64,000 nt of DNA from Sphingobacterium sp. ML3W. GTDB lineage: Bacteria; Bacteroidota; Bacteroidia; Sphingobacteriales; Sphingobacteriaceae. How positions within the stretch are numbered: position 1 is the first letter of the stretch; each line of letters opens with the position of its first letter. The notes beneath the pieces are model-generated. The model saw only the letters and a program-made list of their open reading frames with translations, ran no database searches and was not told the origin of the DNA. Made by a program: the position numbers and the translations under genes. Location of the stretch: contig NZ_CP009278.1 of the NCBI RefSeq assembly GCF_000747525.1, forward strand, positions 3,906,001-3,970,000. Reading direction: 5' to 3'. Below are positions 1 through 64,000 of this stretch, piece by piece.

Positions 1-58
1 GACAGATAACCAGCAGCATGCTTTTGTGAGAGAATATTTCGAAGGGCAAAAAAGTTAA
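1..58 (+). CDS. 3' end of an unidentified gene (partial)
   Basis: A frame open from base 2 to a TAA at 56-58 encodes a hydrophilic C-terminus ending in VREYFEGQKS. It is followed by a strong hairpin, which fits the end of a gene entering from the left. Only 18 codons are visible, so no family can be assigned. Confidence 0.45.
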   Translation, partial: TDNQQHAFVREYFEGQKS

Positions 59-80
59 TATCCTACACATTGTAAAAATA

Positions 81-119
81 TATGGGGAGTCAGACCCGAT
101 TAGGGTCACACTCCCCATA
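81..119 (+). terminator. Nested hairpin, likely terminator of the upstream gene
   Basis: A perfect 10-bp stem (81-90 with 110-119) encloses a second 5-bp stem (93-97 with 103-107). It starts 22 nt after the stop of the partial gene at the window edge. There is no clean T-tract, so the mode of termination is uncertain. Confidence 0.5.
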
Positions 120-336
120 CAACTGCAAATAATATTAAAATTAATACCAAAACAATTCTATTAAAAACATTTTCAATATTTAAGTCAAATGAAGTCATCT
201 ATCTTCATAGGCCAATACCAATAAATCGTCCATGGAAAGCACTTACGGCTCAGCGATACTTAAATTATATATAAAACAGTACTTATGATTCTTTTAAAGA
301 GAAAATATTAGAGATTATTTTATCGAAAATCATGAT

Positions 337-930
337 TTAAATCTCATCTTTCTCAATCCATTTAATCAACTTAGGTGCTACATAACATTCCATCTTCTCG
401 AGCAAATCTTCAATATTATCCGCTACCAACAGCATCTCTTGGTTCTCTTTCTTCAATAATCCTTCGGAGGTCATATGTGCAACAAACTGGATCAAATAAT
501 CGTAAAATCCATTCGTATTCAGGATTCCTACTGGCTTCTTATGCAAACCAAGCTGTCCCCAAGTTATCATTTCAAAAAGCTCTTCTAGTGTGCCGAATCC
601 ACCAGGAAGGGCGATAATACCGTCCGAATAGTCATTCATGATACGTTTACGATCATGCATAGTATCTACCGTAATTAATTCCGTAACACCAGTATGTTCC
701 CTCTCTTTTGAATTAAGAAAGTGTGGGATTATCCCGACTACTTCACCTCCTTTTGCCAATGCTCCGTTAGCAACTGCTCCCATTAAACCTACCCGTCCAC
801 CGCCATATACCAAACGAATGCCGCGCTGTGCAAAGACATGTCCAACATGCATAGCTTGTTCTTCATAACAATTATTAATACCCAAACTTGAAGCACAAAA
901 AACAACGATACTTTTAACCTTATCCATCAT
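337..930 (-). CDS. LOG family protein (TIGR00730, Rossmann-fold nucleotide-binding)
   Basis: A 197-residue cytosolic protein with the family signature PGGFGTLEE at residues 109-117 and the glycine-rich GGRVGLMG stretch near 44-51. Characterised LOG proteins hydrolyse the N-glycosidic bond of (cytokinin) nucleoside 5'-monophosphates to free base and ribose 5-phosphate; many bacterial members have no confirmed substrate. The length is typical. The start has two consecutive Met codons, so the first residue is uncertain by one. The upstream promoter region is interrupted by an IS element that begins 73 bp before the start codon, which may change its expression. Confidence 0.88.
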   Translation of the reverse strand: MMDKVKSIVVFCASSLGINNCYEEQAMHVGHVFAQRGIRLVYGGGRVGLMGAVANGALAKGGEVVGIIPHFLNSKEREHTGVTELITVDTMHDRKRIMNDYSDGIIALPGGFGTLEELFEMITWGQLGLHKKPVGILNTNGFYDYLIQFVAHMTSEGLLKKENQEMLLVADNIEDLLEKMECYVAPKLIKWIEKDEI

Positions 931-1002
931 AACTAGAAATAATTCTGAACTTTTTTATTAAATACAAATATAGATTTACTTCTTTATGTTTAGATAAAAT
1001 AG

Positions 1003-2351
1003 CACTTCCGTCCTAAATAAATTTTAGGCGCGTGTTTCCCTTGAAACAGTATCTATTTTTAGATAATTTCAATTTTGACCCTATTTTTTAGTCTGAGAAT
1101 ATCTGTAGCTGTCCATTTTTACCCTTAACTGGTGGCCTGATAAAAGGATCATCTATCCATTGCCATATATTTATTTTCACGAATATATTCATCCTGATAA
1201 ACCCGACCAAGTTAGACAGATTCCAATCGTATTTAGCCTTCTTCTGAAGGTATTTGAGCAGTAATATTCCAATCAACGAAGTCCATATTTGGATCATGAC
1301 CGCATTTTCAGAAGTACCCACAAAAGATGATATTTTTAAGCGTTGCTTCAGATGCTTGAAGAAAATCTCGATCTGCCATCGCTGTTTATAAATGTTAGCT
1401 ACTAGTGATGCCTTCCATTGGATATTATTTGTCAGAAAGTGGTACTGGTTGTCTGTGCTGCTGTCCCAAAAGTGAATCAAGCGTAATGGTTTAGAGTTGT
1501 ATCTATCTGCTGATGGACCAGAAAGCTCAATGATCTCATCTTTAATGATTCCCTTTTCAAGGAGTGCTTCACTCTGGTATGACTTGATAACGTTGTACTT
1601 CATGTTAGTTTTACTCCTGGTAACAAAATAACAACCTCTGCTGTCCAAATCCCCGAGCCAGTTGTAATCCACATAACCTCTATCCACCACTACAACGCTT
1701 CCTTTGGAAAAACTATAGCTACCCGCACGCTGGCTTTCATGAACTTTCCCGTCTGTAATCTGCATGAAAACAGGAAGACATCCATCATAATCCAGCACAG
1801 TGTGCAGTTTTACAGCACCTTTGGTGCTTCTAAATTTAGCCCAGTCAAATACAGATAAACATAAAGGGATGATACTGGCATCCATCAGATAAACCTTGCG
1901 CTTTAATTGCGTTAGATCTTTGCGCAAATGGGTATCCTTTTGCCATAGCTTATCTAATAGCGAAAAGTACAGATCTTTAAAGAGTTCATGGGTGCGGTGC
2001 TTGTTGATATAGGAAATATTGGACTTGCTGGGTGCTCTACCAACACCTAAATGGTTCAAATTACCAGTCGTACTACGTAAGCCATTACTGATATCACGAA
2101 CTGAATCTGCAGAAGAAAAATGGCAAAACAACATGCTAGCAAGATGCGTCCAGCTGTTGATCCCTTTACAATGTTTGTCACTCTTGTGCTTAGCAACCAA
2201 AACCTTGAATAATTCGCGGTCGATAAGTGATAAAATCTGACTAAAAACGTTTAAATTTACCATGGCGGTGTGTTAAAATTTGACGATTTAAATATAGCAA
2301 CTTTGCTATAGCAAAACACCGCCACTTTTTTCAACGTTTAGGACGCTACTG
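1003..2351 (-). mobile_element. IS4-family insertion sequence, copy A (1349 bp)
   Basis: The element is bounded by imperfect 15-bp terminal inverted repeats (CACTTCCGTCCTAAA at 1003-1017 and, read inward on the other strand, CAGTAGCGTCCTAAA at 2337-2351; 12 of 15 match). It is flanked by a 9-bp direct repeat, ATAAAATAG, at 994-1002 and 2352-2360. It carries one transposase gene on the minus strand. It has the same length and, as far as I can compare, the same sequence as copy B at 4089-5437 in opposite orientation. It lies in the intergenic region upstream of the LOG gene. Confidence 0.95.
1088..2263 (-). CDS. IS4-family DDE transposase (copy A)
   Basis: A 391-residue transposase filling the IS. 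Visible features are a first catalytic Asp in LMDASIIPL, a second in VVDRGYVDY, and the IS4 hallmark Y-(2)-R-(3)-E-(6)-K in YKQRWQIEIFFKHLK, which supplies the catalytic Glu. The N-terminus (DRELFKVLVAKHKSDKH) is the usual DUF4372-like region of these elements. The protein is identical to that of copy B, which implies recent transposition. The frame is intact, so the element is probably active. Confidence 0.95.
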   Translation of the reverse strand: MVNLNVFSQILSLIDRELFKVLVAKHKSDKHCKGINSWTHLASMLFCHFSSADSVRDISNGLRSTTGNLNHLGVGRAPSKSNISYINKHRTHELFKDLYFSLLDKLWQKDTHLRKDLTQLKRKVYLMDASIIPLCLSVFDWAKFRSTKGAVKLHTVLDYDGCLPVFMQITDGKVHESQRAGSYSFSKGSVVVVDRGYVDYNWLGDLDSRGCYFVTRSKTNMKYNVIKSYQSEALLEKGIIKDEIIELSGPSADRYNSKPLRLIHFWDSSTDNQYHFLTNNIQWKASLVANIYKQRWQIEIFFKHLKQRLKISSFVGTSENAVMIQIWTSLIGILLLKYLQKKAKYDWNLSNLVGFIRMNIFVKINIWQWIDDPFIRPPVKGKNGQLQIFSD

Positions 2352-2600
2352 ATAAAATAGCTTATTTAGTAACGAGCTAAGATTATCTTTTCCTATTCTT
2401 AAAACTAGTCAAATAAGCTGTAAGCCAAGTATTATATGAAAAGAAGTATTCATAGTAGCGAATATATGAAAAGCATTATACGTTTAAATTGGCCCATAAA
2501 CTGAGATGAGCGCTGAAGTCAATATAACCTCATCACCATAAAGAACAGTTTATCCAAATGTAATATGTGAAAGAAATATTGACTATATAGTAAGCAACAC

Positions 2601-3440
2601 TTAGGATATTAACATTAAAATTGGAACCTTCGTATAGACTGCCAATTTTTTTGAAGCGCGTTTTTGAAAGAAATTGGCAAAGAATCCCAATTTCCGAGGT
2701 ACGGTTATCAATACATCGATATCATGATCGTGAACATAAGAACTTAGCCTTTCAACGAAATCTTCTCCATCTAAATAGGAATAGCTGGGTTCAAGACTAT
2801 CTAAACTCGAATGTAAAAAAGACTGCTCTTCTACCAATTCAGCTGCTGTATGTTTACCTTCGATACTCACATTAACAACATGCCACTTTAACTTTAAAAA
2901 CTCTTGCAATCGGAGAATTGCCTTAACGGGCAACCTTTCCTTCAAATGAGATAGATCTACTGCAAGAAGTGCATTTTTAAATATAGCTATTGCATCCATT
3001 TCCGGAACCAATAACAGATTATAAGCATGTGCTTGTATAAGCTCGTTAGTTGTGGTACCAATACTGTTTTTCCCTTTATCATCACTACCCCTCATCCCCA
3101 CAACAACAAGTTCTATATGCTCATGTTGAGCAATTCGCCGAACACCTTCAATAACCGCCAAACTATCGTGTCGGGTTTCCACTTTTGTAAATGGAGAGAC
3201 ATTCAATAACTCCTGTTTTAACAGATGAAATTTGGCTTCCACATCTTCAATATCTGTGTCATCAATTAATGGAGGAGGGGGCATGAAGTCCCCGACATTG
3301 TAAAATCCGCCATTTACATACGCAAAAGAATGATACATAATCACTCTTTTGATTCCCGTCTGTTTTGCAATGATCAATAATTGATCAAAGGCGTGCCGAG
3401 CAGGAACAGAAAAATCTGTTAAATAAACAATTGTTTCCAT
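2601..3440 (-). CDS. Universal stress protein, tandem UspA domains
   Basis: A 279-residue protein of two Usp-like halves. The first half carries the ATP-binding signature G-x2-G-x9-G-T at residues 115-129 (GMRGSDDKGKNSIGT) followed by a short hydrophobic strand. The second half (about residue 150 onward) lacks that signature, which is common in tandem Usp proteins. Members are cytoplasmic and bind ATP or other ligands under stress; the exact role is unknown. The gene stands alone between the two IS copies, with no obvious operon partner. It starts at ATG 3440. Confidence 0.85.
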   Translation of the reverse strand: METIVYLTDFSVPARHAFDQLLIIAKQTGIKRVIMYHSFAYVNGGFYNVGDFMPPPPLIDDTDIEDVEAKFHLLKQELLNVSPFTKVETRHDSLAVIEGVRRIAQHEHIELVVVGMRGSDDKGKNSIGTTTNELIQAHAYNLLLVPEMDAIAIFKNALLAVDLSHLKERLPVKAILRLQEFLKLKWHVVNVSIEGKHTAAELVEEQSFLHSSLDSLEPSYSYLDGEDFVERLSSYVHDHDIDVLITVPRKLGFFANFFQKRASKKLAVYTKVPILMLIS

Positions 3441-3789
3441 AATATTGATGTCTTATATTCATTGTGACAATAATATACATACTACATTCAAAACAATTAT
3501 ACAATAGCATTAGTTTGCCAATTCGAAAAAATAATCGCATCACTTTTTATCCTGTAATAAATAGGTTTTAAAATTGACATGAATCGATTTTTATTGCTTA
3601 GGGAGAAATATGGGTTATCTATTTCAATTCGCTGAAATACTTGAACCAAGAAAACCTCCCATCTCAACGAATTGACTTTTGTCGCTATTATTGTTTTTTC
3701 AAAAAGTATGTTTAATTGAAAAATATACTACTCTTTTTAGCCCCTGACAGGAATAGTATACACTATAAATATGATTACGACAGCATCTT
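3441..3789. other. Intergenic stretch, no gene recognised
   Basis: About 350 bp of AT-rich sequence between the divergently placed start of the stress protein gene and the end of the disrupted esterase. No ORF with coding character, tRNA or clear terminator was found. It probably contains the promoter of the stress protein. Confidence 0.5.
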
Positions 3790-4088
3790 TTATTTTTCCA
3801 AATTCCAATTATCGGTCCGAAATGGAGAGGCTGGTAAACCGGCCTCATTGTATAAAACTAAATCGGGATTGTCGGCCCACCCATACCGTATAGCTACTGG
3901 AGCCGCTACTTCCAGCGCACTTACTATCAGTTTATTTCCTTGCTGTTTAATCTCTGCAGGGTAGAAGACTTGGTCTTTTCCAGCAACCGTAAAGCCTCCA
4001 CTTTTCTTATTAAATTCTTGGAGGACTAATTTATTGCCCATAGGGTCAAAGTGAAGCTGAGCTTCATTTCCCTTTATATACCATTTCT
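3790..4088 (-). pseudogene. Sialate O-acetylesterase, C-terminal fragment cut off by IS copy B
   Basis: Coding sequence from the IS junction at 4088 down to the stop at 3790, encoding the C-terminal domain typical of bacterial sialate O-acetylesterases (VAIRYGWADNP and GLPASPFRTD). Joined to the N-terminal part at 5438-7130, with IS 4089-5437 and one copy of the 9-bp duplication removed, the frame continues without a break (LLKKW to YIKGNEAQ). The fragment has no promoter or start of its own in the natural frame, so the domain is probably not made. Confidence 0.9.
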
Positions 4089-5437
4089 CAGTAGCGTCCT
4101 AAACGTTGAAAAAAGTGGCGGTGTTTTGCTATAGCAAAGTTGCTATATTTAAATCGTCAAATTTTAACACACCGCCATGGTAAATTTAAACGTTTTTAGT
4201 CAGATTTTATCACTTATCGACCGCGAATTATTCAAGGTTTTGGTTGCTAAGCACAAGAGTGACAAACATTGTAAAGGGATCAACAGCTGGACGCATCTTG
4301 CTAGCATGTTGTTTTGCCATTTTTCTTCTGCAGATTCAGTTCGTGATATCAGTAATGGCTTACGTAGTACGACTGGTAATTTGAACCATTTAGGTGTTGG
4401 TAGAGCACCCAGCAAGTCCAATATTTCCTATATCAACAAGCACCGCACCCATGAACTCTTTAAAGATCTGTACTTTTCGCTATTAGATAAGCTATGGCAA
4501 AAGGATACCCATTTGCGCAAAGATCTAACGCAATTAAAGCGCAAGGTTTATCTGATGGATGCCAGTATCATCCCTTTATGTTTATCTGTATTTGACTGGG
4601 CTAAATTTAGAAGCACCAAAGGTGCTGTAAAACTGCACACTGTGCTGGATTATGATGGATGTCTTCCTGTTTTCATGCAGATTACAGACGGGAAAGTTCA
4701 TGAAAGCCAGCGTGCGGGTAGCTATAGTTTTTCCAAAGGAAGCGTTGTAGTGGTGGATAGAGGTTATGTGGATTACAACTGGCTCGGGGATTTGGACAGC
4801 AGAGGTTGTTATTTTGTTACCAGGAGTAAAACTAACATGAAGTACAACGTTATCAAGTCATACCAGAGTGAAGCACTCCTTGAAAAGGGAATCATTAAAG
4901 ATGAGATCATTGAGCTTTCTGGTCCATCAGCAGATAGATACAACTCTAAACCATTACGCTTGATTCACTTTTGGGACAGCAGCACAGACAACCAGTACCA
5001 CTTTCTGACAAATAATATCCAATGGAAGGCATCACTAGTAGCTAACATTTATAAACAGCGATGGCAGATCGAGATTTTCTTCAAGCATCTGAAGCAACGC
5101 TTAAAAATATCATCTTTTGTGGGTACTTCTGAAAATGCGGTCATGATCCAAATATGGACTTCGTTGATTGGAATATTACTGCTCAAATACCTTCAGAAGA
5201 AGGCTAAATACGATTGGAATCTGTCTAACTTGGTCGGGTTTATCAGGATGAATATATTCGTGAAAATAAATATATGGCAATGGATAGATGATCCTTTTAT
5301 CAGGCCACCAGTTAAGGGTAAAAATGGACAGCTACAGATATTCTCAGACTAAAAAATAGGGTCAAAATTGAAATTATCTAAAAATAGATACTGTTTCAAG
5401 GGAAACACGCGCCTAAAATTTATTTAGGACGGAAGTG
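4089..5437 (+). mobile_element. IS4-family insertion sequence, copy B (1349 bp), inside the esterase gene
   Basis: Same element as 1003-2351 but inverted. The ends are CAGTAGCGTCCTAAA at 4089-4103 and, on the other strand, CACTTCCGTCCTAAA at 5423-5437. The 9-bp target duplication ACCATTTCT lies at 4080-4088 and 5438-5446. Because each copy has its own duplication, they inserted independently and need not form a composite transposon, although together they bracket the stress-protein gene. The insertion breaks the sialate O-acetylesterase gene. Confidence 0.96.
4177..5352 (+). CDS. IS4-family DDE transposase (copy B)
   Basis: A 391-residue transposase identical to that at 1088-2263, with the same catalytic Asp residues and the Y-(2)-R-(3)-E-(6)-K signature near the C-terminus. 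It is transcribed opposite to the esterase gene it interrupts. Confidence 0.95.
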   Translation: MVNLNVFSQILSLIDRELFKVLVAKHKSDKHCKGINSWTHLASMLFCHFSSADSVRDISNGLRSTTGNLNHLGVGRAPSKSNISYINKHRTHELFKDLYFSLLDKLWQKDTHLRKDLTQLKRKVYLMDASIIPLCLSVFDWAKFRSTKGAVKLHTVLDYDGCLPVFMQITDGKVHESQRAGSYSFSKGSVVVVDRGYVDYNWLGDLDSRGCYFVTRSKTNMKYNVIKSYQSEALLEKGIIKDEIIELSGPSADRYNSKPLRLIHFWDSSTDNQYHFLTNNIQWKASLVANIYKQRWQIEIFFKHLKQRLKISSFVGTSENAVMIQIWTSLIGILLLKYLQKKAKYDWNLSNLVGFIRMNIFVKINIWQWIDDPFIRPPVKGKNGQLQIFSD

Positions 5438-7130
5438 ACCATTTCTTTAATAATGGACCGCTATAGGGAATCTTTTTTCCATAAAGTTTATGCAAAGCAA
5501 TCAAAGCCAGTCTACGACCTACTTCTTGCTTATTCTTTGGGTGAATATCCCCTGCTTCTCCAATATCTGCAATAACCGCCATTCCGGTGTTTGGCATCTG
5601 TAGCGTAGCCAGTTGCGCTTCTCTCAAACTTGCCCATGTGGAAGCTTGCGGCTGGGCAAGTTTTTCCTTGTAATTGGCCAATTGTACAAAATAAAAGGGC
5701 ATATTTTCAGTTTGCCACTGCTGTCTCCAGTCTTTGATCAGCGCTGGCAATAGCTCCTTGTAAGCTGCTTCTCTATAATCTGTATTGCTTTCACCTTGAT
5801 ACCAGATAGCCCCTTTAATCTTGAATTCTACAAATGGTTGTACCATCGCATTAAATAACACTGTAGGTCTATTGGGGCCATCCAGTTGTATAGGCATAGG
5901 AGGTAATTGTTTCAAATCGAGAGCTACATTACATTTCCATTCCCCAACTAAAGAAAGAGTCTCGCCGTTCGGTCCCTCCAACCGAGGGTTTTCTGAACCT
6001 GCATAAATACCTCCATCACCAGCTCCATCAAATACACGAACAGCAACGCTGAGTGTTGACTGATTATTGATATTTTTTGAAATTGAATATTTCCGAATCT
6101 GATTATAACCATTGGTCTGGCCTACAAACTGCCCATTGACATAACTTATGTCATTGTCATCGACTGTTCCCAAAATCAATTTGATGTTTTTGCCAATCCA
6201 ATGATCTGGTAACTTGATTTCTTTTCGAAAATAAATGACGCCATCCATACCAGGGAACAACTCTTTATCGTAATAGCTAGGGATAACAATATTGTGCCAA
6301 GAACTTACATCGATTTGTTTTGCTAACCACCCACTATGCACATCTGACTTACCTTTGTCTGCCTGCTCTACAAGAGCATTCCATTCTTCCATTTCTTGTT
6401 TATAGACTGCTTCAACATCTGAATGCTGAAGTTTATTGATAGCAGAGCTGTACTGTTCAAAAGGGGATAAAGCTTCTGCACTCATCCATGCTTCGATAAT
6501 GGTACCGCCCCAAGAAGAATGTATTAACCCTACGGGTACTCCTGTTTTTTCAAAAATCTCACGTGCAAAGAAATAGGCCGTAGCCGAGAATTCTGGAATA
6601 TGCTCTGGAGTGACAGCATTCCAGCCTCCTGCTTCGACTTTGGTATTTGAAGTAGGACGAGTGGATGTGGACTTCGGTATCTGTAGAATTCGAATATTGG
6701 GAAAATTGGCTGTATTTATTTCTTGTTGGTAATTTTTTATTTGCCCCCAACCAGCTAGCGGCATCTCCATATTAGATTGTCCAGAACAGAACCAAACTTC
6801 ACCAATAAGGATATTATTTAACGTCAAACGATCACCGTCATCAATCGTAATTTGAAATGGTCCACCGTATGTTGGGGTTTCAAGATACACTTCCCACTGC
6901 CCCGCTGCCGAGACCTGAGTTTCGTAGCTTTTATTATTCCAACTGGTCCTAACTTTTACTCTGCCATTAGGGAAAGTACTACTACCCCAAAATTTAACTT
7001 TTTCCTTCTGCTGCAAAACCATATTATCACCCATGAATGCTGGTAACTCTACTTTGGCTTGCACCGTCGATGCTACAGCAAACCCGAGTATCAACGATAA
7101 TATCATTTTTTTATAATTATTGATTTTCAT
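5424..7130 (-). pseudogene. Sialate O-acetylesterase, N-terminal part, truncated by IS copy B
   Basis: A frame of 568 codons from ATG 7130 whose last five codons are read from IS sequence. It has a Sec signal peptide (ILSLILGFAVASTVQA, residues 10-25) and the SGNH/GDSL-type esterase blocks GEVWFCSGQSNMEMPL (Ser in GQSN) and WYQGESNTDY. Family members remove O-acetyl groups from sialic acids or other acetylated sugars in the periplasm. Host residues 1 to about 563 remain; the C-terminal domain is stranded at 3790-4088. The catalytic core around the final Asp-His pair (ADIGEAGDIHPKNK) is retained, so partial activity cannot be excluded. It is the last gene of the sugar operon, 73 bp after GH95. 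Confidence 0.92.
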
Positions 7131-7203
7131 TGGTTTGTTTTTTTATTAAATCATTAAAAAATATGGATACTATTTTGAAACTTAAATAGTGTCCATATAG
7201 CTT

Positions 7204-9450
7204 TTAAGGCTTTCTAAAAAGCTTAAGTGGTTTGTTCGCTTTCAATTGAACTTGATACACATATTTCCCTTCAACTTCTTTTAATAGCTTTGTAGCTTTA
7301 AGTGCTGTTGATGTCAATATCTGGCAGGTCTTTGTCTGCGATGAAGATATCACAACGGATTCGATTTGATTATTTTCCCAAATCATGTTCTCAATGAGCA
7401 CATTTCCTCTGGCCTTCAATCCCTTTACTTGCCCATCTGTCCATGCATCTGGCAACGCTGGCAATAGTTCTATTGCATGGGTATGTGACTGTACCAGCAT
7501 TTCACTCACCGCTGCTACATAACCTAAGTTACCATCTATCTGAAATGGGGGATGTGCGCATAGTAGATTGGCGTAGACACCTCCTCCATTATCGTAATCA
7601 ATGTCGTCACCACCAACAAGATTAATAAAATTGTTCAATATCAAATGAGCATGATTACCATCTTTTAATCTAGCCCAGAAAGCAACTTTCCATGCCATTG
7701 ACCAGCCAGTGGATTCATCTCCACGTGCGCTTAAAGTTACTTTTGAAGCTCTAGCTAAGTCGGGAGTTTCCAATACTGAAATTTGACTTCCAGGATAAAG
7801 AGCAAATAAATGAGATACGTGACGGTGCTTGTCTTGCGGATCATCACGATCTGTCTCCCATTCCTGCAACTGACCCCATTTCCCAATCTTTGGTTTCAAT
7901 AATGCGTCTCGTAGATTTTTAATATGCTTTCCATAGTCAAGATCGATCTTTAAAATATTGCTTGCCGCAACATAGTTGGTAAATAAATCGTAAATAATTT
8001 GATGGTCGTAACTTACGGCATCTTCCGTAGGTCCATGCTCTGGCGACCATCCCATTGGCGCAATGACAGTTCCGTCGGATCTGTGAACTAGCCTATCGTC
8101 CCAAAATTCACATATTTCTTTTAATATCGGGTAGGCAAACTTTTTTAAATAGTCCTTATCTTGAGTAAAGGCATAGTGCTCCCAAATAGCCTGGGCGTAC
8201 CAAGCGCTTCCTGGCGTATTCCATGTAAAGCTTTCGCCTCCGAAAATATTATTCTCAGTACGAACTGTCCAACCTCGAACTCCGGGAAATTCTTTTTGAG
8301 TGTGCTCTTTCTTCACTTCTCGCATACTATTGATATAATCGAGATATGGCCAAGCAGACTCGCTCAAATTAGCGACTTCGGCTGGCCAATAATTCATCTG
8401 AACATTGATATTAGAATGGTAATCTGATCGCCAAGGAGGTGTATTGCTGTTATTCCATAAACCTTGCAAATTGGCCGGTAACCCTCCTTTTCGTGATGAA
8501 CTAATCAGCAGATAACGACCATATTGGTAGATAAGCGACTCCATTGCTGGAAATTGTTTTTTCTTATACGCTACTAAGAGTGCCTTGGTTGTTAAATTAC
8601 CTGGAAGATGCTCTTTACCAAGCTGTATCTGCACTCGTCCATAAAGTGATGTATAATCTTTTACGTGCCGATCAAGTAGTTGTTCAAAATGATATTTACC
8701 TGCTTGCTGTAAATACCTTTCATTTGCTGTTAATGGATTTTCAGTTGTTTTCCATTGTGAAGATCTAGTATTGGCATAATCTGTCGCAGCACTTAAAAGG
8801 AGTACTATTTTATTTGCTGATCGCACTTCTAGAAAGATCTCTCCATTTTCTTGCTTCATTTCTAATACTTCACCACCTTCATTCTTCACCTGTAAACGAG
8901 CAGCATACTGCATCCCATTTCCCAATCTACCATTGAAAACAAGATGTCCTGCGTCGGATGTAGTCAACTTACAATGCGCATCTTTAAGTTTGATTTTTGC
9001 ATTTAATGCTTTTCTATTTTTATTGGTATACTCCATGACAATAATCTGGTCCGGGTTACTAGCAAAATAGCGCCGATTAAACTGTTGGTTATTTTGACTA
9101 TAAGACACGCTATGCAAAGCTTGATCTAAGTCGAGTTTTCGGATATAGTTTGAAAAAGGTGCAGCATCATCATCTTCAAATTGGATGAATAAATCTCCAA
9201 AAGCCTGGTACTCTCCGGTTTCCTGCTCATCTCCAGTCCATAAGCTGTTCTCATTAAATTGAACATGCTCCTGATTTACTCCGCCAAAAACCATCGCTCC
9301 TATGCGACCGTTACCAATTGGATATGCCTCGGTCATCCAATCTTTCGCGGGTTGATCTGCCCAGAGATAGAAGTTTTGTCCATAAGTCCGAACATGGAAT
9401 ACAGATAGGAGAATAATAATTAACAGGCTAACTTTCTGTCTTTTTAACAT
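7204..9450 (-). CDS. Glycoside hydrolase family 95 (alpha-L-fucosidase / alpha-L-galactosidase)
   Basis: A 748-residue secreted or periplasmic enzyme with a signal peptide (VSLLIIILLSVFHVRTYG). The GH95 N-terminus WMTEAYPIGNGRIGAMVFGG is intact. Near residue 345 the HSNINVQMNYW block holds the two Asn residues that activate water in the family, and near residue 637 FQIDGNLG holds the catalytic Asp. GH95 enzymes are inverting and release terminal alpha-1,2-linked L-fucose or, in some members, alpha-L-galactose. The gene sits 15 bp after the symporter gene and before the esterase, consistent with breakdown of an acetylated, fucosylated or galactosylated glycan. It is slightly short for the family (often about 780-820). 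Confidence 0.93.
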   Translation of the reverse strand: MLKRQKVSLLIIILLSVFHVRTYGQNFYLWADQPAKDWMTEAYPIGNGRIGAMVFGGVNQEHVQFNENSLWTGDEQETGEYQAFGDLFIQFEDDDAAPFSNYIRKLDLDQALHSVSYSQNNQQFNRRYFASNPDQIIVMEYTNKNRKALNAKIKLKDAHCKLTTSDAGHLVFNGRLGNGMQYAARLQVKNEGGEVLEMKQENGEIFLEVRSANKIVLLLSAATDYANTRSSQWKTTENPLTANERYLQQAGKYHFEQLLDRHVKDYTSLYGRVQIQLGKEHLPGNLTTKALLVAYKKKQFPAMESLIYQYGRYLLISSSRKGGLPANLQGLWNNSNTPPWRSDYHSNINVQMNYWPAEVANLSESAWPYLDYINSMREVKKEHTQKEFPGVRGWTVRTENNIFGGESFTWNTPGSAWYAQAIWEHYAFTQDKDYLKKFAYPILKEICEFWDDRLVHRSDGTVIAPMGWSPEHGPTEDAVSYDHQIIYDLFTNYVAASNILKIDLDYGKHIKNLRDALLKPKIGKWGQLQEWETDRDDPQDKHRHVSHLFALYPGSQISVLETPDLARASKVTLSARGDESTGWSMAWKVAFWARLKDGNHAHLILNNFINLVGGDDIDYDNGGGVYANLLCAHPPFQIDGNLGYVAAVSEMLVQSHTHAIELLPALPDAWTDGQVKGLKARGNVLIENMIWENNQIESVVISSSQTKTCQILTSTALKATKLLKEVEGKYVYQVQLKANKPLKLFRKP

Positions 9451-9465
9451 TGTGCTGTAACAAGT

Positions 9466-11061
9466 TTACTGGGCCAAGCCCAGGGGTGAAAAAATAAGAT
9501 ATATAGACACCATCGCTATCAAAAGGATAACGGAAACGAGATGTCTTCCTTTCCAATATGCTGTACGGTCTTGTCCGGTAAATTCAAATTGAAATGTTGA
9601 TTTATAATGAGGCTGTGTTATGCTACTTCCGATCCAAATAGTGGAAGCAATAATGATGAATAAAAGAGCAAATAAGTGCAAGTAATGGAGGTCGATTTCC
9701 CAAATAAACACAAGAGCAAAATAGCTAAACATATACAGAAACAATCCTGTTTGAGCCATTGCAGGAGTTACTTTTTTAGATAGAATCCCCATGATCATTA
9801 TCGTGAAAATTGGCATATTAAAAAGCCCCGAAACAGTTTGCAGATAAGTATAGAAACCATCGTGCGCAAAAAGTATAAATGGTGCAATAAACATTGCGGA
9901 TATCGAAATAATCAATTCAAAATATTTTCCTTTTTTCACCAATTGACGCTCACTGATGACAATATCCCTATGTTCCAAATACGGTTTGTATATATTAAAA
10001 ACAAATAAACTGCCACAACTTTGTAAACCGGCAGTATAAGTTGTCATAGCGGCTCCAAAAACCAACGCTAATGAAAAACCGATAAGAATATCAGGAAAAA
10101 TATGCACAATTAAATTAGGGAAAACTGATGCTGTAGGTTGAATATCTGGTAAAAGATGTATTGCTAATAGGCCTGGAAGATTGATAAGCAATGGCATAAG
10201 TAACTTAAATCCTGCAGCCAACGTCATTCCTTTTTGGGCTTCTTTCAGGTTTTTTGCACTCAATGCTTGTTGTGCAATATAGGGTTCCATACCCCAATAA
10301 TAAAAGTTTATCAATAGCATTCCCGTAAAAAGTGTGGCGAATGGAACTGCATCGTGCTTACCTCCTACCGCATTTAAATGTTCTGTTTTTTGAAGAAATA
10401 CGTGTTGAATGCCAGACCAGAAATCTCCTCCACCTAAATACCAAAACGCATAAAGTGGAATAGTCAAAGCAAGGAAAAATAGTCCAATACCAAGACTCAT
10501 ATCTGACAAAGAGATCATTTTCAAACCCCCTAATATGCTATATAAACTTCCGATAACACCTAATGTCCATACAAGAATCCATATGCTCTGCCAATAGCTA
10601 ATCTGGAAATAAGTAGGAACATCAAACATCGTGGCGAGACTGATCGCTCCACCATACAAAACAGGAGGTAGTAAATTCACAATATAACCGACAAGAATAA
10701 GCACCGATACGACAAGCTTGGTTTGCCCATCAAATCTTAACGATAAGAAATCTGGAATGGTACGAAATCCGTGTTTAAAGTAAATAGGTAGTAAAAATTC
10801 TGAAACCAACAACATGGCTACAACTGAACTTACTCCCCATCCAATGACTGATAAATTATTGATATAGACGGATTCGTTTTCTCCAATAAATTGATTCGCG
10901 CTCAAATTGGTCAACAAAAGTGCAGACCCCACCATCCAGAAACTATTACTCTTACCTGCCAAAAAGAACCCAGTAAGGGTACTAGAATAATGAGTCTTAA
11001 ATTTAAACATTGACCACAAAGCTACTGCAACTGTAAATAGGCAAAAACTGGCAATTATCAT
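9466..11061 (-). CDS. Sodium/solute symporter (SSS/SLC5 family), probable sugar importer
   Basis: A 531-residue multi-pass inner-membrane protein with about 13-14 hydrophobic segments. Early SSS landmarks are visible: GFFLAGKSNSFWMVGSALLLTNLSANQFIG and the motif FRTIPDFLSLRFD. Family members import a sugar or related solute with Na+. It lies between the regulator fragment and GH95, so it probably imports the monosaccharide released by the GH36 and GH95 enzymes (inference). It starts at ATG 11061. In the unbroken operon it would follow the GntR gene by about 25 bp. Confidence 0.9.
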   Translation of the reverse strand: MIIASFCLFTVAVALWSMFKFKTHYSSTLTGFFLAGKSNSFWMVGSALLLTNLSANQFIGENESVYINNLSVIGWGVSSVVAMLLVSEFLLPIYFKHGFRTIPDFLSLRFDGQTKLVVSVLILVGYIVNLLPPVLYGGAISLATMFDVPTYFQISYWQSIWILVWTLGVIGSLYSILGGLKMISLSDMSLGIGLFFLALTIPLYAFWYLGGGDFWSGIQHVFLQKTEHLNAVGGKHDAVPFATLFTGMLLINFYYWGMEPYIAQQALSAKNLKEAQKGMTLAAGFKLLMPLLINLPGLLAIHLLPDIQPTASVFPNLIVHIFPDILIGFSLALVFGAAMTTYTAGLQSCGSLFVFNIYKPYLEHRDIVISERQLVKKGKYFELIISISAMFIAPFILFAHDGFYTYLQTVSGLFNMPIFTIMIMGILSKKVTPAMAQTGLFLYMFSYFALVFIWEIDLHYLHLFALLFIIIASTIWIGSSITQPHYKSTFQFEFTGQDRTAYWKGRHLVSVILLIAMVSIYLIFSPLGLAQ

Positions 11062-11085
11062 ATCAATCCTATTTTGCTAAGTTTT

Positions 11086-11495
11086 TTAAAGAGACTTTCT
11101 ATCTACTAATGTTGTTGGAACGATTTTTCTCACAAGTGATCTATTCAACACAAATCTTGCTGCTTCTTGGCCGATGGCTGAAAAATTAGTTGAAAAAGTC
11201 GTGATTCCTCCACTGATAATTTCCTTAATAACATCGTCATTGTGTGAAAGAATACCTAGATCTCTTCCCAATTTCCATTTTTTTTGTAAAACTTCTTTGA
11301 GCATAACGTATAACTCAGGATTGTGTATCGTAAAATAAAGTTTTCCTTTCTGTAGATCGCCAGACTTAAATTGTTTTTCAATGTGCCCATTCAATCGATG
11401 TTTATTGAGAAAATTTAAAAATGCATTTTTAATCTCAACAGGTTCAGCTATAAACGGGAAATCGACAAGTCTTCAATTTTAAATCGACTCGTCTC
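11086..11495 (-). pseudogene. GntR-type regulator, C-terminal fragment left of the prophage
   Basis: The frame ending at 11086 encodes the C-terminal lobe of a periplasmic-binding-protein-like sensor domain (GRDLGILSHND, GGITTFSTNFSAIGQEAARFVLN). It continues upstream without a start codon to an in-frame TGA near 11,474-11,476. The matching N-terminal part, with winged helix and first lobe, is at 47,252-47,938 across the prophage. The reading phase of the two parts agrees if GTCTC is the target duplication, but two stop codons (TAA, TGA) then lie between the duplication and the conserved region, so the allele may have been damaged before or after integration. Confidence 0.85.
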
Positions 11496-11505
11496 AAAAA
11501 AAGAC

Positions 11506-11548
11506 AATTTAAAAGGCATTTAATAACTTATTAAATGCCTTTTAAATT
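11506..11548 (-). terminator. Terminator of the phage tail operon
   Basis: A perfect 21-bp stem (11,506-11,526 with 11,528-11,548) around a single base. On the minus strand it is followed by a run of seven T. It lies 12 bp past the end of the last tail gene and about 10 bp from the phage left end, so it also shields the host operon from late phage transcription. Confidence 0.9.
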
Positions 11549-11559
11549 TTATATAGATA

Positions 11560-13992
11560 CTAAGAATTAACTTGTGGCATTGTAGCATCTGTATTAACTT
11601 CTATTAGCAATCCTTGTCGATAATGCATATATCGACCATCACCCAATGGGACTGCACCATTAAAACATGGATAACCCCAAACCGATATAGAGCCTCTAAA
11701 AATATTTAACGCATTTCTAAAAGCATTTTGCATATTTATACGAATTCCAGTATAAGGATGATTTTTTTGTTCATGATTAATATCTCCAGCAGTATAGTGT
11801 GATAAATCTAGCATTGCACCATTTTCCAAAGTACTCATCTTGACCCCCGTAGTATATCCAAAAAAATCATCACGAAACCTATTCATACTATCAAAGGTGA
11901 ATCCATTAGTCCTTAGTTCTAGCATATCATAAAGATCATACCCGAACTCCCCTTTGAAGGGAATTATCTTACCGTCTTCAACCCAAAAGTTGCCGATTCT
12001 ACCAGTATTTAAATTAAAATTTGTTGCTGTGATTTCTTCAGAAAACAGCTGTTCTACATCTATGCGCTCAGCAGATATCTTTCCCGTTGTAATTTGAGCC
12101 CCGTTTATGTAAGTCATACCATTGGTGAGTGAATAATCTCTTTTATCCTCAAAAACATTGTAAAGTACACCTAGGTTAAGGTATAAGTATCCTGTTTCTT
12201 CATCTACTCTTCGAGAAGTTTCCGACACGTCCCAGACTCCTGTTAGAGCAGTTTTAGAACACTTAGCAGATAGATAGTACGCCTTAGCTGGATCAAGTCC
12301 TTCAAATAGACCTTCAGTCATAATCCATATGTACCCTAGGCCTTCAATTTTTAATTCTCGATGAATCAGATCCCCTGAACTGATTGCTATTTTATTAGCG
12401 TCATTCTGATAATTTGGCTCAATACGAACACCATTTAATGAAAAGTTTTGTGACTTGGCACCAACACTTAGCATTAAAGTTTCAATACTTTCAGGTCTTA
12501 TATTCGTTGGGTCAAAGTAACCATCCGGATCAAAAACAAGCTCTTGAAGCTCACGCATCCGCATCGCTGCAATTCGATCATTTTCATAGCTTCTTTTAGT
12601 TACCTGAGTAATTACCTCTTTATTCTCTTTTATATCCTTTTCGACCCTTTGAGCACGCGTATAAGTAACCTCTTGGCCTATCTCAGCGGTAAACACCATT
12701 CCCTGAAAAAGAACTTCAGGAAAACAAGCAGGATAGCTTACAGAGGTTACACGCAGATTATCATCTAGTCCTATAGCACTATCGATAAATGGGATGATAT
12801 CACCCTCTTCAATAATAGTGTTTTTACGTTTTAGATCAAGCGGGTCAAGCGGAGCTTCGTATATCACACGAGGCACTTTGTTACTGGCCAAATATTCAGC
12901 TCGTTTAACAGCCAACTCAGCCAAAGCAGCATCTACATAACTTTGAGGCATTCGCAAGCCGATCAGAACATATTTATCACCTACTTCAGCAATAGAAACG
13001 CCTGAGGGGTAAATGTTACCATTATCATCCTTTGTCGCTTCGTAACGAATCACCTTAGTTGTATGATTGTAGGATAATATTTTAAATTGCCTATCTGTCA
13101 GCATGCCCGAACGGAATACTACATACAATTCTTGACCGTCAATTCGTTGTCCATTTAAATCAAAATCTAAATCTGTGGTGATAGTAAAGCTCAAATCGTT
13201 TATCTTATGGACAGCCTTAACCGTAGCATTTATCAATCTTGGATAAATTTCTTTATCCTCAAAAACACCCTCACGAATACCGAATACCTCGATAGCTTCA
13301 ATATTTTCATCATACCCTTGCAAAGTCAATTGTTTGAATGCATATGAAGCTGGCAAGTTCTGTGTACCACCAACAGCAAACGCACGGGTAACAATCTTAC
13401 TGTTTTCGACACTTACTCTTTTTATAGAATAAAGCCCGTTGTGTTGACCGTATGCAAGTGGATATGCTCTAGCTTGACCAACTGTTTTTTTTATGGAAAT
13501 TGTTTTATTCTTTATCTGCCATTCACACTTACAAGCCTCTGCGATCATGTTTAAAGCTGTCAGATGATCTACTTTATCAAAGCTCACAGTAAATGGCTCA
13601 ACAGGTTCAAGATCACCAACTGTCCAGCCCGAATCAACACTATTGATTGATTCGATAAACATTGACATATAAGTTTCCAAAGTATCTGAATAATCAAAAA
13701 CTAAAGCGCCTTCATCTTTAATCAAGAATCGGGACAACGTATGACGTTGCCCCTGAAACTTAATATTATATTCAAATTGATGATTCCGCTTAACATCAGG
13801 CTGTTTGTTGATCGTCATAACCTCACCTTTGTAAGTGACGTAATCACCAACCTGAAGGTCTAACGGAGAAACTGTTGAAATTGTAAAAACAAGCTCATGT
13901 TCAGCCAACAGCCGCTTTGTAAAAACACCTGCAATTAATGGTAATGATGAGATCTCTTGATTATTTCTATATACTGATATTGTTAAAGACAT
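11560..13992 (-). CDS. Phage tail tip / hub protein (Tal-like)
   Basis: An 810-residue protein with an N-terminal baseplate-hub-like region (VYRNNQEISSLPLIAGVFTKRLL, VGDYVTYKGEVMTINKQPDVKRNHQFEYNIKFQGQ). The middle part resembles prophage tail endopeptidase proteins (LKRKNTIIEEGDIIPFID). The C-terminal part contains the tail-fibre phrase NGAQITTGKISAERIDVEQLFSEEITATNF, typical of proteins that attach receptor-binding fibres. It is the last gene of the minus-strand late operon, downstream of tape measure, distal-tail and fibre genes. Function is inferred from these patterns and from position. Confidence 0.75.
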   Translation of the reverse strand: MSLTISVYRNNQEISSLPLIAGVFTKRLLAEHELVFTISTVSPLDLQVGDYVTYKGEVMTINKQPDVKRNHQFEYNIKFQGQRHTLSRFLIKDEGALVFDYSDTLETYMSMFIESINSVDSGWTVGDLEPVEPFTVSFDKVDHLTALNMIAEACKCEWQIKNKTISIKKTVGQARAYPLAYGQHNGLYSIKRVSVENSKIVTRAFAVGGTQNLPASYAFKQLTLQGYDENIEAIEVFGIREGVFEDKEIYPRLINATVKAVHKINDLSFTITTDLDFDLNGQRIDGQELYVVFRSGMLTDRQFKILSYNHTTKVIRYEATKDDNGNIYPSGVSIAEVGDKYVLIGLRMPQSYVDAALAELAVKRAEYLASNKVPRVIYEAPLDPLDLKRKNTIIEEGDIIPFIDSAIGLDDNLRVTSVSYPACFPEVLFQGMVFTAEIGQEVTYTRAQRVEKDIKENKEVITQVTKRSYENDRIAAMRMRELQELVFDPDGYFDPTNIRPESIETLMLSVGAKSQNFSLNGVRIEPNYQNDANKIAISSGDLIHRELKIEGLGYIWIMTEGLFEGLDPAKAYYLSAKCSKTALTGVWDVSETSRRVDEETGYLYLNLGVLYNVFEDKRDYSLTNGMTYINGAQITTGKISAERIDVEQLFSEEITATNFNLNTGRIGNFWVEDGKIIPFKGEFGYDLYDMLELRTNGFTFDSMNRFRDDFFGYTTGVKMSTLENGAMLDLSHYTAGDINHEQKNHPYTGIRINMQNAFRNALNIFRGSISVWGYPCFNGAVPLGDGRYMHYRQGLLIEVNTDATMPQVNS

Positions 13993-14114
13993 GTCTCTGT
14001 AATTTTTATATGATACTAACAGTTTATTGTTGTCAATTAAAGACCTATTATATAAGATTTACTTATTTTTAAAGGAAAGCACTGTTATATTTCTTGTCCT
14101 ATTCTCATCTAAAA

Positions 14115-17100
14115 CTATTTTAATCTCAAAACTATGTAGCCATAATTGTCAGCATCAGCTTTACTTTTAATATTTAAGTCACCTACAGCAACATCCCCGA
14201 CTATATTGACATTATTTGTTTTTTCAACTATTTCAATTGTTTTTCCATACCACTCAGGCTTTATTTTTACAATATCTTCCAGTGTTCCATGGTAATCGAG
14301 CCAAATATTAACAACTCCAGAAAGTTCAACATAACTGTAATTAGTTCTACCATTAGGGTTATCTACAGGGTTTTTATACGATCTAAAAGCAACAGCTGAA
14401 TAACTATTTCCAATGTCAGGTATGATTTGAGTAGCAAATATCTTAGGATAAAACTTTCTAGAGTTGGCTAAGTGTGCTGCATGAGCCAAAACGCTTCCGA
14501 TTCTATTAATAGCCATTCCTTTACTCATAAGGTAACCGCTATGTATAACTATGTTATCATTAAGCATAACACCTCTATCAGGAGGGTTTGATGGATTTTC
14601 CCAATATTCTGGCGTCAAATAAAGTTGTACTGTTGGATCAACACTCCATGGCGTTATTTTCCTAAAATCATAAGTAGTAGCACCTCCAGTAATAGGCAAA
14701 GATTTAGGAACATACATATTGCCTGTTGCTGGAGCAATTACCTGTATAACGGAATTAAAGTCATATTTAAATCTTTTATTGGCGTAAACATTCTGCATAA
14801 CCACAGTATTACCATTAGATTCATATCTGTAAACTTGATTTACAGTAAATAAAACGTCCGCGCCAACTTCATTGAAATAAATATTTGCTGTATATCCTGT
14901 AGATGGCCTGCCTGATATTAATTTTTCTATCATAGATGCTAAATCAATAACTGCATAAGTTTCATTAATATCAAATACATCACATTTACCATTAAAAGTA
15001 GTACCTACTTCTTTTCTATCAGCAAAAAATTTAGTTATTGATGGCATTGTACTAGGCCACATATTTCCACCTCCTGCACTTGTATATCCTGCGATACTTC
15101 CAGTATTTAACCCATTAGATGAATATACTAAAGTTCCAGACGGCTGTCTGAAATCATAGGTAATTCCATCATTAGCTTGATTCCTACTATTTACAAGTAT
15201 TTGAGTAGCACTGATGATTTTAATAATTACTATATCGATGTTATTGGCATCTTTATATATTGATCCGATATCAGCAAACCCTTTCCCGTGACCTGCTGAT
15301 ACAGTTAAAATATATGTTTTAAACCAACCATGATTCCCGGCTATGTGACCTCCATTAGCTGATAACGGACAAATGTCGTCTCCTTCTGATTTTATTGCTG
15401 TGAGCGATATTTCAATGTCATTAAATGACGCCAAATAGCTAGATATAAAATTAACATTAGGGTTGTTCGTAAAGCTGGTCGGCCTGAAATGTGTTATCCT
15501 TTTAACAAGCTGTCGATCCGAACTATAAGGACTACCAATAAATAAAGAGTCGCCATTAAATTTCACATTCATACCTCCACTTGCAATATCACCTTGCTCT
15601 AGAGCAGAAACACGTGTATTGAGAGAGTTCACGCCATCATTTAAAGCAGGCACCGATACAACATTGCTTTTAAAATTTCCATCAGGATCACTGTAAAAAA
15701 CACCGGCTTGAACAGACTCATTATATAGGCATGTGAAATCTGATATATCTAATGACTTATTAAAGGACTGACTGCCTGAAAAATGAAAATAATTTCTAAC
15801 TGTAGTTCCAGTAAATGATGATTTCCACTGGATATCAAAATAGGTTATTCTTAATCTGATCCAACCATTAATTTCCTCAATAATCTTAAATTCTGCTTTC
15901 GCTGTAGTATATTCAGCTATTGGTGTAGTATCTGCAGGAGAGGATATTACTGTTTGCCCAGTCAATAAAAGAGATACATTTGCTCCATAAGATCTAAAAC
16001 CAATGTAATTAGTAATATTACCTGTGAAAATAGATTGAAATTGAGCTTTGTTAATCCACATAGCAATAGATATAACATCAGGACGTTGTGATCCTATTGC
16101 TAGCTCAGTGTATTGATAACATGTAGCACCATTAGCAGTTAAAGTATTTGAAAAAACTCTCTTGAAATTAAGCAAGTCTTTTGTAGGGCTTGTGTCATCT
16201 GCTACAACAGTAATTTTAAATCTATTATTGGATTCAGATACATCATCAAAATACTGGGGATTAACAGTATTTTCAAATCTGTTTTGTCTCGTCACTTCGC
16301 CTTCATAAAGCAAATGATTCATTTGATTATTTAAAACAACAACTTCCTCCAATTTTGGTATTAAGCTTTCACGAATCCTGGTGGTATCTCGATTACCTTT
16401 TTCTAATACTAGAGTATTGCGAGCGTCGATATTATTAAATTTTACTGTAACCATGATTTGATTTGCACCAGAAGGGATAATAACAAGACCATTATTTGAG
16501 TTACGAGCATAAGTAGGTCTAGGTAAGCCAGTGACACTATCTATAGGTTTAATTAAAACTGTTGGCGCTGCTGAATTTCTAAATACTGTACCAGGACTGG
16601 CAGTATTACCCGAAATATACATCTCAGTTTCTCCTACAGGTAAATCCTCCCAATCTGATACGGCAAATGAATTATTTGGAGTTACTGGTCGCAACTCTCC
16701 ACTTGTAGCATCTATATAGTGCCCTTCGATGACGGTAGATTTATCAAAATAATTTTCAGGTTGTTCTAAAATTTTATCATTAAATCCCTGTAAATCATCA
16801 TCTATCGATTCTATTTCTTGCTTGGTTGCATAACCAGATAAATCTGGTGCAGGCAAAGGAACTTCATTAACTACTTCCCAAGTCTGAGCAAGCGCATCCC
16901 AAAACATGTCCACTTGACAACTGGGAGTAAGAACGAACGGCACACCATTATATGTCAAAGTCAAACCTTCAGCTCCTACAGTAACGGAATAACGCTTATT
17001 TACGTCGCCCATTGTTGGTAAAACATTACCAACGATCTTAACTGCATCACCTACTTTTTTACCTGCTTCGTTTGCTATTTCTTCTAATCCTACAGCTCCA

Positions 17101-17201
17101 GCAGAACCGTCTTTCTTTACAGCTAGTAAACCATGAACATTGGATGCTAGTTCAAGGGGTGTTTTTTCGCTTAATTCGTAATTTTTATCGTTAATTTCCA
17201 T
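14115..17201 (-). CDS. Large phage tail fibre / receptor-binding protein candidate
   Basis: A 1028-residue protein with a Gly/Asn/Thr-rich, beta-rich composition. The first 130 residues look like a virion-attachment region (SEKTPLELASNVHGLLAVKKDG and a CQVDMFWDALAQTWEVV block). A short helical linker (DLSGYATKQEIESIDDDLQGFNDKI) follows, then repeated beta-rich segments. The ATKQEIE-type linker is common in trimeric fibres. The gene overlaps the distal-tail gene by 11 bp and precedes the tail hub gene. The C-terminus has no match to the DGR variable repeats, so this fibre is not a target of the retroelement at 36.7-38.7 kb. Host range is its likely role (inference). Confidence 0.7.
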   Translation of the reverse strand: MEINDKNYELSEKTPLELASNVHGLLAVKKDGSAGAVGLEEIANEAGKKVGDAVKIVGNVLPTMGDVNKRYSVTVGAEGLTLTYNGVPFVLTPSCQVDMFWDALAQTWEVVNEVPLPAPDLSGYATKQEIESIDDDLQGFNDKILEQPENYFDKSTVIEGHYIDATSGELRPVTPNNSFAVSDWEDLPVGETEMYISGNTASPGTVFRNSAAPTVLIKPIDSVTGLPRPTYARNSNNGLVIIPSGANQIMVTVKFNNIDARNTLVLEKGNRDTTRIRESLIPKLEEVVVLNNQMNHLLYEGEVTRQNRFENTVNPQYFDDVSESNNRFKITVVADDTSPTKDLLNFKRVFSNTLTANGATCYQYTELAIGSQRPDVISIAMWINKAQFQSIFTGNITNYIGFRSYGANVSLLLTGQTVISSPADTTPIAEYTTAKAEFKIIEEINGWIRLRITYFDIQWKSSFTGTTVRNYFHFSGSQSFNKSLDISDFTCLYNESVQAGVFYSDPDGNFKSNVVSVPALNDGVNSLNTRVSALEQGDIASGGMNVKFNGDSLFIGSPYSSDRQLVKRITHFRPTSFTNNPNVNFISSYLASFNDIEISLTAIKSEGDDICPLSANGGHIAGNHGWFKTYILTVSAGHGKGFADIGSIYKDANNIDIVIIKIISATQILVNSRNQANDGITYDFRQPSGTLVYSSNGLNTGSIAGYTSAGGGNMWPSTMPSITKFFADRKEVGTTFNGKCDVFDINETYAVIDLASMIEKLISGRPSTGYTANIYFNEVGADVLFTVNQVYRYESNGNTVVMQNVYANKRFKYDFNSVIQVIAPATGNMYVPKSLPITGGATTYDFRKITPWSVDPTVQLYLTPEYWENPSNPPDRGVMLNDNIVIHSGYLMSKGMAINRIGSVLAHAAHLANSRKFYPKIFATQIIPDIGNSYSAVAFRSYKNPVDNPNGRTNYSYVELSGVVNIWLDYHGTLEDIVKIKPEWYGKTIEIVEKTNNVNIVGDVAVGDLNIKSKADADNYGYIVLRLK

Positions 17202-17721
17202 AACTAGTTTTTACTAAGATTCTTTGATTGCCATTAATTATTATATACCGTTTTAAACCATCTACTAAATATTTGAATAGATAAGGCTTCTTATTTGGAT
17301 CTGTTTCAAACTTGATGGTGAATTTTGCGGAGCATTCATCGTCCAGCTCTGCATTGATAAACTCCCAGCTTGAAACGCTCTTATAACGAAGTTTAAATGC
17401 TTCGCCCCAGTCAATGATTTGAAAATCTATCGAAGCATTGATCTTGATCAATGCCAAAAAATCACGCTTTTTCTTTCTATAGTCAGCCATTGACGTCCCC
17501 TTGATCAGGAACGGAACTTCAAACTCTTGTACATCTTCAATCAGTTCTGCAGTTTCGTCATAGTCCTTACCAGGTGCGTCTGGCCATATATTAAAAAAGA
17601 CCTCTTTATCTGGCGTCGGTTTTTCAAAAACAGATAGACCGCCTTCCTCTAGACAAACACCAAAGGCCGATTCGATATCTATACCATTGATTAGAACATC
17701 AGCCCCCACGTCAGTCCACAT
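17191..17721 (-). CDS. Distal tail protein candidate (Dit-like)
   Basis: A 176-residue protein placed between tape measure and fibre/hub genes, where long-tailed phages encode the distal tail protein. The sequence DETAELIEDVQEFEVPFLIKGTSM followed by YRKKKRDFLALIK and a later KFTIKFETDPN resembles a small beta-sandwich tail protein. It overlaps the tape measure stop by 11 bp and the fibre start by 11 bp, indicating translational coupling. No catalytic motif is seen. The assignment rests mostly on position. Confidence 0.6.
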   Translation of the reverse strand: MWTDVGADVLINGIDIESAFGVCLEEGGLSVFEKPTPDKEVFFNIWPDAPGKDYDETAELIEDVQEFEVPFLIKGTSMADYRKKKRDFLALIKINASIDFQIIDWGEAFKLRYKSVSSWEFINAELDDECSAKFTIKFETDPNKKPYLFKYLVDGLKRYIIINGNQRILVKTSYGN

Positions 17722-20700
17722 AATAACCTCCTTTTGTATTATCTTTAATTGCCTTTAATTCCGTTACAACGTTTTTCAATTCAACTACTGTAGAGGCTGT
17801 GTTTTCTTCTATAGCTTTTAAGTGGCGAACCTGAGCAACTAATTGGTCATAACTTTTCGCTTCAAATTCGAGCACTTTTTGTACAGCTAAAAGATTTTGT
17901 TTTGATACGTCGAGGTGAGCCCGAGAGATGCCTATAAACTCAGCTCCTGACTGTTCCGTCATTCGCTCAACACCTTCACTTTTTACAGATGACGAACCAG
18001 TACCACCAATCGTTCCATAGGTGCCTTCAATTATTTTTAGCGCATCTAGACCTTCTTTTACAATATCACCGTAACCCTTCTTAAAAGCGTCTATTTCATC
18101 TTGAGTTAAACCATCTTTCGAATCTTCACGAAATTTTTTGACCAACTCCTGAAGTGGTTCTTCTAGAACTGTCGCGGACATAGCGGACAATAAAGCATTT
18201 TGGATTACGTCATGGATATCATCTGCAAAGTCAGTATATAGACGTTTACCTTCCTTTAAACCCGACATAATTTTTGATGAAATACTATCAGCAGTTACAC
18301 CACCAGACATCTTATCAAGAATAACCGATTGTGCTTCGTCCCACGATTCAGCTAATCCATCAATTTCATTTTTTGATTTTTGCAACTCTTCAAATAACTT
18401 TGATGTAGCTTCAGTCATTTTTTTAGAAGTATAGAGCTCCTCAAGTTGCGCATACGTGTAACCCGCTAAACCAGATTTTATATCAACAACACGTGTCTTT
18501 TTACCTATACCTAAAAAGCCGCCATGCTTTTCCGTTTTTTGACCAGTTATTTGCTCTCCTTCAGACTGAATACGTTTTAATATTGTATTAAAATCAGTTT
18601 CAGCATCAGTAGTGTGCAACTTCAAGAGTTCTTGTTGCAGCCTTATTTGCTCAACAGTCAATTCATTTATACTTTCATGTTCACGAGCGCGTTCTCGCAA
18701 AAGACGATTGTATTCAAACTCTCCAGACATTACAGTGTCTTGATATTCCTTCATTTGCTTTTCAGCAATACGAGCCGATTCTTTTGCAGCGCCGAAAAAC
18801 TTTACGACACCCGATACAACTCCAGATACTGCCGATACAATTTGTCCGACAGGTCCAGCGACGCCTGCAATAGCCGAAATAGACCCGAGTATTCCACCAC
18901 CACCATCAGTTTCATTTTGCTGATAATTGTTGATGCCCTTTGTCAAGTCTATGAAGCCATCTTTTATTTGAACAGTAGCACGAAGCACATTAGACACACC
19001 TTGTAGCATAGAGCCGAGCTCTTCATTAACTCGACCTATATCCTGCGCCATCTCTCCAAATGCTCCCGATAATGTCATCACACGCTCAGGCAGTCTTTCA
19101 TCCAAAGATTTTGCAGCATCTTTTAGTGTCTCACGAATTTTTTTAAGCATTTCAGGAGAAACATTGATACCGCTTGCCAACATACTTTCAGCATCCTTGA
19201 TTACCTTTCTTGCACCAGCATCGGTCAACTTATCAACACCATCAAACAGAGCCTTATAAGAAGATAACTTTTGGATATTAGCATCATCCAATTGATTAAG
19301 TTCTTCAACATGCTTTTGGTCAAATGCCGACAATTCTTCAGCAGTAGCTATCGAAGCCTGTCCCGCACGAGCGGTTTCAAATTCAGCGATTAAGTTCTTT
19401 CGCTTTTGATCATAGGTGACCATGAGAGCAAGCAGATCAGTGAGCTTTTGTTCCTCTATCTTTTTAGCTTCATCACTTTCTTTTTTTAGAAGTTGAACAC
19501 GGTTTTCTTGACCAGCATCTCCTTTTGATGATCCAACAGCAACAATTGCATCTTCATTCGCAGATTCAAGCGATTTCATATATTCCGAAAAAGTTTCAAA
19601 ACCCTTCCGCTCATCTTTGTAACGTAAATCTGCTTTCTCTTTACCTAGCTTTGATTTATAGTCCTCATAATCGGCGTATACCTGCTTTTGTTTTTCGATT
19701 TCTTTTTCGAGCTTTCCTGTATCTTGCTTATACGTCAATTCTGACTTAGCCTTTACCTCGATGGAATTGATCTCATCCATAACCGAACTATCCAATAATT
19801 CAACTGGTTTGAAACCTTTCTTTGCTTTGTTTTTTTCATTGTATGCAACAATTTTTTCATTCTCATCCGTGATGATTTTTCGGTACTTGTCAAACTTGTC
19901 TTTTAGCGCCTGCATCTCAGCATCATCAGACTCCATGCCTTTACGAGCATATTCTTTATTGACCTCATCCATTTTATCGAGAACAGATTTTCGTCCTTTT
20001 AAAACACTGTCGTATAGATTTTCTTGTGCTGTGGTAGAAGGTGTTTTTTTTGTTTTAATTTTTTGCACCTTTTCTTCAACCTTTACATACTTGATCAGGA
20101 ACTCATCTGTTTTGTCTAAAATCTTCTTCTCATCATCTATCTCTTTGATTGCTTTTGCAGCTCTCAAATCGCTAAACCTACTTTTATCACCAACAGTTAA
20201 CCCTTTGATTGTGCCACTGGCCAATGGTCCGCCACCAATGGTCTTATCCTGATCATCACCTTGCTTCTGGTACCTAATCTTTTCATTTTGGTTTGCATTT
20301 TGAACTTTCTGTCTTTTAAAATCTAACTCCAGACTTTTAGCTGCATTTTCTTCCATCTTTTTTTCAGCAGCACGAGCACGAGCGGACTCAAGTATAGATT
20401 TGGTCAACTCTTTGTACTGTTCGGAAGCCTGACCTGTAAGCAATATCTCACTGGTCAATTTTCCTAATGTATCAGGATATGTTTTTTGCAACTCAACAAC
20501 AGCTGCTTTTCGTTGCTTAGTAGAACGGGTTACATCTTCAACTACAGTTTTTAACACCTTTAGATGTGTCAGTTCTTTAGCTGCGCCTTTAGCAGCAGCA
20601 GCCATCACGTCATTCAATGTCTCAAAATTCCGTTGCAATTGAGAAATTGTTATTTTACCTTTCATCAACTCAATGAAAAACTTAGCAATGTCCTTACCAT

Positions 20701-21217
20701 ATATCCCTATTAAGGTTATACCAACAGATATCAAAGAATTCCAACTAAATAATGACCCGACCAGATCTTTAAATGCACCCTTACCTGATTCTTTTACTTT
20801 TTCAGCTGATTTCCCTATTCCACCCAATGCTTCAGATGCCTTTTCAGCAGCTTCGGGCAATTTCCCTAAATCTTCAGGCACGACAGGAGCTTTGCTTAAT
20901 TTTTCAATTTCTGATTCAATCGTTTTTATTTCTTTCCGGTACTTATCAAAAAAGGAATCATTAATTGACAATCCCAATGTGCTGTTTTCATCAGTCCACT
21001 TTGCCAGATCGGATTGAATTTGAGCAATGCGGGCACGAAGACTATTGATACGGCCTTCTGTAGCTTTACTAAGGTTCGTGAGATTTTGATTTACTTTTTT
21101 TTCAATATTTTCAATGGTACTACCAGTTCCTTCAATTGTTTTTTGAGCCATATTCATTTCAGAATCAAGCTTACTTTGGTCAATATCCCAATCAATCCCC
21201 AGTCTTAGATTTTCCAT
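17711..21217 (-). CDS. Tape measure protein
   Basis: A 1168-residue protein, the longest in the phage. Long charged coiled-coil regions (residues 10-130, 390-700) are broken by hydrophobic stretches around 155-190 (SLFSWNSLISVGITLIGIYG) and about 780-830 (ILGSISAIAGVAGPVGQIVSAVSGVVSGVVKFFG). This is the usual architecture of tape measure proteins, which fix tail length and span the membrane during DNA ejection. The gene follows the tail assembly chaperones, with a 26-bp overlap with the second chaperone frame. By the usual 1.5 angstrom per residue rule the tail would be roughly 170 nm (inference). Confidence 0.88.
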   Translation of the reverse strand: MENLRLGIDWDIDQSKLDSEMNMAQKTIEGTGSTIENIEKKVNQNLTNLSKATEGRINSLRARIAQIQSDLAKWTDENSTLGLSINDSFFDKYRKEIKTIESEIEKLSKAPVVPEDLGKLPEAAEKASEALGGIGKSAEKVKESGKGAFKDLVGSLFSWNSLISVGITLIGIYGKDIAKFFIELMKGKITISQLQRNFETLNDVMAAAAKGAAKELTHLKVLKTVVEDVTRSTKQRKAAVVELQKTYPDTLGKLTSEILLTGQASEQYKELTKSILESARARAAEKKMEENAAKSLELDFKRQKVQNANQNEKIRYQKQGDDQDKTIGGGPLASGTIKGLTVGDKSRFSDLRAAKAIKEIDDEKKILDKTDEFLIKYVKVEEKVQKIKTKKTPSTTAQENLYDSVLKGRKSVLDKMDEVNKEYARKGMESDDAEMQALKDKFDKYRKIITDENEKIVAYNEKNKAKKGFKPVELLDSSVMDEINSIEVKAKSELTYKQDTGKLEKEIEKQKQVYADYEDYKSKLGKEKADLRYKDERKGFETFSEYMKSLESANEDAIVAVGSSKGDAGQENRVQLLKKESDEAKKIEEQKLTDLLALMVTYDQKRKNLIAEFETARAGQASIATAEELSAFDQKHVEELNQLDDANIQKLSSYKALFDGVDKLTDAGARKVIKDAESMLASGINVSPEMLKKIRETLKDAAKSLDERLPERVMTLSGAFGEMAQDIGRVNEELGSMLQGVSNVLRATVQIKDGFIDLTKGINNYQQNETDGGGGILGSISAIAGVAGPVGQIVSAVSGVVSGVVKFFGAAKESARIAEKQMKEYQDTVMSGEFEYNRLLRERAREHESINELTVEQIRLQQELLKLHTTDAETDFNTILKRIQSEGEQITGQKTEKHGGFLGIGKKTRVVDIKSGLAGYTYAQLEELYTSKKMTEATSKLFEELQKSKNEIDGLAESWDEAQSVILDKMSGGVTADSISSKIMSGLKEGKRLYTDFADDIHDVIQNALLSAMSATVLEEPLQELVKKFREDSKDGLTQDEIDAFKKGYGDIVKEGLDALKIIEGTYGTIGGTGSSSVKSEGVERMTEQSGAEFIGISRAHLDVSKQNLLAVQKVLEFEAKSYDQLVAQVRHLKAIEENTASTVVELKNVVTELKAIKDNTKGGYYVD

Positions 21218-21518
21218 TATTATACTTTTTACGTCTTTCTTTTAAAGAATCACCCTTGATTACCAAGCTTGACCGTTTTATCATTTTCACTTGATCTACC
21301 ATATACATCTGTAGATTAACCCAGCTTATCTCTTCAAGCATGTAATTTTGTGTCCAGCCTTTTTTATCAGAAATTTGATTTAAAAGACCCCAAGGGCTAT
21401 GCATACCTACGGCAATTAACTCCTCTTGGTCATTTGACCCAGTTTTGGCGGTGTGATCATCTTCGATCTTACCAATCTGGTAGTAATCATAAAATCCTCC
21501 AGACCCCCATGTAGGATA
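21192..21518 (-). CDS. Tail assembly chaperone, second frame (frameshift extension candidate)
   Basis: A frame -1 relative to the chaperone gene at 21,416-21,898. It is open from 21,518 (just after a TAG at 21,519-21,521) to 21,192 and has coding character (FYDYYQIGKIEDDHTAKTG, then SPWGLLNQISDKKGWTQNYML). It overlaps the end of the upstream gene by about 100 bp and has no convincing start codon until ATG or an alternative start near 21,404. In long-tailed phages the gene before the tape measure is typically extended by -1 frameshifting to a G-T fusion. I infer that here; the slippery site is not certain. Confidence 0.55.
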   Translation of the reverse strand, partial: YPTWGSGGFYDYYQIGKIEDDHTAKTGSNDQEELIAVGMHSPWGLLNQISDKKGWTQNYMLEEISWVNLQMYMVDQVKMIKRSSLVIKGDSLKERRKKYNNGKSKTGD

Positions 21519-21898
21519 CTAATCTGTAAAAGACTCAGTGCTTCTGATACAGACAGGGACTCCTGTAACCATTTCGAATATGGCTTAAGCAATAGCCATG
21601 TCAAGCGTTTATCTACCAAGAACAGACAGGCCAATGCCCTATATATATATTTACCATAACGAACATTGAATAGCATTGCATTTTCAATCGATATTTTTTT
21701 CAGATCATCAATTGACAGTTGGCAGTGCAGATACCAATACCCCATTCTCATTAGTGCTCCGCCTGTAGGGCTCCTCAAGACAATTTCAACACTGCGCTTT
21801 TGAAAAATTCTCAAAAAAAGAGGGGCGCGAACCCTAACTCTCACGCCCCTTTGTAATAGAGTCTCAGTTGCTTGGAGCTCAATTTTATTTGCTTCCAT
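21416..21898 (-). CDS. Tail assembly chaperone (gpG-type), first frame
   Basis: A 160-residue protein directly between tail tube and tape measure, the canonical position of tail assembly chaperones. The sequence is mostly helical with a phage-typical segment RSPTGGALMRMGYWYLHC and the tail SVSEALSLLQISILHGGLEDF. The last ~25 codons (MITTRLVRSKM onward) look less protein-like than the overlapping -1 frame, in keeping with a frameshift before them. There is no direct motif; the assignment is by synteny and frame overlap. Confidence 0.6.
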   Translation of the reverse strand: MEANKIELQATETLLQRGVRVRVRAPLFLRIFQKRSVEIVLRSPTGGALMRMGYWYLHCQLSIDDLKKISIENAMLFNVRYGKYIYRALACLFLVDKRLTWLLLKPYSKWLQESLSVSEALSLLQISILHGGLEDFMITTRLVRSKMITPPKLGQMTKRS

Positions 21899-21907
21899 AG
21901 AACTATG

Positions 21908-22414
21908 TTAATCTTCAGGTGCATCTGGCCAAGAAAATGCCTCCACATTTTCAATACCTGTATCTTGTACAGTTGCTACAACTGTGATTGTTACAACAGC
22001 TTCATCATTAATATCATTTTTTAACTGAGCCATACAGCTCATGTTCGGAGTGATGATTGCACTACCATCTTCAAGATCAAAATGTAAGAATTTATTGGTA
22101 GGCAATTTCTTTTTTGGTTTATGCCATGTTTTTAATCCCTCCACATCCGTTACGGTCCCCCCTAGCCATGCTAACTTCTCTTCAGCATCAACTTTTAAGA
22201 TCTGGAATGTAATCGTTTCATCAGCCACACTGTAGCGAATCACTTTAGCATTATTATTACCTTGCTGATAATGCTTTGTTGCTGTCGACTCGCCATCATC
22301 ATGCGATATTGTGTCTTTATAAATCTCAAGTTCCTTTGGAGTGAGCATTGCGCCAGTAGCGGGATCCATTGTTCCATACGTAGCTTTTTTACAGCCATAT
22401 TGATATTTTCCCAT
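21908..22414 (-). CDS. Major tail tube protein candidate
   Basis: A 168-residue protein beginning MGKYQYGCKKATYG, with alternating beta-rich segments (AKVIRYSVADETITFQILK, EAVVTITVVATVQDTGIE). Length, composition and position before the chaperones and tape measure fit a phage tail tube subunit. No tail sheath gene is adjacent, so the tail is probably non-contractile. It is preceded by an A/T-rich leader. Confidence 0.65.
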   Translation of the reverse strand: MGKYQYGCKKATYGTMDPATGAMLTPKELEIYKDTISHDDGESTATKHYQQGNNNAKVIRYSVADETITFQILKVDAEEKLAWLGGTVTDVEGLKTWHKPKKKLPTNKFLHFDLEDGSAIITPNMSCMAQLKNDINDEAVVTITVVATVQDTGIENVEAFSWPDAPED

Positions 22415-22447
22415 TCTTTTTTTATTTTAATTTAAAGCCCCGATTAA

Positions 22448-22957
22448 TTAATCATTTTCCTCATTTTTACCAGACCCTTCATTTTTCGCACCATCTGTTT
22501 CACTTCCAGTAATTTCAGTTATCAGACCTGATTCTTTATTTGAACCATCTTTTTCAAGTTGGGCAGCCAATTCAGCCTCCTTCTCAGCTATTTTAACCTT
22601 GAGCTTATCGATACCGATATTTCCTTGTGCAGCTTTGCCGTACAACTTGAGATAATTAGCTTTTAATGCCTCACGCTCCAAGTCCAACTGTTTAGAATCC
22701 ACTTGTTTTCCTGTCTTTGTAACTATGTCAGGATTAGTAGTGGATTTTTCTTCTGACAATTTATTGTTTTGATAATCTGATCGACGGTGAGGAGTAACTT
22801 CAGTGTCTTTCATTTTGAATGCATGTGACTTTGCATATCCTTCAGACAAAAAGATGCGCTCATCATGAGTTGAGTAAAGAATGTCATTTGCAGGTTTTGG
22901 ATATTGCGCAAATACGATTGCCAATTTCTTTTCCAATGTATTTTCTTTATGTTCCAT
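22448..22957 (-). CDS. Phage protein of unknown function, low-complexity C-terminus
   Basis: A 169-residue charged protein between the spanin gene and the tail tube gene. The first ~45 residues look folded (LAIVFAQYPKPANDILYSTHDERIFLSEGYAKSHA). The rest is helical and rich in Lys, Glu, Asn and Gly, with a short coiled coil near 105-135. The region YLKLYGKAAQGNIGIDKLKVKI might be a conserved interaction segment. Its location suggests a virion or tail-assembly role, but I do not recognise the family. Confidence 0.6.
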   Translation of the reverse strand: MEHKENTLEKKLAIVFAQYPKPANDILYSTHDERIFLSEGYAKSHAFKMKDTEVTPHRRSDYQNNKLSEEKSTTNPDIVTKTGKQVDSKQLDLEREALKANYLKLYGKAAQGNIGIDKLKVKIAEKEAELAAQLEKDGSNKESGLITEITGSETDGAKNEGSGKNEEND

Positions 22958-22973
22958 AATATTTAAATGGCTT

Positions 22974-23483
22974 TTAAAACGGTTTTAATTTTGATTTAAC
23001 TTTGGATACCACGAAGTATCCGAGTAAGAGTATAGCAGCTATTCCCAAGAGCCATACCCACCAAGGGATTATCATACCCTCGACCTCTTTTTGGCGGTCT
23101 ATTTCCTTTTTCTTATATGAGGTTTCTTCCACTTGTAGATCAACTTTGGTTGATCTGGTTGTGTCACCTTCGTTAACGGTTTGATTTTCTTTGGTACTTT
23201 TAGAACCGCCCCTTATGACCTCTGCCTGATCTGCTTTACCTTCAACTTTTCCATCGGTATAGATAATTCCCGAAAAGTTTTCAAAGCGCATCGCAATATT
23301 CCAATTACTATCCAGCGTTCCGGACGCGTTAGTTACCCTGTATAGGCCTGCCTTTACATCTAAGTTGTTTAGTTCAAGGTTTAATGAGTTCGAGTCTATC
23401 GAACTTTTGTGCACTTGACTTTTACGGCTTTTGCAACTCCACAGGGTTACGCACACTAACAATATCCAAGCAATGTTTTTCAT
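22974..23483 (-). CDS. Probable unimolecular spanin (outer-membrane lipoprotein with C-terminal TM)
   Basis: A 169-residue protein with an N-terminal lipoprotein signal ending in TLWSC (Cys at residue 17), a charged periplasmic stretch of about 120 residues, and a single strong C-terminal membrane helix (IIPWWVWLLGIAAILLLGYFVV). That is the layout of u-spanins such as phage T1 gp11, in which one protein tethers the outer and inner membranes and fuses them during lysis. The gene abuts the endolysin and holin genes. The lipobox has Trp at -2, which is unusual. The assignment is inference from topology and context. Confidence 0.65.
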   Translation of the reverse strand: MKNIAWILLVCVTLWSCKSRKSQVHKSSIDSNSLNLELNNLDVKAGLYRVTNASGTLDSNWNIAMRFENFSGIIYTDGKVEGKADQAEVIRGGSKSTKENQTVNEGDTTRSTKVDLQVEETSYKKKEIDRQKEVEGMIIPWWVWLLGIAAILLLGYFVVSKVKSKLKPF

Positions 23484-23998
23484 TATAATTCGATTGGTAA
23501 TATGAACCCCTTCAAATTCAAACCCGAAGCAGTTCGAGCCCTTTTAATAGTCCGAGCTTTAATAGCCACTTGATCACCTTCACGACTCCCAGACGCATTC
23601 GTATTACCTTCAATACAATGCATGGTATTTGTTTTTAGATCAAAAGACTTCACAATACCCACATGACCAGCCGAGCTAGAACCATGTTGCCAAACAGCTA
23701 TCGCACCCACAGCAGGGACATCCGACACTTTCAATATGCCATCAGCCTTAGCATTATTATATGTTGCCAATGCACCACCGTTAAAGCGATTACGTATCAC
23801 ACTTGAAAGAGGAACAGAAGCATAAGCCTTCGTATAGATCAACTTGGTAAAGAAAGCACACCATGCCAATCCTTTGTACCAACCCACTGACTTCAACTCC
23901 TTTTCAAAAGATGGATCATGAAAGCCAGCATTACCAGTCTTCTCAGTACGACCATTGTACCATTCCGCAGCCGAAACTATAAATTGACTAGTTTTCAT
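23483..23998 (-). CDS. Phage endolysin with CHAP-like catalytic domain
   Basis: A 171-residue enzyme of the NlpC/P60-CHAP type. The nucleophile Cys47 is in LAWCAFFTKLIY, the catalytic His112 in SAGHVGIVKSF, and the following HCIEGNTN supplies the third polar residue. Such enzymes cut an amide bond in peptidoglycan stem peptides or the muramyl-alanine bond. No signal peptide is seen, consistent with export through the neighbouring holin. It overlaps the holin stop by 11 bp and the spanin start by one base, forming a holin-endolysin-spanin lysis cassette. Confidence 0.85.
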   Translation of the reverse strand: MKTSQFIVSAAEWYNGRTEKTGNAGFHDPSFEKELKSVGWYKGLAWCAFFTKLIYTKAYASVPLSSVIRNRFNGGALATYNNAKADGILKVSDVPAVGAIAVWQHGSSSAGHVGIVKSFDLKTNTMHCIEGNTNASGSREGDQVAIKARTIKRARTASGLNLKGFILPIEL

Positions 23999-24515
23999 TT
24001 CTTTTTAACTTAAATAATTCGTTCACTTTATCCTGAATCTGGCTGATCCAATAAGTTTTTCCTTTACCGTTGATTACGCCAAGATTTTCACCTATGCTGA
24101 TAATATTCTCAGTTGCGATATGAACTGCAAGAAATAAATGCAACCAATCAAAAAACCAGTAGCCGACATTTGACCCCTTAACATTAAAACTTTCTGCAAA
24201 AGAGTTACTGACAAATAGCATTACCAGATAACAAGCCATCTTCAAACTGAAGCGACTCATCTTGGTCGAACTTGCAGGTATCTGTGCTACTTTCGACGCA
24301 ATCATGCCTGAAAACACTTCCACTATCATGACGCAGACAAAGGCAATAGTGGCCAACACATCGAGTCCAAAAATCTTGTATGTCGCTACTGAAAGTGCAC
24401 TTGTCGAAAGAACTACAGCAGACATATTATATTTGATTGAAGGAAATAGAGAGCTGGTCAGATCCGACCAGCTTTCATACTCAAATGTTCTTAACAGTTT
24501 TTCGATGTGCTTCAT
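23988..24515 (-). CDS. Phage holin (Cph1/TcdE-type, phage_holin_4)
   Basis: A 175-residue membrane protein with three to four hydrophobic segments (VLATIAFVCVMIVEVFSGMIA, MACYLVMLFVSNSF, and the WLHLFLAVHIATENIISIGENL block typical of this holin family). It would form the inner-membrane lesion that releases the endolysin. I chose ATG 24,515 (MKHIEKLL) because the longer frame starting at 24,584 adds residues that overlap the capsid stop and have no family character. It lies immediately after the major capsid gene. Confidence 0.8.
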   Translation of the reverse strand: MKHIEKLLRTFEYESWSDLTSSLFPSIKYNMSAVVLSTSALSVATYKIFGLDVLATIAFVCVMIVEVFSGMIASKVAQIPASSTKMSRFSLKMACYLVMLFVSNSFAESFNVKGSNVGYWFFDWLHLFLAVHIATENIISIGENLGVINGKGKTYWISQIQDKVNELFKLKRNEN

Positions 24516-24519
24516 ACGA

Positions 24520-25440
24520 CTAAGGTTTGATTCCTGAAACCAATGCCCCGAAACCATGATCTTGAATCTTATCGACCAGACCATAAGCCTGAATACGGAT
24601 TTCGCTCACAGGATCTGCACTTCTAGTGTCGGTCACTTCAGGATCATATAGGATTTTTAATTTATCCAAATGATACACCGTGTTCGGACTGTAAAAGAAG
24701 GTCGAGGCATCTCTATCTGTATTCACATAAGCTTCACCGATACCTTTTAGAACACCATCTGCACCGTAAATTGGGTTTTTGTTATTTTCCCAAAGATTCA
24801 ATGAATAGAACCCTAACAATTCACCGGTCTGCGGATTGATACGGATACCTTCACGGTAATTATTAGTGGAAGCTCTATCATGCATTAAATCTTGCTGGTG
24901 ATTACTTGAAACGATAAACTGCAAACCTTTTGGATTTTTTAAATTTAAGGTTTTGATAATGCCATAAAACTTGATCAGATCGGCATAGGTCAGGCGTAAA
25001 CGTCCTGTACCATCATCTTCACCCGTTGTACGTAAAACAGGCATTCCGACTGCGTTTGCATTGGGAGCCAACTTATTCAATGTATAGTCTCTTAAGCCGA
25101 GCTGAAATGCCTCGAACTGTTTTACACGCACTTCCGCACGTTTATCAAACTGGAGACTACGAACCTCTTTATCGTCACATTCAGTCGGAGTCGTGTCAAA
25201 TTTATCCCATTCGATAAGACCTTTTTTTCCAACCATCTTAGCAGGAGTAAATTCATCCTGATTGTTGACTTTAAACTCAACGTTATTGATCAACTTATTG
25301 AAACGAATACCGTCCGCACTGATTGCGGATTTATTGGCTGACCCCAATACACCGATAAAGTCATCTTTATAATTTTTAAATTCTTCAAGTAGACCAGGTG
25401 CAACAAATTGGTTCAACCAATTCCCATCTATTAATGCCAT
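24520..25440 (-). CDS. Major capsid protein
   Basis: A 306-residue protein starting MALIDGNWLNQF, placed between the protease/scaffold gene and the lysis cassette. Features typical of Bacteroidota phage capsids include EVRSLQFDKRAEVRVKQFEAFQLGLRDYTLNKL, and SEIRIQAYGLVDKIQDHG near the C-terminus. It would adopt the HK97-like fold and form the shell. Identification is from sequence character and from the conserved protease-then-capsid gene order. Confidence 0.8.
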   Translation of the reverse strand: MALIDGNWLNQFVAPGLLEEFKNYKDDFIGVLGSANKSAISADGIRFNKLINNVEFKVNNQDEFTPAKMVGKKGLIEWDKFDTTPTECDDKEVRSLQFDKRAEVRVKQFEAFQLGLRDYTLNKLAPNANAVGMPVLRTTGEDDGTGRLRLTYADLIKFYGIIKTLNLKNPKGLQFIVSSNHQQDLMHDRASTNNYREGIRINPQTGELLGFYSLNLWENNKNPIYGADGVLKGIGEAYVNTDRDASTFFYSPNTVYHLDKLKILYDPEVTDTRSADPVSEIRIQAYGLVDKIQDHGFGALVSGIKP

Positions 25441-25492
25441 AATTTTTTAGCTAATATTTCTTTTTTGACTTTGTTAATTACTCCTTTTGATT

Positions 25493-26452
25493 CTATCCGA
25501 ATAGCTCTGCAAATTTTTCAGGATCTTCTTTGAACATCAATTCAAGCTCTTCGGGAGCCTTGTCCTGCCATTCCGCATAAGTCCATTTTTCCTTCCCTTC
25601 GATTGTTGTCTTTTTACGGCTTGAAAGTTCAGTTAATGAGGTTTTATTGTTGACCAATTTTTCAACTTGACGAAATGCCAGATCATATTTAATCTCAGCA
25701 AGCTCTTCAAAGTCCTTGCGTTCATCTACGGTCAGCTTGGCTTTATCCAACAATTCATTGAAAACCTTTTCTTTCTCGGACTTAACAGCTGCTTTGAGAG
25801 CTGCATGCTGATCCTTTTCATTTTTAAGGGCAATTTCTGAAGCTGTGAATTTTGCAGAAAGTTTCAATACGGCGCCGTCCACTTCCTCGAGTGATTCTGC
25901 GCTTTGCAGACCATAGGTAGACAATACAGCTACACAGGCAGCACTTAACATTAATTTTGACATAGTCTTGTTTTGCTTATCGATATTTAATTTATTGACT
26001 GATTTTAGAGAAAGCGTAATTTGTTCCTCATCGAGGAGTTCCCCTGTTTTAGAATAGAGCTTAATAGAGTTGGCATTGCTCGGCACCGCTACGATCGACA
26101 CTTCAAAAAGTTCAGCTTTTAAGAGCCAGTACGAGCCGTCCGGTCTTTCTTCCATGAACTGATGACTAAAAGTGATACCCATCGAGCAACCCTTTAAAAA
26201 ACCGCCATCAACCTTGCTTGAAATTTTTACTGCATCTTCATCATTCAAATCAAAAACGGCATCTGCCAATAATTGATTCCCTTCAATACGGATGTTTTCC
26301 CATCGTCCGATAACGTTGTTCGTCGAGTTCCAGTGATCCGACAGCATTACTGGGTTAGCTTTGAATCTTTCGAGGTCGATACCCTCATTCATGATCCTGA
26401 ACCCGTAACTATTGGTGATGGATTCATCGTTTAATACAAATGTTTTTGCCAT
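25493..26452 (-). CDS. Prohead protease fused to a scaffold-like domain
   Basis: A 319-residue protein. Residues 1 to about 130 match the phage prohead protease pattern (MNEGIDLERFKANPVMLSDHW with the His of the catalytic centre, and AELFEVSIVAVPSNANSIKL with the catalytic Ser region). The C-terminal half (about 170-260) is a charged coiled coil typical of a capsid scaffold. Such fusions process themselves during head maturation. I prefer ATG 26,452 over a TTG at 26,497. It is the first gene of the minus-strand late operon. Confidence 0.82.
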   Translation of the reverse strand: MAKTFVLNDESITNSYGFRIMNEGIDLERFKANPVMLSDHWNSTNNVIGRWENIRIEGNQLLADAVFDLNDEDAVKISSKVDGGFLKGCSMGITFSHQFMEERPDGSYWLLKAELFEVSIVAVPSNANSIKLYSKTGELLDEEQITLSLKSVNKLNIDKQNKTMSKLMLSAACVAVLSTYGLQSAESLEEVDGAVLKLSAKFTASEIALKNEKDQHAALKAAVKSEKEKVFNELLDKAKLTVDERKDFEELAEIKYDLAFRQVEKLVNNKTSLTELSSRKKTTIEGKEKWTYAEWQDKAPEELELMFKEDPEKFAELFG

Positions 26453-26510
26453 GCTTTTTAAACTTCTTATCTGCTTTGTTAGGACAAAGGAATCCAACTT
26501 TGGAAGCTTA

Positions 26511-26547
26511 TTGAATTAGTTGCGCAAGGATTGCACAACTAATTCAA
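26511..26547. promoter_or_regulatory. 37-bp inverted repeat between divergent late operons
   Basis: Two 17-bp arms (26,511-26,527 and 26,531-26,547) are inverted copies with one mismatch, separated by GGA. The repeat lies in the 137-bp gap between the starts of the protease gene (minus) and the small terminase gene (plus). Its symmetry and position suggest an operator or activator site controlling both late operons. No Mu C-like activator gene was recognised. Confidence 0.6.
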
Positions 26548-26589
26548 ATAGAGCCTTTTTCATGAGACTTTTGAGCAAAAAGGAGAAAG

Positions 26590-27144
26590 ATGGCATTATC
26601 AAAAATCCAAGCAAAAGAGTATGCAAAGACATTATATGTGAAAGAAGATCTGCATCAGAAGATTATTGCAGAACGTGTTGGTGTGACCGAAAAAACAATT
26701 GGTAAATGGATTACGGATGGAGGATGGAAAAAGCTAAAAACTTCACTATTAACAACTAAAGACAATCAGATTGCCAACCTGTATGACCAGTTAGAAAAAA
26801 TCAACTCAGAGATTAAGGCTAGGCCTATCGTTTATGATATACCTGCTAGTATTTTGAAACCGATAAAACTCAGAGATGCTCAGGGTGATGAAACTCTCAG
26901 ATACCAAGATTACAATCCAACAGATTTCCCAATCAAATATGGCAACTATCCAAGTAATGGCGAAGCTGATATCATTTCCAAAATAACGTCATCCATTGCC
27001 AAGCTTGAGACAGAGACTGGGGTCGGCGAAACGGTCGAAGTATCAAAAAAACTAATTGCATTGATTCAACAAGATGATCTGGAATTTGCAAAGCGAGTGA
27101 CATCGTATTGCGATTTACTCATTCAAACTCTTATGATTAAATAA
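26590..27144 (+). CDS. Terminase small subunit (DUF1804 / Mu gp27-like)
   Basis: A 184-residue protein with an N-terminal helix-turn-helix (YVKEDLHQKIIAERVGVTEKTIGKWITDGGW, residues 15-47), as in DNA-recognition subunits of phage terminases. A helical C-terminal region follows, with a segment IISKITSSIAKLETETGVGETVEV that occurs in phage small terminases. The last codon overlaps the terminase large start by one base (ATGA-type coupling). It is the first gene of the plus-strand late operon. Confidence 0.78.
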   Translation: MALSKIQAKEYAKTLYVKEDLHQKIIAERVGVTEKTIGKWITDGGWKKLKTSLLTTKDNQIANLYDQLEKINSEIKARPIVYDIPASILKPIKLRDAQGDETLRYQDYNPTDFPIKYGNYPSNGEADIISKITSSIAKLETETGVGETVEVSKKLIALIQQDDLEFAKRVTSYCDLLIQTLMIK

Positions 27145-28688
27145 TGGGCATACAGAGCGACAGAAGATACCTTGAAGACTGGAACAGCTTTAGGGAGAAT
27201 GTAAATAGAGCCACACCGATTGATTTATCTGAGACTCCTTTAGCAAAAAGACAAAGGATTGCTCGGTTAGAGAAAGATCCTGAAGCGTGGTTTGCCTATT
27301 ATTTCCCTAACTTTTATACTTCAGATCCTGCACCATTTCATAAAAAATCAACTTGGTTGGTTTTGAACAATCCCGAGTTTTATCTCGTAAGATCATGGGC
27401 TAGAGAATTAGCGAAATCAGCAAGGACAATGATGGAGATTATCTATTTAGTCCTTACTAAAAAGAAAAGAAACATCCTGTTAGTTTCTGATTCTTTAGAA
27501 AATGCTAAACGTCTGTTACTTCCATATAAAGTAAACTTTGAATCAAATAATCGGATCATCAATGACTACGGACTTCAACAGACCCTAGGCAATTGGGAGG
27601 CTCACGAATTCAAAACAAAGGCAGGTGCTTCTTTTCGGGCCTTAGGCGCAGGACAATCTCCACGTGGTACACGGAATGATGCCGTAAGGCCAGATGTTAT
27701 CCTCATAGATGATATTGATACGGATGTTGACTGTAGGAATAAAGACATCATTAAGGAGAAAGTGGAATGGATAGAATCTGCATTGATTCCTACAAGAGCC
27801 ATTTCAGAAGCTTTACTAATTATTGCCTGTGGAAATATTATCGCAAAATACTGCTGTATAACCGAGATGGCTAAGAAAGCCGATAAACAGGAAATCGTTA
27901 ATATTCGGGATAAAGATGGGAATAGTACATGGCCATCTAAGAATACGGAAGAAATGATCGACCGTGTACTTAAGACTATTGGACGAACAGCAAGACAACG
28001 AGAATATTTCAATGATCCCATTGTTGAGGGCTCTTCTTTCAAAACTGTTAAATATGTGAAAGCACCGCCGATCAACACCTGTGACTTCGTCGTGATATAT
28101 GCAGATCCGTCTACATCCAATAAAGATAAACAAACGGGTAAATCAAAGAATCAGAGATCGTTTAAATCAGTGCAGGTCATCGGTTATAAATCACCCAAAT
28201 TTTACACGTATTGGATTAGACTTCAGCAGGTCGGAAATGCAAAGTTCGTTTCGTGGCTTTATGGTGCATACCAGTTTTGCAAGGATAAAAAAGTTGACAC
28301 TGTGAATTGCTGGATTGAGAACAATTCACTTCAAGACCCCCATTATTCTCAAGTTATTAAACCAAGGATTGACGCCCATGCTAAGGAACATGATATACCT
28401 GTCATTCCTGTGAGAAAAGATGAGCGCAACAAGCCCGATAAATTTGATCGGATTGATGGAACATTAACCCCGCTTGATGATGATGATAATCTGTGTTTCG
28501 ACGAAAAATTAAAAGGTCAAGAAGATATGGAAGAGATGGATGGACAGATGAAAGCCGTTTCTCCCGACTGTAAGATCATGGATGGACCAGATTGTCAAGA
28601 AGGCGGTGTATGGCTGATACTGAATAAAAAAATCTCTAGATCTAAAAGAACGTATAAATCGGGAGCCCGCCCATCAAGAAGGTATTAA
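27144..28688 (+). CDS. Terminase large subunit (Mu gp28-like)
   Basis: A 514-residue packaging motor. The ATPase half carries a P-loop-like region RSWARELAKSARTMM and a Walker B strand DVILIDDIDTD. The C-terminal nuclease half begins near FVVIYADPSTS, with the first metal-binding Asp. It cuts and pumps concatemeric or integrated phage DNA into proheads. For a transposing phage this means headful packaging from host-flanked copies (known for Mu, inferred here). It is coupled to the small subunit by overlapping start and stop. Confidence 0.9.
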   Translation: MGIQSDRRYLEDWNSFRENVNRATPIDLSETPLAKRQRIARLEKDPEAWFAYYFPNFYTSDPAPFHKKSTWLVLNNPEFYLVRSWARELAKSARTMMEIIYLVLTKKKRNILLVSDSLENAKRLLLPYKVNFESNNRIINDYGLQQTLGNWEAHEFKTKAGASFRALGAGQSPRGTRNDAVRPDVILIDDIDTDVDCRNKDIIKEKVEWIESALIPTRAISEALLIIACGNIIAKYCCITEMAKKADKQEIVNIRDKDGNSTWPSKNTEEMIDRVLKTIGRTARQREYFNDPIVEGSSFKTVKYVKAPPINTCDFVVIYADPSTSNKDKQTGKSKNQRSFKSVQVIGYKSPKFYTYWIRLQQVGNAKFVSWLYGAYQFCKDKKVDTVNCWIENNSLQDPHYSQVIKPRIDAHAKEHDIPVIPVRKDERNKPDKFDRIDGTLTPLDDDDNLCFDEKLKGQEDMEEMDGQMKAVSPDCKIMDGPDCQEGGVWLILNKKISRSKRTYKSGARPSRRY

Positions 28689-28710
28689 TCACATTTAAAC
28701 AATTAAATAT

Positions 28711-28956
28711 ATGACTCAAAAAAAGAATTGGGACGAATTCAGAAGAACTGGACTACTCCTCATCATTAATCAATTATTACATGTCTTTGGTTGGGCCATC
28801 GTACTTGAGTTCGAAAATGACAAGATTATTAATGCTTATCCAGCGCGCGTAAAGTTTCGAGGATTTGACGAAAAAAGTGCCACAAATGCATATAAACAGG
28901 TATCAAAATACTTAGAAGAAAACGCTAATCAATTAAACAAAGAAGCTAATCAATAA
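28711..28956 (+). CDS. Small phage protein of unknown function
   Basis: An 81-residue protein with a hydrophobic N-terminal third (LLLIINQLLHVFGWAIVLEFENDK) and a charged helical C-terminus (SATNAYKQVSKYLEENANQLNK). It sits between large terminase and the gp36-like gene, 4 bp before the latter. It may be a head-completion accessory. No known family was recognised. Confidence 0.6.
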   Translation: MTQKKNWDEFRRTGLLLIINQLLHVFGWAIVLEFENDKIINAYPARVKFRGFDEKSATNAYKQVSKYLEENANQLNKEANQ

Positions 28957-28959
28957 ATC

Positions 28960-29430
28960 ATGCCATTTCTAATAGCACAGGAGCTCAAATCCGTAATACG
29001 TGAATACAAGGTAAACCACATTGCGGACAATGACCCGGCAAACATAACTGTTGCCATAAATACAGCAATTACAGAAGTCGCCAGCCGACTAGTATCAAAA
29101 AATGATAGAAGTAAAAATGATGGCCGTCTAAAAATAGATACCAAAGCTGTTTTTACTCAAGAAGGAGATGATAGAAACCCATTGATCCTAGAACTGACCA
29201 AGATTGTAACCTTATGGTGGTTGCTCCCAAGAAGCAATGCAGGTGTGGATTGGGAAGTTGTAAGAGACAGATATTCCGCAGCAATTGACTACATAAAAGA
29301 TTTAGCCACTGGGGAAGCAAATGACATGACTCTTCCAACTATTGAAGACCCTACCGATGAAGATGGCAACCCGATCAGTTCCACAAAACCGTTTCGCATG
29401 GGTTCCCGTGCAAAATTTAATCATGAATAA
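28960..29430 (+). CDS. DUF1320-type phage protein (Mu gp36-like)
   Basis: A 156-residue protein with the head-tail connector style DITVAINTAITEVASRLVSKND-like helix at residues 27-48 and the LILELTKIVTLWWLLPR segment, both typical of DUF1320/Mu gp36 relatives. These proteins are thought to act in head-neck assembly. It is placed just before the portal gene, 2 bp apart. The family assignment is tentative. Confidence 0.6.
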   Translation: MPFLIAQELKSVIREYKVNHIADNDPANITVAINTAITEVASRLVSKNDRSKNDGRLKIDTKAVFTQEGDDRNPLILELTKIVTLWWLLPRSNAGVDWEVVRDRYSAAIDYIKDLATGEANDMTLPTIEDPTDEDGNPISSTKPFRMGSRAKFNHE

Positions 29431-29432
29431 TC

Positions 29433-30662
29433 ATGGCAAAGAAAAAAGATAAAGAAATTAAGCCATCTAAGGCAGTTTTAAAAAGAGTCTTAGACTACAA
29501 ACTGAAGAGTATTTCACACACTCGAAAAGACATCAAGGACTGGACAATGGCAACCAATATGGTCAATTATGTTGAAGAGCCATCAAACTACATGCTTCAG
29601 GAACTGCTGAATGTTATTTCCAACGATGGACATTTAACCTCACAGCGACAAAACTTGAAAGATCAAATATTTTCATCACCATTTACTATTTATCATGATG
29701 ATAAGGAAGATGATGGTGAAACACGTTTACTACGCAATTCGTCTGGATTTAAAAAAATTATAGGAACCATACATGAGACTGATGATTATGCATACTCTGT
29801 TATTGAACTCAGTTTAAATAATAAAAAACTTGTTGTAGATGTTGTTCCAAGAGCAAATATTATCCCTCAGAACGGGACATTTTTGGAAGACTACACAAAT
29901 AATTCCAACAAAATAAATTACAGAGAAATTAGAGAATTTGGAACTTGGATTCTTGAATTTAATAAATTAGATATTTCTCAGGGTGATTTAGGATTATTAA
30001 ACAAATTAGTTCCACATGTACTCATGAAGCGTTTTGCGCAGTCGTGCTGGAGTGAACTGTGCGAAATATATGGTATTCCGCCCCGAGTTCTCAAAACAAA
30101 TACTGCCGATACAGGAATGATGAACCGTGGGGAAGAAATGATGCGTGACATGGGAGCAGCCGCATGGTTCATTATTGACGAAGCTGAAACTTTGGAATTT
30201 GCAACAGGAGCTACCACAAATGGTGATGTATACCGTAACCTCATCAATCTATGTACGAATGAAATATCATTGGTAATCATTGGGGCTGTAGTTGGACAGG
30301 ATACCACAAATGGCTCTAGATCAAAAGAGGAGGCAGCTCAAGAACTGCTCTGGATCAAAGCGCAGGCACGTATGTCTCATATCGAGCAGGAAATGAACGA
30401 AACTGTTATGCCTGTCCTCGCTAAGATTGGTTTGATAAAAGAAGGTGCTGTATTTAAATACAACGAAGCAGAGGACACGAATAAATTATTTGAGTATACC
30501 AAGGCTTTTCTTAACGATGCAAGATATTTCATTCCTGTAGAATTCATTAAGGAAAAATTTGGCGTTGAATTAATCGAGGTAGAAACAAAAGAAATTGATG
30601 AGACTAAAAACAAAGGGGGGCAAAAACTAAACGCTAAACTTCCAGATAATTTTTTCGACTAA
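29433..30662 (+). CDS. Portal protein (DUF935, Mu gp29-like)
   Basis: A 409-residue protein that forms the dodecameric ring through which DNA enters and leaves the head. DUF935 features include LTSQRQNLKDQIFSSPFTIY near 65-85, VLMKRFAQSCWSELCEIYGIPPRVLKT near 195-220, and GAVVGQDTTNGSRSKEEAAQEL near 285-306. The stop codon follows a T TTT TTC heptamer (30,650-30,656) and precedes a strong hairpin. A -1 shift there continues into the head-morphogenesis frame, so a fraction of ribosomes may make a portal-gpF fusion. Confidence 0.88.
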   Translation: MAKKKDKEIKPSKAVLKRVLDYKLKSISHTRKDIKDWTMATNMVNYVEEPSNYMLQELLNVISNDGHLTSQRQNLKDQIFSSPFTIYHDDKEDDGETRLLRNSSGFKKIIGTIHETDDYAYSVIELSLNNKKLVVDVVPRANIIPQNGTFLEDYTNNSNKINYREIREFGTWILEFNKLDISQGDLGLLNKLVPHVLMKRFAQSCWSELCEIYGIPPRVLKTNTADTGMMNRGEEMMRDMGAAAWFIIDEAETLEFATGATTNGDVYRNLINLCTNEISLVIIGAVVGQDTTNGSRSKEEAAQELLWIKAQARMSHIEQEMNETVMPVLAKIGLIKEGAVFKYNEAEDTNKLFEYTKAFLNDARYFIPVEFIKEKFGVELIEVETKEIDETKNKGGQKLNAKLPDNFFD

Positions 30663-30695
30663 GCCCCTCAGATCATCCCGTTGATCTGGGAGGGC
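30650..30695 (+). promoter_or_regulatory. Candidate programmed -1 frameshift signal (portal to gpF)
   Basis: The heptamer T TTT TTC (30,650-30,656, in portal frame AAT TTT TTC) is followed by a 6-nt spacer that includes the TAA stop, then a hairpin. Its arms are 30,663-30,675 and 30,682-30,695, with 13 pairs and one bulged A. After a -1 slip the next codon starts at 30,656, exactly the frame of the head-morphogenesis gene. This is the textbook layout of a -1 frameshift site. Confidence 0.65.
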
Positions 30696-31990
30696 TATCC
30701 CGTAGTGCAGTCGATAGTTATTACTGCTGTGATCAGCATCACGACCAATTTGATCTTGCAGCAGCAGTTGGAGGTAGTGATTTTGGTAAATACATCGAAA
30801 AGTTAGCTCGCGACATATGGGAGCAACAAGCCGAATTACAGGGTTATGACCCTGTATTGATACAAGCCTACGGTGAAAAATTGAGCGAAGCAATTAAAAA
30901 GGGGTACGACAAAGATTATGTAGAAATTGACTTCATTACGCCAGATTATAAAAAACTACATAGCCTAGAAAAGAATGCTTGGCAATTCAGTGCAGCGAAG
31001 ACTTACACGCAGTTGAAGGAAATGTCCGATGCTTTGACTAAGCCAGATGGTTCGATCAGGTCATTTGATGAGTTCCGCATTCAAACAGCGATTATCACAG
31101 GCAAACAATTACGTCACCTCAAAATCGAATATCAAACTGCATTTGGTGGCGGTCAAATGGCTGCTCAATGGCAACGAATTCAAGAGCAAAAACACATTTA
31201 CCCTTATCTGGAATTTATAGCAGTTGAAGATGAAAATACAACAGCTTTATGCCGATCGTTAAATGGCGTGATTAAGCATGTGGATGATATATTTTGGCAA
31301 ATATACTTTCCGTTAAATCATTACGGATGTAGGTCAACTACCAAACAGCATCGTACAGCTACTGAGACTCCAGATAATGAAATTGTGTATCCCGACATTC
31401 CTAAGATATTTAAGGTCAATTTGGGGGAAAGAGGGCTCGCATTTCCTGAAGACCATGCATACTTTACTGGTATGCCAGCTGAAGTAATGGAGAAAAGTAG
31501 ACAGTTTTTCCCATATAATATGCAGATGGACATATTAGATATTAGCGATGAGACATTAGGTATCATACGCCAACATTTTATGGTCGATACAAAAGCAAAC
31601 GATTATCAACGGATGCTCAGTATTGCAGCTGAAAAAGCAAGAAAAGAAAAGATATTGGTCGATATCATGCCGACCCTTGACCCTGACACGTATCCAGCGC
31701 AAAGGCTGATTGTCTTCCCTGATGCAAAAAAAGGGAAGTCATCAGATTTACGGATAGACAAAAAACTATGGGAAGAGGAGTTTTCGACCAAGTCGCACAA
31801 TATAAACAACATCAAACACGCCATCGGCGCAGGATCAAAGCAAGCAAATCATGTCATCATCACATTGAGTGAAGAAGTCGATTCAGAAATATTAAACCGA
31901 TTGGTTAACGGACGTTGGAAAGATCATCAAGATTTGAAAACAATATTATTCAGGTACCATGACAAAGAGTGGATTTACAAAAGGCCATAA
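30656..31990 (+). CDS. Phage head morphogenesis / minor head protein (Mu gpF-like), start unresolved
   Basis: Frame 30,656-31,990 encodes about 444 residues. The gpF core is recognisable (DYKKLHSLEKNAWQFSAAKT, GQMAAQWQRIQEQK, ALCRSLNGV, and PLNHYGCRS with the family Cys). The last ~150 residues form an extra domain typical of Bacteroidota homologues. The first in-frame start candidate is a TTG at 30,857, but the 67 codons before it contain no ATG, GTG or TTG, have no stop, and encode a plausible family N-terminus (YYCCDQHHDQFDLAAAVGG). It is therefore probably reached by -1 frameshifting from the portal gene, or else uses an unusual start. Confidence 0.82.
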   Translation, partial: RLSPSDHPVDLGGLSRSAVDSYYCCDQHHDQFDLAAAVGGSDFGKYIEKLARDIWEQQAELQGYDPVLIQAYGEKLSEAIKKGYDKDYVEIDFITPDYKKLHSLEKNAWQFSAAKTYTQLKEMSDALTKPDGSIRSFDEFRIQTAIITGKQLRHLKIEYQTAFGGGQMAAQWQRIQEQKHIYPYLEFIAVEDENTTALCRSLNGVIKHVDDIFWQIYFPLNHYGCRSTTKQHRTATETPDNEIVYPDIPKIFKVNLGERGLAFPEDHAYFTGMPAEVMEKSRQFFPYNMQMDILDISDETLGIIRQHFMVDTKANDYQRMLSIAAEKARKEKILVDIMPTLDPDTYPAQRLIVFPDAKKGKSSDLRIDKKLWEEEFSTKSHNINNIKHAIGAGSKQANHVIITLSEEVDSEILNRLVNGRWKDHQDLKTILFRYHDKEWIYKRP

Positions 31991-31993
31991 AAG

Positions 31994-32025
31994 CCAAAAG
32001 CCCTAATTTACATCAGGGCTTTTGG
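31994..32025 (+). other. Intra-operon hairpin between gpF and gpG
   Basis: A perfect 11-bp stem (31,994-32,004 with 32,015-32,025) and 10-nt loop begin 4 bp after the gpF stop. It resembles a terminator stem but lacks a T-tract on the plus strand. It may attenuate transcription or stabilise the upstream mRNA. Confidence 0.5.
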
Positions 32026-32075
32026 GGCACGGTGACCTGCATAAGCCGACCTCCGTAAAGCAAATATACAAACAA

Positions 32076-32615
32076 ATGAGCAATCAACAAAATATAGAAC
32101 AATTCTTTGCACAATTCCAAGCAAAGGTCAATTCTGTGCAACAACGTCTGCCTGACATCATTGGTACGGAAGTCGTCAACTCGTCATTGGACAATTTCCG
32201 TTCGGAATCTTTCTTTGGCAATAAGTGGCCAGTACGGAAAGATAAAAAGAATACGCGAAAGCTACTTGTTAAGACAGGAGCATTACAGCGTAGCCCTCGG
32301 ATAGTATCCAGCATGATAGGTCACGTGGTAGTTGGCTCAGATATCCCATACGCATCTGTTCACAACAATGGAGATATGATTAACAGAGCTGCGCGTTCAG
32401 AGACATTCATCCGCAATAGGTATAAAACTGGTAAAAAAGGAAAAATGTTTGGAGGCATGGGAGCATTCAGTAAAGGCACAACAGCAGGACAAGGTCAAAG
32501 CTATAAAGCCTATTCTTACAGTATGCCCATTCGAAAATTTCTAGGCTCACATCCAAAACTTAAGAGTCATTTGGAAGCAGTCATCAAACAAGAATTTACA
32601 AACGAATTTAAATAA
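32076..32615 (+). CDS. Phage virion morphogenesis protein (Mu gpG-like)
   Basis: A 179-residue protein with the gpG pattern: a central LVKTGALQRSPRIVSSMIGHVVVGSDIPYASVHNNGD (residues about 70-107), where the tail-completion fold binds, and a conserved C-terminal SMPIRKFLGSHPKLKSHLEAVI. The family acts at the head-tail connector or tail completion. I chose ATG 32,076; the upstream frame runs through the hairpin region and is unlikely to be translated. Confidence 0.82.
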   Translation: MSNQQNIEQFFAQFQAKVNSVQQRLPDIIGTEVVNSSLDNFRSESFFGNKWPVRKDKKNTRKLLVKTGALQRSPRIVSSMIGHVVVGSDIPYASVHNNGDMINRAARSETFIRNRYKTGKKGKMFGGMGAFSKGTTAGQGQSYKAYSYSMPIRKFLGSHPKLKSHLEAVIKQEFTNEFK

Positions 32616-32634
32616 CAATTAAAGCACCATTAAA

Positions 32635-32715
32635 ATGAAAGAAAAACCAAAGGTAGATCCTGCCAAACTGATTAAAACGACACCTGTTTTCATTAAGCAC
32701 CTAATTTTAATATAA
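32635..32715 (+). CDS. Very small ORF (26 aa), doubtful
   Basis: An ATG-to-TAA frame of 26 codons in the gap between gpG and the next late gene, beginning MKEKPKVDPAKLIK. Its coding character is fair (Lys/Pro-rich start, spaced like its neighbours), but it is too short to judge. It could be a leader peptide or a remnant. Confidence 0.3.
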   Translation: MKEKPKVDPAKLIKTTPVFIKHLILI

Positions 32716-32721
32716 GTCATT

Positions 32722-33153
32722 ATGAAAGATCTTTTTGTTTACCTAAGACAATTATTGAAAACCTTACCATCCATTGCATGGATTGATCTGGACAAAGGAC
32801 AATTGAACAACTACGAAGTAAGACCATCTATTGACTTCCCAGCAGTACTGCTCAAGCTTGAATATCCATCAACCACCAAGCTATCTGGTAAACAACAACA
32901 ATGTAATGTAATCTTAACAGCCAGCATCGTGTTTGATTTTATGGATGATACCAGCAGCATTACTCCAGATGATATTTTAGAACAATCTTTGAAGGTTTTT
33001 GACATCGCTGACGAAGTGCACAAAAAATTACAGGGTGCAATGGACGTCACCGTGATCAGAACACCCTTGGATCGCGCAAGTGTTCGAGACCCCAACAGAG
33101 CTGACAAGATCAAAGTTCTTCAGTATGTCTATACCACTAAAACTATTGAATAA
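32722..33153 (+). CDS. Late phage protein, probable neck / tail terminator component
   Basis: A 143-residue protein, last gene of the plus-strand late operon. An N-terminal helix (MKDLFVYLRQLLKTLPSIAWIDLDKGQL) is followed by alternating strands (PAVLLKLEYPSTTK, QCNVILTASIVFDF). Tail terminators and completion proteins are commonly this size and follow gpG. The family is not firmly recognised. A terminator follows at once. Confidence 0.6.
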   Translation: MKDLFVYLRQLLKTLPSIAWIDLDKGQLNNYEVRPSIDFPAVLLKLEYPSTTKLSGKQQQCNVILTASIVFDFMDDTSSITPDDILEQSLKVFDIADEVHKKLQGAMDVTVIRTPLDRASVRDPNRADKIKVLQYVYTTKTIE

Positions 33154-33154
33154 T

Positions 33155-33189
33155 AAAAAAGGTCTTTGGTTAATTCCAAAGGCCTTTTA
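33155..33189 (+). terminator. Terminator of the plus-strand late operon
   Basis: A stem of about 13 bp (GGTCTTTGG paired with CCAAAGGCC, one mismatch) flanked by A-run on the left and TTTT on the right. It begins 2 bp after the last late gene and overlaps the end of the convergent small gene at 33,187, so it may serve both strands. Confidence 0.75.
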
Positions 33190-33393
33190 AAATAACATCA
33201 ATTGTTTCGTATTGTAATCACTGGGCTTCATACTTTTAATATTCATCCACTGTCGATATGACAAGTGAATACCATATTTAGGGAATACAGTCGACAAAAT
33301 ACGAGTATCGGGTATATCACGCTCTTTGGCCTCTTGATATACCTGCACGATATACTGCACTCGACGATGATAATTCCGATTATTGTAGGCCAT
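33187..33393 (-). CDS. Small phage protein of unknown function
   Basis: A 68-residue basic protein from ATG 33,393 (MAYNNRNYHRR), with a helical pattern VQYIVQVYQEAKERDIPDTRIL and YRQWMNIKSMKPSD. Short Arg/Lys-rich proteins of this look are common at the end of early operons in Bacteroidota phages, possibly DNA-binding. The longer frame with MFYSKL upstream is less likely. Confidence 0.5.
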   Translation of the reverse strand: MAYNNRNYHRRVQYIVQVYQEAKERDIPDTRILSTVFPKYGIHLSYRQWMNIKSMKPSDYNTKQLMLF

Positions 33394-33449
33394 AGATTTG
33401 TTGAAAACAAAATATAATTTTGAATAAAACAAAAATACGAAATATTTAA

Positions 33450-33493
33450 CAATAAAAAAGCCCTTAAACTTTCATTTAAGGGCTTTTTTATTG
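33450..33493. terminator. Bidirectional terminator at the end of the early operon
   Basis: A 19-bp nearly perfect inverted repeat (33,450-33,468 with 33,475-33,493) with a GC core AAGCCCTTAAA and A/T runs on both sides, giving a T-tract on either strand. It lies 13 bp beyond the stop of the DUF4468-type gene. Confidence 0.88.
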
Positions 33494-33505
33494 CAATAAT
33501 AATAT

Positions 33506-34069
33506 TTAAAAATCATCCGATGAGTTAGGTTTTGACAAATCTACATTCACACTTTGAATTAATTCCTTAATCTTTTCATCAATAAATCTTAAAGATTTAA
33601 TGTTAGATCCTCTAAACATATATTTATCATCCTTTTGTTGTCTCTCATAAGTTGAATTAATAGAAGAATATCCATAAGTTGAATGACCTTTGCCATCTAT
33701 GTTTTTTTCCTTTATGTCATAAAACTGAACCCTATACCTTCCATCTTTCACAGTAATATCAATCATAAATGATATTCTGTCGAAACCACCTGTTAAAACA
33801 TTTTTTCTAGATTCAAATATTCCACTACCAACTATTTTTCCATTTTCCTTATCCTCAACCTGTTTAACTTCGTTACTATCATTAAAATTATCAGCAAACC
33901 ATTTTAATGCTCGTATGTACAATACATTTTTAACTAAGTTACTGTCAACAGACACTACCTCCTCATAAAAAACTGAACCATCTTTAGTTGGCATTGTAAC
34001 CCGATCAACTACTTTTTGAGCCTTCGTAAAAAGAGGTAACATCAATAATAATAAGAATATTTTTTTCAT
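33506..34069 (-). CDS. Secreted DUF4468-like protein carried by the phage
   Basis: A 187-residue protein with a clear signal peptide (FLLLLMLPLFTKAQ, residues 5-18) and a single domain of the DUF4468 type: ALKWFADNFNDSN, then IVGSGIFESRKNV, then FMIDITVKDGRYRVQFYDI. DUF4468 proteins are exported Bacteroidota proteins of unknown function. It ends the early operon just before a strong terminator and is unlike a virion protein. It could be a lysogenic-conversion (moron) gene that alters the host envelope (inference). Confidence 0.75.
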   Translation of the reverse strand: MKKIFLLLLMLPLFTKAQKVVDRVTMPTKDGSVFYEEVVSVDSNLVKNVLYIRALKWFADNFNDSNEVKQVEDKENGKIVGSGIFESRKNVLTGGFDRISFMIDITVKDGRYRVQFYDIKEKNIDGKGHSTYGYSSINSTYERQQKDDKYMFRGSNIKSLRFIDEKIKELIQSVNVDLSKPNSSDDF

Positions 34070-34096
34070 TTTCTTTTAGATTAGTACCCAAAGATA

Positions 34097-34831
34097 TCAC
34101 TTTTTACTATTTTTTCGCTGCATATCTTTCATCACCAACGCCGCACCAGTCGCTTTCTTCAACAACACCTCCATGCTGTCACCACGTTCAACCCGACCAA
34201 CATCTTGTCCTGCCTTAAAATTACACTCCTTAGTATATTCTTTGTCAGCAGATCTAAACTGCTTTTCCTCTACATAAAGCTTTAGCCATTTCATGATTGT
34301 GCTACCATCCATACGCTGAAAGTCTTCACCATAAAAGCCCTTTTTAGCATTACAAAAACAAATAGCAATCTCTTCTAGTGTCAGCGATGAATGTGTAACA
34401 ATAATCATTGGAGCTAAAGCTAATATCCCATCCTTAGTAATCATACGATCCAGGATAAAGTACTTTCTTAGATCATTAACCATCAAACATAAAGTTTTGA
34501 CAACTGCCTCTGAATTTTCCCTATTCAATATACCGATACTTTTCGGAGCTGTTAACCCATCGAGCATCAGTTCCATTTGATCAATCATGTTTCGGACCTC
34601 AGCAAGATGTGTTTCCCTATCATCGCCTTTAAACTCTTTATCAAAAAATCGTTCAGACCTCTTTAGGTCGTCCAGTTGTTCAGACGCTACACGATAGGCT
34701 TCAAATTTACGCTCAACATGATTAGGAGAATACTTCGCCATTTGAGCCATTGTTACAGCCGTATTATTGTTTAAGTTCTGCATCAAACGCGTCGGCTTCC
34801 AAATTTCGAGCTTGTTGTTTTGTGCTTCCAT
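34097..34831 (-). CDS. Phage early protein of unknown function
   Basis: A 244-residue soluble protein with a charged, helical N-terminal half (VERKFEAYRVASEQLDDLKRSERFFDKEF) and a conserved-looking middle (SSLTLEEIAICFCNAKKGFYGEDFQRMDGSTIMKWLKLYVEE). The latter resembles helical domains found in Bacteroidota phage and plasmid early proteins. It overlaps the preceding gene by 68 bp in another frame, an unusually long overlap. Function unknown. Confidence 0.7.
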   Translation of the reverse strand: MEAQNNKLEIWKPTRLMQNLNNNTAVTMAQMAKYSPNHVERKFEAYRVASEQLDDLKRSERFFDKEFKGDDRETHLAEVRNMIDQMELMLDGLTAPKSIGILNRENSEAVVKTLCLMVNDLRKYFILDRMITKDGILALAPMIIVTHSSLTLEEIAICFCNAKKGFYGEDFQRMDGSTIMKWLKLYVEEKQFRSADKEYTKECNFKAGQDVGRVERGDSMEVLLKKATGAALVMKDMQRKNSKK

Positions 34832-35231
34832 TTTTAATCTTATCTATTATCTCTAACAAATTCTTATTAATTGCTCCCAGCTGCTTATACTTCTGTAGCG
34901 AAAAGTTCAAACGGTCCCAATGCACCAGAATAGCTTTGAAACTTAGAAATGCAGACTCATCCGTTTTTTCTATACTTGCACCCTTCAGTTGTGCAAGTAT
35001 AGATTTCAAAGCTTGACCCTGTGAAGGGTTCCTGATCACTGGGAGGTCGAAGCTCTTCAACCATTCATGATAGAACCCCATTGCTTCATTGTGATAAGGA
35101 CTAGGTTCTTCTTTTTTATCCAAACCCTTTAGTCTGGATAATATGGAGCGGAGGACAATTACCTCCGCACCCTGCTTGACTAACTTCTTTATATAACTTT
35201 CAAGCCATTTGATTTCTTCTTTTAATGTCAT
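34764..35231 (-). CDS. Phage early protein of unknown function
   Basis: A 155-residue helical protein (MTLKEEIKWLESYIKKLVKQG) with a central SPYHNEAMGFYHEWLKSFDLPVI and a C-terminal stretch ESAFLSFKAILVHWDRLNFSLQKYKQLG. It overlaps the next gene by 68 bp, which suggests tight coupling of the two. No known fold was recognised. Confidence 0.65.
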   Translation of the reverse strand: MTLKEEIKWLESYIKKLVKQGAEVIVLRSILSRLKGLDKKEEPSPYHNEAMGFYHEWLKSFDLPVIRNPSQGQALKSILAQLKGASIEKTDESAFLSFKAILVHWDRLNFSLQKYKQLGAINKNLLEIIDKIKNGSTKQQARNLEADAFDAELKQ

Positions 35232-35240
35232 AATGTTACC

Positions 35241-35768
35241 TTATTTATCAAGCATGATATTAAATTCCTCTATTGTAATTGGAATAACTTTAAAATAATT
35301 GTGCCCGGAAGTTAAGTCGACTATAACTTTCGTTAGACTTTTTAGATCGTAGTTGTATGAAATTAGATTGTTCATTGCAACTGCTTTCAAAATATTCAAA
35401 AAGAACTTTTCATCGCGATGATATTCGAGTGCTTTAATCATATAATCTTCAGATGAAACATTTACATATGTCATATTTTTAACTCCATTTCTTCCAGCAA
35501 CTCTCAAGAAATGATTAAATGTAAAAAGTGAACCATAATGAGAAGATGTGTACATACTATAAGTTACAATCACATTTTTGGAATTAAATAACATTTCATA
35601 TTGCTTATCATCGCCCTCTTCTTTACACTTAAAATAAAACTCTCGAATAATTTGTAAATCTTTATAGTCAATATCAAAGTGATATCTTAATTGCCTTTTA
35701 ACATGAGATGTTTCATCTTCTTTAACATCTCTTTCTTGATCGTTGTCAATAAAAATCATTTTTTTCAT
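35241..35768 (-). CDS. Phage early protein of unknown function
   Basis: A 175-residue protein with mixed alpha/beta character, a charged N-terminus (FIDNDQERDVKEDETSHVKR) and hydrophobic strands (NVIVTYSMYTSSHYGSLFTF, KVIVDLTSGHNYFKVIPITI). It lies two bases from the next gene in the early operon. The AT content is higher than that of neighbouring genes, which may point to separate acquisition. Function unknown. Confidence 0.6.
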   Translation of the reverse strand: MKKMIFIDNDQERDVKEDETSHVKRQLRYHFDIDYKDLQIIREFYFKCKEEGDDKQYEMLFNSKNVIVTYSMYTSSHYGSLFTFNHFLRVAGRNGVKNMTYVNVSSEDYMIKALEYHRDEKFFLNILKAVAMNNLISYNYDLKSLTKVIVDLTSGHNYFKVIPITIEEFNIMLDK

Positions 35769-35770
35769 AA

Positions 35771-36223
35771 TTAGCCCTCCGACAATAAAAGTTCTGTAAA
35801 CTGATCATTAAACATTGGTTTTGGTAAATCCTCAACAATACGCCAGTGTGTAACATATTCAAAAATCGAATATTCTTCATTAAACTTTCTAGTGCTGCCA
35901 TCAGAAAAATAAAGAACCAAATTATCGTTACTCACATCATTGGGAATTGGGCAATCATTGATACAATTCCACCCGTTATTATTTTCAAGACCCTTCAGGC
36001 TTTTGGGACGGTATGTAAATTGATCGCATTCCAAATTGCTGTCTTTTCTCCTAGAAATTCGATAGAGAGTATTATTAAGAATCTTACCACTTTCATCGTA
36101 ACCAATTCGAAACTCACGAACTGAAGTCCATCCATTATATTTAAGAGCACACGTCTGTTGCTCTACTGGCAATATATCCCATACTTCGCCATAAGCTTGT
36201 TTTATTAATTCTTCCTTTGTCAT
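35771..36223 (-). CDS. Phage early protein of unknown function
   Basis: A 150-residue protein, probably globular, with repeated aromatic motifs (YNGWTSVREF, NNGWNCINDCPIP, YVTHWRIVEDLP). The W-R-I-V-E-D-L-P ending resembles small Bacteroidota phage proteins of unknown role. It stands between the 61-aa and 175-aa genes in the same operon. Confidence 0.6.
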   Translation of the reverse strand: MTKEELIKQAYGEVWDILPVEQQTCALKYNGWTSVREFRIGYDESGKILNNTLYRISRRKDSNLECDQFTYRPKSLKGLENNNGWNCINDCPIPNDVSNDNLVLYFSDGSTRKFNEEYSIFEYVTHWRIVEDLPKPMFNDQFTELLLSEG

Positions 36224-36235
36224 AATTTTGTGTTT

Positions 36236-36421
36236 TTAGAACTCATCTGATAGGATGATACTTTTATCATAGGCATAAGTATCACCATCGGAAAACCTTA
36301 TATCTACTTCAGTGACCGAATTTAAACCGCTATAATTAAACTGGTCATCAGTCTGATTAATTAAGACCTCCATGTTATCAGGGAGATCTTTTATCTTACT
36401 TTTTAAATCTTTAATTGTCAT
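36236..36421 (-). CDS. Small phage protein of unknown function
   Basis: A 61-residue acidic protein starting MTIKDLKSKIKDLPDNMEVLI, with a beta-rich second half (SVTEVDIRFSDGDTYAYDKSIIL). The first helix plus PDNMEV pattern is frequent in small Bacteroidota phage proteins. It is 12 bp upstream of the next gene in the operon. Confidence 0.55.
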   Translation of the reverse strand: MTIKDLKSKIKDLPDNMEVLINQTDDQFNYSGLNSVTEVDIRFSDGDTYAYDKSIILSDEF

Positions 36422-36457
36422 AACTAAATTGGTTTGTAATTACTTTATAGTATTTAT

Positions 36458-36760
36458 TTAAATAAACCTGTAACCTCTCGGTTTCATTGCTTCAATAGTT
36501 GCCTTAAATGGAAATTCTCCCATTTCTTTGACCTTGATACACTGTTCCTGAAGAATAACCGACCCGGTAAATATTATTCGTTCTTTGTCTTCATGGCGAA
36601 TACTGATCGTCATCACCTTTCCATTTCCTTTATCTGAATACTTTGATTTATCGATCTTGAAGTCTAGCACTTCAATGACTTTGTCAACGACTTCGTCCAT
36701 CTCTATTTTTTTCCCTGTAAATCTTTCTGTTTGAATATTTAAATCACTAAAGTTTTTCAT
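36458..36760 (-). CDS. Small protein overlapping the DGR reverse transcriptase; possible nucleic-acid-binding accessory
   Basis: A 100-residue protein whose start overlaps the RT stop by 14 bp, so the two are translationally coupled. The pattern KVIEVLDFKIDKSKYSDKGNGKVMTISIRHEDKERIIFTGS looks like a small beta-barrel (OB-like) single-strand-binding protein found in Bacteroidota phages; this is a tentative impression. It is not Avd, the usual four-helix DGR accessory. Position makes it a candidate helper for the retroelement, though it may simply be an early phage gene. Confidence 0.6.
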   Translation of the reverse strand: MKNFSDLNIQTERFTGKKIEMDEVVDKVIEVLDFKIDKSKYSDKGNGKVMTISIRHEDKERIIFTGSVILQEQCIKVKEMGEFPFKATIEAMKPRGYRFI

Positions 36761-37700
36761 TTAAAAGTTTTTTTATTAAGTTTTTGGAATTACAATGTTT
36801 TGCCCATCCGAGGTAACTAGCGATACTGGCTTTTGATTTTTTTGATTTTATTGCTCTGGCGAAAGCTTTTTTAATGATCTTTCTTAAAAGGGTATGTGTA
36901 TGATAATGTTCATACCCTCCAAAGTCAATTCCTAGTGACACTGGGAATGGTCCCCGATTAGGTTTTAAGCTAAGTTTAAGACGTGAGGACAGATAACTTG
37001 ATATTTCTTGATGGACGTAGTGTAAATATGATTTATCAGCATGTAGGATAATCATATCATCCGCATATCTGAAGTAGTAGCGAATACCCAGTACTTCTTT
37101 GATATGGTGATCCATGTATGTCAAATAAAAGTTTGACAGGTATTGGCTGAGATAATTACCGATCGGCAATCCTTCTGAACTATCGATAATACCATCAAGC
37201 AGAGAAAGCATTTCTTTATCTTTTATTTTCTTCCTTAATAAGGATTTTAAGATTTCGTTATCAACAGATGGATAAAATTTGCGTATATCAAGCTGTAAGC
37301 AATATGTTGTATCATTAACATTCTTTAATGCATCACGTAAAGCATAGCTTGCTTTGTGTACACCCCGTCCTTTTATACAACTATATGTATCAGCAGTAAA
37401 CATGCTTACAAAGACAGGCTCCAAAACGTTCATGACAGCATGATGAACAATGCGATCACGATATGGAAGGATAGCAATTTGTCTTTCCTTTCGTTCCTGG
37501 ATAACTCGGTAACGATAAGGTGATGTCTTGTAAGTATTACCAGCAAGCTCTTTATAGAGATCAGCAATGTTTTGATCATAGTTCTTATCGAACTCAATCA
37601 CACCTGTCTGTTTTGCCTTACCACGTCTCGCAATTCTATCAGCAAGTAAAATATTGTCGATACTGAAGACTTGTTCGTATATGTTGTTTATTCTTTTCAT
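36747..37700 (-). CDS. Reverse transcriptase of a diversity-generating retroelement
   Basis: A 317-residue RT with the full palm motif set: LQLDIRKFYPSVD (first metal Asp139), GLPIGNYLSQ at 177-186, and YADD at 212-215. The [IVL]GxxxSQ motif marks DGR reverse transcriptases; group II intron RTs have QGxxxSP. The early segment CIKGRGVHKASYAL also matches DGR RTs. It has no maturase or endonuclease domain. It copies the template repeat RNA and introduces errors at adenines. It lies 120 nt downstream of the template repeat and is preceded by two target genes in the same direction. Confidence 0.96.
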   Translation of the reverse strand: MKRINNIYEQVFSIDNILLADRIARRGKAKQTGVIEFDKNYDQNIADLYKELAGNTYKTSPYRYRVIQERKERQIAILPYRDRIVHHAVMNVLEPVFVSMFTADTYSCIKGRGVHKASYALRDALKNVNDTTYCLQLDIRKFYPSVDNEILKSLLRKKIKDKEMLSLLDGIIDSSEGLPIGNYLSQYLSNFYLTYMDHHIKEVLGIRYYFRYADDMIILHADKSYLHYVHQEISSYLSSRLKLSLKPNRGPFPVSLGIDFGGYEHYHTHTLLRKIIKKAFARAIKSKKSKASIASYLGWAKHCNSKNLIKKLLNEKL

Positions 37701-37778
37701 TTTTTCGCCTTTGCTTTAGAGGTCGTCTTCATCCGTTCAAAGATTACCAACGCCCTGAAAGATTCAGTGTATTTTTCT

Positions 37779-37793
37779 ACCTTACGGTAAGGT
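37779..37793 (-). ncRNA. Hairpin in the spacer between template repeat and RT
   Basis: A perfect 7-bp stem (ACCTTAC with GTAAGGT) around one base, within the 120-nt spacer separating the template repeat from the RT start. In characterised DGRs this spacer RNA is structured and required for cDNA priming. The role here is inferred. Confidence 0.4.
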
Positions 37794-37820
37794 CTGTACT
37801 GTTATTAATTTTATTAGCAT

Positions 37821-37893
37821 GTGGGCACTGACATTCGCGTTGTCGTTGTCGTAGTTGTAGTCGTTGTACGAGAACCCAACAGCCGAACCAGTA
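37821..37893 (-). repeat. DGR template repeat (TR, 73 bp)
   Basis: A 73-bp non-coding repeat between the second target gene and the RT, on the same strand. Read in the target frame it would encode GSAVGFSYNDYNYDNDNANV, with many AAC and AAT codons, the adenine-rich codons favoured by DGR templates. It matches the variable repeat at 38,008-38,080 over 73 bp with 10 differences and that at 38,480-38,548 over 69 bp with 14. Every difference is at a template A. Confidence 0.97.
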
Positions 37894-37914
37894 CAGTACA
37901 CAACCTAAGTTTAT

Positions 37915-38391
37915 TTACTTGCTCTTATTAAGAGCTAATGATCGGTTATAGATATCAATGAACTGTTTACCCATATGTATAGCCTTTTCGGACGTATCCA
38001 CGGATCGGCGGGCACCGACAAACGCGTAGTCGTAGTCGTAGCAGTAGACGATGTACGAGAACCCAACAGCCGAACCAGTATTTCTTTCAAAATATGGATA
38101 GTACCAGCTTTGATCCATTGTTAGTTCTTTACCTTCTCTTAAAGCAAGGGCAATTTCTTCAATTTCCTTTTCCGCTTTTTGAGCATCAGTATCGCGTTCA
38201 GTTTCCCAGTTGAAACGCTCCATTGTTTTACCGTTATAGTCAAGTGCCGCTTGCAGACTATCGATACGCTCTATGATATTTTTGACGAATACCTTTTCGC
38301 CAAATAGATTTTTCAATAGGTTCTTACCTTTTGCGTTTGCTTCATCAAAAGCTTTAACTGCATTTTCTTTTAAAATTGTTAGATTTTCCAT
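37915..38391 (-). CDS. DGR target protein 1 (158 aa)
   Basis: A 158-residue protein, helical in its first 100 residues (VKAFDEANAKGKNLLKNLF, DAQKAEKEIEEIALAL), then WYYPYFERNTGSAVGFSY, where the variable repeat begins. The variable segment encodes GSAVGFSYIVYCYDYDYAFVGAR and is followed by about 30 conserved-looking residues (KAIHMGKQFIDIYNRSLAL). Similar WYPYF-GFSY-GSR-YAGKQFxDIY proteins occur in Bacteroidota phages and mobile elements; their function is unknown. It is paralogous to the 114-aa gene upstream (LxxNGxTxExFNxxT). No signal peptide or membrane segment is seen. Confidence 0.9.
   Translation of the reverse strand: MENLTILKENAVKAFDEANAKGKNLLKNLFGEKVFVKNIIERIDSLQAALDYNGKTMERFNWETERDTDAQKAEKEIEEIALALREGKELTMDQSWYYPYFERNTGSAVGFSYIVYCYDYDYAFVGARRSVDTSEKAIHMGKQFIDIYNRSLALNKSK
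38008..38080 (-). repeat. DGR variable repeat VR1 (73 bp)
   Basis: Located inside target gene 1, in frame. It differs from the template at 10 positions, all template adenines (AAC to ATC, TGC or TAC; GAC to GTC; AAT to TTT; AGT to GGT; CAC to CGC). The invariant 27 bases at the 5' end and the shared GTCGGTGCCCGC at the 3' end bracket the mutated block. The shared 3' block may be the IMH-type initiation site. Confidence 0.97.
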
Positions 38392-38398
38392 GTTTCAA

Positions 38399-38743
38399 TT
38401 AACCGTTAATGTATTCACTGTATTCTTTTGTAAATGTTTTGCCTGCATAGATAGCTCTCTCATGATCTATCATAAGAAGGCGGGCACCGACAAACGCGAA
38501 GACGATGTCGTAGAAGTAGGCGCGGAACGAGAACCCAACAGCCGAACCGTTAGGATTCCAGAAATAAGGCCAATAACCTGAAGTAACATTCTTACCACCA
38601 TTCATCGCCAATACAATAGCTTTTACTTTTTCGTAGCCATAAGTATCTGGTGCCATCTTAACCGTGCGATTATTGAATTGCTCCAATGTTTCTCCGTTAA
38701 ATTCTAGTACTTTTTCGAATGTGTCAATTTGCTTGTAATCCAT
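38399..38743 (-). CDS. DGR target protein 2 (114 aa)
   Basis: A 114-residue paralogue of target 1. It has the same pattern LEFNGETLEQFNNRT, YWPYFWNPNGSAVGFSF, then FVGAR, ERAIYAGKTFTKEY. The variable segment encodes GSAVGFSFRAYFYDIVFAFVGAR, more hydrophobic than in target 1, so the two copies now display different residues at the same sites. It lies 7 bp upstream of target 1 and 13 bp downstream of the GemA-like gene, so it is transcribed with the phage early operon. Confidence 0.9.
   Translation of the reverse strand: MDYKQIDTFEKVLEFNGETLEQFNNRTVKMAPDTYGYEKVKAIVLAMNGGKNVTSGYWPYFWNPNGSAVGFSFRAYFYDIVFAFVGARLLMIDHERAIYAGKTFTKEYSEYING
38480..38548 (-). repeat. DGR variable repeat VR2 (69 bp)
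   Basis: Located inside target gene 2, in frame. It differs from the template at 14 positions, all at template adenines. It shares the 3' block GCGTTTGTCGGTGCCCGC with VR1, which differs from the template at four adenines, so this block is fixed in the recipients. Confidence 0.97.
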
Positions 38744-38756
38744 TTTTAAACCTCCT

Positions 38757-39149
38757 TTAAACTTTATTTAAATAATCTTTGTAAATCTTGTTTTCCATCA
38801 CCCACAAAACTTTGTTAAGGGTGTTAACGTCTAATTGGTTCAACTCAACTCCGTAGTTTTCCTGTGACCAATTATTGAGCCTTCCCACGATCTCAACCGT
38901 GTTATTACCCCAGTTCATTTTTCCTGCTAGAGCAATAAGCTTCTTTCGTTGTTTATCCCCAGGAGCAACAGCATCGGGACGTTTAGTCTGTTGCCATTTT
39001 CGTACATGTATAAATAGTTCATGATACTCACCATCGTTAAGCGAACGAAGGCTATCTGTACGGCCAGAAGTAAATTCGGACACAACTTCTTTATAATCTA
39101 CACCAGCTGCCTTGCAGATGGCAAAAAATTCAGGATAGTTTCTAGCCAT
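38757..39149 (-). CDS. GemA-like phage regulator (Mu gp16, DUF1018)
   Basis: A 130-residue protein with the DUF1018 pattern: GDKQRKKLIALAGKMNWGNNTVEIVGRLNNWSQENYGVELNQLDVNTLNKVLWVMENK. In Mu, GemA (gp16) modulates host DNA supercoiling and early gene expression. It belongs to the early operon, upstream of the DGR targets. Residues 70-125 hold the conserved region. Confidence 0.75.
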   Translation of the reverse strand: MARNYPEFFAICKAAGVDYKEVVSEFTSGRTDSLRSLNDGEYHELFIHVRKWQQTKRPDAVAPGDKQRKKLIALAGKMNWGNNTVEIVGRLNNWSQENYGVELNQLDVNTLNKVLWVMENKIYKDYLNKV

Positions 39150-39150
39150 T

Positions 39151-39372
39151 TTAACAACTTACAATAATGTCACATCTAACTTTTGTAACTCTAAATTTTT
39201 CATATGTAATATCAGGATCAGTACCAGCATCATTTATTCCTTGAATTACTCTATACTCCGCCTCAGCTTTGGTTTTAGCTAAGGCAAGTACTGTCACAAA
39301 CGGCGGACTCATTTTATAACTAGTATTAGCATGTTTAACCCTTACTTTTACTAACCACGCTTGCTGTTTCAT
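39151..39372 (-). CDS. Small phage protein of unknown function
   Basis: A 73-residue protein starting at ATG 39,372, preceded by GGAGG. It has a beta-rich core (AWLVKVRVKHANTSYKM, FVTVLALAKTKAEAEYRVIQ) that resembles small Bacteroidota phage proteins. Its stop is 2 bp before the GemA-like start. The ORF can be extended upstream to a TTG, but the ATG is better placed. Confidence 0.55.
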   Translation of the reverse strand: MKQQAWLVKVRVKHANTSYKMSPPFVTVLALAKTKAEAEYRVIQGINDAGTDPDITYEKFRVTKVRCDIIVSC

Positions 39373-39502
39373 AATTAAACCCTCCAAAAGCTAAGACCAA
39401 CACCCAGTATCATGAACTCGAATCGATTCTTACAAATCGCGAATGCTAATATCGGCATGTATAAAAAGCGATCTGTTTTCCAATAATTTCTAAAGCCTAT
39501 TC

Positions 39503-39736
39503 TCATATCTTTAATAATTGTTTTTTGATTTCTTTATTAAATGCGTCGTGTATTTCAAATCTTTCCCCATCCTTTATCGCAACATCATGTGCCGAAAGCA
39601 CCGTTCGAAATACATTTTGATAAACGCTCATTTCTTTTTCTACAGGCACTCGAATCACCGTATAACCCTTTTTGTGTAGAAATATTTTCTTCTCCTCCAA
39701 GGAGAAGAAAAGCGTTAGTTTATCCTCGTCATACAT
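39503..39736 (-). CDS. Small phage protein of unknown function
   Basis: A 77-residue protein (MYDEDKLTLFFSLEEKKIFLHKKGYTVIRVPVEKEMS) with a charged helical middle and a C-terminus rich in Lys. It overlaps the end of the next gene upstream by 8 bp. About 130 bp of AT-rich sequence without a gene separates it from the small gene downstream. No family recognised. Confidence 0.55.
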   Translation of the reverse strand: MYDEDKLTLFFSLEEKKIFLHKKGYTVIRVPVEKEMSVYQNVFRTVLSAHDVAIKDGERFEIHDAFNKEIKKQLLKI

Positions 39737-40022
39737 GTGGGGGCTCTTTAAGTACTATATCAACTTCATCAGGTGTAGCATCTTTCCAATAGAATTTCCT
39801 TACACCATTCCAGCTCCTGTCCATTTCCCAGTAGAAATATTCAATTTGCAATACATATTGACCATCACGTTTGATCCATTGGTATTCACCTGTTCGAAGA
39901 TGATCTTCATCTTCAATATTCTGTTTGACCTCATTCTTGGTATCTTCAAAATCTCGATAAAAAGCAAATAGCACGACCAGAATTAAAAGGATGATGATAG
40001 GGACATAATCTTGCTCTTGCAT
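39729..40022 (-). CDS. Small membrane protein of the early operon
   Basis: A 97-residue protein with one N-terminal membrane helix (VPIIILLILVVLFAFY, residues 7-22) and a charged cytoplasmic or periplasmic domain (IEYFYWEMDRSWNGVRKFYWKDATPDEVD). It starts 3 bp past the neighbouring gene. Early small membrane proteins in temperate phages often act in exclusion or host takeover, but there is no evidence for a specific role here. Confidence 0.6.
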   Translation of the reverse strand: MQEQDYVPIIILLILVVLFAFYRDFEDTKNEVKQNIEDEDHLRTGEYQWIKRDGQYVLQIEYFYWEMDRSWNGVRKFYWKDATPDEVDIVLKEPPHV

Positions 40023-40025
40023 AAC

Positions 40026-40691
40026 CTACTTCGTTGAGATTGAAAACTCCAATTTAACTTCCTTACCATCGGCATTAATTCGCTTAAACCATCCTTTTAC
40101 AAATGTTGATGTACGAGTCTTGAATTGCGCTTTTACGATGATATCAACACCGTCAGAAAATAACGGCTTATTAATTTTCTCCTTTCTGGAAATCAATTCA
40201 ACAACGCGAGTAGGATTAAGCTCACCCTTTTTATTGGGTTTCATGAAAGTTTCAAGCAGATCCGCCAAAATCTCCCGATTTTCGTCATCAGCTCCCAGCG
40301 TTGTAATAAACTCTCTAATCTTCATGACTCCAGCATTCTCGGTACCATCAAAGCCAATGATTTCGTTATGGCCGATACAAATAGATGCCATGCCGTTTCG
40401 AGCAGAGAATGTATGTGACGACTGCGAGTCCTTGTAATCATAAAGCTCCTTTTTAAGTGCTAAAGCATTTTTAAAAGCATCAAAAGTTTCGTCAACTTTC
40501 AAATTTTGCAGAGTACCAAAATCAGCAAGATCAGGAGCTAAGAATAAAACAGTTTCATCAATCATATCCTTGTAAGCATCGATATCATCCTCTCGCTTTC
40601 TTTTAGCAGCCTTTTCTTCAGCAGCCCATTGGTTCTTAAGTCGTACCTCTTCAGCAGGGCTTAATGTTGTTTTTTCGATTGTATTTTCCAT
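40026..40691 (-). CDS. Mu-like phage early protein, possibly DUF3164
   Basis: A 221-residue soluble protein with a basic helical N-terminus (RLKNQWAAEEKAAKRKREDDIDAYKDMI), a middle segment SARNGMASICIGHNEIIGFDGTENAG, and a C-terminus with DGVDIIVKAQFKTRTSTFVKGWFKR. The last region resembles DUF3164 proteins, early proteins of Mu-type phages thought to bind nucleic acid, but the match is only partial. Its position among early genes supports this. Confidence 0.55.
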   Translation of the reverse strand: MENTIEKTTLSPAEEVRLKNQWAAEEKAAKRKREDDIDAYKDMIDETVLFLAPDLADFGTLQNLKVDETFDAFKNALALKKELYDYKDSQSSHTFSARNGMASICIGHNEIIGFDGTENAGVMKIREFITTLGADDENREILADLLETFMKPNKKGELNPTRVVELISRKEKINKPLFSDGVDIIVKAQFKTRTSTFVKGWFKRINADGKEVKLEFSISTK

Positions 40692-40695
40692 TTTC

Positions 40696-40863
40696 TTAAT
40701 TTTTGATATTTATATTATTATTGATTTGATTTCTTACGTTGTTTTTACAGCCCATACATTTCGCTGGAGTATTGGCAGCCCCAGGATCTAAAATTTCATC
40801 CTTATCACAGGAGCTTAGCAGAACGATTATTGCACTAAGTATTACTAGTATTAATATTTTCAT
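40696..40863 (-). CDS. Small lipoprotein in the phage early operon
   Basis: A 55-residue protein from ATG 40,863 (GTG 40,884 is an alternative). The signal sequence ILVILSAIIVLLSSC ends in the lipobox LSSC, and a short Cys-containing tail (CMGCKNNVRNQI) follows. A phage-encoded lipoprotein expressed early could act in superinfection exclusion, as the T5 Llp protein does; this is inference only. It overlaps the gene upstream by about 29 bp. Confidence 0.55.
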   Translation of the reverse strand: MKILILVILSAIIVLLSSCDKDEILDPGAANTPAKCMGCKNNVRNQINNNINIKN

Positions 40864-41329
40864 GTTTTTTCTTATTTGATTCACGGATTAGTTTAAGCAC
40901 CACATTGTACCCTTTCATAAATGAGTCACAGTTCATCAGTTTTTTACAGGAATTCATCCAAATGTATTCTTGGAAAAGCTGTCCAACATTCCATTCGTTC
41001 GGCTCATAAGATTCCAATACACCTTCTTTGGTTACCCACATAAAAGGTTCGAGCTCATCTTTAGCCAATGGAAGAAAATCATTACTGTTTCGCCAGTTCC
41101 ATTCATTTTTCCAGTATCCAGCCATTAAAGATGAATACCTGACTTCATTCAGCATTTCAACTGGATAACCCGAAAACATGGTGGTTAAGAACAGCTCATA
41201 TTCGTGCAACTGGTGTGTGCAGTACAACTCTTCAGTCATTCCAATATATTGGCACACCTGCTTCATATTACTTTCAGACAACTCACGCACCTGCTGAATA
41301 GCTGATTTTTGTTTTACGATCGTTTTCAT
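40835..41329 (-). CDS. Phage early protein of unknown function
   Basis: A 164-residue protein with aromatic-rich middle (YSSLMAGYWKNEWNWRNSNDFLPLAKDELEPFMWVTKEG) and a helical N-terminus. It follows the second ATPase gene by five bases in the early operon. It may be an adaptor to the replication/transposition ATPases, but I recognise no family. Confidence 0.6.
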   Translation of the reverse strand: MKTIVKQKSAIQQVRELSESNMKQVCQYIGMTEELYCTHQLHEYELFLTTMFSGYPVEMLNEVRYSSLMAGYWKNEWNWRNSNDFLPLAKDELEPFMWVTKEGVLESYEPNEWNVGQLFQEYIWMNSCKKLMNCDSFMKGYNVVLKLIRESNKKKHENINTSNT

Positions 41330-41334
41330 ATTGT

Positions 41335-42006
41335 TTAAGCGTTATTAGATTTTAAATCCAGACCATGGTACAGCTGTGCTTTCATCTCTATTAAATTAAA
41401 CTCTCCGCCTTTCACACGACCCGATACTAAAGCTTTCAAACCTTCAACTAAAAAAATTGCCTTGGCCCAGATCTTTATATTTTTTGCAATCGCGGTATAG
41501 GGTTCGTTTTTAACCATATGTGCTACGTAGATAAATAGTACATTTGGGAACTCTTTACAGAGCTTTTCAGCCATACCTCTTCTCAATTCTGCTAGCATTG
41601 CCGTTACATTGTCCAATACAACTATTTTAGGAGCAGTATGTCTTCTCAGTATGACCTTTAGCGATTTAATAGTCAGATATTCACTGAAGAATAGATTTTT
41701 CTGTGTCGCTTCGATACCAGCTCTTTTCATACTATCTTGAAAGTGTTGCGATAGACCTTCCTCGGCGCTCACGTATAGGACTTTTTTAATATCACTTAGC
41801 GCATTCGCTAGCATAAGAGAGCAAAGCGTCTTACCGTGCTTCTCTTTTCCATATACGAGCCATATTCCAGATGCATCAGGAGTACCTAGCACATCAGCTA
41901 AATTCCCAGTCAGACCAATCAGTTTTTCAGACTTCTTTTCGTAGGCATTTCGAGGGTTCAGTAGCCTGATTTTTGCTTCAGGCATTTCATCTTTATGCTC
42001 TTCCAT
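41335..42006 (-). CDS. P-loop ATPase (RecA-like) of the phage early operon
   Basis: A 223-residue ATPase with Walker A GKEKHGKT at 53-60, a Walker B-like strand APKIVVLDNV near 124-133, and a following His strand FIYVAHMVKNEP that resembles the sensor of RecA/RadA-type ATPases. It lies directly after the MuB-like gene (1 bp apart). Two consecutive ATPases are not the standard Mu arrangement, so this protein may assist in target choice or replication in this phage group. Confidence 0.75.
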   Translation of the reverse strand: MEEHKDEMPEAKIRLLNPRNAYEKKSEKLIGLTGNLADVLGTPDASGIWLVYGKEKHGKTLCSLMLANALSDIKKVLYVSAEEGLSQHFQDSMKRAGIEATQKNLFFSEYLTIKSLKVILRRHTAPKIVVLDNVTAMLAELRRGMAEKLCKEFPNVLFIYVAHMVKNEPYTAIAKNIKIWAKAIFLVEGLKALVSGRVKGGEFNLIEMKAQLYHGLDLKSNNA

Positions 42007-42007
42007 A

Positions 42008-42904
42008 TTAGCTGTGCAGTATTAAAAGAGACTCAGCACGTCTCAGCCCACCAATCTTCTTATTGTCTTCATCCTTCGTAAGACATTTAAGTATGATCTC
42101 TTTTAGCGCAATATTTGGAGCCGCATTTACTTTGAGGACATCTGTAATCAGTTGTTTATAAAAATTCTGCTTTTCTTGCAGATCAGTTGGCACCACCGTA
42201 GTATAGCGCTCTGAAAATCTGGAAAACACTTCGCTGAATCCGACTTTCTTTGAATTGATACCTTTTTTGATTACCTCACGGAGTCCTTCAGCTCCCATCA
42301 GGTACCAGCCACAAGCATTTTCAGTAGCATTCCAATATTCCTTCAGGTCAAGTAAGGCTGGGCGGTCCAGATCACCTGCTTCATCAACGATGATCATAGG
42401 TTGTGGTAATGTTCTCAAGTAATATTTGACATCTTCTTTAACATCATTAATTTTCCCTGTCGCATCGACACCGACAGTTTTTGCAAGTGCACGAGTGAAT
42501 AAATGTTTAGTTTTACACTGGCTAGCATCAATGTAAAAGCAGTTCTTGCGAGTTCTAGCAAGATATTTAGCTGTAAATGTTTTACCGATACCACAGTCAT
42601 CTACAAACATCTTCGATTTACTATGCGCTTGACAGAAATCAATATCCTCCTCGATGATGCAGAAGACTTCAGTCTTAGCAATATTCCATACACGCTGATT
42701 CACCGTGATGTTCAATTGTCGTCCGATGGTCAACCATTGCGCATCACGCAGAATACCCTCAGTCTCCCCGTTACGTATCCTAGAATACACCGACCCATTG
42801 ATACCCCACTGCTTTGCAAATGCAGCATCAGTGCCGCTATAATTAGGTCTCACAGCAAGTAAAGCTGCACTGACATCTGTTTTAAAATTTTTTGGTAGAT
42901 TCAT
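42008..42904 (-). CDS. MuB-like AAA ATPase (transposition target-DNA activator)
   Basis: A 298-residue protein. An N-terminal helix-turn-helix region (residues 25-50, AFAKQWGINGSVYSRIRNGETEG) is followed by an AAA core with Walker A DDCGIGKT at 102-109 and Walker B IIVDEAGDLD at 171-180, as in MuB. MuB binds target DNA in an ATP-dependent filament and stimulates the transposase. It is immediately downstream of the transposase, as in Mu. Confidence 0.88.
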   Translation of the reverse strand: MNLPKNFKTDVSAALLAVRPNYSGTDAAFAKQWGINGSVYSRIRNGETEGILRDAQWLTIGRQLNITVNQRVWNIAKTEVFCIIEEDIDFCQAHSKSKMFVDDCGIGKTFTAKYLARTRKNCFYIDASQCKTKHLFTRALAKTVGVDATGKINDVKEDVKYYLRTLPQPMIIVDEAGDLDRPALLDLKEYWNATENACGWYLMGAEGLREVIKKGINSKKVGFSEVFSRFSERYTTVVPTDLQEKQNFYKQLITDVLKVNAAPNIALKEIILKCLTKDEDNKKIGGLRRAESLLILHS

Positions 42905-42925
42905 TTTATATCTATTATTTATTTC

Positions 42926-44971
42926 CTAAAATCTGTTTTTCAATGACTGTCTTACAGATGTGTAAGTACCAAAGTCATCATCAAAATCATCAACATCCGC
43001 AATCTGTGGCATCACCACTGGTTCACGATCTTCATATTTGTACTGCTTTTGTTGAGAAAATATTTGATGTTTAAGAGGCTTGGCATCTTCCCTCAAGATC
43101 ACGACACCATCAAGATCATCACGTTGTCTTTTCGCAAACCCATCTACTGTATTTGTATAGGCAGCCAATAAGCTTTCAGCAAGATCATCCGCAGCAGTTC
43201 TTTCAATCCTTGCACGCACAGGACGTGGCTTTTTAACCAGCTCACAGATACATTGTCCATCCACATAAGCAAATGCTTTTAAGACCTCTCCTTGATCATC
43301 ATCCAACCAATACACATCAATATCTTCACCCTCGATCTGCTTCATTACTTGTATCAAGCGCTCACCTTTAGCTACAGCACCTTGATCACCGATCAAGCAC
43401 AATCCATTATTCAGGCGAATATTGCCAACTTTACATGAGCTCGGAGTACGAATCCCGATATGCGGTAAAATGGCCTCGTAGTTGATTGCTTTGAGTGATG
43501 GATGTTGACGCTCTAAGAAAAAATCCCATTTAGAAACACCTGATTCAGTTGGATGCTCGGCATTATTCCATTTGTCAATATCGAGCAAACAGTCATTGAC
43601 AATTTGCTTGTAGGGGATGCGTGGTACTTTTTCAATATCAACACCGGGTTGATTAGCCTCGCTCAAAGCTTTAGGTCTGGCCAACCATCCTTCGCGACCT
43701 TTTTCCATTCGATAGCGCAATTCCTCATTCACGCGCTCGATATACTTTCCTCTCGCATTATTGGCTTCCATCTTCACATAATCGAACATGACGCCTTCTT
43801 TCAATATCGTATCCTTATAAGAACTGTTCAAAGACATCTCACACTCCAACTCAGCAGGTAAACAAAGACCCCAATAAGTATAGTTGCGCACCATCTGTCT
43901 GTAGAACTCCAATATGATACCCTCTTTAGTGTCACCATGCACAGCACAGGTGATAGCGCGACTACCAACATCAACAGCTAAGTAAAACCAGACCCGTTTC
44001 CCATCAAGATTTTTGAAAGGGGGTTGTCTATCATCGATAGAAATCATCGAACCAGCAAAACGGGGCATCTCAAAAGAGTAGTAGGGCTTGAATTTGCCCA
44101 TGTTTATCTGGCGGTCGTCAGAGCGTTTCTGGTGAGTGGCTAACTTGTTTTCCCAACGGTTTAGATAGTTGGTTACAGTGGAAACACTCAGTGATTTATA
44201 TCCTTTAGGAGAATACAGCTCACCTGTCTTATTATTGACAACTTCGATATAGCCACTTATAAACCCCTCATATTGTTCATGTATTTCTTTAGCGGTCGGC
44301 TTACGTATTTTATCAGCAAACATGTCATTCAATAACTTCATTGTGCTATCATTGACCTTACGGGAGTTGATATTGCGATGCTTTTTAGAAATCAACGACT
44401 CATAATTGAAAGAATCATTAATCCGAGTTTCAAAGTCATTTAAAGTCGCTGTAAAACGGCTGGAAGTTGGAAGGTCATGCTCTACTTTATATTTTTTACG
44501 CAACACATCATTAAAGCTTAATACATCAGCTTTAATAGTATTGTACAGGCCTACTTTAGATCGACCTTTGCTCTTCCACTCATTCAAACGGTCATCACGT
44601 AGGCCGAGAGCAGCTTTCAACACTGAAGCATTGATGATATAGCGCTCTTGGTGGTCGAGTTTGAGATAAGTACCATCAGCAAATTTGTAAATAGAAAAAT
44701 AGCGTGTAGCATCAGGATCGACCGAGTAGTATTGCTCTAAAATATGATCGACCTTACGTGGGTCATGCAGCGCATCTCTAATATCACCCGCAAGCGAATC
44801 AAAATCAACCAATAGCTGTCTTCCATTGCCACCAGACATCACACGCTTAATACCGTAAGGCTTATCCTTATAGCGCTGTATGTTCGAATAAAGCGTGCTC
44901 TCACTCTTAAAAAAGTGAGGAACAAGCTCTTCCTTCGATACAGCGACAATATTTCCTAAGATGATTGGCAT
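42926..44971 (-). CDS. Mu-type DDE transposase (phage integrase/replicative transposase)
   Basis: A 681-residue transposase with helix-turn-helix regions in the N-terminal 200 residues, and an RNase-H-like core: SMISIDDRQPPF (Asp313), LPAELECEMSLN (acidic residue near 376-378, Glu rather than the usual Asp), and ARGKYIERVNEELRY (Glu412), the E of the DDE triad. A C-terminal segment (QIFSQQKQYKYE) may bind the ATPase partner, as in MuA. It joins phage ends to target DNA for integration and lytic replication. Confidence 0.9.
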   Translation of the reverse strand: MPIILGNIVAVSKEELVPHFFKSESTLYSNIQRYKDKPYGIKRVMSGGNGRQLLVDFDSLAGDIRDALHDPRKVDHILEQYYSVDPDATRYFSIYKFADGTYLKLDHQERYIINASVLKAALGLRDDRLNEWKSKGRSKVGLYNTIKADVLSFNDVLRKKYKVEHDLPTSSRFTATLNDFETRINDSFNYESLISKKHRNINSRKVNDSTMKLLNDMFADKIRKPTAKEIHEQYEGFISGYIEVVNNKTGELYSPKGYKSLSVSTVTNYLNRWENKLATHQKRSDDRQINMGKFKPYYSFEMPRFAGSMISIDDRQPPFKNLDGKRVWFYLAVDVGSRAITCAVHGDTKEGIILEFYRQMVRNYTYWGLCLPAELECEMSLNSSYKDTILKEGVMFDYVKMEANNARGKYIERVNEELRYRMEKGREGWLARPKALSEANQPGVDIEKVPRIPYKQIVNDCLLDIDKWNNAEHPTESGVSKWDFFLERQHPSLKAINYEAILPHIGIRTPSSCKVGNIRLNNGLCLIGDQGAVAKGERLIQVMKQIEGEDIDVYWLDDDQGEVLKAFAYVDGQCICELVKKPRPVRARIERTAADDLAESLLAAYTNTVDGFAKRQRDDLDGVVILREDAKPLKHQIFSQQKQYKYEDREPVVMPQIADVDDFDDDFGTYTSVRQSLKNRF

Positions 44972-45061
44972 ATTATTATTAGCTTTATTACTTTAAACTT
45001 TTAAAACCTATGGTTCCATTATTTTCATTTGTTGTAGATATATCTACAGAAGACAAATCCA

Positions 45062-45604
45062 TTAGCGAAGAGAAATTTCTTGAGCTAGTTTCACCAAGTC
45101 TAGATCTCCTTTCCGCGTTGAAGGGATCTTTCGACCGCAAGCCGAGCACTCTAACGTTTTACCCGCCCTCTGACGAACATGACAGGTACGGATGGTCCGT
45201 TCGCTCTGTGTCACTGATTTCGGTTGGTCGTCAGCGAGGTGAATACTTAATACACCTTTGTAATCGCCTCCCATCTTTGATAGCTCTTGAATCACCTGAG
45301 TTAATTGTGACACATGAGTTAAGTGTATTTGAATCGGAGGAATAAGGTCAATTTGTTTCACTGCGATTGAACTAGATAAATCCATTCTTTGTTGACGATA
45401 TTTCTCACGTCGATGATCATTACGAAGTTTCTGCATTTCCTCAATGTCTATAGATAACCAAGCGGTCTCAGGCCCAAAAGATCGTTTGATATCAACATCA
45501 TCTACAATGATGTGATTGTTTCTAATAGGAGCTGACTTACCCATTTCTCGATATTTCACTTGAGCACCCTTAACGGTGCTTTTTTTATTCTTTTTAGTTG
45601 CCAT
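45062..45604 (-). CDS. Phage early protein of unknown function, zinc-ribbon-like C-terminus
   Basis: A 180-residue protein with a Lys-rich N-terminus and a central segment IDLIPPIQIHLTHVSQLTQVIQELSKMGGDYKGVLSIHLA. A short Cys pair (CSACGRK) near residue 155 resembles half of a zinc ribbon, with a lone Cys nearby in RTCHVRQ. It lies upstream of the transposase and downstream of the small regulator. The AT-rich gap between this gene and the transposase is about 90 bp. Function unknown. Confidence 0.6.
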   Translation of the reverse strand: MATKKNKKSTVKGAQVKYREMGKSAPIRNNHIIVDDVDIKRSFGPETAWLSIDIEEMQKLRNDHRREKYRQQRMDLSSSIAVKQIDLIPPIQIHLTHVSQLTQVIQELSKMGGDYKGVLSIHLADDQPKSVTQSERTIRTCHVRQRAGKTLECSACGRKIPSTRKGDLDLVKLAQEISLR

Positions 45605-45624
45605 AATTTGTTTGGTTAAATGGT

Positions 45625-45846
45625 TTATTTTAATGCAGCTTTTACAGCCTTTTCTTGTATGTAATAATCTTTACGAATAGTTTCACAAGTGATACCTTTT
45701 TTTGTACCATCAATACTCTGGCGGATGTATGTCTTCGAGACGCCATACTTTACAACCATATGATTTATCACCACGGGGTTGTAGCTATTTCTTTTTCTAC
45801 TATCTTTGCTCATTGCTCTGTTGGTTTCGTTATTGATAACTATCAT
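45625..45846 (-). CDS. Small DNA-binding protein divergent from the repressor (Ner/Cro-like)
   Basis: A 73-residue basic protein with a helix-turn-helix-like region HMVVKYGVSKTYIRQSIDGTKKGITCETIRKDY (residues 29-61). It is the first gene of the early operon and faces the repressor across a 57-bp gap, the position of Mu ner and lambda cro. A role in early-operon control is inferred from position. ATG at 45,846 is used; an internal Met at residue 12 is an alternative start. Confidence 0.68.
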   Translation of the reverse strand: MIVINNETNRAMSKDSRKRNSYNPVVINHMVVKYGVSKTYIRQSIDGTKKGITCETIRKDYYIQEKAVKAALK

Positions 45847-45881
45847 TGCTTTTGTTTTTCGTTAAGACAAATATATAGACA

Positions 45882-46070
45882 AAATTTCAACAAAAACAAT
45901 AAAATGGACGAAATTTCAACATACATCAAAGATAGAATTCTTCAAGTTGCTGATACAAAGGGTGTTTCAAAGGAAAAATTTATTGAAAATCTGAATCAAA
46001 AGTATTCCAATTATCGCGGATTATCTAAAAAATCAGCTCCTTCAGCTGAAGTTATAGCTGAAATTTCAAC
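45882..46070. repeat. Three direct copies of AAATTTCAAC at the repressor/early promoter
   Basis: The 10-mer AAATTTCAAC occurs at 45,882-45,891 (upstream of the repressor start), 45,911-45,920 and 46,061-46,070 (inside the repressor gene). The first two share a longer 15-bp block (14 of 15 identical) 29 bp apart. Such spaced repeats could be operators for the repressor or its divergent partner. Confidence 0.4.
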
Positions 46071-46602
46071 TAAATACCCTGATGTAAACTTAGATTGGAT
46101 ATTAACAGGAAGAGGAGAAATGCTAAAAGATGAACCACAAACACAAGTCTATAAATTGCGTAATGAACATACTGTAAAGCATCAGCAGGTTCCGTTATAT
46201 GATCTGGAGGCATCAGCAGGGTTAGTGCAATTGTTTCAAGATAGCAACAGTGTAACACCGATAGACACGATCAGCATCCCTAATTTACCAAAATGCGATG
46301 GAGCTCTGTATATAGTAGGAGATAGCATGTATCCATTGCTTAAGGCAGGTGATATCGTTATGTATAAACAGGTTCACGATTTGCCGAATGATTTTTTTTG
46401 GGGAGAAATGTATTTAGTACATATAGATATGGATGGTGATACTTATACCACTGTTAAATATATACAGAGATCAGATATTGGACCTGAGCATATTAAGTTA
46501 GTCAGTTATAACCAACACCATTCACCAAAAGACATCCATTTATCACGCATCCGTGTAGCGGCGTTGGTTAAAGCATCAGTTCGTATCAATAGTATGATGT
46601 AG
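45904..46602 (+). CDS. Phage repressor, S24 (LexA-type) family
   Basis: A 232-residue protein. The N-terminal part (residues 1-70) has the helical DNA-binding style of phage repressors (ISTYIKDRILQVADTKGVSKEKFIENL). The C-terminal S24 domain has the catalytic Ser141 in GDSMYPLLKAGD and Lys185 in TTVKYIQR. A candidate self-cleavage Ala-Gly bond lies in LEASAGL (residues 105-106), so it may respond to RecA and the SOS response. I chose ATG 45,904; the longer frame upstream overlaps the divergent gene. It keeps the prophage silent (inference from family and position). Confidence 0.88.
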   Translation: MDEISTYIKDRILQVADTKGVSKEKFIENLNQKYSNYRGLSKKSAPSAEVIAEISTKYPDVNLDWILTGRGEMLKDEPQTQVYKLRNEHTVKHQQVPLYDLEASAGLVQLFQDSNSVTPIDTISIPNLPKCDGALYIVGDSMYPLLKAGDIVMYKQVHDLPNDFFWGEMYLVHIDMDGDTYTTVKYIQRSDIGPEHIKLVSYNQHHSPKDIHLSRIRVAALVKASVRINSMM

Positions 46603-46737
46603 AGCATTTAAAGCCATAAAGTATACGATTCACTGTTAAATATGGTGGGGAGTGTTTTTTTTGTCCATTGCATTTTACACTAAAATGTCGTAAGTTACTC
46701 ACAAGCAGTTGATTGCATGTGTTTTTGGTTTAAAAAT

Positions 46738-46953
46738 TCAAATTACTAAGGGGTGTCGAACTATGTACTTTATAGCACTTTCATTACTTTTCCGTTCATT
46801 AACACGTCTTGAGGTATGCTTTGAAATATAGCCTAATGCGCAACCAACTGCGCAACCAACTGCATAACCAAAGTATTTTCAGCCCCTAAAATTACTACAT
46901 ATTGAGCAAACAATAATTGCAAGTAGTAATATTAAGCAGCCATTAAGCTCCAT
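46738..46953 (-). pseudogene. Small membrane-protein gene with an in-frame TGA
   Basis: On the minus strand a frame of 72 codons from ATG 46,953 encodes a hydrophobic helix (CLILLLAIIVCSICSNF), then an in-frame TGA, then KYFGYAVGCAVGCALGYISK, a glycine-zipper helix, and a basic tail to TGA 46,738-46,740. The TGA most simply reflects a Trp codon lost. A 12-bp tandem repeat (46,837-46,872) encodes part of the zipper. It lies between repressor and phage right end. Confidence 0.4.
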
Positions 46954-46990
46954 TTAAACAAACCTTAATCTTTTCCCCGATAACCATAAA

Positions 46991-47010
46991 AAAGACGCTT
47001 GAAGCGCCTA
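46991..47010 (-). terminator. Short hairpin with T-tract on the minus strand near the phage right end
   Basis: The stem CGCTT/AAGCG with additional flanking pairs is followed on the minus strand by six T. It would stop transcription coming from the truncated host regulator gene into the phage. Confidence 0.55.
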
Positions 47011-47053
47011 AAAACCAGCAATACCAACCATTATCAGCACCTATTTACATCAG

Positions 47054-47157
47054 AATGGTAGTGACCACCACAAACAATCATCAATAGCCGCCCAGAATGG
47101 TAGCGCAATGGTAGCAAATGGAACATTGTAACGTCTCGTCAGAACCACCACAAACAA
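47054..47157. repeat. Repeated motifs near the phage right end (transposase-site candidates)
   Basis: AATGGTAG occurs three times (47,054-47,061; 47,096-47,103; 47,107-47,114) and ACCACCACAAACAA twice (47,064-47,077; 47,144-47,157), all within 215 bp of the right end. Mu-type transposases bind repeated sites near phage ends. I see no matching set at the left end. Confidence 0.4.
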
Positions 47158-47251
47158 CAAAAACCACGTATAAACAGCCTTATTGACCGCTTAAACATGG
47201 TTTTTAGTAACATTGGCGCAATCGCCGCTTATAAACGTTTCGTTCTACCCC

Positions 47252-47938
47252 CTATACAGCTGTATGGTCTCTAAAATAAAAAATAATTTCCTCGTACTTT
47301 TTAATTTTTGGATATAACTCCTCAAAAATCTGATAGCTAGAATTTTCAAATTCTTGTGCTATATATGAATATCCGGCTCCAAGATCCAAAAACCGATCAA
47401 TAATTAAAAGCTTTGATGCCGGTATAGACTGCAAAAGCTTGACAGAAGATTCGTTCTCAATAGGTGCAACAATATATACGGTATACTTACCTTGAATGCG
47501 ATTAAAGATATCTTCAAATGTCTCTGTATTATTGTGATGAAAAAATAAGTCAACCGTAATCTCTTCTGGGAGATTAGTCCTCAACTCGGACACTAAGGTG
47601 TCCTGAAAGGTATCATAAGCATACAGCAGAACTGCAACTTTTTGTTTCATCAGTGTATTGTTACTGACTACAAAATATCCCTTTCTATTCTTAGATTCTA
47701 CGATTCCGTGTGCTATAAGATCTCGATAAGCTTTAGCAAAAGTTTCCCGAGCATATCCTAAATATTGGATCATATTGTTTACAGATGGAAGACTTGAATG
47801 CACTTCGAGTTCATTGGCATCTATTGCGTCCAAAACACCTTGAACAATACACTCATGTTTCGATAATGTGTTCAAATCTTCTAACCGTTTAATCCTGTCG
47901 ATAACTGGTTTGAAAATATTATCCTTGTTTTTTAACAT
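47252..47938 (-). pseudogene. GntR-type regulator, N-terminal fragment right of the prophage
   Basis: From ATG 47,938 the frame encodes a winged helix-turn-helix (HSSLPSVNNMIQYLGYARETFAKAYRDLIAHGIVESKNRKGYFV, residues about 43-86) and the first lobe of a sugar-binding-type sensor domain (VAVLLYAYDTFQDTLVSEL). It runs into phage DNA after residue ~223 and ends at a TAG at 47,252-47,254. The C-terminal lobe is at 11,086-11,495. The intact protein probably controlled the surrounding sugar operon. Without the sensor's second lobe the protein may bind DNA constitutively or not fold. Confidence 0.88.
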
Positions 47939-47947
47939 GACAATCGA

Positions 47948-49966
47948 TTATAGTTTAATCCGAAATAATTTACCCCCGGCCTCCTGAAATGGAATCGATT
48001 GATCAGCGGAAAGATTATATTTTATTTTCTCGAATAATTCAACTGCTTCATAATTTTTATTTTTTAAGCCAATTTCTTTCAAATCTATTTTAAGGTTACT
48101 ATTGGTTGTTTTAAAGTTAAATAAAGCTACGTACAGAAATTGACCGATTTTTTTGAAGTAATATTGATTTGCTGATTTTCCTTCAACAAATCCCGTTGGT
48201 CTAAAACTTTTACCATCCCTGATGATTTCTAGAATTTCAGAATCTTGTAAATACGTATTCATTTTGTTTTGCCAATGCTGCCTCTTGGAAAAATCATCCC
48301 CTAAGATAAGCGTTCCACCTACTATACCTGAAAGTAATCTGGCTTTATTCACTTCTTCAGATTGATCATGAAATACTAAGTGATCAGCATCTATAAAATC
48401 ATACATATGAGTTTGCCACCAACCATAACTGACACTATTCAGCGTATATTCCGTCTGATCTATTGTATTCCAGGCATCGCATGCGATACGTCTCATATGC
48501 GCAAATTGATTGGTTGCTAAGGATGGGGAAATTGCTGCGTAAATAAGCATTTTTCCGTTCAGGACGTCTACAAGATGTCTCATACCATAGGCATATGCCT
48601 GCATCCCTGTAGTGATATTCTTATCATAAAAATCTGTCGATTCTATAGCACCATGGGAAAGAAAATCTATTTTAATCATCTTGAACCCACAGTCGACCAA
48701 TTTTCCCAAAATGACATCCATCCGTGCCAATGTACCTGGATGTGTAGGATCCAGTGCTCTACCTCCGTCAAGATTGTGGTAGCCCTTTCCTGTTTTAGTC
48801 CAAAGCTGACCAAAAGTATAATTACTTCCTTCGGCTCCACGATCTGGTCCACTACCATGTCCCCAGTCTGTAAATGGAGCCCAGTAGACACCCGGTTTCA
48901 GACCCAATGAATCACAATAGTCTACAAATTTTTTCAGTTGCGTATAATCACCTGTCATTCCACCTGGAGTCATATTGTCCCAAAAGGAGTCCAGATCAAT
49001 AAAAGCTTCGCCATCATCGTTACGAAAATTCGGAATTTCGTCCGCAAAATAGCGCGCTGTTCCAGTTGCATTTTGATAATTAATTTTCTCTTGAATCACT
49101 CCCCAACTGTTCCAACCAACAGGGGTGGCCCCTGCCCATTTATGCACATATGGTGGAGATAACTGACGATGTATTTTAGCATAGTCCTCCATATTGATAC
49201 GCCAATCTTTGCCATATGAAATGAAATACTTGGGAGAATAAATTTGGTCTCCATGGATAAAACCATGCCCCATAGAATCTCTTGTGATATTAACATCGGT
49301 GAAGCCTGTTTTAGTTGCTATATAATTATAACTTCCGCGGTCGCCTTTTATTTCAATACCTGATTTCCATACCGATTGATCTAAGGAGCCAATCAATAGT
49401 CCTTGATTACTTTCCTTATCATAAACTACGCCTATTTCTGAGCTTACTTTATTGTTACTAGCAAGGACTACATTTTCGTAGGAAATAAAGGTGTCATTAT
49501 CAAATGGAATGGATAACTGATACAATGATTCACCTAAAGAACCAACATTAGACCTCATCAACAAAGGCACCATTTCATTACTTACTAAATTTTTTCCATT
49601 TAACTCTAATTGGATTAGAATAATCGGTTTTTGATCGTATAGATAAAAGAGTTGTTTCATTTCCAACCCATCGACAGTTTTTGAGGATACAGTATAAAGT
49701 TTACCCTTACCCAAATTGTCTTGAACATTATGTTCACTGATTTTTCTACCTTGATTTATCTTATCAGAACTGATAATTGTTCCATCTGATAATGTTGCAT
49801 AGGCTATAGCATCCTTAATGAGGATGGTTTTATCCTTACTTATACTATATGTTCCGGTCTCTTTGTTATAGCTCAGTGTAATACCATTCTTTTTGACTTC
49901 AAAAGTTTGTGCTGCTGCATTAATACAAATCGTAAATATTAAAAATACGCCAAAAATGTACTTCAT
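47948..49966 (-). CDS. Secreted alpha-galactosidase (GH36/GH27-like clan D enzyme)
   Basis: A 672-residue exported protein with a signal peptide (YIFGVFLIFTICINAAAQ). The catalytic barrel starts near residue 275 with GWNSWG, and the nucleophile Asp lies in MIKIDFLSHG near residue 431. A beta-rich N-terminal domain precedes it. Clan D enzymes retain configuration and remove terminal alpha-galactose or related sugars. It is the first gene of the operon later split by the phage; its stop is 9 bp before the regulator start. Substrate specificity is not readable from the sequence. Confidence 0.88.
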   Translation of the reverse strand: MKYIFGVFLIFTICINAAAQTFEVKKNGITLSYNKETGTYSISKDKTILIKDAIAYATLSDGTIISSDKINQGRKISEHNVQDNLGKGKLYTVSSKTVDGLEMKQLFYLYDQKPIILIQLELNGKNLVSNEMVPLLMRSNVGSLGESLYQLSIPFDNDTFISYENVVLASNNKVSSEIGVVYDKESNQGLLIGSLDQSVWKSGIEIKGDRGSYNYIATKTGFTDVNITRDSMGHGFIHGDQIYSPKYFISYGKDWRINMEDYAKIHRQLSPPYVHKWAGATPVGWNSWGVIQEKINYQNATGTARYFADEIPNFRNDDGEAFIDLDSFWDNMTPGGMTGDYTQLKKFVDYCDSLGLKPGVYWAPFTDWGHGSGPDRGAEGSNYTFGQLWTKTGKGYHNLDGGRALDPTHPGTLARMDVILGKLVDCGFKMIKIDFLSHGAIESTDFYDKNITTGMQAYAYGMRHLVDVLNGKMLIYAAISPSLATNQFAHMRRIACDAWNTIDQTEYTLNSVSYGWWQTHMYDFIDADHLVFHDQSEEVNKARLLSGIVGGTLILGDDFSKRQHWQNKMNTYLQDSEILEIIRDGKSFRPTGFVEGKSANQYYFKKIGQFLYVALFNFKTTNSNLKIDLKEIGLKNKNYEAVELFEKIKYNLSADQSIPFQEAGGKLFRIKL

Positions 49967-50606
49967 AATGATGTGTTAAGTTTAAATATTCGAGTAATTC
50001 ATGTTATGATTGTGATCCTATTTTTATAAGTTATTTCCTACAATTCTTATTTGGTTGATCTCCCTTACTATCCTTAGTCGCCTGTTCTCTATAATTCCTG
50101 TATGAGCAATAAAGAGTTAAAAACTAACATTCTCCATCGGTTTTAGTTGCTATATTCCTCTCATTTTGGCACAAAATGATACTAGCACTGGATATCCTTT
50201 CCAAATAAATCAACAGGTATTTCGAATACTTTTCTAAAAGAAGCTTATACCAGGCAGTACATTTTATTAGGGGTAATAAAAAAAGCAGTACATATTTACG
50301 AAGCAAAATGAAAGATTCAAGAATCATACATTTATTGGTTTATTTAATTGGTAAAATAGTAAGGTTTAAAAATCTATTACAGCAAATGGTTAGAACTGTA
50401 CTACACTATACTAGTGTGTTTCAAAGGTATTAAAAGACTTAATATGTTCCAAATAAATATTAAAAAATTTATTTAATGTAAATCGCTAAAAAAACGATAC
50501 AGAAATCGTTTAGGCGGGAAGTACAAAGAATATATGTTTATAATAATTATCAAGACGTTTTGATAAGACAATAGCAATTCAATTATGTCTTAAAAAAAAT
50601 AAATAA
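49967..50606. other. Intergenic stretch, no confident gene
   Basis: About 640 bp between the alpha-galactosidase start and the promoter of the cold-shock gene. An ORF of 67 codons at 50,124-50,327 (minus) has poor coding character and was rejected. No RNA gene or repeat was recognised. It should hold the promoter of the galactosidase operon. Confidence 0.5.
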
Positions 50607-50637
50607 TTTGATTTTCAATATATTATACTTACATTTG
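50607..50637 (+). promoter_or_regulatory. Bacteroidota-type promoter of the cold-shock gene
   Basis: TTTG at 50,607-50,610 and TACATTTG at 50,630-50,637 (consensus TAnnTTTG), 19 bp apart, match the -33/-7 promoter of Bacteroidota. Transcription would start near 50,642, leaving a leader of about 240 nt before the cold-shock start codon, as is common for cold-shock genes. Confidence 0.7.
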
Positions 50638-50882
50638 TTTTAGAATCAGGCTCTGTCTGCGCTCATCTGACTTATTTAAGTTTATCCAAATTAGTCATAC
50701 GTGCTCTCTTCAGCTGCCAATTTTTGTTATACATAAAAAGTCCGCAGTACTCTTGAGCTTGACTCTTTTTCAATCTTCAAAAATACAAACATCCTTTTCT
50801 TGCTAGCAGATCGATTAACTAATGGAAGTCATACATGACATTAGTTTAGAATTAAATAATTTTTAATAAAAACAATAATATA

Positions 50883-51077
50883 ATGCAAGAAGGAACAGTA
50901 AAATTCTTTAACGTTACCAAAGGTTTCGGTTTTATAACACCTGCAAATGGTGGTCAAGATGTATTTGTACATTCATCTGGTCTAATCGATGATATACGCG
51001 AAAATGAAAGCGTAACATTTGAAGTAGAAAACGGTCAAAAAGGTGTTAACGCATTCAATGTACGCGTAGCAAGATAA
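50883..51077 (+). CDS. Cold-shock protein (CspA family)
   Basis: A 64-residue single-domain protein with both RNA-binding motifs: KGFGFI (RNP1, residues 13-18) and VFVHSS (RNP2, 27-32). The fold is a five-stranded OB barrel that binds single-stranded RNA and melts secondary structure at low temperature. It has a long leader and its own promoter and terminator, so it is a single-gene unit. Confidence 0.95.
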   Translation: MQEGTVKFFNVTKGFGFITPANGGQDVFVHSSGLIDDIRENESVTFEVENGQKGVNAFNVRVAR

Positions 51078-51080
51078 ATG

Positions 51081-51110
51081 AATTGGAGAATTATCTTAGA
51101 TTCTCCAATT
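51081..51110 (+). terminator. Terminator of the cold-shock gene
   Basis: A perfect 11-bp stem (51,081-51,091 with 51,100-51,110), 8-nt loop, followed by a short T-rich tail. It begins 3 bp after the stop. Confidence 0.8.
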
Positions 51111-51404
51111 TTCAATGTAGTAAATGGCACCTGTGGTTGTTTACTACATTTTTTTGATATATAACCTCCCTCTCTGACAAGCATAGTAGCTTACATCTCA
51201 TATTTGCTCCTGTACAATAGATATACCCAAAACATATAATTGCTCAAAACTACCATTCTAATCGAGCATTATCGGTAATTAAATTGGCCATTAGACTGAA
51301 AGGCGCTAACAATCACCTAAAGTGATAAAGAAATATTTATTTCCGCGGTTATTTACTGGTTTTATTGTAAATGACGACACACTAACCTAAAAAATATTAT
51401 ACAC

Positions 51405-52508
51405 ATGTCATTTTTAGACCATGTACTTCAACCTCCTTCTTACGGATGGCAAGACACTACAGGCAAACTTATCAAACCTACCAACAAAGAAATCATCATT
51501 GAGTTCTTTAATAGACTTAATATATTTAAAGACCGTCGTAATTGGCTACCCTTTTTCAGCTGGTTAAAGGTCATTTTTCTCATACCCTTTTTCTTTATTT
51601 TCTTAACTAATTATCTCAGCTGGTGGACACTCTTGGCAACCTTCATATACAGTATGGTCATTATGGGTACGCATGGTACCATCTGGCATCATCGCTACTG
51701 TACACATGGTGCCTACAAGTTTAAAAATGCATTTTGGAGATTCTTAACTCAAAATCTAACCATCAATGTAATTCCGGAAGAGATATATGTGATATCGCAT
51801 CATGTGCATCACGCAAAATCTGATCAACCAGGTGACCCCTACAATGCCCAGGCGGGATTTCTCTATTGTTTCCTTGCCGATGTCAATCACCAGCCAATAT
51901 CAAAAAGCCTTAGCGAACAAGATTATAATAGAGTCCATTCCCTTATGTTACATACAGGTGTGTCAGCCAATTCATATAATCAATACAAAAAATGGGGATC
52001 ATACGTAACCCCTGTATATGCTGTAGCTTCCTGGCTGTTGAATTGGTCATTCTGGTATCTGGCTTTCTACCTAATGGGTGGACATGCACTTGCATGCAGT
52101 CTATTTGGTGCTGCAGGTTTTTGGGCGGTAGGTGTACGTACATTTAACTATGAAGGCCATGCTAAAGGAAAAGATAAGCAACGAGAGGGTTCGGACTATA
52201 GTATTAAAGATAAGTCAATTAACCAGATTTGGCCGGGAATTGTAGCCGGGGAATGGCATAACAATCATCATCTATTTCCCAAAAGTGCACGCAGTGGTTT
52301 CAAACCGCACCAAATAGACCTCGCTTGGTATTACATCAAATTAATGAATAGGTTGGGTGCTGTATCGAGCTATAGAGATGACAAGAAATTGTTTTACGAG
52401 CGCTATCATAATCCATATATTCAAGCGAACCAGAGCTCAAACGAAGTTTTGGATGTATTGGAAAAAGGCAACAACTTAAAAAAATCTATAAAATCTACTG
52501 CAGAGTAA
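51405..52508 (+). CDS. Membrane fatty acid desaturase (acyl-CoA/acyl-lipid type)
   Basis: A 367-residue membrane enzyme with four or more hydrophobic segments and three His boxes: HHRYCTH near residue 91-97, HHVHHAK near 134, and HNNHH near 286. These bind the di-iron centre that inserts a double bond into fatty acyl chains using O2. A role in membrane fluidity is inferred, and it lies directly downstream of the cold-shock gene. The exact substrate and position of the double bond are unknown. Confidence 0.88.
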   Translation: MSFLDHVLQPPSYGWQDTTGKLIKPTNKEIIIEFFNRLNIFKDRRNWLPFFSWLKVIFLIPFFFIFLTNYLSWWTLLATFIYSMVIMGTHGTIWHHRYCTHGAYKFKNAFWRFLTQNLTINVIPEEIYVISHHVHHAKSDQPGDPYNAQAGFLYCFLADVNHQPISKSLSEQDYNRVHSLMLHTGVSANSYNQYKKWGSYVTPVYAVASWLLNWSFWYLAFYLMGGHALACSLFGAAGFWAVGVRTFNYEGHAKGKDKQREGSDYSIKDKSINQIWPGIVAGEWHNNHHLFPKSARSGFKPHQIDLAWYYIKLMNRLGAVSSYRDDKKLFYERYHNPYIQANQSSNEVLDVLEKGNNLKKSIKSTAE

Positions 52509-52721
52509 GATTATATGCAGATTACCAATTTGCTAAAATATTGAGCAATGGAACAAGCCTATCCATCAAATAGCTTTTGTTCTTTGCAATATCACCATAA
52601 CTAATTACACACTAGCATCAAGATTGTTGCTAGTGACAAATGTAGGAAAGGGTATTATCGCGTTTTTCTGAATTGGAGGAGAGAACAAGTACTGAAGAAA
52701 TGTAATCTATGAATAATGTAC

Positions 52722-53654
52722 TTAAAAGACTCTAGTAATAGATGTCAATGGTACTTTCTGTTTCCAGGTCCCAGAGATATCAAACCTATAACCTGATGAC
52801 AGGTTTTCAATAGTAAATGTATAGTGGCACTCACGTGTTAAATAGGTAATCTCGCCCCTGACATGCACACTTGAATATGGTGCAACAAGAAGTTGTTCCA
52901 TATTAACCGTTTTTACAAAAGGCTCTAAATATTGACCCGACCTATAAGGTACCTGTCTCGACCAATAAGCGATATCATCTTTCAAAATTTCGCCCATAAA
53001 GATTAGAGAGTCTGACGAATTTACCCAATCAAAAGCGCCATACTCATCGCTGCTAAATTCAGAAAGATAGTTCACATCCTTAAATATACCCGCAGTCTCC
53101 ATATTCTTTGCTACTGCAGTATGATTAGTCAACTTTATCGTATGACACCCCTCATCACTGGTATATTCCTTTCTGCTCCCTGGTATTTCTATTATTTCCT
53201 TTTTCACGAGTTTATAACCTATCCCTCTATTTTGGGTGAAAGAAATTTCATCTTGTGTTCCATCAGCAAGTATACCTATCAAGAATTTTCTAGCCTGAGT
53301 GTCAAAATTTTCCTTCAATGAGACATTGAGTAAATTATCTTCTTCTATTTTTTCTAATTTTAACCAACCTCCTGGCAATTCTACATCCCCAAAAGCATCT
53401 AAAACAAGTGGTTTTCCATCTTTATCCTGTAGTACTTCTCCCGAAACAGCATCCTTGATATAGTTAACGGTCCATTGTGTGGAATTAATTGAAATGGCAT
53501 TATTGCTAAAACCGGACTTCAATTGGATATCCTTAAAATCAGGATTAAATAGTTCTGTACCATCTCCTAGATCCTCCTTATCACAAGAACTCATGGAAAA
53601 AATCAAGAATGATGCAAAACTGATAATCAATAATTTAGAATAGTTTAAGATCAT
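52722..53654 (-). CDS. Lipoprotein of unknown function
   Basis: A 310-residue exported protein with a lipobox SMSSC (Cys at residue 24). The body has alternating strands (STQWTVNYIKDAVSGEVL, PGGWLKLEKI, RKFLIGILADG), reminiscent of repeated beta-sandwich domains in Bacteroidota surface lipoproteins. The conserved DEGCHTIKLTNHTA motif is noted but not recognised. It is a single gene with no clear operon partner. Confidence 0.7.
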   Translation of the reverse strand: MILNYSKLLIISFASFLIFSMSSCDKEDLGDGTELFNPDFKDIQLKSGFSNNAISINSTQWTVNYIKDAVSGEVLQDKDGKPLVLDAFGDVELPGGWLKLEKIEEDNLLNVSLKENFDTQARKFLIGILADGTQDEISFTQNRGIGYKLVKKEIIEIPGSRKEYTSDEGCHTIKLTNHTAVAKNMETAGIFKDVNYLSEFSSDEYGAFDWVNSSDSLIFMGEILKDDIAYWSRQVPYRSGQYLEPFVKTVNMEQLLVAPYSSVHVRGEITYLTRECHYTFTIENLSSGYRFDISGTWKQKVPLTSITRVF

Positions 53655-54288
53655 TGTAATATAAATTATAGGTTAGGTAGAACTTCATAAATTTTAGTAC
53701 TCCAATTTAACATTATTTTATGAATAAATGGATATAAATGAGCTTATTCTGTAATATTTTTCATAAGATATTCTGCCAAGTAGGTCGAAGTGACCTTAAA
53801 GTATTTAAATCCTTTAAAATAAAAAAACAACTCTATTCCAGAGGTATTTAATATATACAAGAACGTTACGATGTTTATTTCTCAAGAAGGAATACCACAT
53901 ATTATTGTCGCAATCGGAAAAAATCCTGATGTTTTCATAAACTATAGATAACGAAAAGAGGAAACGATAAGAAACAAAAAAATACAGTACGGTTAAACGT
54001 CAAGATAAAGGGTCTAATGAAGATTAAACCCTTTTTAAATTAGGCGACAAGATTTTACACATTTGAACCAGCTTTCAATAGCTTATAAAATTTTTCTTTG
54101 ATTAAAAACAAATAGCTCTCATAATATATTGCAAATAATCAGACATTTAACTCTATCGTTCGCATAATTCAAACCTTAAAGTCAATACTGGCTTTCTTAT
54201 AGATGGCTATAATCAACCTCCGCAGGTTACCAGCCAATTTTATTAAAAATTAATTAACGAACGAGTTCATGAAAAGTGTAAAGTAATT
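53655..54288. other. Intergenic stretch with one hairpin
   Basis: About 630 bp between two minus-strand genes, with no convincing gene. A hairpin at 54,007-54,034 (AAAGGGT...ACCCTTT, one mismatch) followed by T-run on the plus strand might be a terminator. Otherwise the stretch is AT-rich and looks like decayed sequence. Confidence 0.45.
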
Positions 54289-54873
54289 TTAAATCTTCTT
54301 GTAAATATAGCAGCCTGCTTCAGAAGGATGATCCAATACCATGCTGTCTTTATCTTCTTTCCATAATAACTGAATAATCAAAAAATCTCCTGCTGCTGAT
54401 CCTGTAAAAAAGATTGCAAATATCAATAAAAATAAATTACCCGTTATCAATGCGATAATAGCAGGTAAAAAACCTAAAATAATAGCTGGCATAAATGCTC
54501 CAATCATATATTGTTTCACTTTCAACGGTTCTTTGCAGTGACAATATGGTGTTAGCATTTTGGCAATAATACCAAACTTGATTGATTTAAATCCATATTT
54601 AGTATAAAATGAGAATGTGATACCATGGATTAATTCATGAAGGATGATTCCTAGAGTCATTACAAAGAATATTAGTGCCGATGTATAGATGTAGCTTCCC
54701 CCAAATGCATCTTTGAATATCGCAATATAATCTTGCTTATTCCACAGTAAATAAAAAGGAATACCATATATTAAAATGATGAATATCATAAGAAAGAGGG
54801 CAACAATATTTGCCCAATAAAGATTTATGGTACGCATCTCTTTTGTGTAGTTTTCAGATAAATATTGTTCCAT
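54289..54873 (-). CDS. DUF3267 membrane protein, zincin-like
   Basis: A 194-residue protein with about four membrane segments. The HELIH motif in LGIILHELIHGITF (residues about 80-90) is the metal-binding HExxH signature seen in DUF3267 proteins, which are related to membrane metallopeptidases. The position of the motif at the end of a membrane helix fits a site-2-protease-like fold. Peptidase activity and substrate are not established. Confidence 0.78.
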   Translation of the reverse strand: MEQYLSENYTKEMRTINLYWANIVALFLMIFIILIYGIPFYLLWNKQDYIAIFKDAFGGSYIYTSALIFFVMTLGIILHELIHGITFSFYTKYGFKSIKFGIIAKMLTPYCHCKEPLKVKQYMIGAFMPAIILGFLPAIIALITGNLFLLIFAIFFTGSAAGDFLIIQLLWKEDKDSMVLDHPSEAGCYIYKKI

Positions 54874-55159
54874 TGCTATGATTAACTTATTCCATTTTGT
54901 AATTGAAGTGCCTTTAATTACAAAATAGCCGACTATTAAGGTGTATTAGGTTTACTTAATTATAAAGATATAAAACTCATGTTTATGAACATAATATATT
55001 TCAATAAATGCTTATTCAAAGATACTATTCGATAGGATGGCCTCATAAAAATGTCGCAAGCTGACATTTCTCAATATAGCACTGATGTGGAAATAACAAT
55101 AATATGTTAACCGATAATAATAGCGACAATTAAAATAGTCGATTGTTAAAAGAACCATT

Positions 55160-55603
55160 TTAATGGCTAGATGCACTTATTATTTTCACTTGATAGGCTC
55201 CATTGTAGCGGTTGCCAACCATGAGATTTTCATTAACAGTTATATAATATTGTCCCGTGTCTTGGAATCGATATTTTAGTTCTTTACCAAATGGACCATC
55301 GGCAGTTCCATCTGGTGAAAATAGTTGGCTTATCCGAATATTTGCTGTATCGGTAGGACTCTCTAGTATGATATCTGCTGAATCAGGTCTATGTACGGAA
55401 ATAAAAATAGTATCTGTATTTCCAGAAATTTTATTCATTTTTTTTAACAGTCCTCCTTCGACAAATGATATTCGTGATTGCTCCACTAGCAGACTGTCAT
55501 TTGAATTATGCTTTATTGTCGGATGTTGCTTATCCGTGGACGACTGACATGCAATTTGAATGATGGACATGAAAGAAACCAAAATTAATAATAGTCTAAT
55601 CAT
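55160..55603 (-). CDS. Small lipoprotein of unknown function
   Basis: A 147-residue protein with a lipoprotein signal ending in IQIAC (Cys19). The remainder has a beta-rich fold (FISVHRPDSADIILESPTDTANIRIS, YRFQDTGQYYITVNENL) resembling gliding-motility associated GldH-type or similar lipoproteins only loosely. The promoter lies in an AT-rich gap. Function unknown. Confidence 0.65.
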   Translation of the reverse strand: MIRLLLILVSFMSIIQIACQSSTDKQHPTIKHNSNDSLLVEQSRISFVEGGLLKKMNKISGNTDTIFISVHRPDSADIILESPTDTANIRISQLFSPDGTADGPFGKELKYRFQDTGQYYITVNENLMVGNRYNGAYQVKIISASSH

Positions 55604-55770
55604 AATTTTTATTCAATATAACAATCAAAAACATGAAATAGTTTGCTGTCTAATGGTTTACTATATATGTGACAAGAAAACTGCTTATAGTTATCTAGAT
55701 TCTAAATAATAGACACATTGATCCCCATGTCTTCTCATAACAGATTGATCAATATTGTCTATTATCCTTA

Positions 55771-56679
55771 TTAAAATAACTCTTGTGTCAGTTCCATATT
55801 TACCATTGCTCCTGCAAAATTTCCACTATTCACAGCAGCAGCGACAGAACGCATCTTCTCCGTGCTATCTCCACAAGCATAGACGCCATAAATGGTAGTT
55901 TTTTGAAGGTTATCAATTTTGATATACCCCTGCTCGGTAAGTTCACATCCCAAAGCAACGGGGATTTCCGAATGTTGCACAAATGGGACTGCAGCATATA
56001 CTGCGTCGAACTTTTCTTTCTTACCATCAACAAAGATCAACTCTTTAATATATCCTGATTCATGTACGATTTCAACTATTTCCGTTTCGACCACATCAAT
56101 CTGATTTCTATTTAGTTTCAGCATCTGCTCTGATTGGAATTGCCCCTTTTGTCCTGTTAAAATGGACAATTTATCCGTCAAATTATGAATTAATGATGCG
56201 AGGTGAATAGCCCTGTCACCATTAGCAATAATTCCAGTTTTCTGATGGCGAAATTCATATCCATGACAATATGGGCAGTGAATAACAGAAATACCCCAGC
56301 ATGCTGAAAAACCCTTTATATCAGGCAGAATATCCTTAATTCCAGTTGCAAATATCAATTTGCTAGCTGTAAAAACTGCTCCACATTCGGTACTGACTTC
56401 AAATCCTGTTTTCAAAATCTTTCCTGCTATTGCCAAACCACTATAAAATTCAACAGTTTTATATTCAGATACTTGATATTTCGCTAGATTGGCAATCTCT
56501 GATGGTGTGTTTCCATCTTGGGTCAAAAAATTATGGGACCGTGGAGTCTGACGATTGCAAGGCATTCCACTATCGATAACCAAAACATTTTTTAAAGACC
56601 GTCCCAAAGCCATCGCTGCTGAAAGTCCTGCGTAGCTACCTCCAATGATAATTACATCGTAAATTTTCGTCTCTTTCAT
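55771..56679 (-). CDS. Thioredoxin reductase-like NAD(P)/FAD-dependent oxidoreductase
   Basis: A 302-residue flavoprotein with an N-terminal FAD-binding GGSYAGLSAAMALGR and a redox motif CPYCHGYE at about 136-143 (the CxxC of the family is CPYC). A C-terminal FAD contact TIYGVYACGDSTEKM is present. Family members transfer electrons from NADPH to a disulfide. It is not a standard TrxB, so its partner is unknown. A 16-bp tandem repeat lies just upstream (56,691-56,722). Confidence 0.85.
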   Translation of the reverse strand: MKETKIYDVIIIGGSYAGLSAAMALGRSLKNVLVIDSGMPCNRQTPRSHNFLTQDGNTPSEIANLAKYQVSEYKTVEFYSGLAIAGKILKTGFEVSTECGAVFTASKLIFATGIKDILPDIKGFSACWGISVIHCPYCHGYEFRHQKTGIIANGDRAIHLASLIHNLTDKLSILTGQKGQFQSEQMLKLNRNQIDVVETEIVEIVHESGYIKELIFVDGKKEKFDAVYAAVPFVQHSEIPVALGCELTEQGYIKIDNLQKTTIYGVYACGDSTEKMRSVAAAVNSGNFAGAMVNMELTQELF

Positions 56680-56975
56680 ATCAAATCTAATTTGTATAAA
56701 GGTAATTTTGTATAAAGGTAATTATTATTGCAATAATGTTGCAACAACTATCACGACCAGTACTAATTAATTACTATCTGATGACACATGCTGCGTTTAC
56801 GTAATATATTCATGAAATCTTACTTCAGAAATACTATCTTTATTCTTGATATATTACAGTGTTAACATATGGGATTCATGTGTTAGAATCACGATATTTG
56901 ACATGCTTCTATACAAAGAGTTCGAACTAACTAAGCTAATAGATATAAAAAACTTAATCAATACTAAAACTGTCC

Positions 56976-57578
56976 ATGACTGCATCAAAACATTTCAATA
57001 TATTCGTATTTATCCTATCTGTATTGATTTTTCATTCTTGCGGAAAGGCTGAGAGATCCGAACTATCAGATTATAAATTTATAGCTACTATTAACGATGT
57101 TATATATATAGACCAAATGACATCCCTTCTTCCTCCGGATGCTCAAAGATCGCCTTACATCAGTCATGAACGATATAACAATCAGGAGTATCTAATATTT
57201 TCTACCTCCGTCCAGATCCAAAATGACATTGTAAAAGGAAACAATTACTATATCCGATTTAAAATTCCCCTTAACAGTGAAATTATCTTGAATAAACCCT
57301 ATCAATTTAAACCTATTCAGGGGATGGAAACTCTAGAGGGCTATGATAATATTATCTATTTAGAAGGGAATAAACAATTTGCAAGTATTTCTTCGAGCAA
57401 TTATAATATCAATATGTCATCTTATGGTGATGGTACAGTGACACTCTCTGAATATAATGTAAAAGAGCAAAGAGTAAAGGGCAAAATAGAGTTATCATTC
57501 CCGTCCCTACGCAATAATAAACAAGAAGATATTAAAGTACAAGGAGAATTTGTGTGTTGGCTAGATCTCGGATTTTAA
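56976..57578 (+). CDS. Lipoprotein of unknown function
   Basis: A 200-residue protein with a lipoprotein signal ending in IFHSC (Cys22). The body appears beta-rich (YKFIATINDVIYI, NNYYIRFKIPLN, QRVKGKIELSFP), a style seen in DUF-type Bacteroidota lipoproteins. It is a single gene between the flavoprotein and the decaying VOC/SRPBCC cluster. Function unknown. Confidence 0.65.
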   Translation: MTASKHFNIFVFILSVLIFHSCGKAERSELSDYKFIATINDVIYIDQMTSLLPPDAQRSPYISHERYNNQEYLIFSTSVQIQNDIVKGNNYYIRFKIPLNSEIILNKPYQFKPIQGMETLEGYDNIIYLEGNKQFASISSSNYNINMSSYGDGTVTLSEYNVKEQRVKGKIELSFPSLRNNKQEDIKVQGEFVCWLDLGF

Positions 57579-57753
57579 TATACGCTAGCAAAATAGCCAA
57601 CACCTATCCCATGCTAAAATAATCTATCACTTCAATTAAAGTGTACTTCTCACGACTACTTTCTTGAATGCTATTATTATCTACAGCCAATCTATTGATA
57701 AGCCGCATTGGATCAGCTACATTTTCTCATACATATATAGAGATGATTCCCAA

Positions 57754-57960
57754 TTATAAGCGAGGACCGAACCACATATAGGGATACGATATATAACTAG
57801 TGAACCAATACAGGGATTTCAAAGTGTCCCTGTATTGGTCAAAAATTTGGAAATATAGATTACCTCCAAAACAAGCGTGATAAAAGGTAAGAGCTCGCTT
57901 ACAATTGCCAGAAAATGTCACAAAAATCCCACTTGAAGGCATATCACAATACTGTAACAT
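57754..57960 (-). pseudogene. Truncated VOC (glyoxalase/PhnB-like) gene
   Basis: The first ~40 residues (SGIFVTFSGNCKRALTFYHACFGGNLYFQIFD) match the N-terminus of VOC-fold metalloenzymes of about 135 residues. The frame then diverges, runs through an inverted repeat (57,804-57,839), and ends at 68 codons. The metal-binding C-terminal half is missing, so the gene is probably dead. It follows the SRPBCC gene by 10 bp. Confidence 0.55.
57804..57839. repeat. 13-bp inverted repeat inside the truncated VOC gene
   Basis: Perfect arms 57,804-57,816 and 57,827-57,839 with a 10-nt loop. It lies where the VOC sequence loses similarity and may be a terminator hairpin or an insertion scar. Confidence 0.55.
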
Positions 57961-57970
57961 CGTATTTCAA

Positions 57971-58420
57971 TTATGCATCGGGTATTTCAGGTTCTACTAA
58001 TTTTTTCATTTTATCCAGTGATTCCTGCCAACCTAGGTAACACATTTCTACAGGAATCATATCTGGAATATTTTCTTGTTCCACTCTTAGTTCCGTACCA
58101 CAGGAAACTTTATTTAGAGAAATAGCGGTTATCATTTCTCCGGGAAGATTAGGATCGTCAAATCTGTCACTATATTTAATGAAAGAATTAGGTACAATTT
58201 CTAGAAACTCGCCGCCAAATGAGTGTCCTTTACCTGTACTAAAATTAATAAATGTCATCTTAAACTTACCCCCTATCTTAAAATCCATTTGTTGAACAGT
58301 GCATATAAAACCATATGGAGGCAACCAGGTTGCATGTGCTATTGGATCTGCAAAAGCACGGAATACTTTTTCAGGACTTGCCTGAATAATACGATGTAGG
58401 GAAACGGTATTCTTTTTCAT
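57971..58420 (-). CDS. SRPBCC-domain protein (AHSA1-like)
   Basis: A 149-residue protein of the START/AHSA1 superfamily: RIIQASPEKVFRAFADPIAHATWLPPYGF at the N-terminus, GGKFKMTFINFSTGKGHSFGGEF in the middle, and MCYLGWQESLDKMKKLVEPE, the typical C-terminal helix. The fold forms a hydrophobic ligand pocket; the ligand is unknown. It is read with the truncated VOC gene and next to a second, broken SRPBCC gene. Confidence 0.85.
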   Translation of the reverse strand: MKKNTVSLHRIIQASPEKVFRAFADPIAHATWLPPYGFICTVQQMDFKIGGKFKMTFINFSTGKGHSFGGEFLEIVPNSFIKYSDRFDDPNLPGEMITAISLNKVSCGTELRVEQENIPDMIPVEMCYLGWQESLDKMKKLVEPEIPDA

Positions 58421-58439
58421 GATATTAAAAATTTAAGGA

Positions 58440-58859
58440 TTAATGATTTTTTGATTCTACATATTTCACAAAATTGTTCAAAATAGCTTGTCATCCTTTT
58501 TTTGAGATTTGACATCATTTGCTTTTTCTGAATCAAAAATGAGAGTGAGTGTTGTTTTTACTTTTGATTTCTACAAATAAAATGGCTAACCTTATCCCAT
58601 CAGACATACTGTGTAACAATTCTTTACAAAACCCAACCTTGTCACAGATACCTTCAAAATCGAAGCCAAAACTACCATCTTTAGCTTCCATTCTATTTCT
58701 TAATTTACCATTTACGCTAACATCGTTTTCACTAACTGGACAATGCCAACTTGGACCCACACTACTCCAAAGCTTAATATCACTTGGTGAAATCCAGATT
58801 TGCCATACTCGCGCTACTTCAGCATCCACTTTATGCCCTACACTGATTTGTATTGTCAA
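58440..58859 (-). pseudogene. Decayed SRPBCC gene
   Basis: The first ~75 residues (ARVWQIWISPSDIKLWSSVGPSWHCP, NGKLRNRMEAKDGSFGFDFEG) match the AHSA1-like family. The frame ends early at codon 109. The missing C-terminus is still readable in other frames down to 58,440: FDSEKANDVKSQ, then KKG-stop-QAILNNFVKYVESKN, where the stop TGA stands in place of the usual Trp. So the gene carries at least one frameshift and one nonsense change. Confidence 0.75.
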
Positions 58860-58992
58860 TGCTTTTCCTTTTTATTTATATTGATATAACAAAGATGCCT
58901 AAGGTATCGACAATTGGTGTATTGCAAAAACGTCAACTTTAGGGGTAGATTACGTCAACATCAATTTGTAACTTTATTGAATAAACTAAAGA

Positions 58993-59973
58993 ATGATGAA
59001 AATTTCTATTTTCGTTCCGCAATATGGTACTATAGAAGCTATAACACCTGCATTTCGAGCTTTTAATACAGCGAATGAGTTCTTGATATATTTTGGCAAG
59101 AAGCCCATCTTTGATGTCGAATATGTGGGCTTAAATAAATTTGTGCCCGCGAATAATGGTGAATACACCATAAAAACCAATCGACTGCTTTGTGATATTA
59201 CTAAAACAGACCTACTCATTATACCACCTACTTTCGGAAATATGGATGAGGGATTAAAAGCCAATGCTGAAGCTATCCCCTATTTTAAGAAGTTCTATCT
59301 AACAGGAGCTAGTCTTGCCAGTTTATGTGTAGATGCTTTTCTATTAGCAGAAACAGGGTTGTTGAACGGAAAAAAATGTTCTACTCATTGGGCATACATA
59401 AACGAATTTAAAGAAAAATATCCTCAAGTAGAAGTCGAAGACGGTGCTGTCATAACAGCGTACGATAACATTTATAGTAGTGGAGGTGCAAGCAGTCTTT
59501 GGAACTTAATCTTATATTTAGTAGAAAAATATGCTGATAGAAAAATAGCTGTGATTATATCAAAATATTTCGCCTTAGATATAGACAGGGATAGTCAGAC
59601 TCAATTTGCTATCTTCAGGGGACAAAGAAACCATGGTAATGTAGATATTCAAAAAATACAGGATTATATAGAAGAAAATTATGGTAACAAAATCACGACT
59701 GATATTCTAGCAAATCTAATCAATACAGGGCGTCGAACCTTTGAAAGAAGATTTAAAGAAGCAACAAATAACACCCCAATTGAATACATTCAACGGGTTA
59801 GGATAGAAGCTGCAAAACAGTTCTTTGAAGCATCAAGAAAAAATGTATCGGAGGTAATGTACGGTGTAGGGTACACTGACAACAAAGCATTTAGAGATGT
59901 CTTTAAGAAGATTACAGGTCTTACTCCAATTGAATATAGAAATAAATTTGCTAAAGTTTTGCATGATATATGA
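58993..59973 (+). CDS. AraC-family regulator with DJ-1/PfpI-like N-terminal domain (GlxA type)
   Basis: A 326-residue regulator. Residues 1-190 form a class-I glutamine-amidotransferase-like domain (GASLASLCVDAFLLAETGLLNGKKCSTHW, with a Cys at the elbow). Residues about 220-320 contain two helix-turn-helix motifs (TTDILANLINTGRRTFERRFKEATNNTPIEY and VSEVMYGVGYTDNKAFRDVFKKITGLTP), as in AraC. It lies divergent from the SRPBCC/VOC cluster, which it may control. The effector is unknown. Confidence 0.9.
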   Translation: MMKISIFVPQYGTIEAITPAFRAFNTANEFLIYFGKKPIFDVEYVGLNKFVPANNGEYTIKTNRLLCDITKTDLLIIPPTFGNMDEGLKANAEAIPYFKKFYLTGASLASLCVDAFLLAETGLLNGKKCSTHWAYINEFKEKYPQVEVEDGAVITAYDNIYSSGGASSLWNLILYLVEKYADRKIAVIISKYFALDIDRDSQTQFAIFRGQRNHGNVDIQKIQDYIEENYGNKITTDILANLINTGRRTFERRFKEATNNTPIEYIQRVRIEAAKQFFEASRKNVSEVMYGVGYTDNKAFRDVFKKITGLTPIEYRNKFAKVLHDI

Positions 59974-60150
59974 GTATAGCGACTATTCTCTCAAAGCTTA
60001 AGACTACTTTATACTTGCCCGATAACCAGCAAAAACATTTCTCTAAAATTATGAAATTCCCCTATAATCAGAATTTACCTAAGAACACGAAAACAAAACC
60101 CATATAGAACTGTTTACATTGTAAAGTGCATGTAATTAAAGTAAAAGTAT

Positions 60151-61143
60151 ATGATCGAAAAAAAAAGAATTGATGGTGTGCTAGATTCGATAGGTAAGAC
60201 TCCGATTATATATCTCAAAAATCTATCTGAAGAACTGTCAATCAGGCTATATGCAAAAATGGAATCCCAAAACCCTGGTAAAAGTCTAAAAGACAGAAGC
60301 TCAAAGAATATAATTCTTAAAGCAATTGATGAAGGAGAGATCGATAAAGACACCACTATTATTGAATCTTCTTCTGGAAACATGGCAATCGGATTATCTA
60401 GAATATGTAAACTGTTGGGGTTAAAGCTAATTATGGTCGTTGACCCCAATATCAACCATCATACCCTTAATTTGATTAGAGTATATGGTGCAAAAGTCGA
60501 AATAGTTGATAAAAAAGATCATTCAGGAAGTTATCTGAAAGCCAGACTTGAAACTGTGAAAATGCTATTAAAAAGTATACCCAATAGCTATACTTCCAAT
60601 CAATATAGTAATCCTAATAATCCGGAAGCGCAAAAAGAGATTTTCAGTGAAATTGTGACCAGTCTTGGAACCTATCCTGACTACTTATTTGTATCTGTCA
60701 GTACCTGCGGAACGTTGAAAGGGATACTGGATGAAGTAAACCACACCAATGCTCATACGAAAGTCATAGCTGTCGATGCTGTTGGAAGTATTATATTTGG
60801 AGGTAATGCTTCAACGAGATATCTCCCAGGCATGGGAGCAAGTAAACACACTGAATTTGATATCTATAACAATTTACACGCACATATCTTAATTCCAGAA
60901 TTAGACTCTGTCGCTGGTTGTAAACTGCTATTGGAAAAAGAATGCATATTAGCTGGTGGGTCAACTGGAGCACAGGTATCGGCTTTATACAATCTAATCG
61001 AAAAAATAGAAAGCAACGCATCGGTCTGTATTATTGTTGCAGATGATGGGGAAAGATATCTTGACACAATTTATAATGAAGATTGGGTACAACAAAAATT
61101 AGGACTTGAAAATGATATGGACGACCTCTCACTTGTTGGATGA
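60151..61143 (+). CDS. SbnA-like PLP enzyme (2,3-diaminopropionate biosynthesis)
   Basis: A 330-residue fold-type II PLP enzyme related to cysteine synthase. The PLP lysine lies in GKSLKDRSS near residue 49, and the phosphate-binding loop is ESSSGNMAIG. The C-terminal DDGERYLDTIYNEDW is diagnostic of SbnA-type enzymes. In staphyloferrin B synthesis SbnA makes N-(2-amino-2-carboxyethyl)-L-glutamate from O-phosphoserine and glutamate. The next gene starts inside its end (32-bp overlap), so they form an operon. Confidence 0.85.
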   Translation: MIEKKRIDGVLDSIGKTPIIYLKNLSEELSIRLYAKMESQNPGKSLKDRSSKNIILKAIDEGEIDKDTTIIESSSGNMAIGLSRICKLLGLKLIMVVDPNINHHTLNLIRVYGAKVEIVDKKDHSGSYLKARLETVKMLLKSIPNSYTSNQYSNPNNPEAQKEIFSEIVTSLGTYPDYLFVSVSTCGTLKGILDEVNHTNAHTKVIAVDAVGSIIFGGNASTRYLPGMGASKHTEFDIYNNLHAHILIPELDSVAGCKLLLEKECILAGGSTGAQVSALYNLIEKIESNASVCIIVADDGERYLDTIYNEDWVQQKLGLENDMDDLSLVG

Positions 61144-62860
61144 AACGACGAGCCTCATAAATAATTTAGGTATACAAGTACTCAAACATACCTTACTTGA
61201 TCAAAAATCTGACGATAATCTAAATTTTGCTGTAATAGGTGGTGGACCGAAAGGCATGTATGCTATTGATAATTTTATTTCCGAAATAAACGAACAATGC
61301 ATCAACAAGAAAATGAATCTATATTGGTTCAATAAAGATTCCCTATTTGCTGCAGGCCCTAATTATAATCCAAAACAATCAGAAAATCTGCTTATAAATT
61401 ATTGCATAGGGAACTTAAATGCATGGAAAGTGAATACGGAAGAACGACTCTGCTTGACTGACTGGCTTAGACTGCATATTGATAGTACACAAATATCTCC
61501 TTATCATTATGCTTCGAGAGCCCTTGTTGGCTGTTATTTAATGGACTGTTGTAGAAAGATAATAGATGATTGTCCTTCCAATATCAGATTGCACCTCATT
61601 GCTGAGGAAATAAAGAGTATAGCGTATAAAAATAAAAGACTATGGCTGCTTAACAACCAATTCGAATCCATTATATTATGCACTGGCCATTCTTTTCTGA
61701 GTGATGATATTGCAGATAAATATAAAAACAATATTTTCTCTGCCTATCCAATTGAAAATCTAGATCGGGTTAAAAGCGTCCAAAAGATCGCAATTCAGGG
61801 AATGGGTCTGTCCTTTATTGACACAGTTATTTATATTTCTGAGGGTACTATTGATGACCAATACCCACAATTCTATCCATTTTCGCGTACCAATCTGCCC
61901 ATGATCCCGAGGAGGGCTGAGCTTAATAAGAATCACAATACCTTCTTCTTTTCTGAATATTGGCAAGGCTTAATTTCAAAGTCAGATATTGATTTCGATA
62001 AAGATTTTTTACCCCTGATGGACAAAGAAATCCAAATGGCTTATTATTCTGTTGTAATTAAATCTACTGATATTCAAACTATCCTCCATCATATAAATCT
62101 TATCAGTGTAGAAGAAAGATTCAGTTTAACCAATCTTCTCTTTCCGAATAAATCACTTTCTGATTTCCAAAAAGAGAATTATACCGCATGGGTCTCCGAT
62201 TATCTAAAATCTCATCTTGAGCGATGTCGTCTTAGTTTCGACGAAAATCCCCTGAATAATGCAATACAAATGCTCTCTAAATTTAGACCTATTTTAGAAA
62301 AATGCTATGAGCAGGGAAAACTAACTTCAGAAAGTCATCACCGATTTGACGTACATTGGTATCCTGCGATTTCAAGAATATGTTTTGGTCCTCCCATTGC
62401 TAATGTCGAAAAATTAATCAAACTGATATCGAAAGGGAAATTAAAATTTGAATTTACGGAATGTCCTGAGGTGAATCTCAGCAATAAAACTGTGGTGCTG
62501 AAAGTGAATGGAAAACGCATAACCTGCGATGCCCTAATCTATGCCCGAATTCCACGAGCAGCTATCTCTAAGAACAACCATCCACTTTTCACCAATTTAA
62601 TCCGCCAAGGTCTCGCCATTCCCTTTAAAAACGAAACCTATGCGACCGGTGGAATCGCCATAAACAAGGAAGGGCTTCTATTAAATAAATTAAAAAAATC
62701 GATAGCATTGTATGCCTATGGAACTCCAACAGAGGGGTGCGTACTTGACAATGACACCTTATCTAGAGAAGCTCATGATTTCTCCTTAAATTGGGTATCC
62801 CATAACATAACCTTACTAAAATCTACAATTCCTAATTCACGTCATTATGTTCAGCGCTAA
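61112..62860 (+). CDS. FAD/NAD(P)-binding protein (NAD_binding_9 / HI0933-like)
   Basis: A 582-residue protein with a dinucleotide-binding NFAVIGGGPKGMYAIDNF near residue 38 and GPNYNPKQSENLLINYCIGNL, typical of the NAD_binding_9 family. A later IAIQGMGLSFIDTVIY may be the second nucleotide site. The function in this cluster is unclear; it takes the place where SbnB-type dehydrogenase usually follows SbnA. It starts at ATG 61,112 (a TTG is 6 bp upstream) and overlaps the next gene by 14 bp. Confidence 0.8.
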   Translation: MIWTTSHLLDETTSLINNLGIQVLKHTLLDQKSDDNLNFAVIGGGPKGMYAIDNFISEINEQCINKKMNLYWFNKDSLFAAGPNYNPKQSENLLINYCIGNLNAWKVNTEERLCLTDWLRLHIDSTQISPYHYASRALVGCYLMDCCRKIIDDCPSNIRLHLIAEEIKSIAYKNKRLWLLNNQFESIILCTGHSFLSDDIADKYKNNIFSAYPIENLDRVKSVQKIAIQGMGLSFIDTVIYISEGTIDDQYPQFYPFSRTNLPMIPRRAELNKNHNTFFFSEYWQGLISKSDIDFDKDFLPLMDKEIQMAYYSVVIKSTDIQTILHHINLISVEERFSLTNLLFPNKSLSDFQKENYTAWVSDYLKSHLERCRLSFDENPLNNAIQMLSKFRPILEKCYEQGKLTSESHHRFDVHWYPAISRICFGPPIANVEKLIKLISKGKLKFEFTECPEVNLSNKTVVLKVNGKRITCDALIYARIPRAAISKNNHPLFTNLIRQGLAIPFKNETYATGGIAINKEGLLLNKLKKSIALYAYGTPTEGCVLDNDTLSREAHDFSLNWVSHNITLLKSTIPNSRHYVQR

Positions 62861-64000
62861 ACACTATCCGCTTACCCCTATCATTCACGAGTGGGTAACA
62901 AATATTATCAAAAAAAAAGGTACCCTATCTGCGGCTATTGAGAAACACGCGTCTCCCATCAATATACTCTGTAAGGATAGCTTTGAAAATAATATAAATT
63001 TATATAATACCGTATTTGAACATCATGGCATAAAATCTAAAATCTATTTTGCGAGAAAAGCAAATAAAAGCATATTGTTTCCCATAACAAGTCACAAAAC
63101 AGGAAATGGCGTAGATACGGCCAGCTACAACGAAGTCAAGCAATGTTTGGAGGCTGGAATACCAAGCTCAGCAATTGTATGTACTGCTGCAGTTAAGAAT
63201 AGAAAATTATTAGAGCTATTGGTAGAAAATAAAATCGAAGTAGTATTGGATAATGAAGATGAAATAGACCTTTTGGAAAAAATAGGTAACGAGATGGATA
63301 GGGAAATTGATGTAATTGTTAGACTTTGTGGATTTAAAAAAAATGGCAAGAACCTTCCCAGTAGATTTGGATTCCAACTGGAGGAGGCTTATCAACTTAT
63401 TTCGCTACGTATGGGTAAAAACAAATCTCTGAAAAAATTTAAATTTAAGGGATTGCATTTTCACCTGAATGGCTATGATATAGAAGAAAGAGCCTATGCA
63501 TTATTCCAAAGCTATTTATTAATCGAAAGACTTAAAAACGTAGGTATAAAGACACAATCTTTGGATATGGGTGGCGGCATATTGATGAATTATCTAGCTG
63601 ATGAAAATGAATGGCAAGCTTTTAAGATGAATCTGAAACGTGCTATACGAAATAAAATCCCTCCAATTACCTACGGGAATGATGGTTTGGGTATGCTTGT
63701 TCACAAAGATGAAGTTATTGGCAATATGAATGTTTATCCTTACTTTAATACTATCAATAAAGACCTACTGTTAAATGAAATCCTAAATTTCCAATTCCGA
63801 GATCAAAGTCTAGGAGCGTTATTGTCACCCTTGAACACCGAAATAAGAATGGAACCCGGAAGATCTCTACTCGATCAGTGTGGTATAACAGTAGCTAAAG
63901 TAGCCTTTAGAAAATACGATACAGAAGGCAATCTATTGATTGGTTTGGAAATGAATAGAACACAACTAAGAAGTTCCAGTGCCGACTTTTTACTTGACCC
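62847..64000 (+). CDS. PLP-dependent decarboxylase (fold type III, SbnH/LysA-like), partial
   Basis: A frame open from ATG 62,847 to the window edge (384 codons visible). The PLP lysine lies in IYFARKANKSI near residue 73, followed by GNGVDTASYNEVKQCL. The GGGI loop in LDMGGGILMNY and EPGRSLLDQCG are the PLP-phosphate binding segments. Related enzymes decarboxylate diaminopimelate, ornithine or, in SbnH, citryl-diaminopropionate. With the two preceding genes it suggests a diaminopropionate-derived product. Confidence 0.85.
   Translation, partial: MFSAKHYPLTPIIHEWVTNIIKKKGTLSAAIEKHASPINILCKDSFENNINLYNTVFEHHGIKSKIYFARKANKSILFPITSHKTGNGVDTASYNEVKQCLEAGIPSSAIVCTAAVKNRKLLELLVENKIEVVLDNEDEIDLLEKIGNEMDREIDVIVRLCGFKKNGKNLPSRFGFQLEEAYQLISLRMGKNKSLKKFKFKGLHFHLNGYDIEERAYALFQSYLLIERLKNVGIKTQSLDMGGGILMNYLADENEWQAFKMNLKRAIRNKIPPITYGNDGLGMLVHKDEVIGNMNVYPYFNTINKDLLLNEILNFQFRDQSLGALLSPLNTEIRMEPGRSLLDQCGITVAKVAFRKYDTEGNLLIGLEMNRTQLRSSSADFLLD

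Follow-up and report, generated by a model that had tools for sequence, protein, structure and literature searches.

The window, the whole 64,000-nucleotide stretch of DNA analysed here, carries a prophage that encodes a complete diversity-generating retroelement (DGR). Read along the coding (minus) strand, the cassette consists of target gene b, target gene a, the template repeat (TR), the reverse transcriptase (RT) gene and a gene of 100 aa (Table 1). The RT, the TR and two variable repeats (VRs) are intact on that strand, as the first-pass annotation had it, and independent repeat finding arrived at the same three repeat copies. The SQ (LPIGNYLSQ) and YADD motifs on which the RT had been recognized are present in the product, which matches Pfam RVT_1 and PHROG 1423 and groups with RTs owning A-mutated TR/VR pairs. 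Rfam gave nothing over the cassette, and PADLOC returned generic RT matches only. The overlapping 100-aa gene, two further cassettes in the genome and the unusual nature of the targets, which by context are not tail proteins, are absent from the first-pass annotation.

The host element had been called a transposable phage of Bacteroidota, and this agrees both with the presence of MuA- and MuB-type transposition genes, a Mu portal and MuF, and with the closest RTs beyond its own genome, which are from Sphingobacterium. The prophage also encodes a CI-like repressor. The cassette stands at the end of the early transposition/replication module of this Mu-like prophage.

Table 1. Features of the DGR cassette and of the surrounding prophage (positions in the window)
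Feature	Position	Strand	Evidence and remarks
Target gene b (VRb), 114 aa	38399..38743	-	ORF; VR ~25 codons before stop; weak PHROG 11581 match; homologues in both other cassettes of the genome
VR2, inside VRb	38480..38552	-	3' end 38480-38491 = IMH; repeat finding, fixed-window and pattern tests
Target gene a (VRa), 158 aa	37915..38391	-	ORF; PHROG 11581 E=4.9e-8; AF2 model
VR1, inside VRa	38008..38080	-	38008-38019 = IMH; repeat finding, fixed-window and pattern tests
TR, non-coding, between VRa and RT	37821..37893	-	37821-37832 = IMH* (GTCAGTGCCCAC)
DGR reverse transcriptase, 317 aa	36747..37700	-	Pfam RVT_1 E=2.4e-18; PHROG 1423 E=1.2e-116
OB-fold-like accessory gene, 100 aa, PHROG 19665	36458..36760	-	Start overlaps RT stop by 14 nt
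GemA-like early gene, directly upstream of targets	38757..39149	-	Sub-threshold Pfam match, E=0.058
ATPase, early module	41335-42006	-	Context
MuB-type transposition ATPase, early module	42008-42904	-	PHROG 296 E=5.7e-36
MuA-type transposase, early module	42926-44971	-	PHROG 310 E=1.6e-23
Terminase	27144-28688	+	Context
Mu portal	29433-30662	+	E=8.7e-60
MuF	30857-31990	+	E=3.5e-11
Tail gene region, without VR	11560..21217	-	Context
Tape measure	17711-21217	-	Tail gene
Tail-fibre-like gene	14115-17201	-	Putative, by position

Template copying at adenines

The TR was compared with each VR in fixed 71-nt windows, with no score favouring A and with hypergeometric P values. VR1 differs from the TR at 10 sites, all of them A (P=9e-8). 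VR2 differs at 14 A sites and at two non-A sites at its 5' edge, which lie outside VR2 as drawn in the first-pass annotation (P about 1.3e-9). Within the limits then used, the earlier counts (10 for VR1 and 14 for VR2, every one at a template adenine) are reproduced exactly. Near the 3' end, two A-to-G differences per VR (TR GTCAGTGCCCAC, VR GTCGGTGCCCGC) are fixed in 6/6 VRs of three cassettes, and they are best read as the IMH/IMH* difference and not as independent mutagenesis. This difference (GTCGGTGCYCGC versus GTCAGTGCYCAC) holds across six VRs and three TRs, as a difference of sequence only. Because two A-to-G changes per VR are common to every VR, slightly fewer than the 24 differences report hypermutation. 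The TR randomizes 11 core codons, corresponding to about 3 billion proteins, and since its codons are of the types NNY, GNC and TNC, a stop codon can never arise. A perfect stem of at least 7 within 55 nt 3' of the VR was found in none of 71 small-target VRs, a result that leaves room for shorter or imperfect stems.

The 5.33-Mb host genome has two further complete cassettes (L009 and L010), with RTs 86% and 73% identical to the window RT. In each of the six VRs, changes inside the repeat are confined to A (fixed windows, P from 9e-8 to 2e-10). A TR pattern in which every adenine is replaced by N has exactly nine matches in the genome, namely the three TRs and the six VRs, and the backward control has none; no tail gene is therefore targeted in this genome. 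The 5' part of the TR contains non-A blocks that are cassette-specific (GGCTGTTGGG in cassette 1, TCTTCCTCG in cassette 3), each of which recurs in both VRs of its own cassette. This indicates TR-to-VR copying, as repeated copying predicts. Cassettes 1 and 3 sit in Mu-like prophages, and cassette 2 adjoins genes of replication type, DnaB among them, the 19 kb examined there containing no Mu gene. Given these non-Mu surroundings, the cassette has probably moved between phage types.

RT searches provided 70 loci from bacterial genomes and 80 from IMG/VR, in which two cassette types can be told apart. In type a, to which the window cassette belongs, a TR of ~70-90 nt serves usually two, sometimes three, tandem small targets of about 115-175 aa, the VR being followed by ~20-38 residues (median about 25). 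In type b, a TR of ~112-120 nt serves one target, mostly of 430-530 aa, whose VR forms the extreme C-terminus. Type a comprises 109 loci after identical RTs are dropped, and its label is strongly clustered on the RT tree (0/500 shuffles as low), a clustering that rests on rough bootstrap values and does not imply a single clade. Hosts of the type are Sphingobacteriaceae, Flavobacteriaceae, Chitinophagaceae, Weeksellaceae, Paludibacteraceae and Dysgonomonadaceae. The crAss-like RTs were considered as members and dropped; in cr52_1, the one inspected, a tail target adjoins the RT.

A letter-swap control over 78 loci found A-type pairs in 73, C-type in none, T-type in three and G-type in 18, the last expected as the mirror of A-to-G. 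The control supports an A specificity beyond scan bias. In pooled counts 2563 of 3736 A and 65 of 10136 non-A positions are changed, figures that are biased in that A-tolerant scans penalize non-A changes, so that weight is placed on the fixed windows, the letter swap, the pattern control and near-identical pairs. Pattern scans were made with single proteins, the family alignments being too diverse.

Near-identical cassettes speak for activity. Three such IMG/VR cassettes from different metagenomes (L175, L176 and L177) show 12, 13 and 25 pairwise differences. The VRs occupy 7% of the sequence but contain 11, 13 and 24 of these differences, and 9, 13 and 22 coincide with TR adenines (P=6e-27 for the most distant pair). 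Near-identical type-b pairs behave in the same way. The first-pass annotation had named substitutions at non-A template positions among relatives as the pattern that would speak against it; this pattern did not appear in the three cassettes, where TR adenines account for 22 of the 25 differences even in the most distant pair. Since near-identical cassettes differ almost only at the adenine sites of the VRs, the cassette type is, as far as sequence comparison can tell, active in nature, a statement that applies to the family and not to the window copy. For that copy it could be supposed that the VRs were diversified in the past and that the element no longer works in its present host. We regard such a relic as unlikely: no ongoing change is visible in the only other record of the locus, an IMG/VR entry 100% identical over 10.5 kb, but this entry is probably from the same strain and hence uninformative on the point, whereas the five elements are intact in all three cassettes of the genome, stop codons cannot arise from the TR, and the relatives just described are active.

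The small target proteins

The small targets match PHROG 11581, a family without a named function in the libraries searched, and the two in the window match no Pfam, NCBIfam or PADLOC family. In the AF2 model of VRa, the N-terminal part is a helical body and the VR a low-confidence loop (pLDDT 55-70 in the VR part). With the VR region at low pLDDT, the small target has no confident fold match: the fold search with the model had no PDB match and led in BFVD to unnamed gut-phage proteins only, and sequence searches of solved structures with the target profile gave nothing significant. By hydropathy, nearly all of 208 distinct small targets are free of membrane- or signal-like segments. In 20 type-a loci sampled, the annotated neighbours upstream of the targets include genes for transposase, primase/helicase, regulators and ATPases, MuB-type ones among them; downstream of the cassette, methyltransferase, portal, MuF and protease genes occur.

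The classical DGR target is a virion or tail protein with a C-terminal VR. Here the VR is internal and the genes lie in the early module, and absence from the virion is judged by context only. An early-module position and the lack of a signal peptide are not proof of such absence, although the context suggests that the small targets are not tail proteins.

In several phages small targets are served in trans. Among 21 IMG/VR records that have a small-target-like gene with no RT within 10 kb, an RT is found farther away in 10. In each of these 10, the TR beside the RT corresponds to the small target 11-41 kb away, with 11-18 A and 0-1 non-A changes, and the local target is of the long type in eight. 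The named phages have no match to the VRa of the window, and BT-TP2, LoVEphage and Versailles were reached via relatives. In BT-TP2, the trans small target (13 A/0 non-A changes) is an unannotated early gene lying across the record start. In Versailles (14/0), it is annotated as a 'tail protein', apparently owing to the resemblance of its VR to the tail VR. LoVEphage (19/0), BI-TP1 (14/0) and PV4-TP1 (17/0) also have trans small targets. In BT-TP2, Versailles, LoVEphage and eight IMG/VR contigs, one TR diversifies a tail protein together with a distant PHROG 11581 member. The small target of some contigs shares only 75-79 nt of a 113-nt TR, at the TR 3' end, and this would account for the shortness of type-a TRs. 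That a tail protein and a small protein use the same TR could point to a shared ligand class at the cell surface.

This sharing bears on the main rival reading: the small targets would belong to the virion or act in adsorption, as tail-tip adaptors, and the DGR would allow the phage to switch host range, as the DGRs of BPP-1 and Hankyphage do. The targets of known phage DGRs are indeed mostly tail proteins (PMC8144416), and the VR segment of small and tail targets can be aligned over 29 columns. That segment is the only alignable part, however, and the small targets have no similarity to tail targets elsewhere and no tail-assembly domain in Pfam. They adjoin early/replication genes in the 20 loci sampled, no VR was found outside the cassette, and the phage's own tail genes lie >15 kb away without a VR. 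The LoVEphage-type copy, moreover, sits among methyltransferases and RtcB. On balance an adsorption role appears fairly unlikely.

The same neighbourhood links these proteins to the Quimbyvirus DGR, whose second target is non-structural and lies close to methyltransferase genes and a tRNA ligase gene (Benler et al., 2021, PMC8008677). Because the LoVEphage surroundings are those described for that target, the Quimbyvirus protein very probably belongs to the same PHROG 11581-type small family, as do the equivalents in LoVEphage, BI-TP1 and PV4-TP1. The Quimbyvirus/LoVEphage type has a tail target and a second target distant from the RT, whereas the entire window cassette belongs to the early module and serves two small targets in tandem and no tail protein. 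The Tentaclins, with targets of 313-649 aa that have C-lectin and Ig domains and are thought to be virion-attached (PMC10743442), are not of the PHROG 11581 small-target family.

The RT partner and the proposed role of the cassette

The 100-aa product is predicted by AF2 with pLDDT 91 and the order b1b2b3-a-b4b5, that of a five-stranded OB topology. Its best VIA-align matches are the OB domains of RuvBL2 and SSBs, with middling Z scores (6.5 down to 4), and on this model the protein appears OB-fold-like. The accessory family, PHROG 19665, is without a named function in the libraries searched, and a search of solved-structure sequences with its profile gave nothing significant. Searching by sequence with one member turned up 11 relatives, every one of which immediately follows a DGR RT. 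In a profile search of 295 genomes of the class, each of the seven strong matches likewise came immediately after a DGR RT, with fusion to the RT in two cases. By HMM tally, the OB gene is within ~1.2 kb of the RT in 181 of 200 RT loci, in one of three slots: as a free-standing gene after the RT, as a C-terminal fusion with the RT, or immediately upstream of the RT. The other 19 have no OB gene in the stretch examined, some of these stretches being incomplete.

Overlapping genes are common in phages, and the 100-aa protein has no solved relative by sequence, so one might take it for the product of an unrelated early gene merely adjoining the RT. This is very improbable, given that the OB domain is fused to the RT in eight loci and in Hankyphage, that the gene is kept near the RT though its slot differs, and that in the archaeal viruses ANMV-1 and vir525 a homologue also lies behind the RT, directly so in ANMV-1. 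Avd (PF05635-like) has no Pfam match among the cassette proteins, and its sole match in the genome is ~700 kb away. A literature search on DGRs and the OB fold, of incomplete coverage and with further DGR accessory lists outside its range, found no such partner described.

The DGR of Bordetella phage BPP-1 has a tail-fibre target with a C-terminal VR, the helical accessory protein Avd and a hairpin after the VR. The window cassette resembles it in RT, TR, VR, A-specific mutagenesis and IMH/IMH* logic, and differs in that its VR is internal, no hairpin was found behind the VR, and Avd is missing. The upstream slot that the OB gene occupies in some loci is near the Avd slot of BPP-1. Hankyphage p00 (PMC6199706; PMC12135933) is likewise a Mu-like transposable Bacteroidota prophage, with a DGR active in culture (PMC12135933), and our searches show that its RT ends in an OB-fold-like domain. 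However, it has a single 116-nt VR in a giant tail protein and no small target, and its OB domain is fused, not separate. ANMV-1 shares the OB-fold-like homologue, but its target AdtA, a 446-aa protein beside tail-fibre genes (PMC4372165), differs from the small early targets. A DGR in a Mu-like prophage was thus already known from Hankyphage, and Quimbyvirus is a partial precedent; what appears new here are dedicated small tandem targets of the early module with internal VRs, and the OB-fold-like partner.

At the level of sequence, the repeats record A-specific, error-prone copying of the TR into two tandem target genes, and the related loci record conservation of the target scaffold, the tandem layout and the RT-coupled OB-fold-like gene. 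In our view the cassette is likely to be a DGR that serves only small phage proteins of the early module, proteins that are not part of the virion, its RT working with an OB-fold cofactor instead of Avd. The RT and the OB-fold-like protein would jointly reverse-transcribe the TR transcript; the OB-fold-like protein, if the predicted fold is right, may bind the TR RNA or the cDNA and so stand in for Avd. The mutagenized cDNA would then replace the VR on the 5' side of the IMH. The IMH is internal to the gene and followed by ~25 conserved codons, and the replacement would leave the conserved VGAR motif and the C-terminal helix intact. Coming from the early DNA-replication part and not from tail tips, the targets probably meet something inside the bacterial cell. 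More speculatively, the products might be soluble cytoplasmic binders made with the transposition/replication functions, whose variable binding partners would be inside the cell, at an early stage of infection or in a lysogen. The components recognized might be those of the host or of rival phages, in anti-defence or superinfection conflict, and not a host receptor at adsorption.

A broader proposal, which we put forward tentatively, is that these cassettes form a widespread DGR class of Bacteroidota phages, in which tandem PHROG 11581 proteins would be a hypervariable repertoire of non-virion intracellular binders against host defences or rival phages, and the RT would work not with Avd but with an OB cofactor (PHROG 19665; fused, overlapping or adjacent) that archaeal viruses also have. 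Almost every phage DGR has been interpreted as a tail device for switching host range. Here a whole DGR set appears to serve small early proteins only, and in other phages one template supplies a tail protein and a small early protein at once. The OB-fold-like partner offers a new testable component for DGRs without a recognizable Avd and is part of the Hankyphage RT. Both points are open to direct test, since one strain carries three cassettes and named phages contain relatives of them. Should the products act inside the cell, phages would possess, with about 3 billion core variants for each template, the closest counterpart to a randomized antibody repertoire directed at host defences.

Surroundings and head protein of the window prophage

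Immediately beyond the phage, two identical transposase-like genes lie on opposite strands on either side of 2601-3440 and are possibly an inverted IS pair. Within the window, the C-terminus of a MuF-like head protein (30857-31990) resembles the CdiA C-terminal domain, a sub-threshold Pfam match (E=3.4e-5) reminiscent of polymorphic-toxin MuF fusions.

Features listed by locus
Feature	Location	Strand	Remark
Transposase-like gene, 391 aa	window 1088-2263	-	IS4-like by eye
Transposase-like gene, 391 aa	window 4177-5352	+	IS4-like by eye
Second DGR cassette (L009)	G000 C1:2796000-2815000		neighbours DnaB and PcfJ-like gene
BT-TP2 small DGR target	L097 (PQ571279) 44859 to about 330, across record start		unannotated
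Versailles small target, early region	L274 3890-4471		annotated 'tail protein'
OB-like and small-target segments in one reading frame	L119 1-392		at contig start

RT partners and small targets in other phages

In three phages, LoVEphage, BI-TP1, and PV4-TP1 (L278-L289), the RT is broken and multi-frame, as reported for Quimbyvirus. Because the final RT piece overlaps the OB-like domain, some of what looks like a 'frameshift' could instead be an OB gene in its own right. The frame in L119 that joins OB-like and small-target segments may have arisen as a chimera during assembly, or the fusion may be real. In BT-TP2, the arbitrary start of the record splits the small target, which is absent from the deposited annotation. 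The label of the Versailles target apparently derives only from the likeness of its VR to that of tail proteins (PHROG 5302).

The three cassettes of the genome

At the same TR AAT codon, the sequence is TTT in both VRs of cassette 1 (window 37915-38743) and GGT in both VRs of cassette 3 (L010 8646-9475). Such agreement within a cassette could be due to chance or to exchange between the two VRs. While cassettes 1 and 3 have a Mu-like context, cassette 2 adjoins DnaB and a PcfJ-like gene instead. The DGR cassette thus seems to move between phage types.
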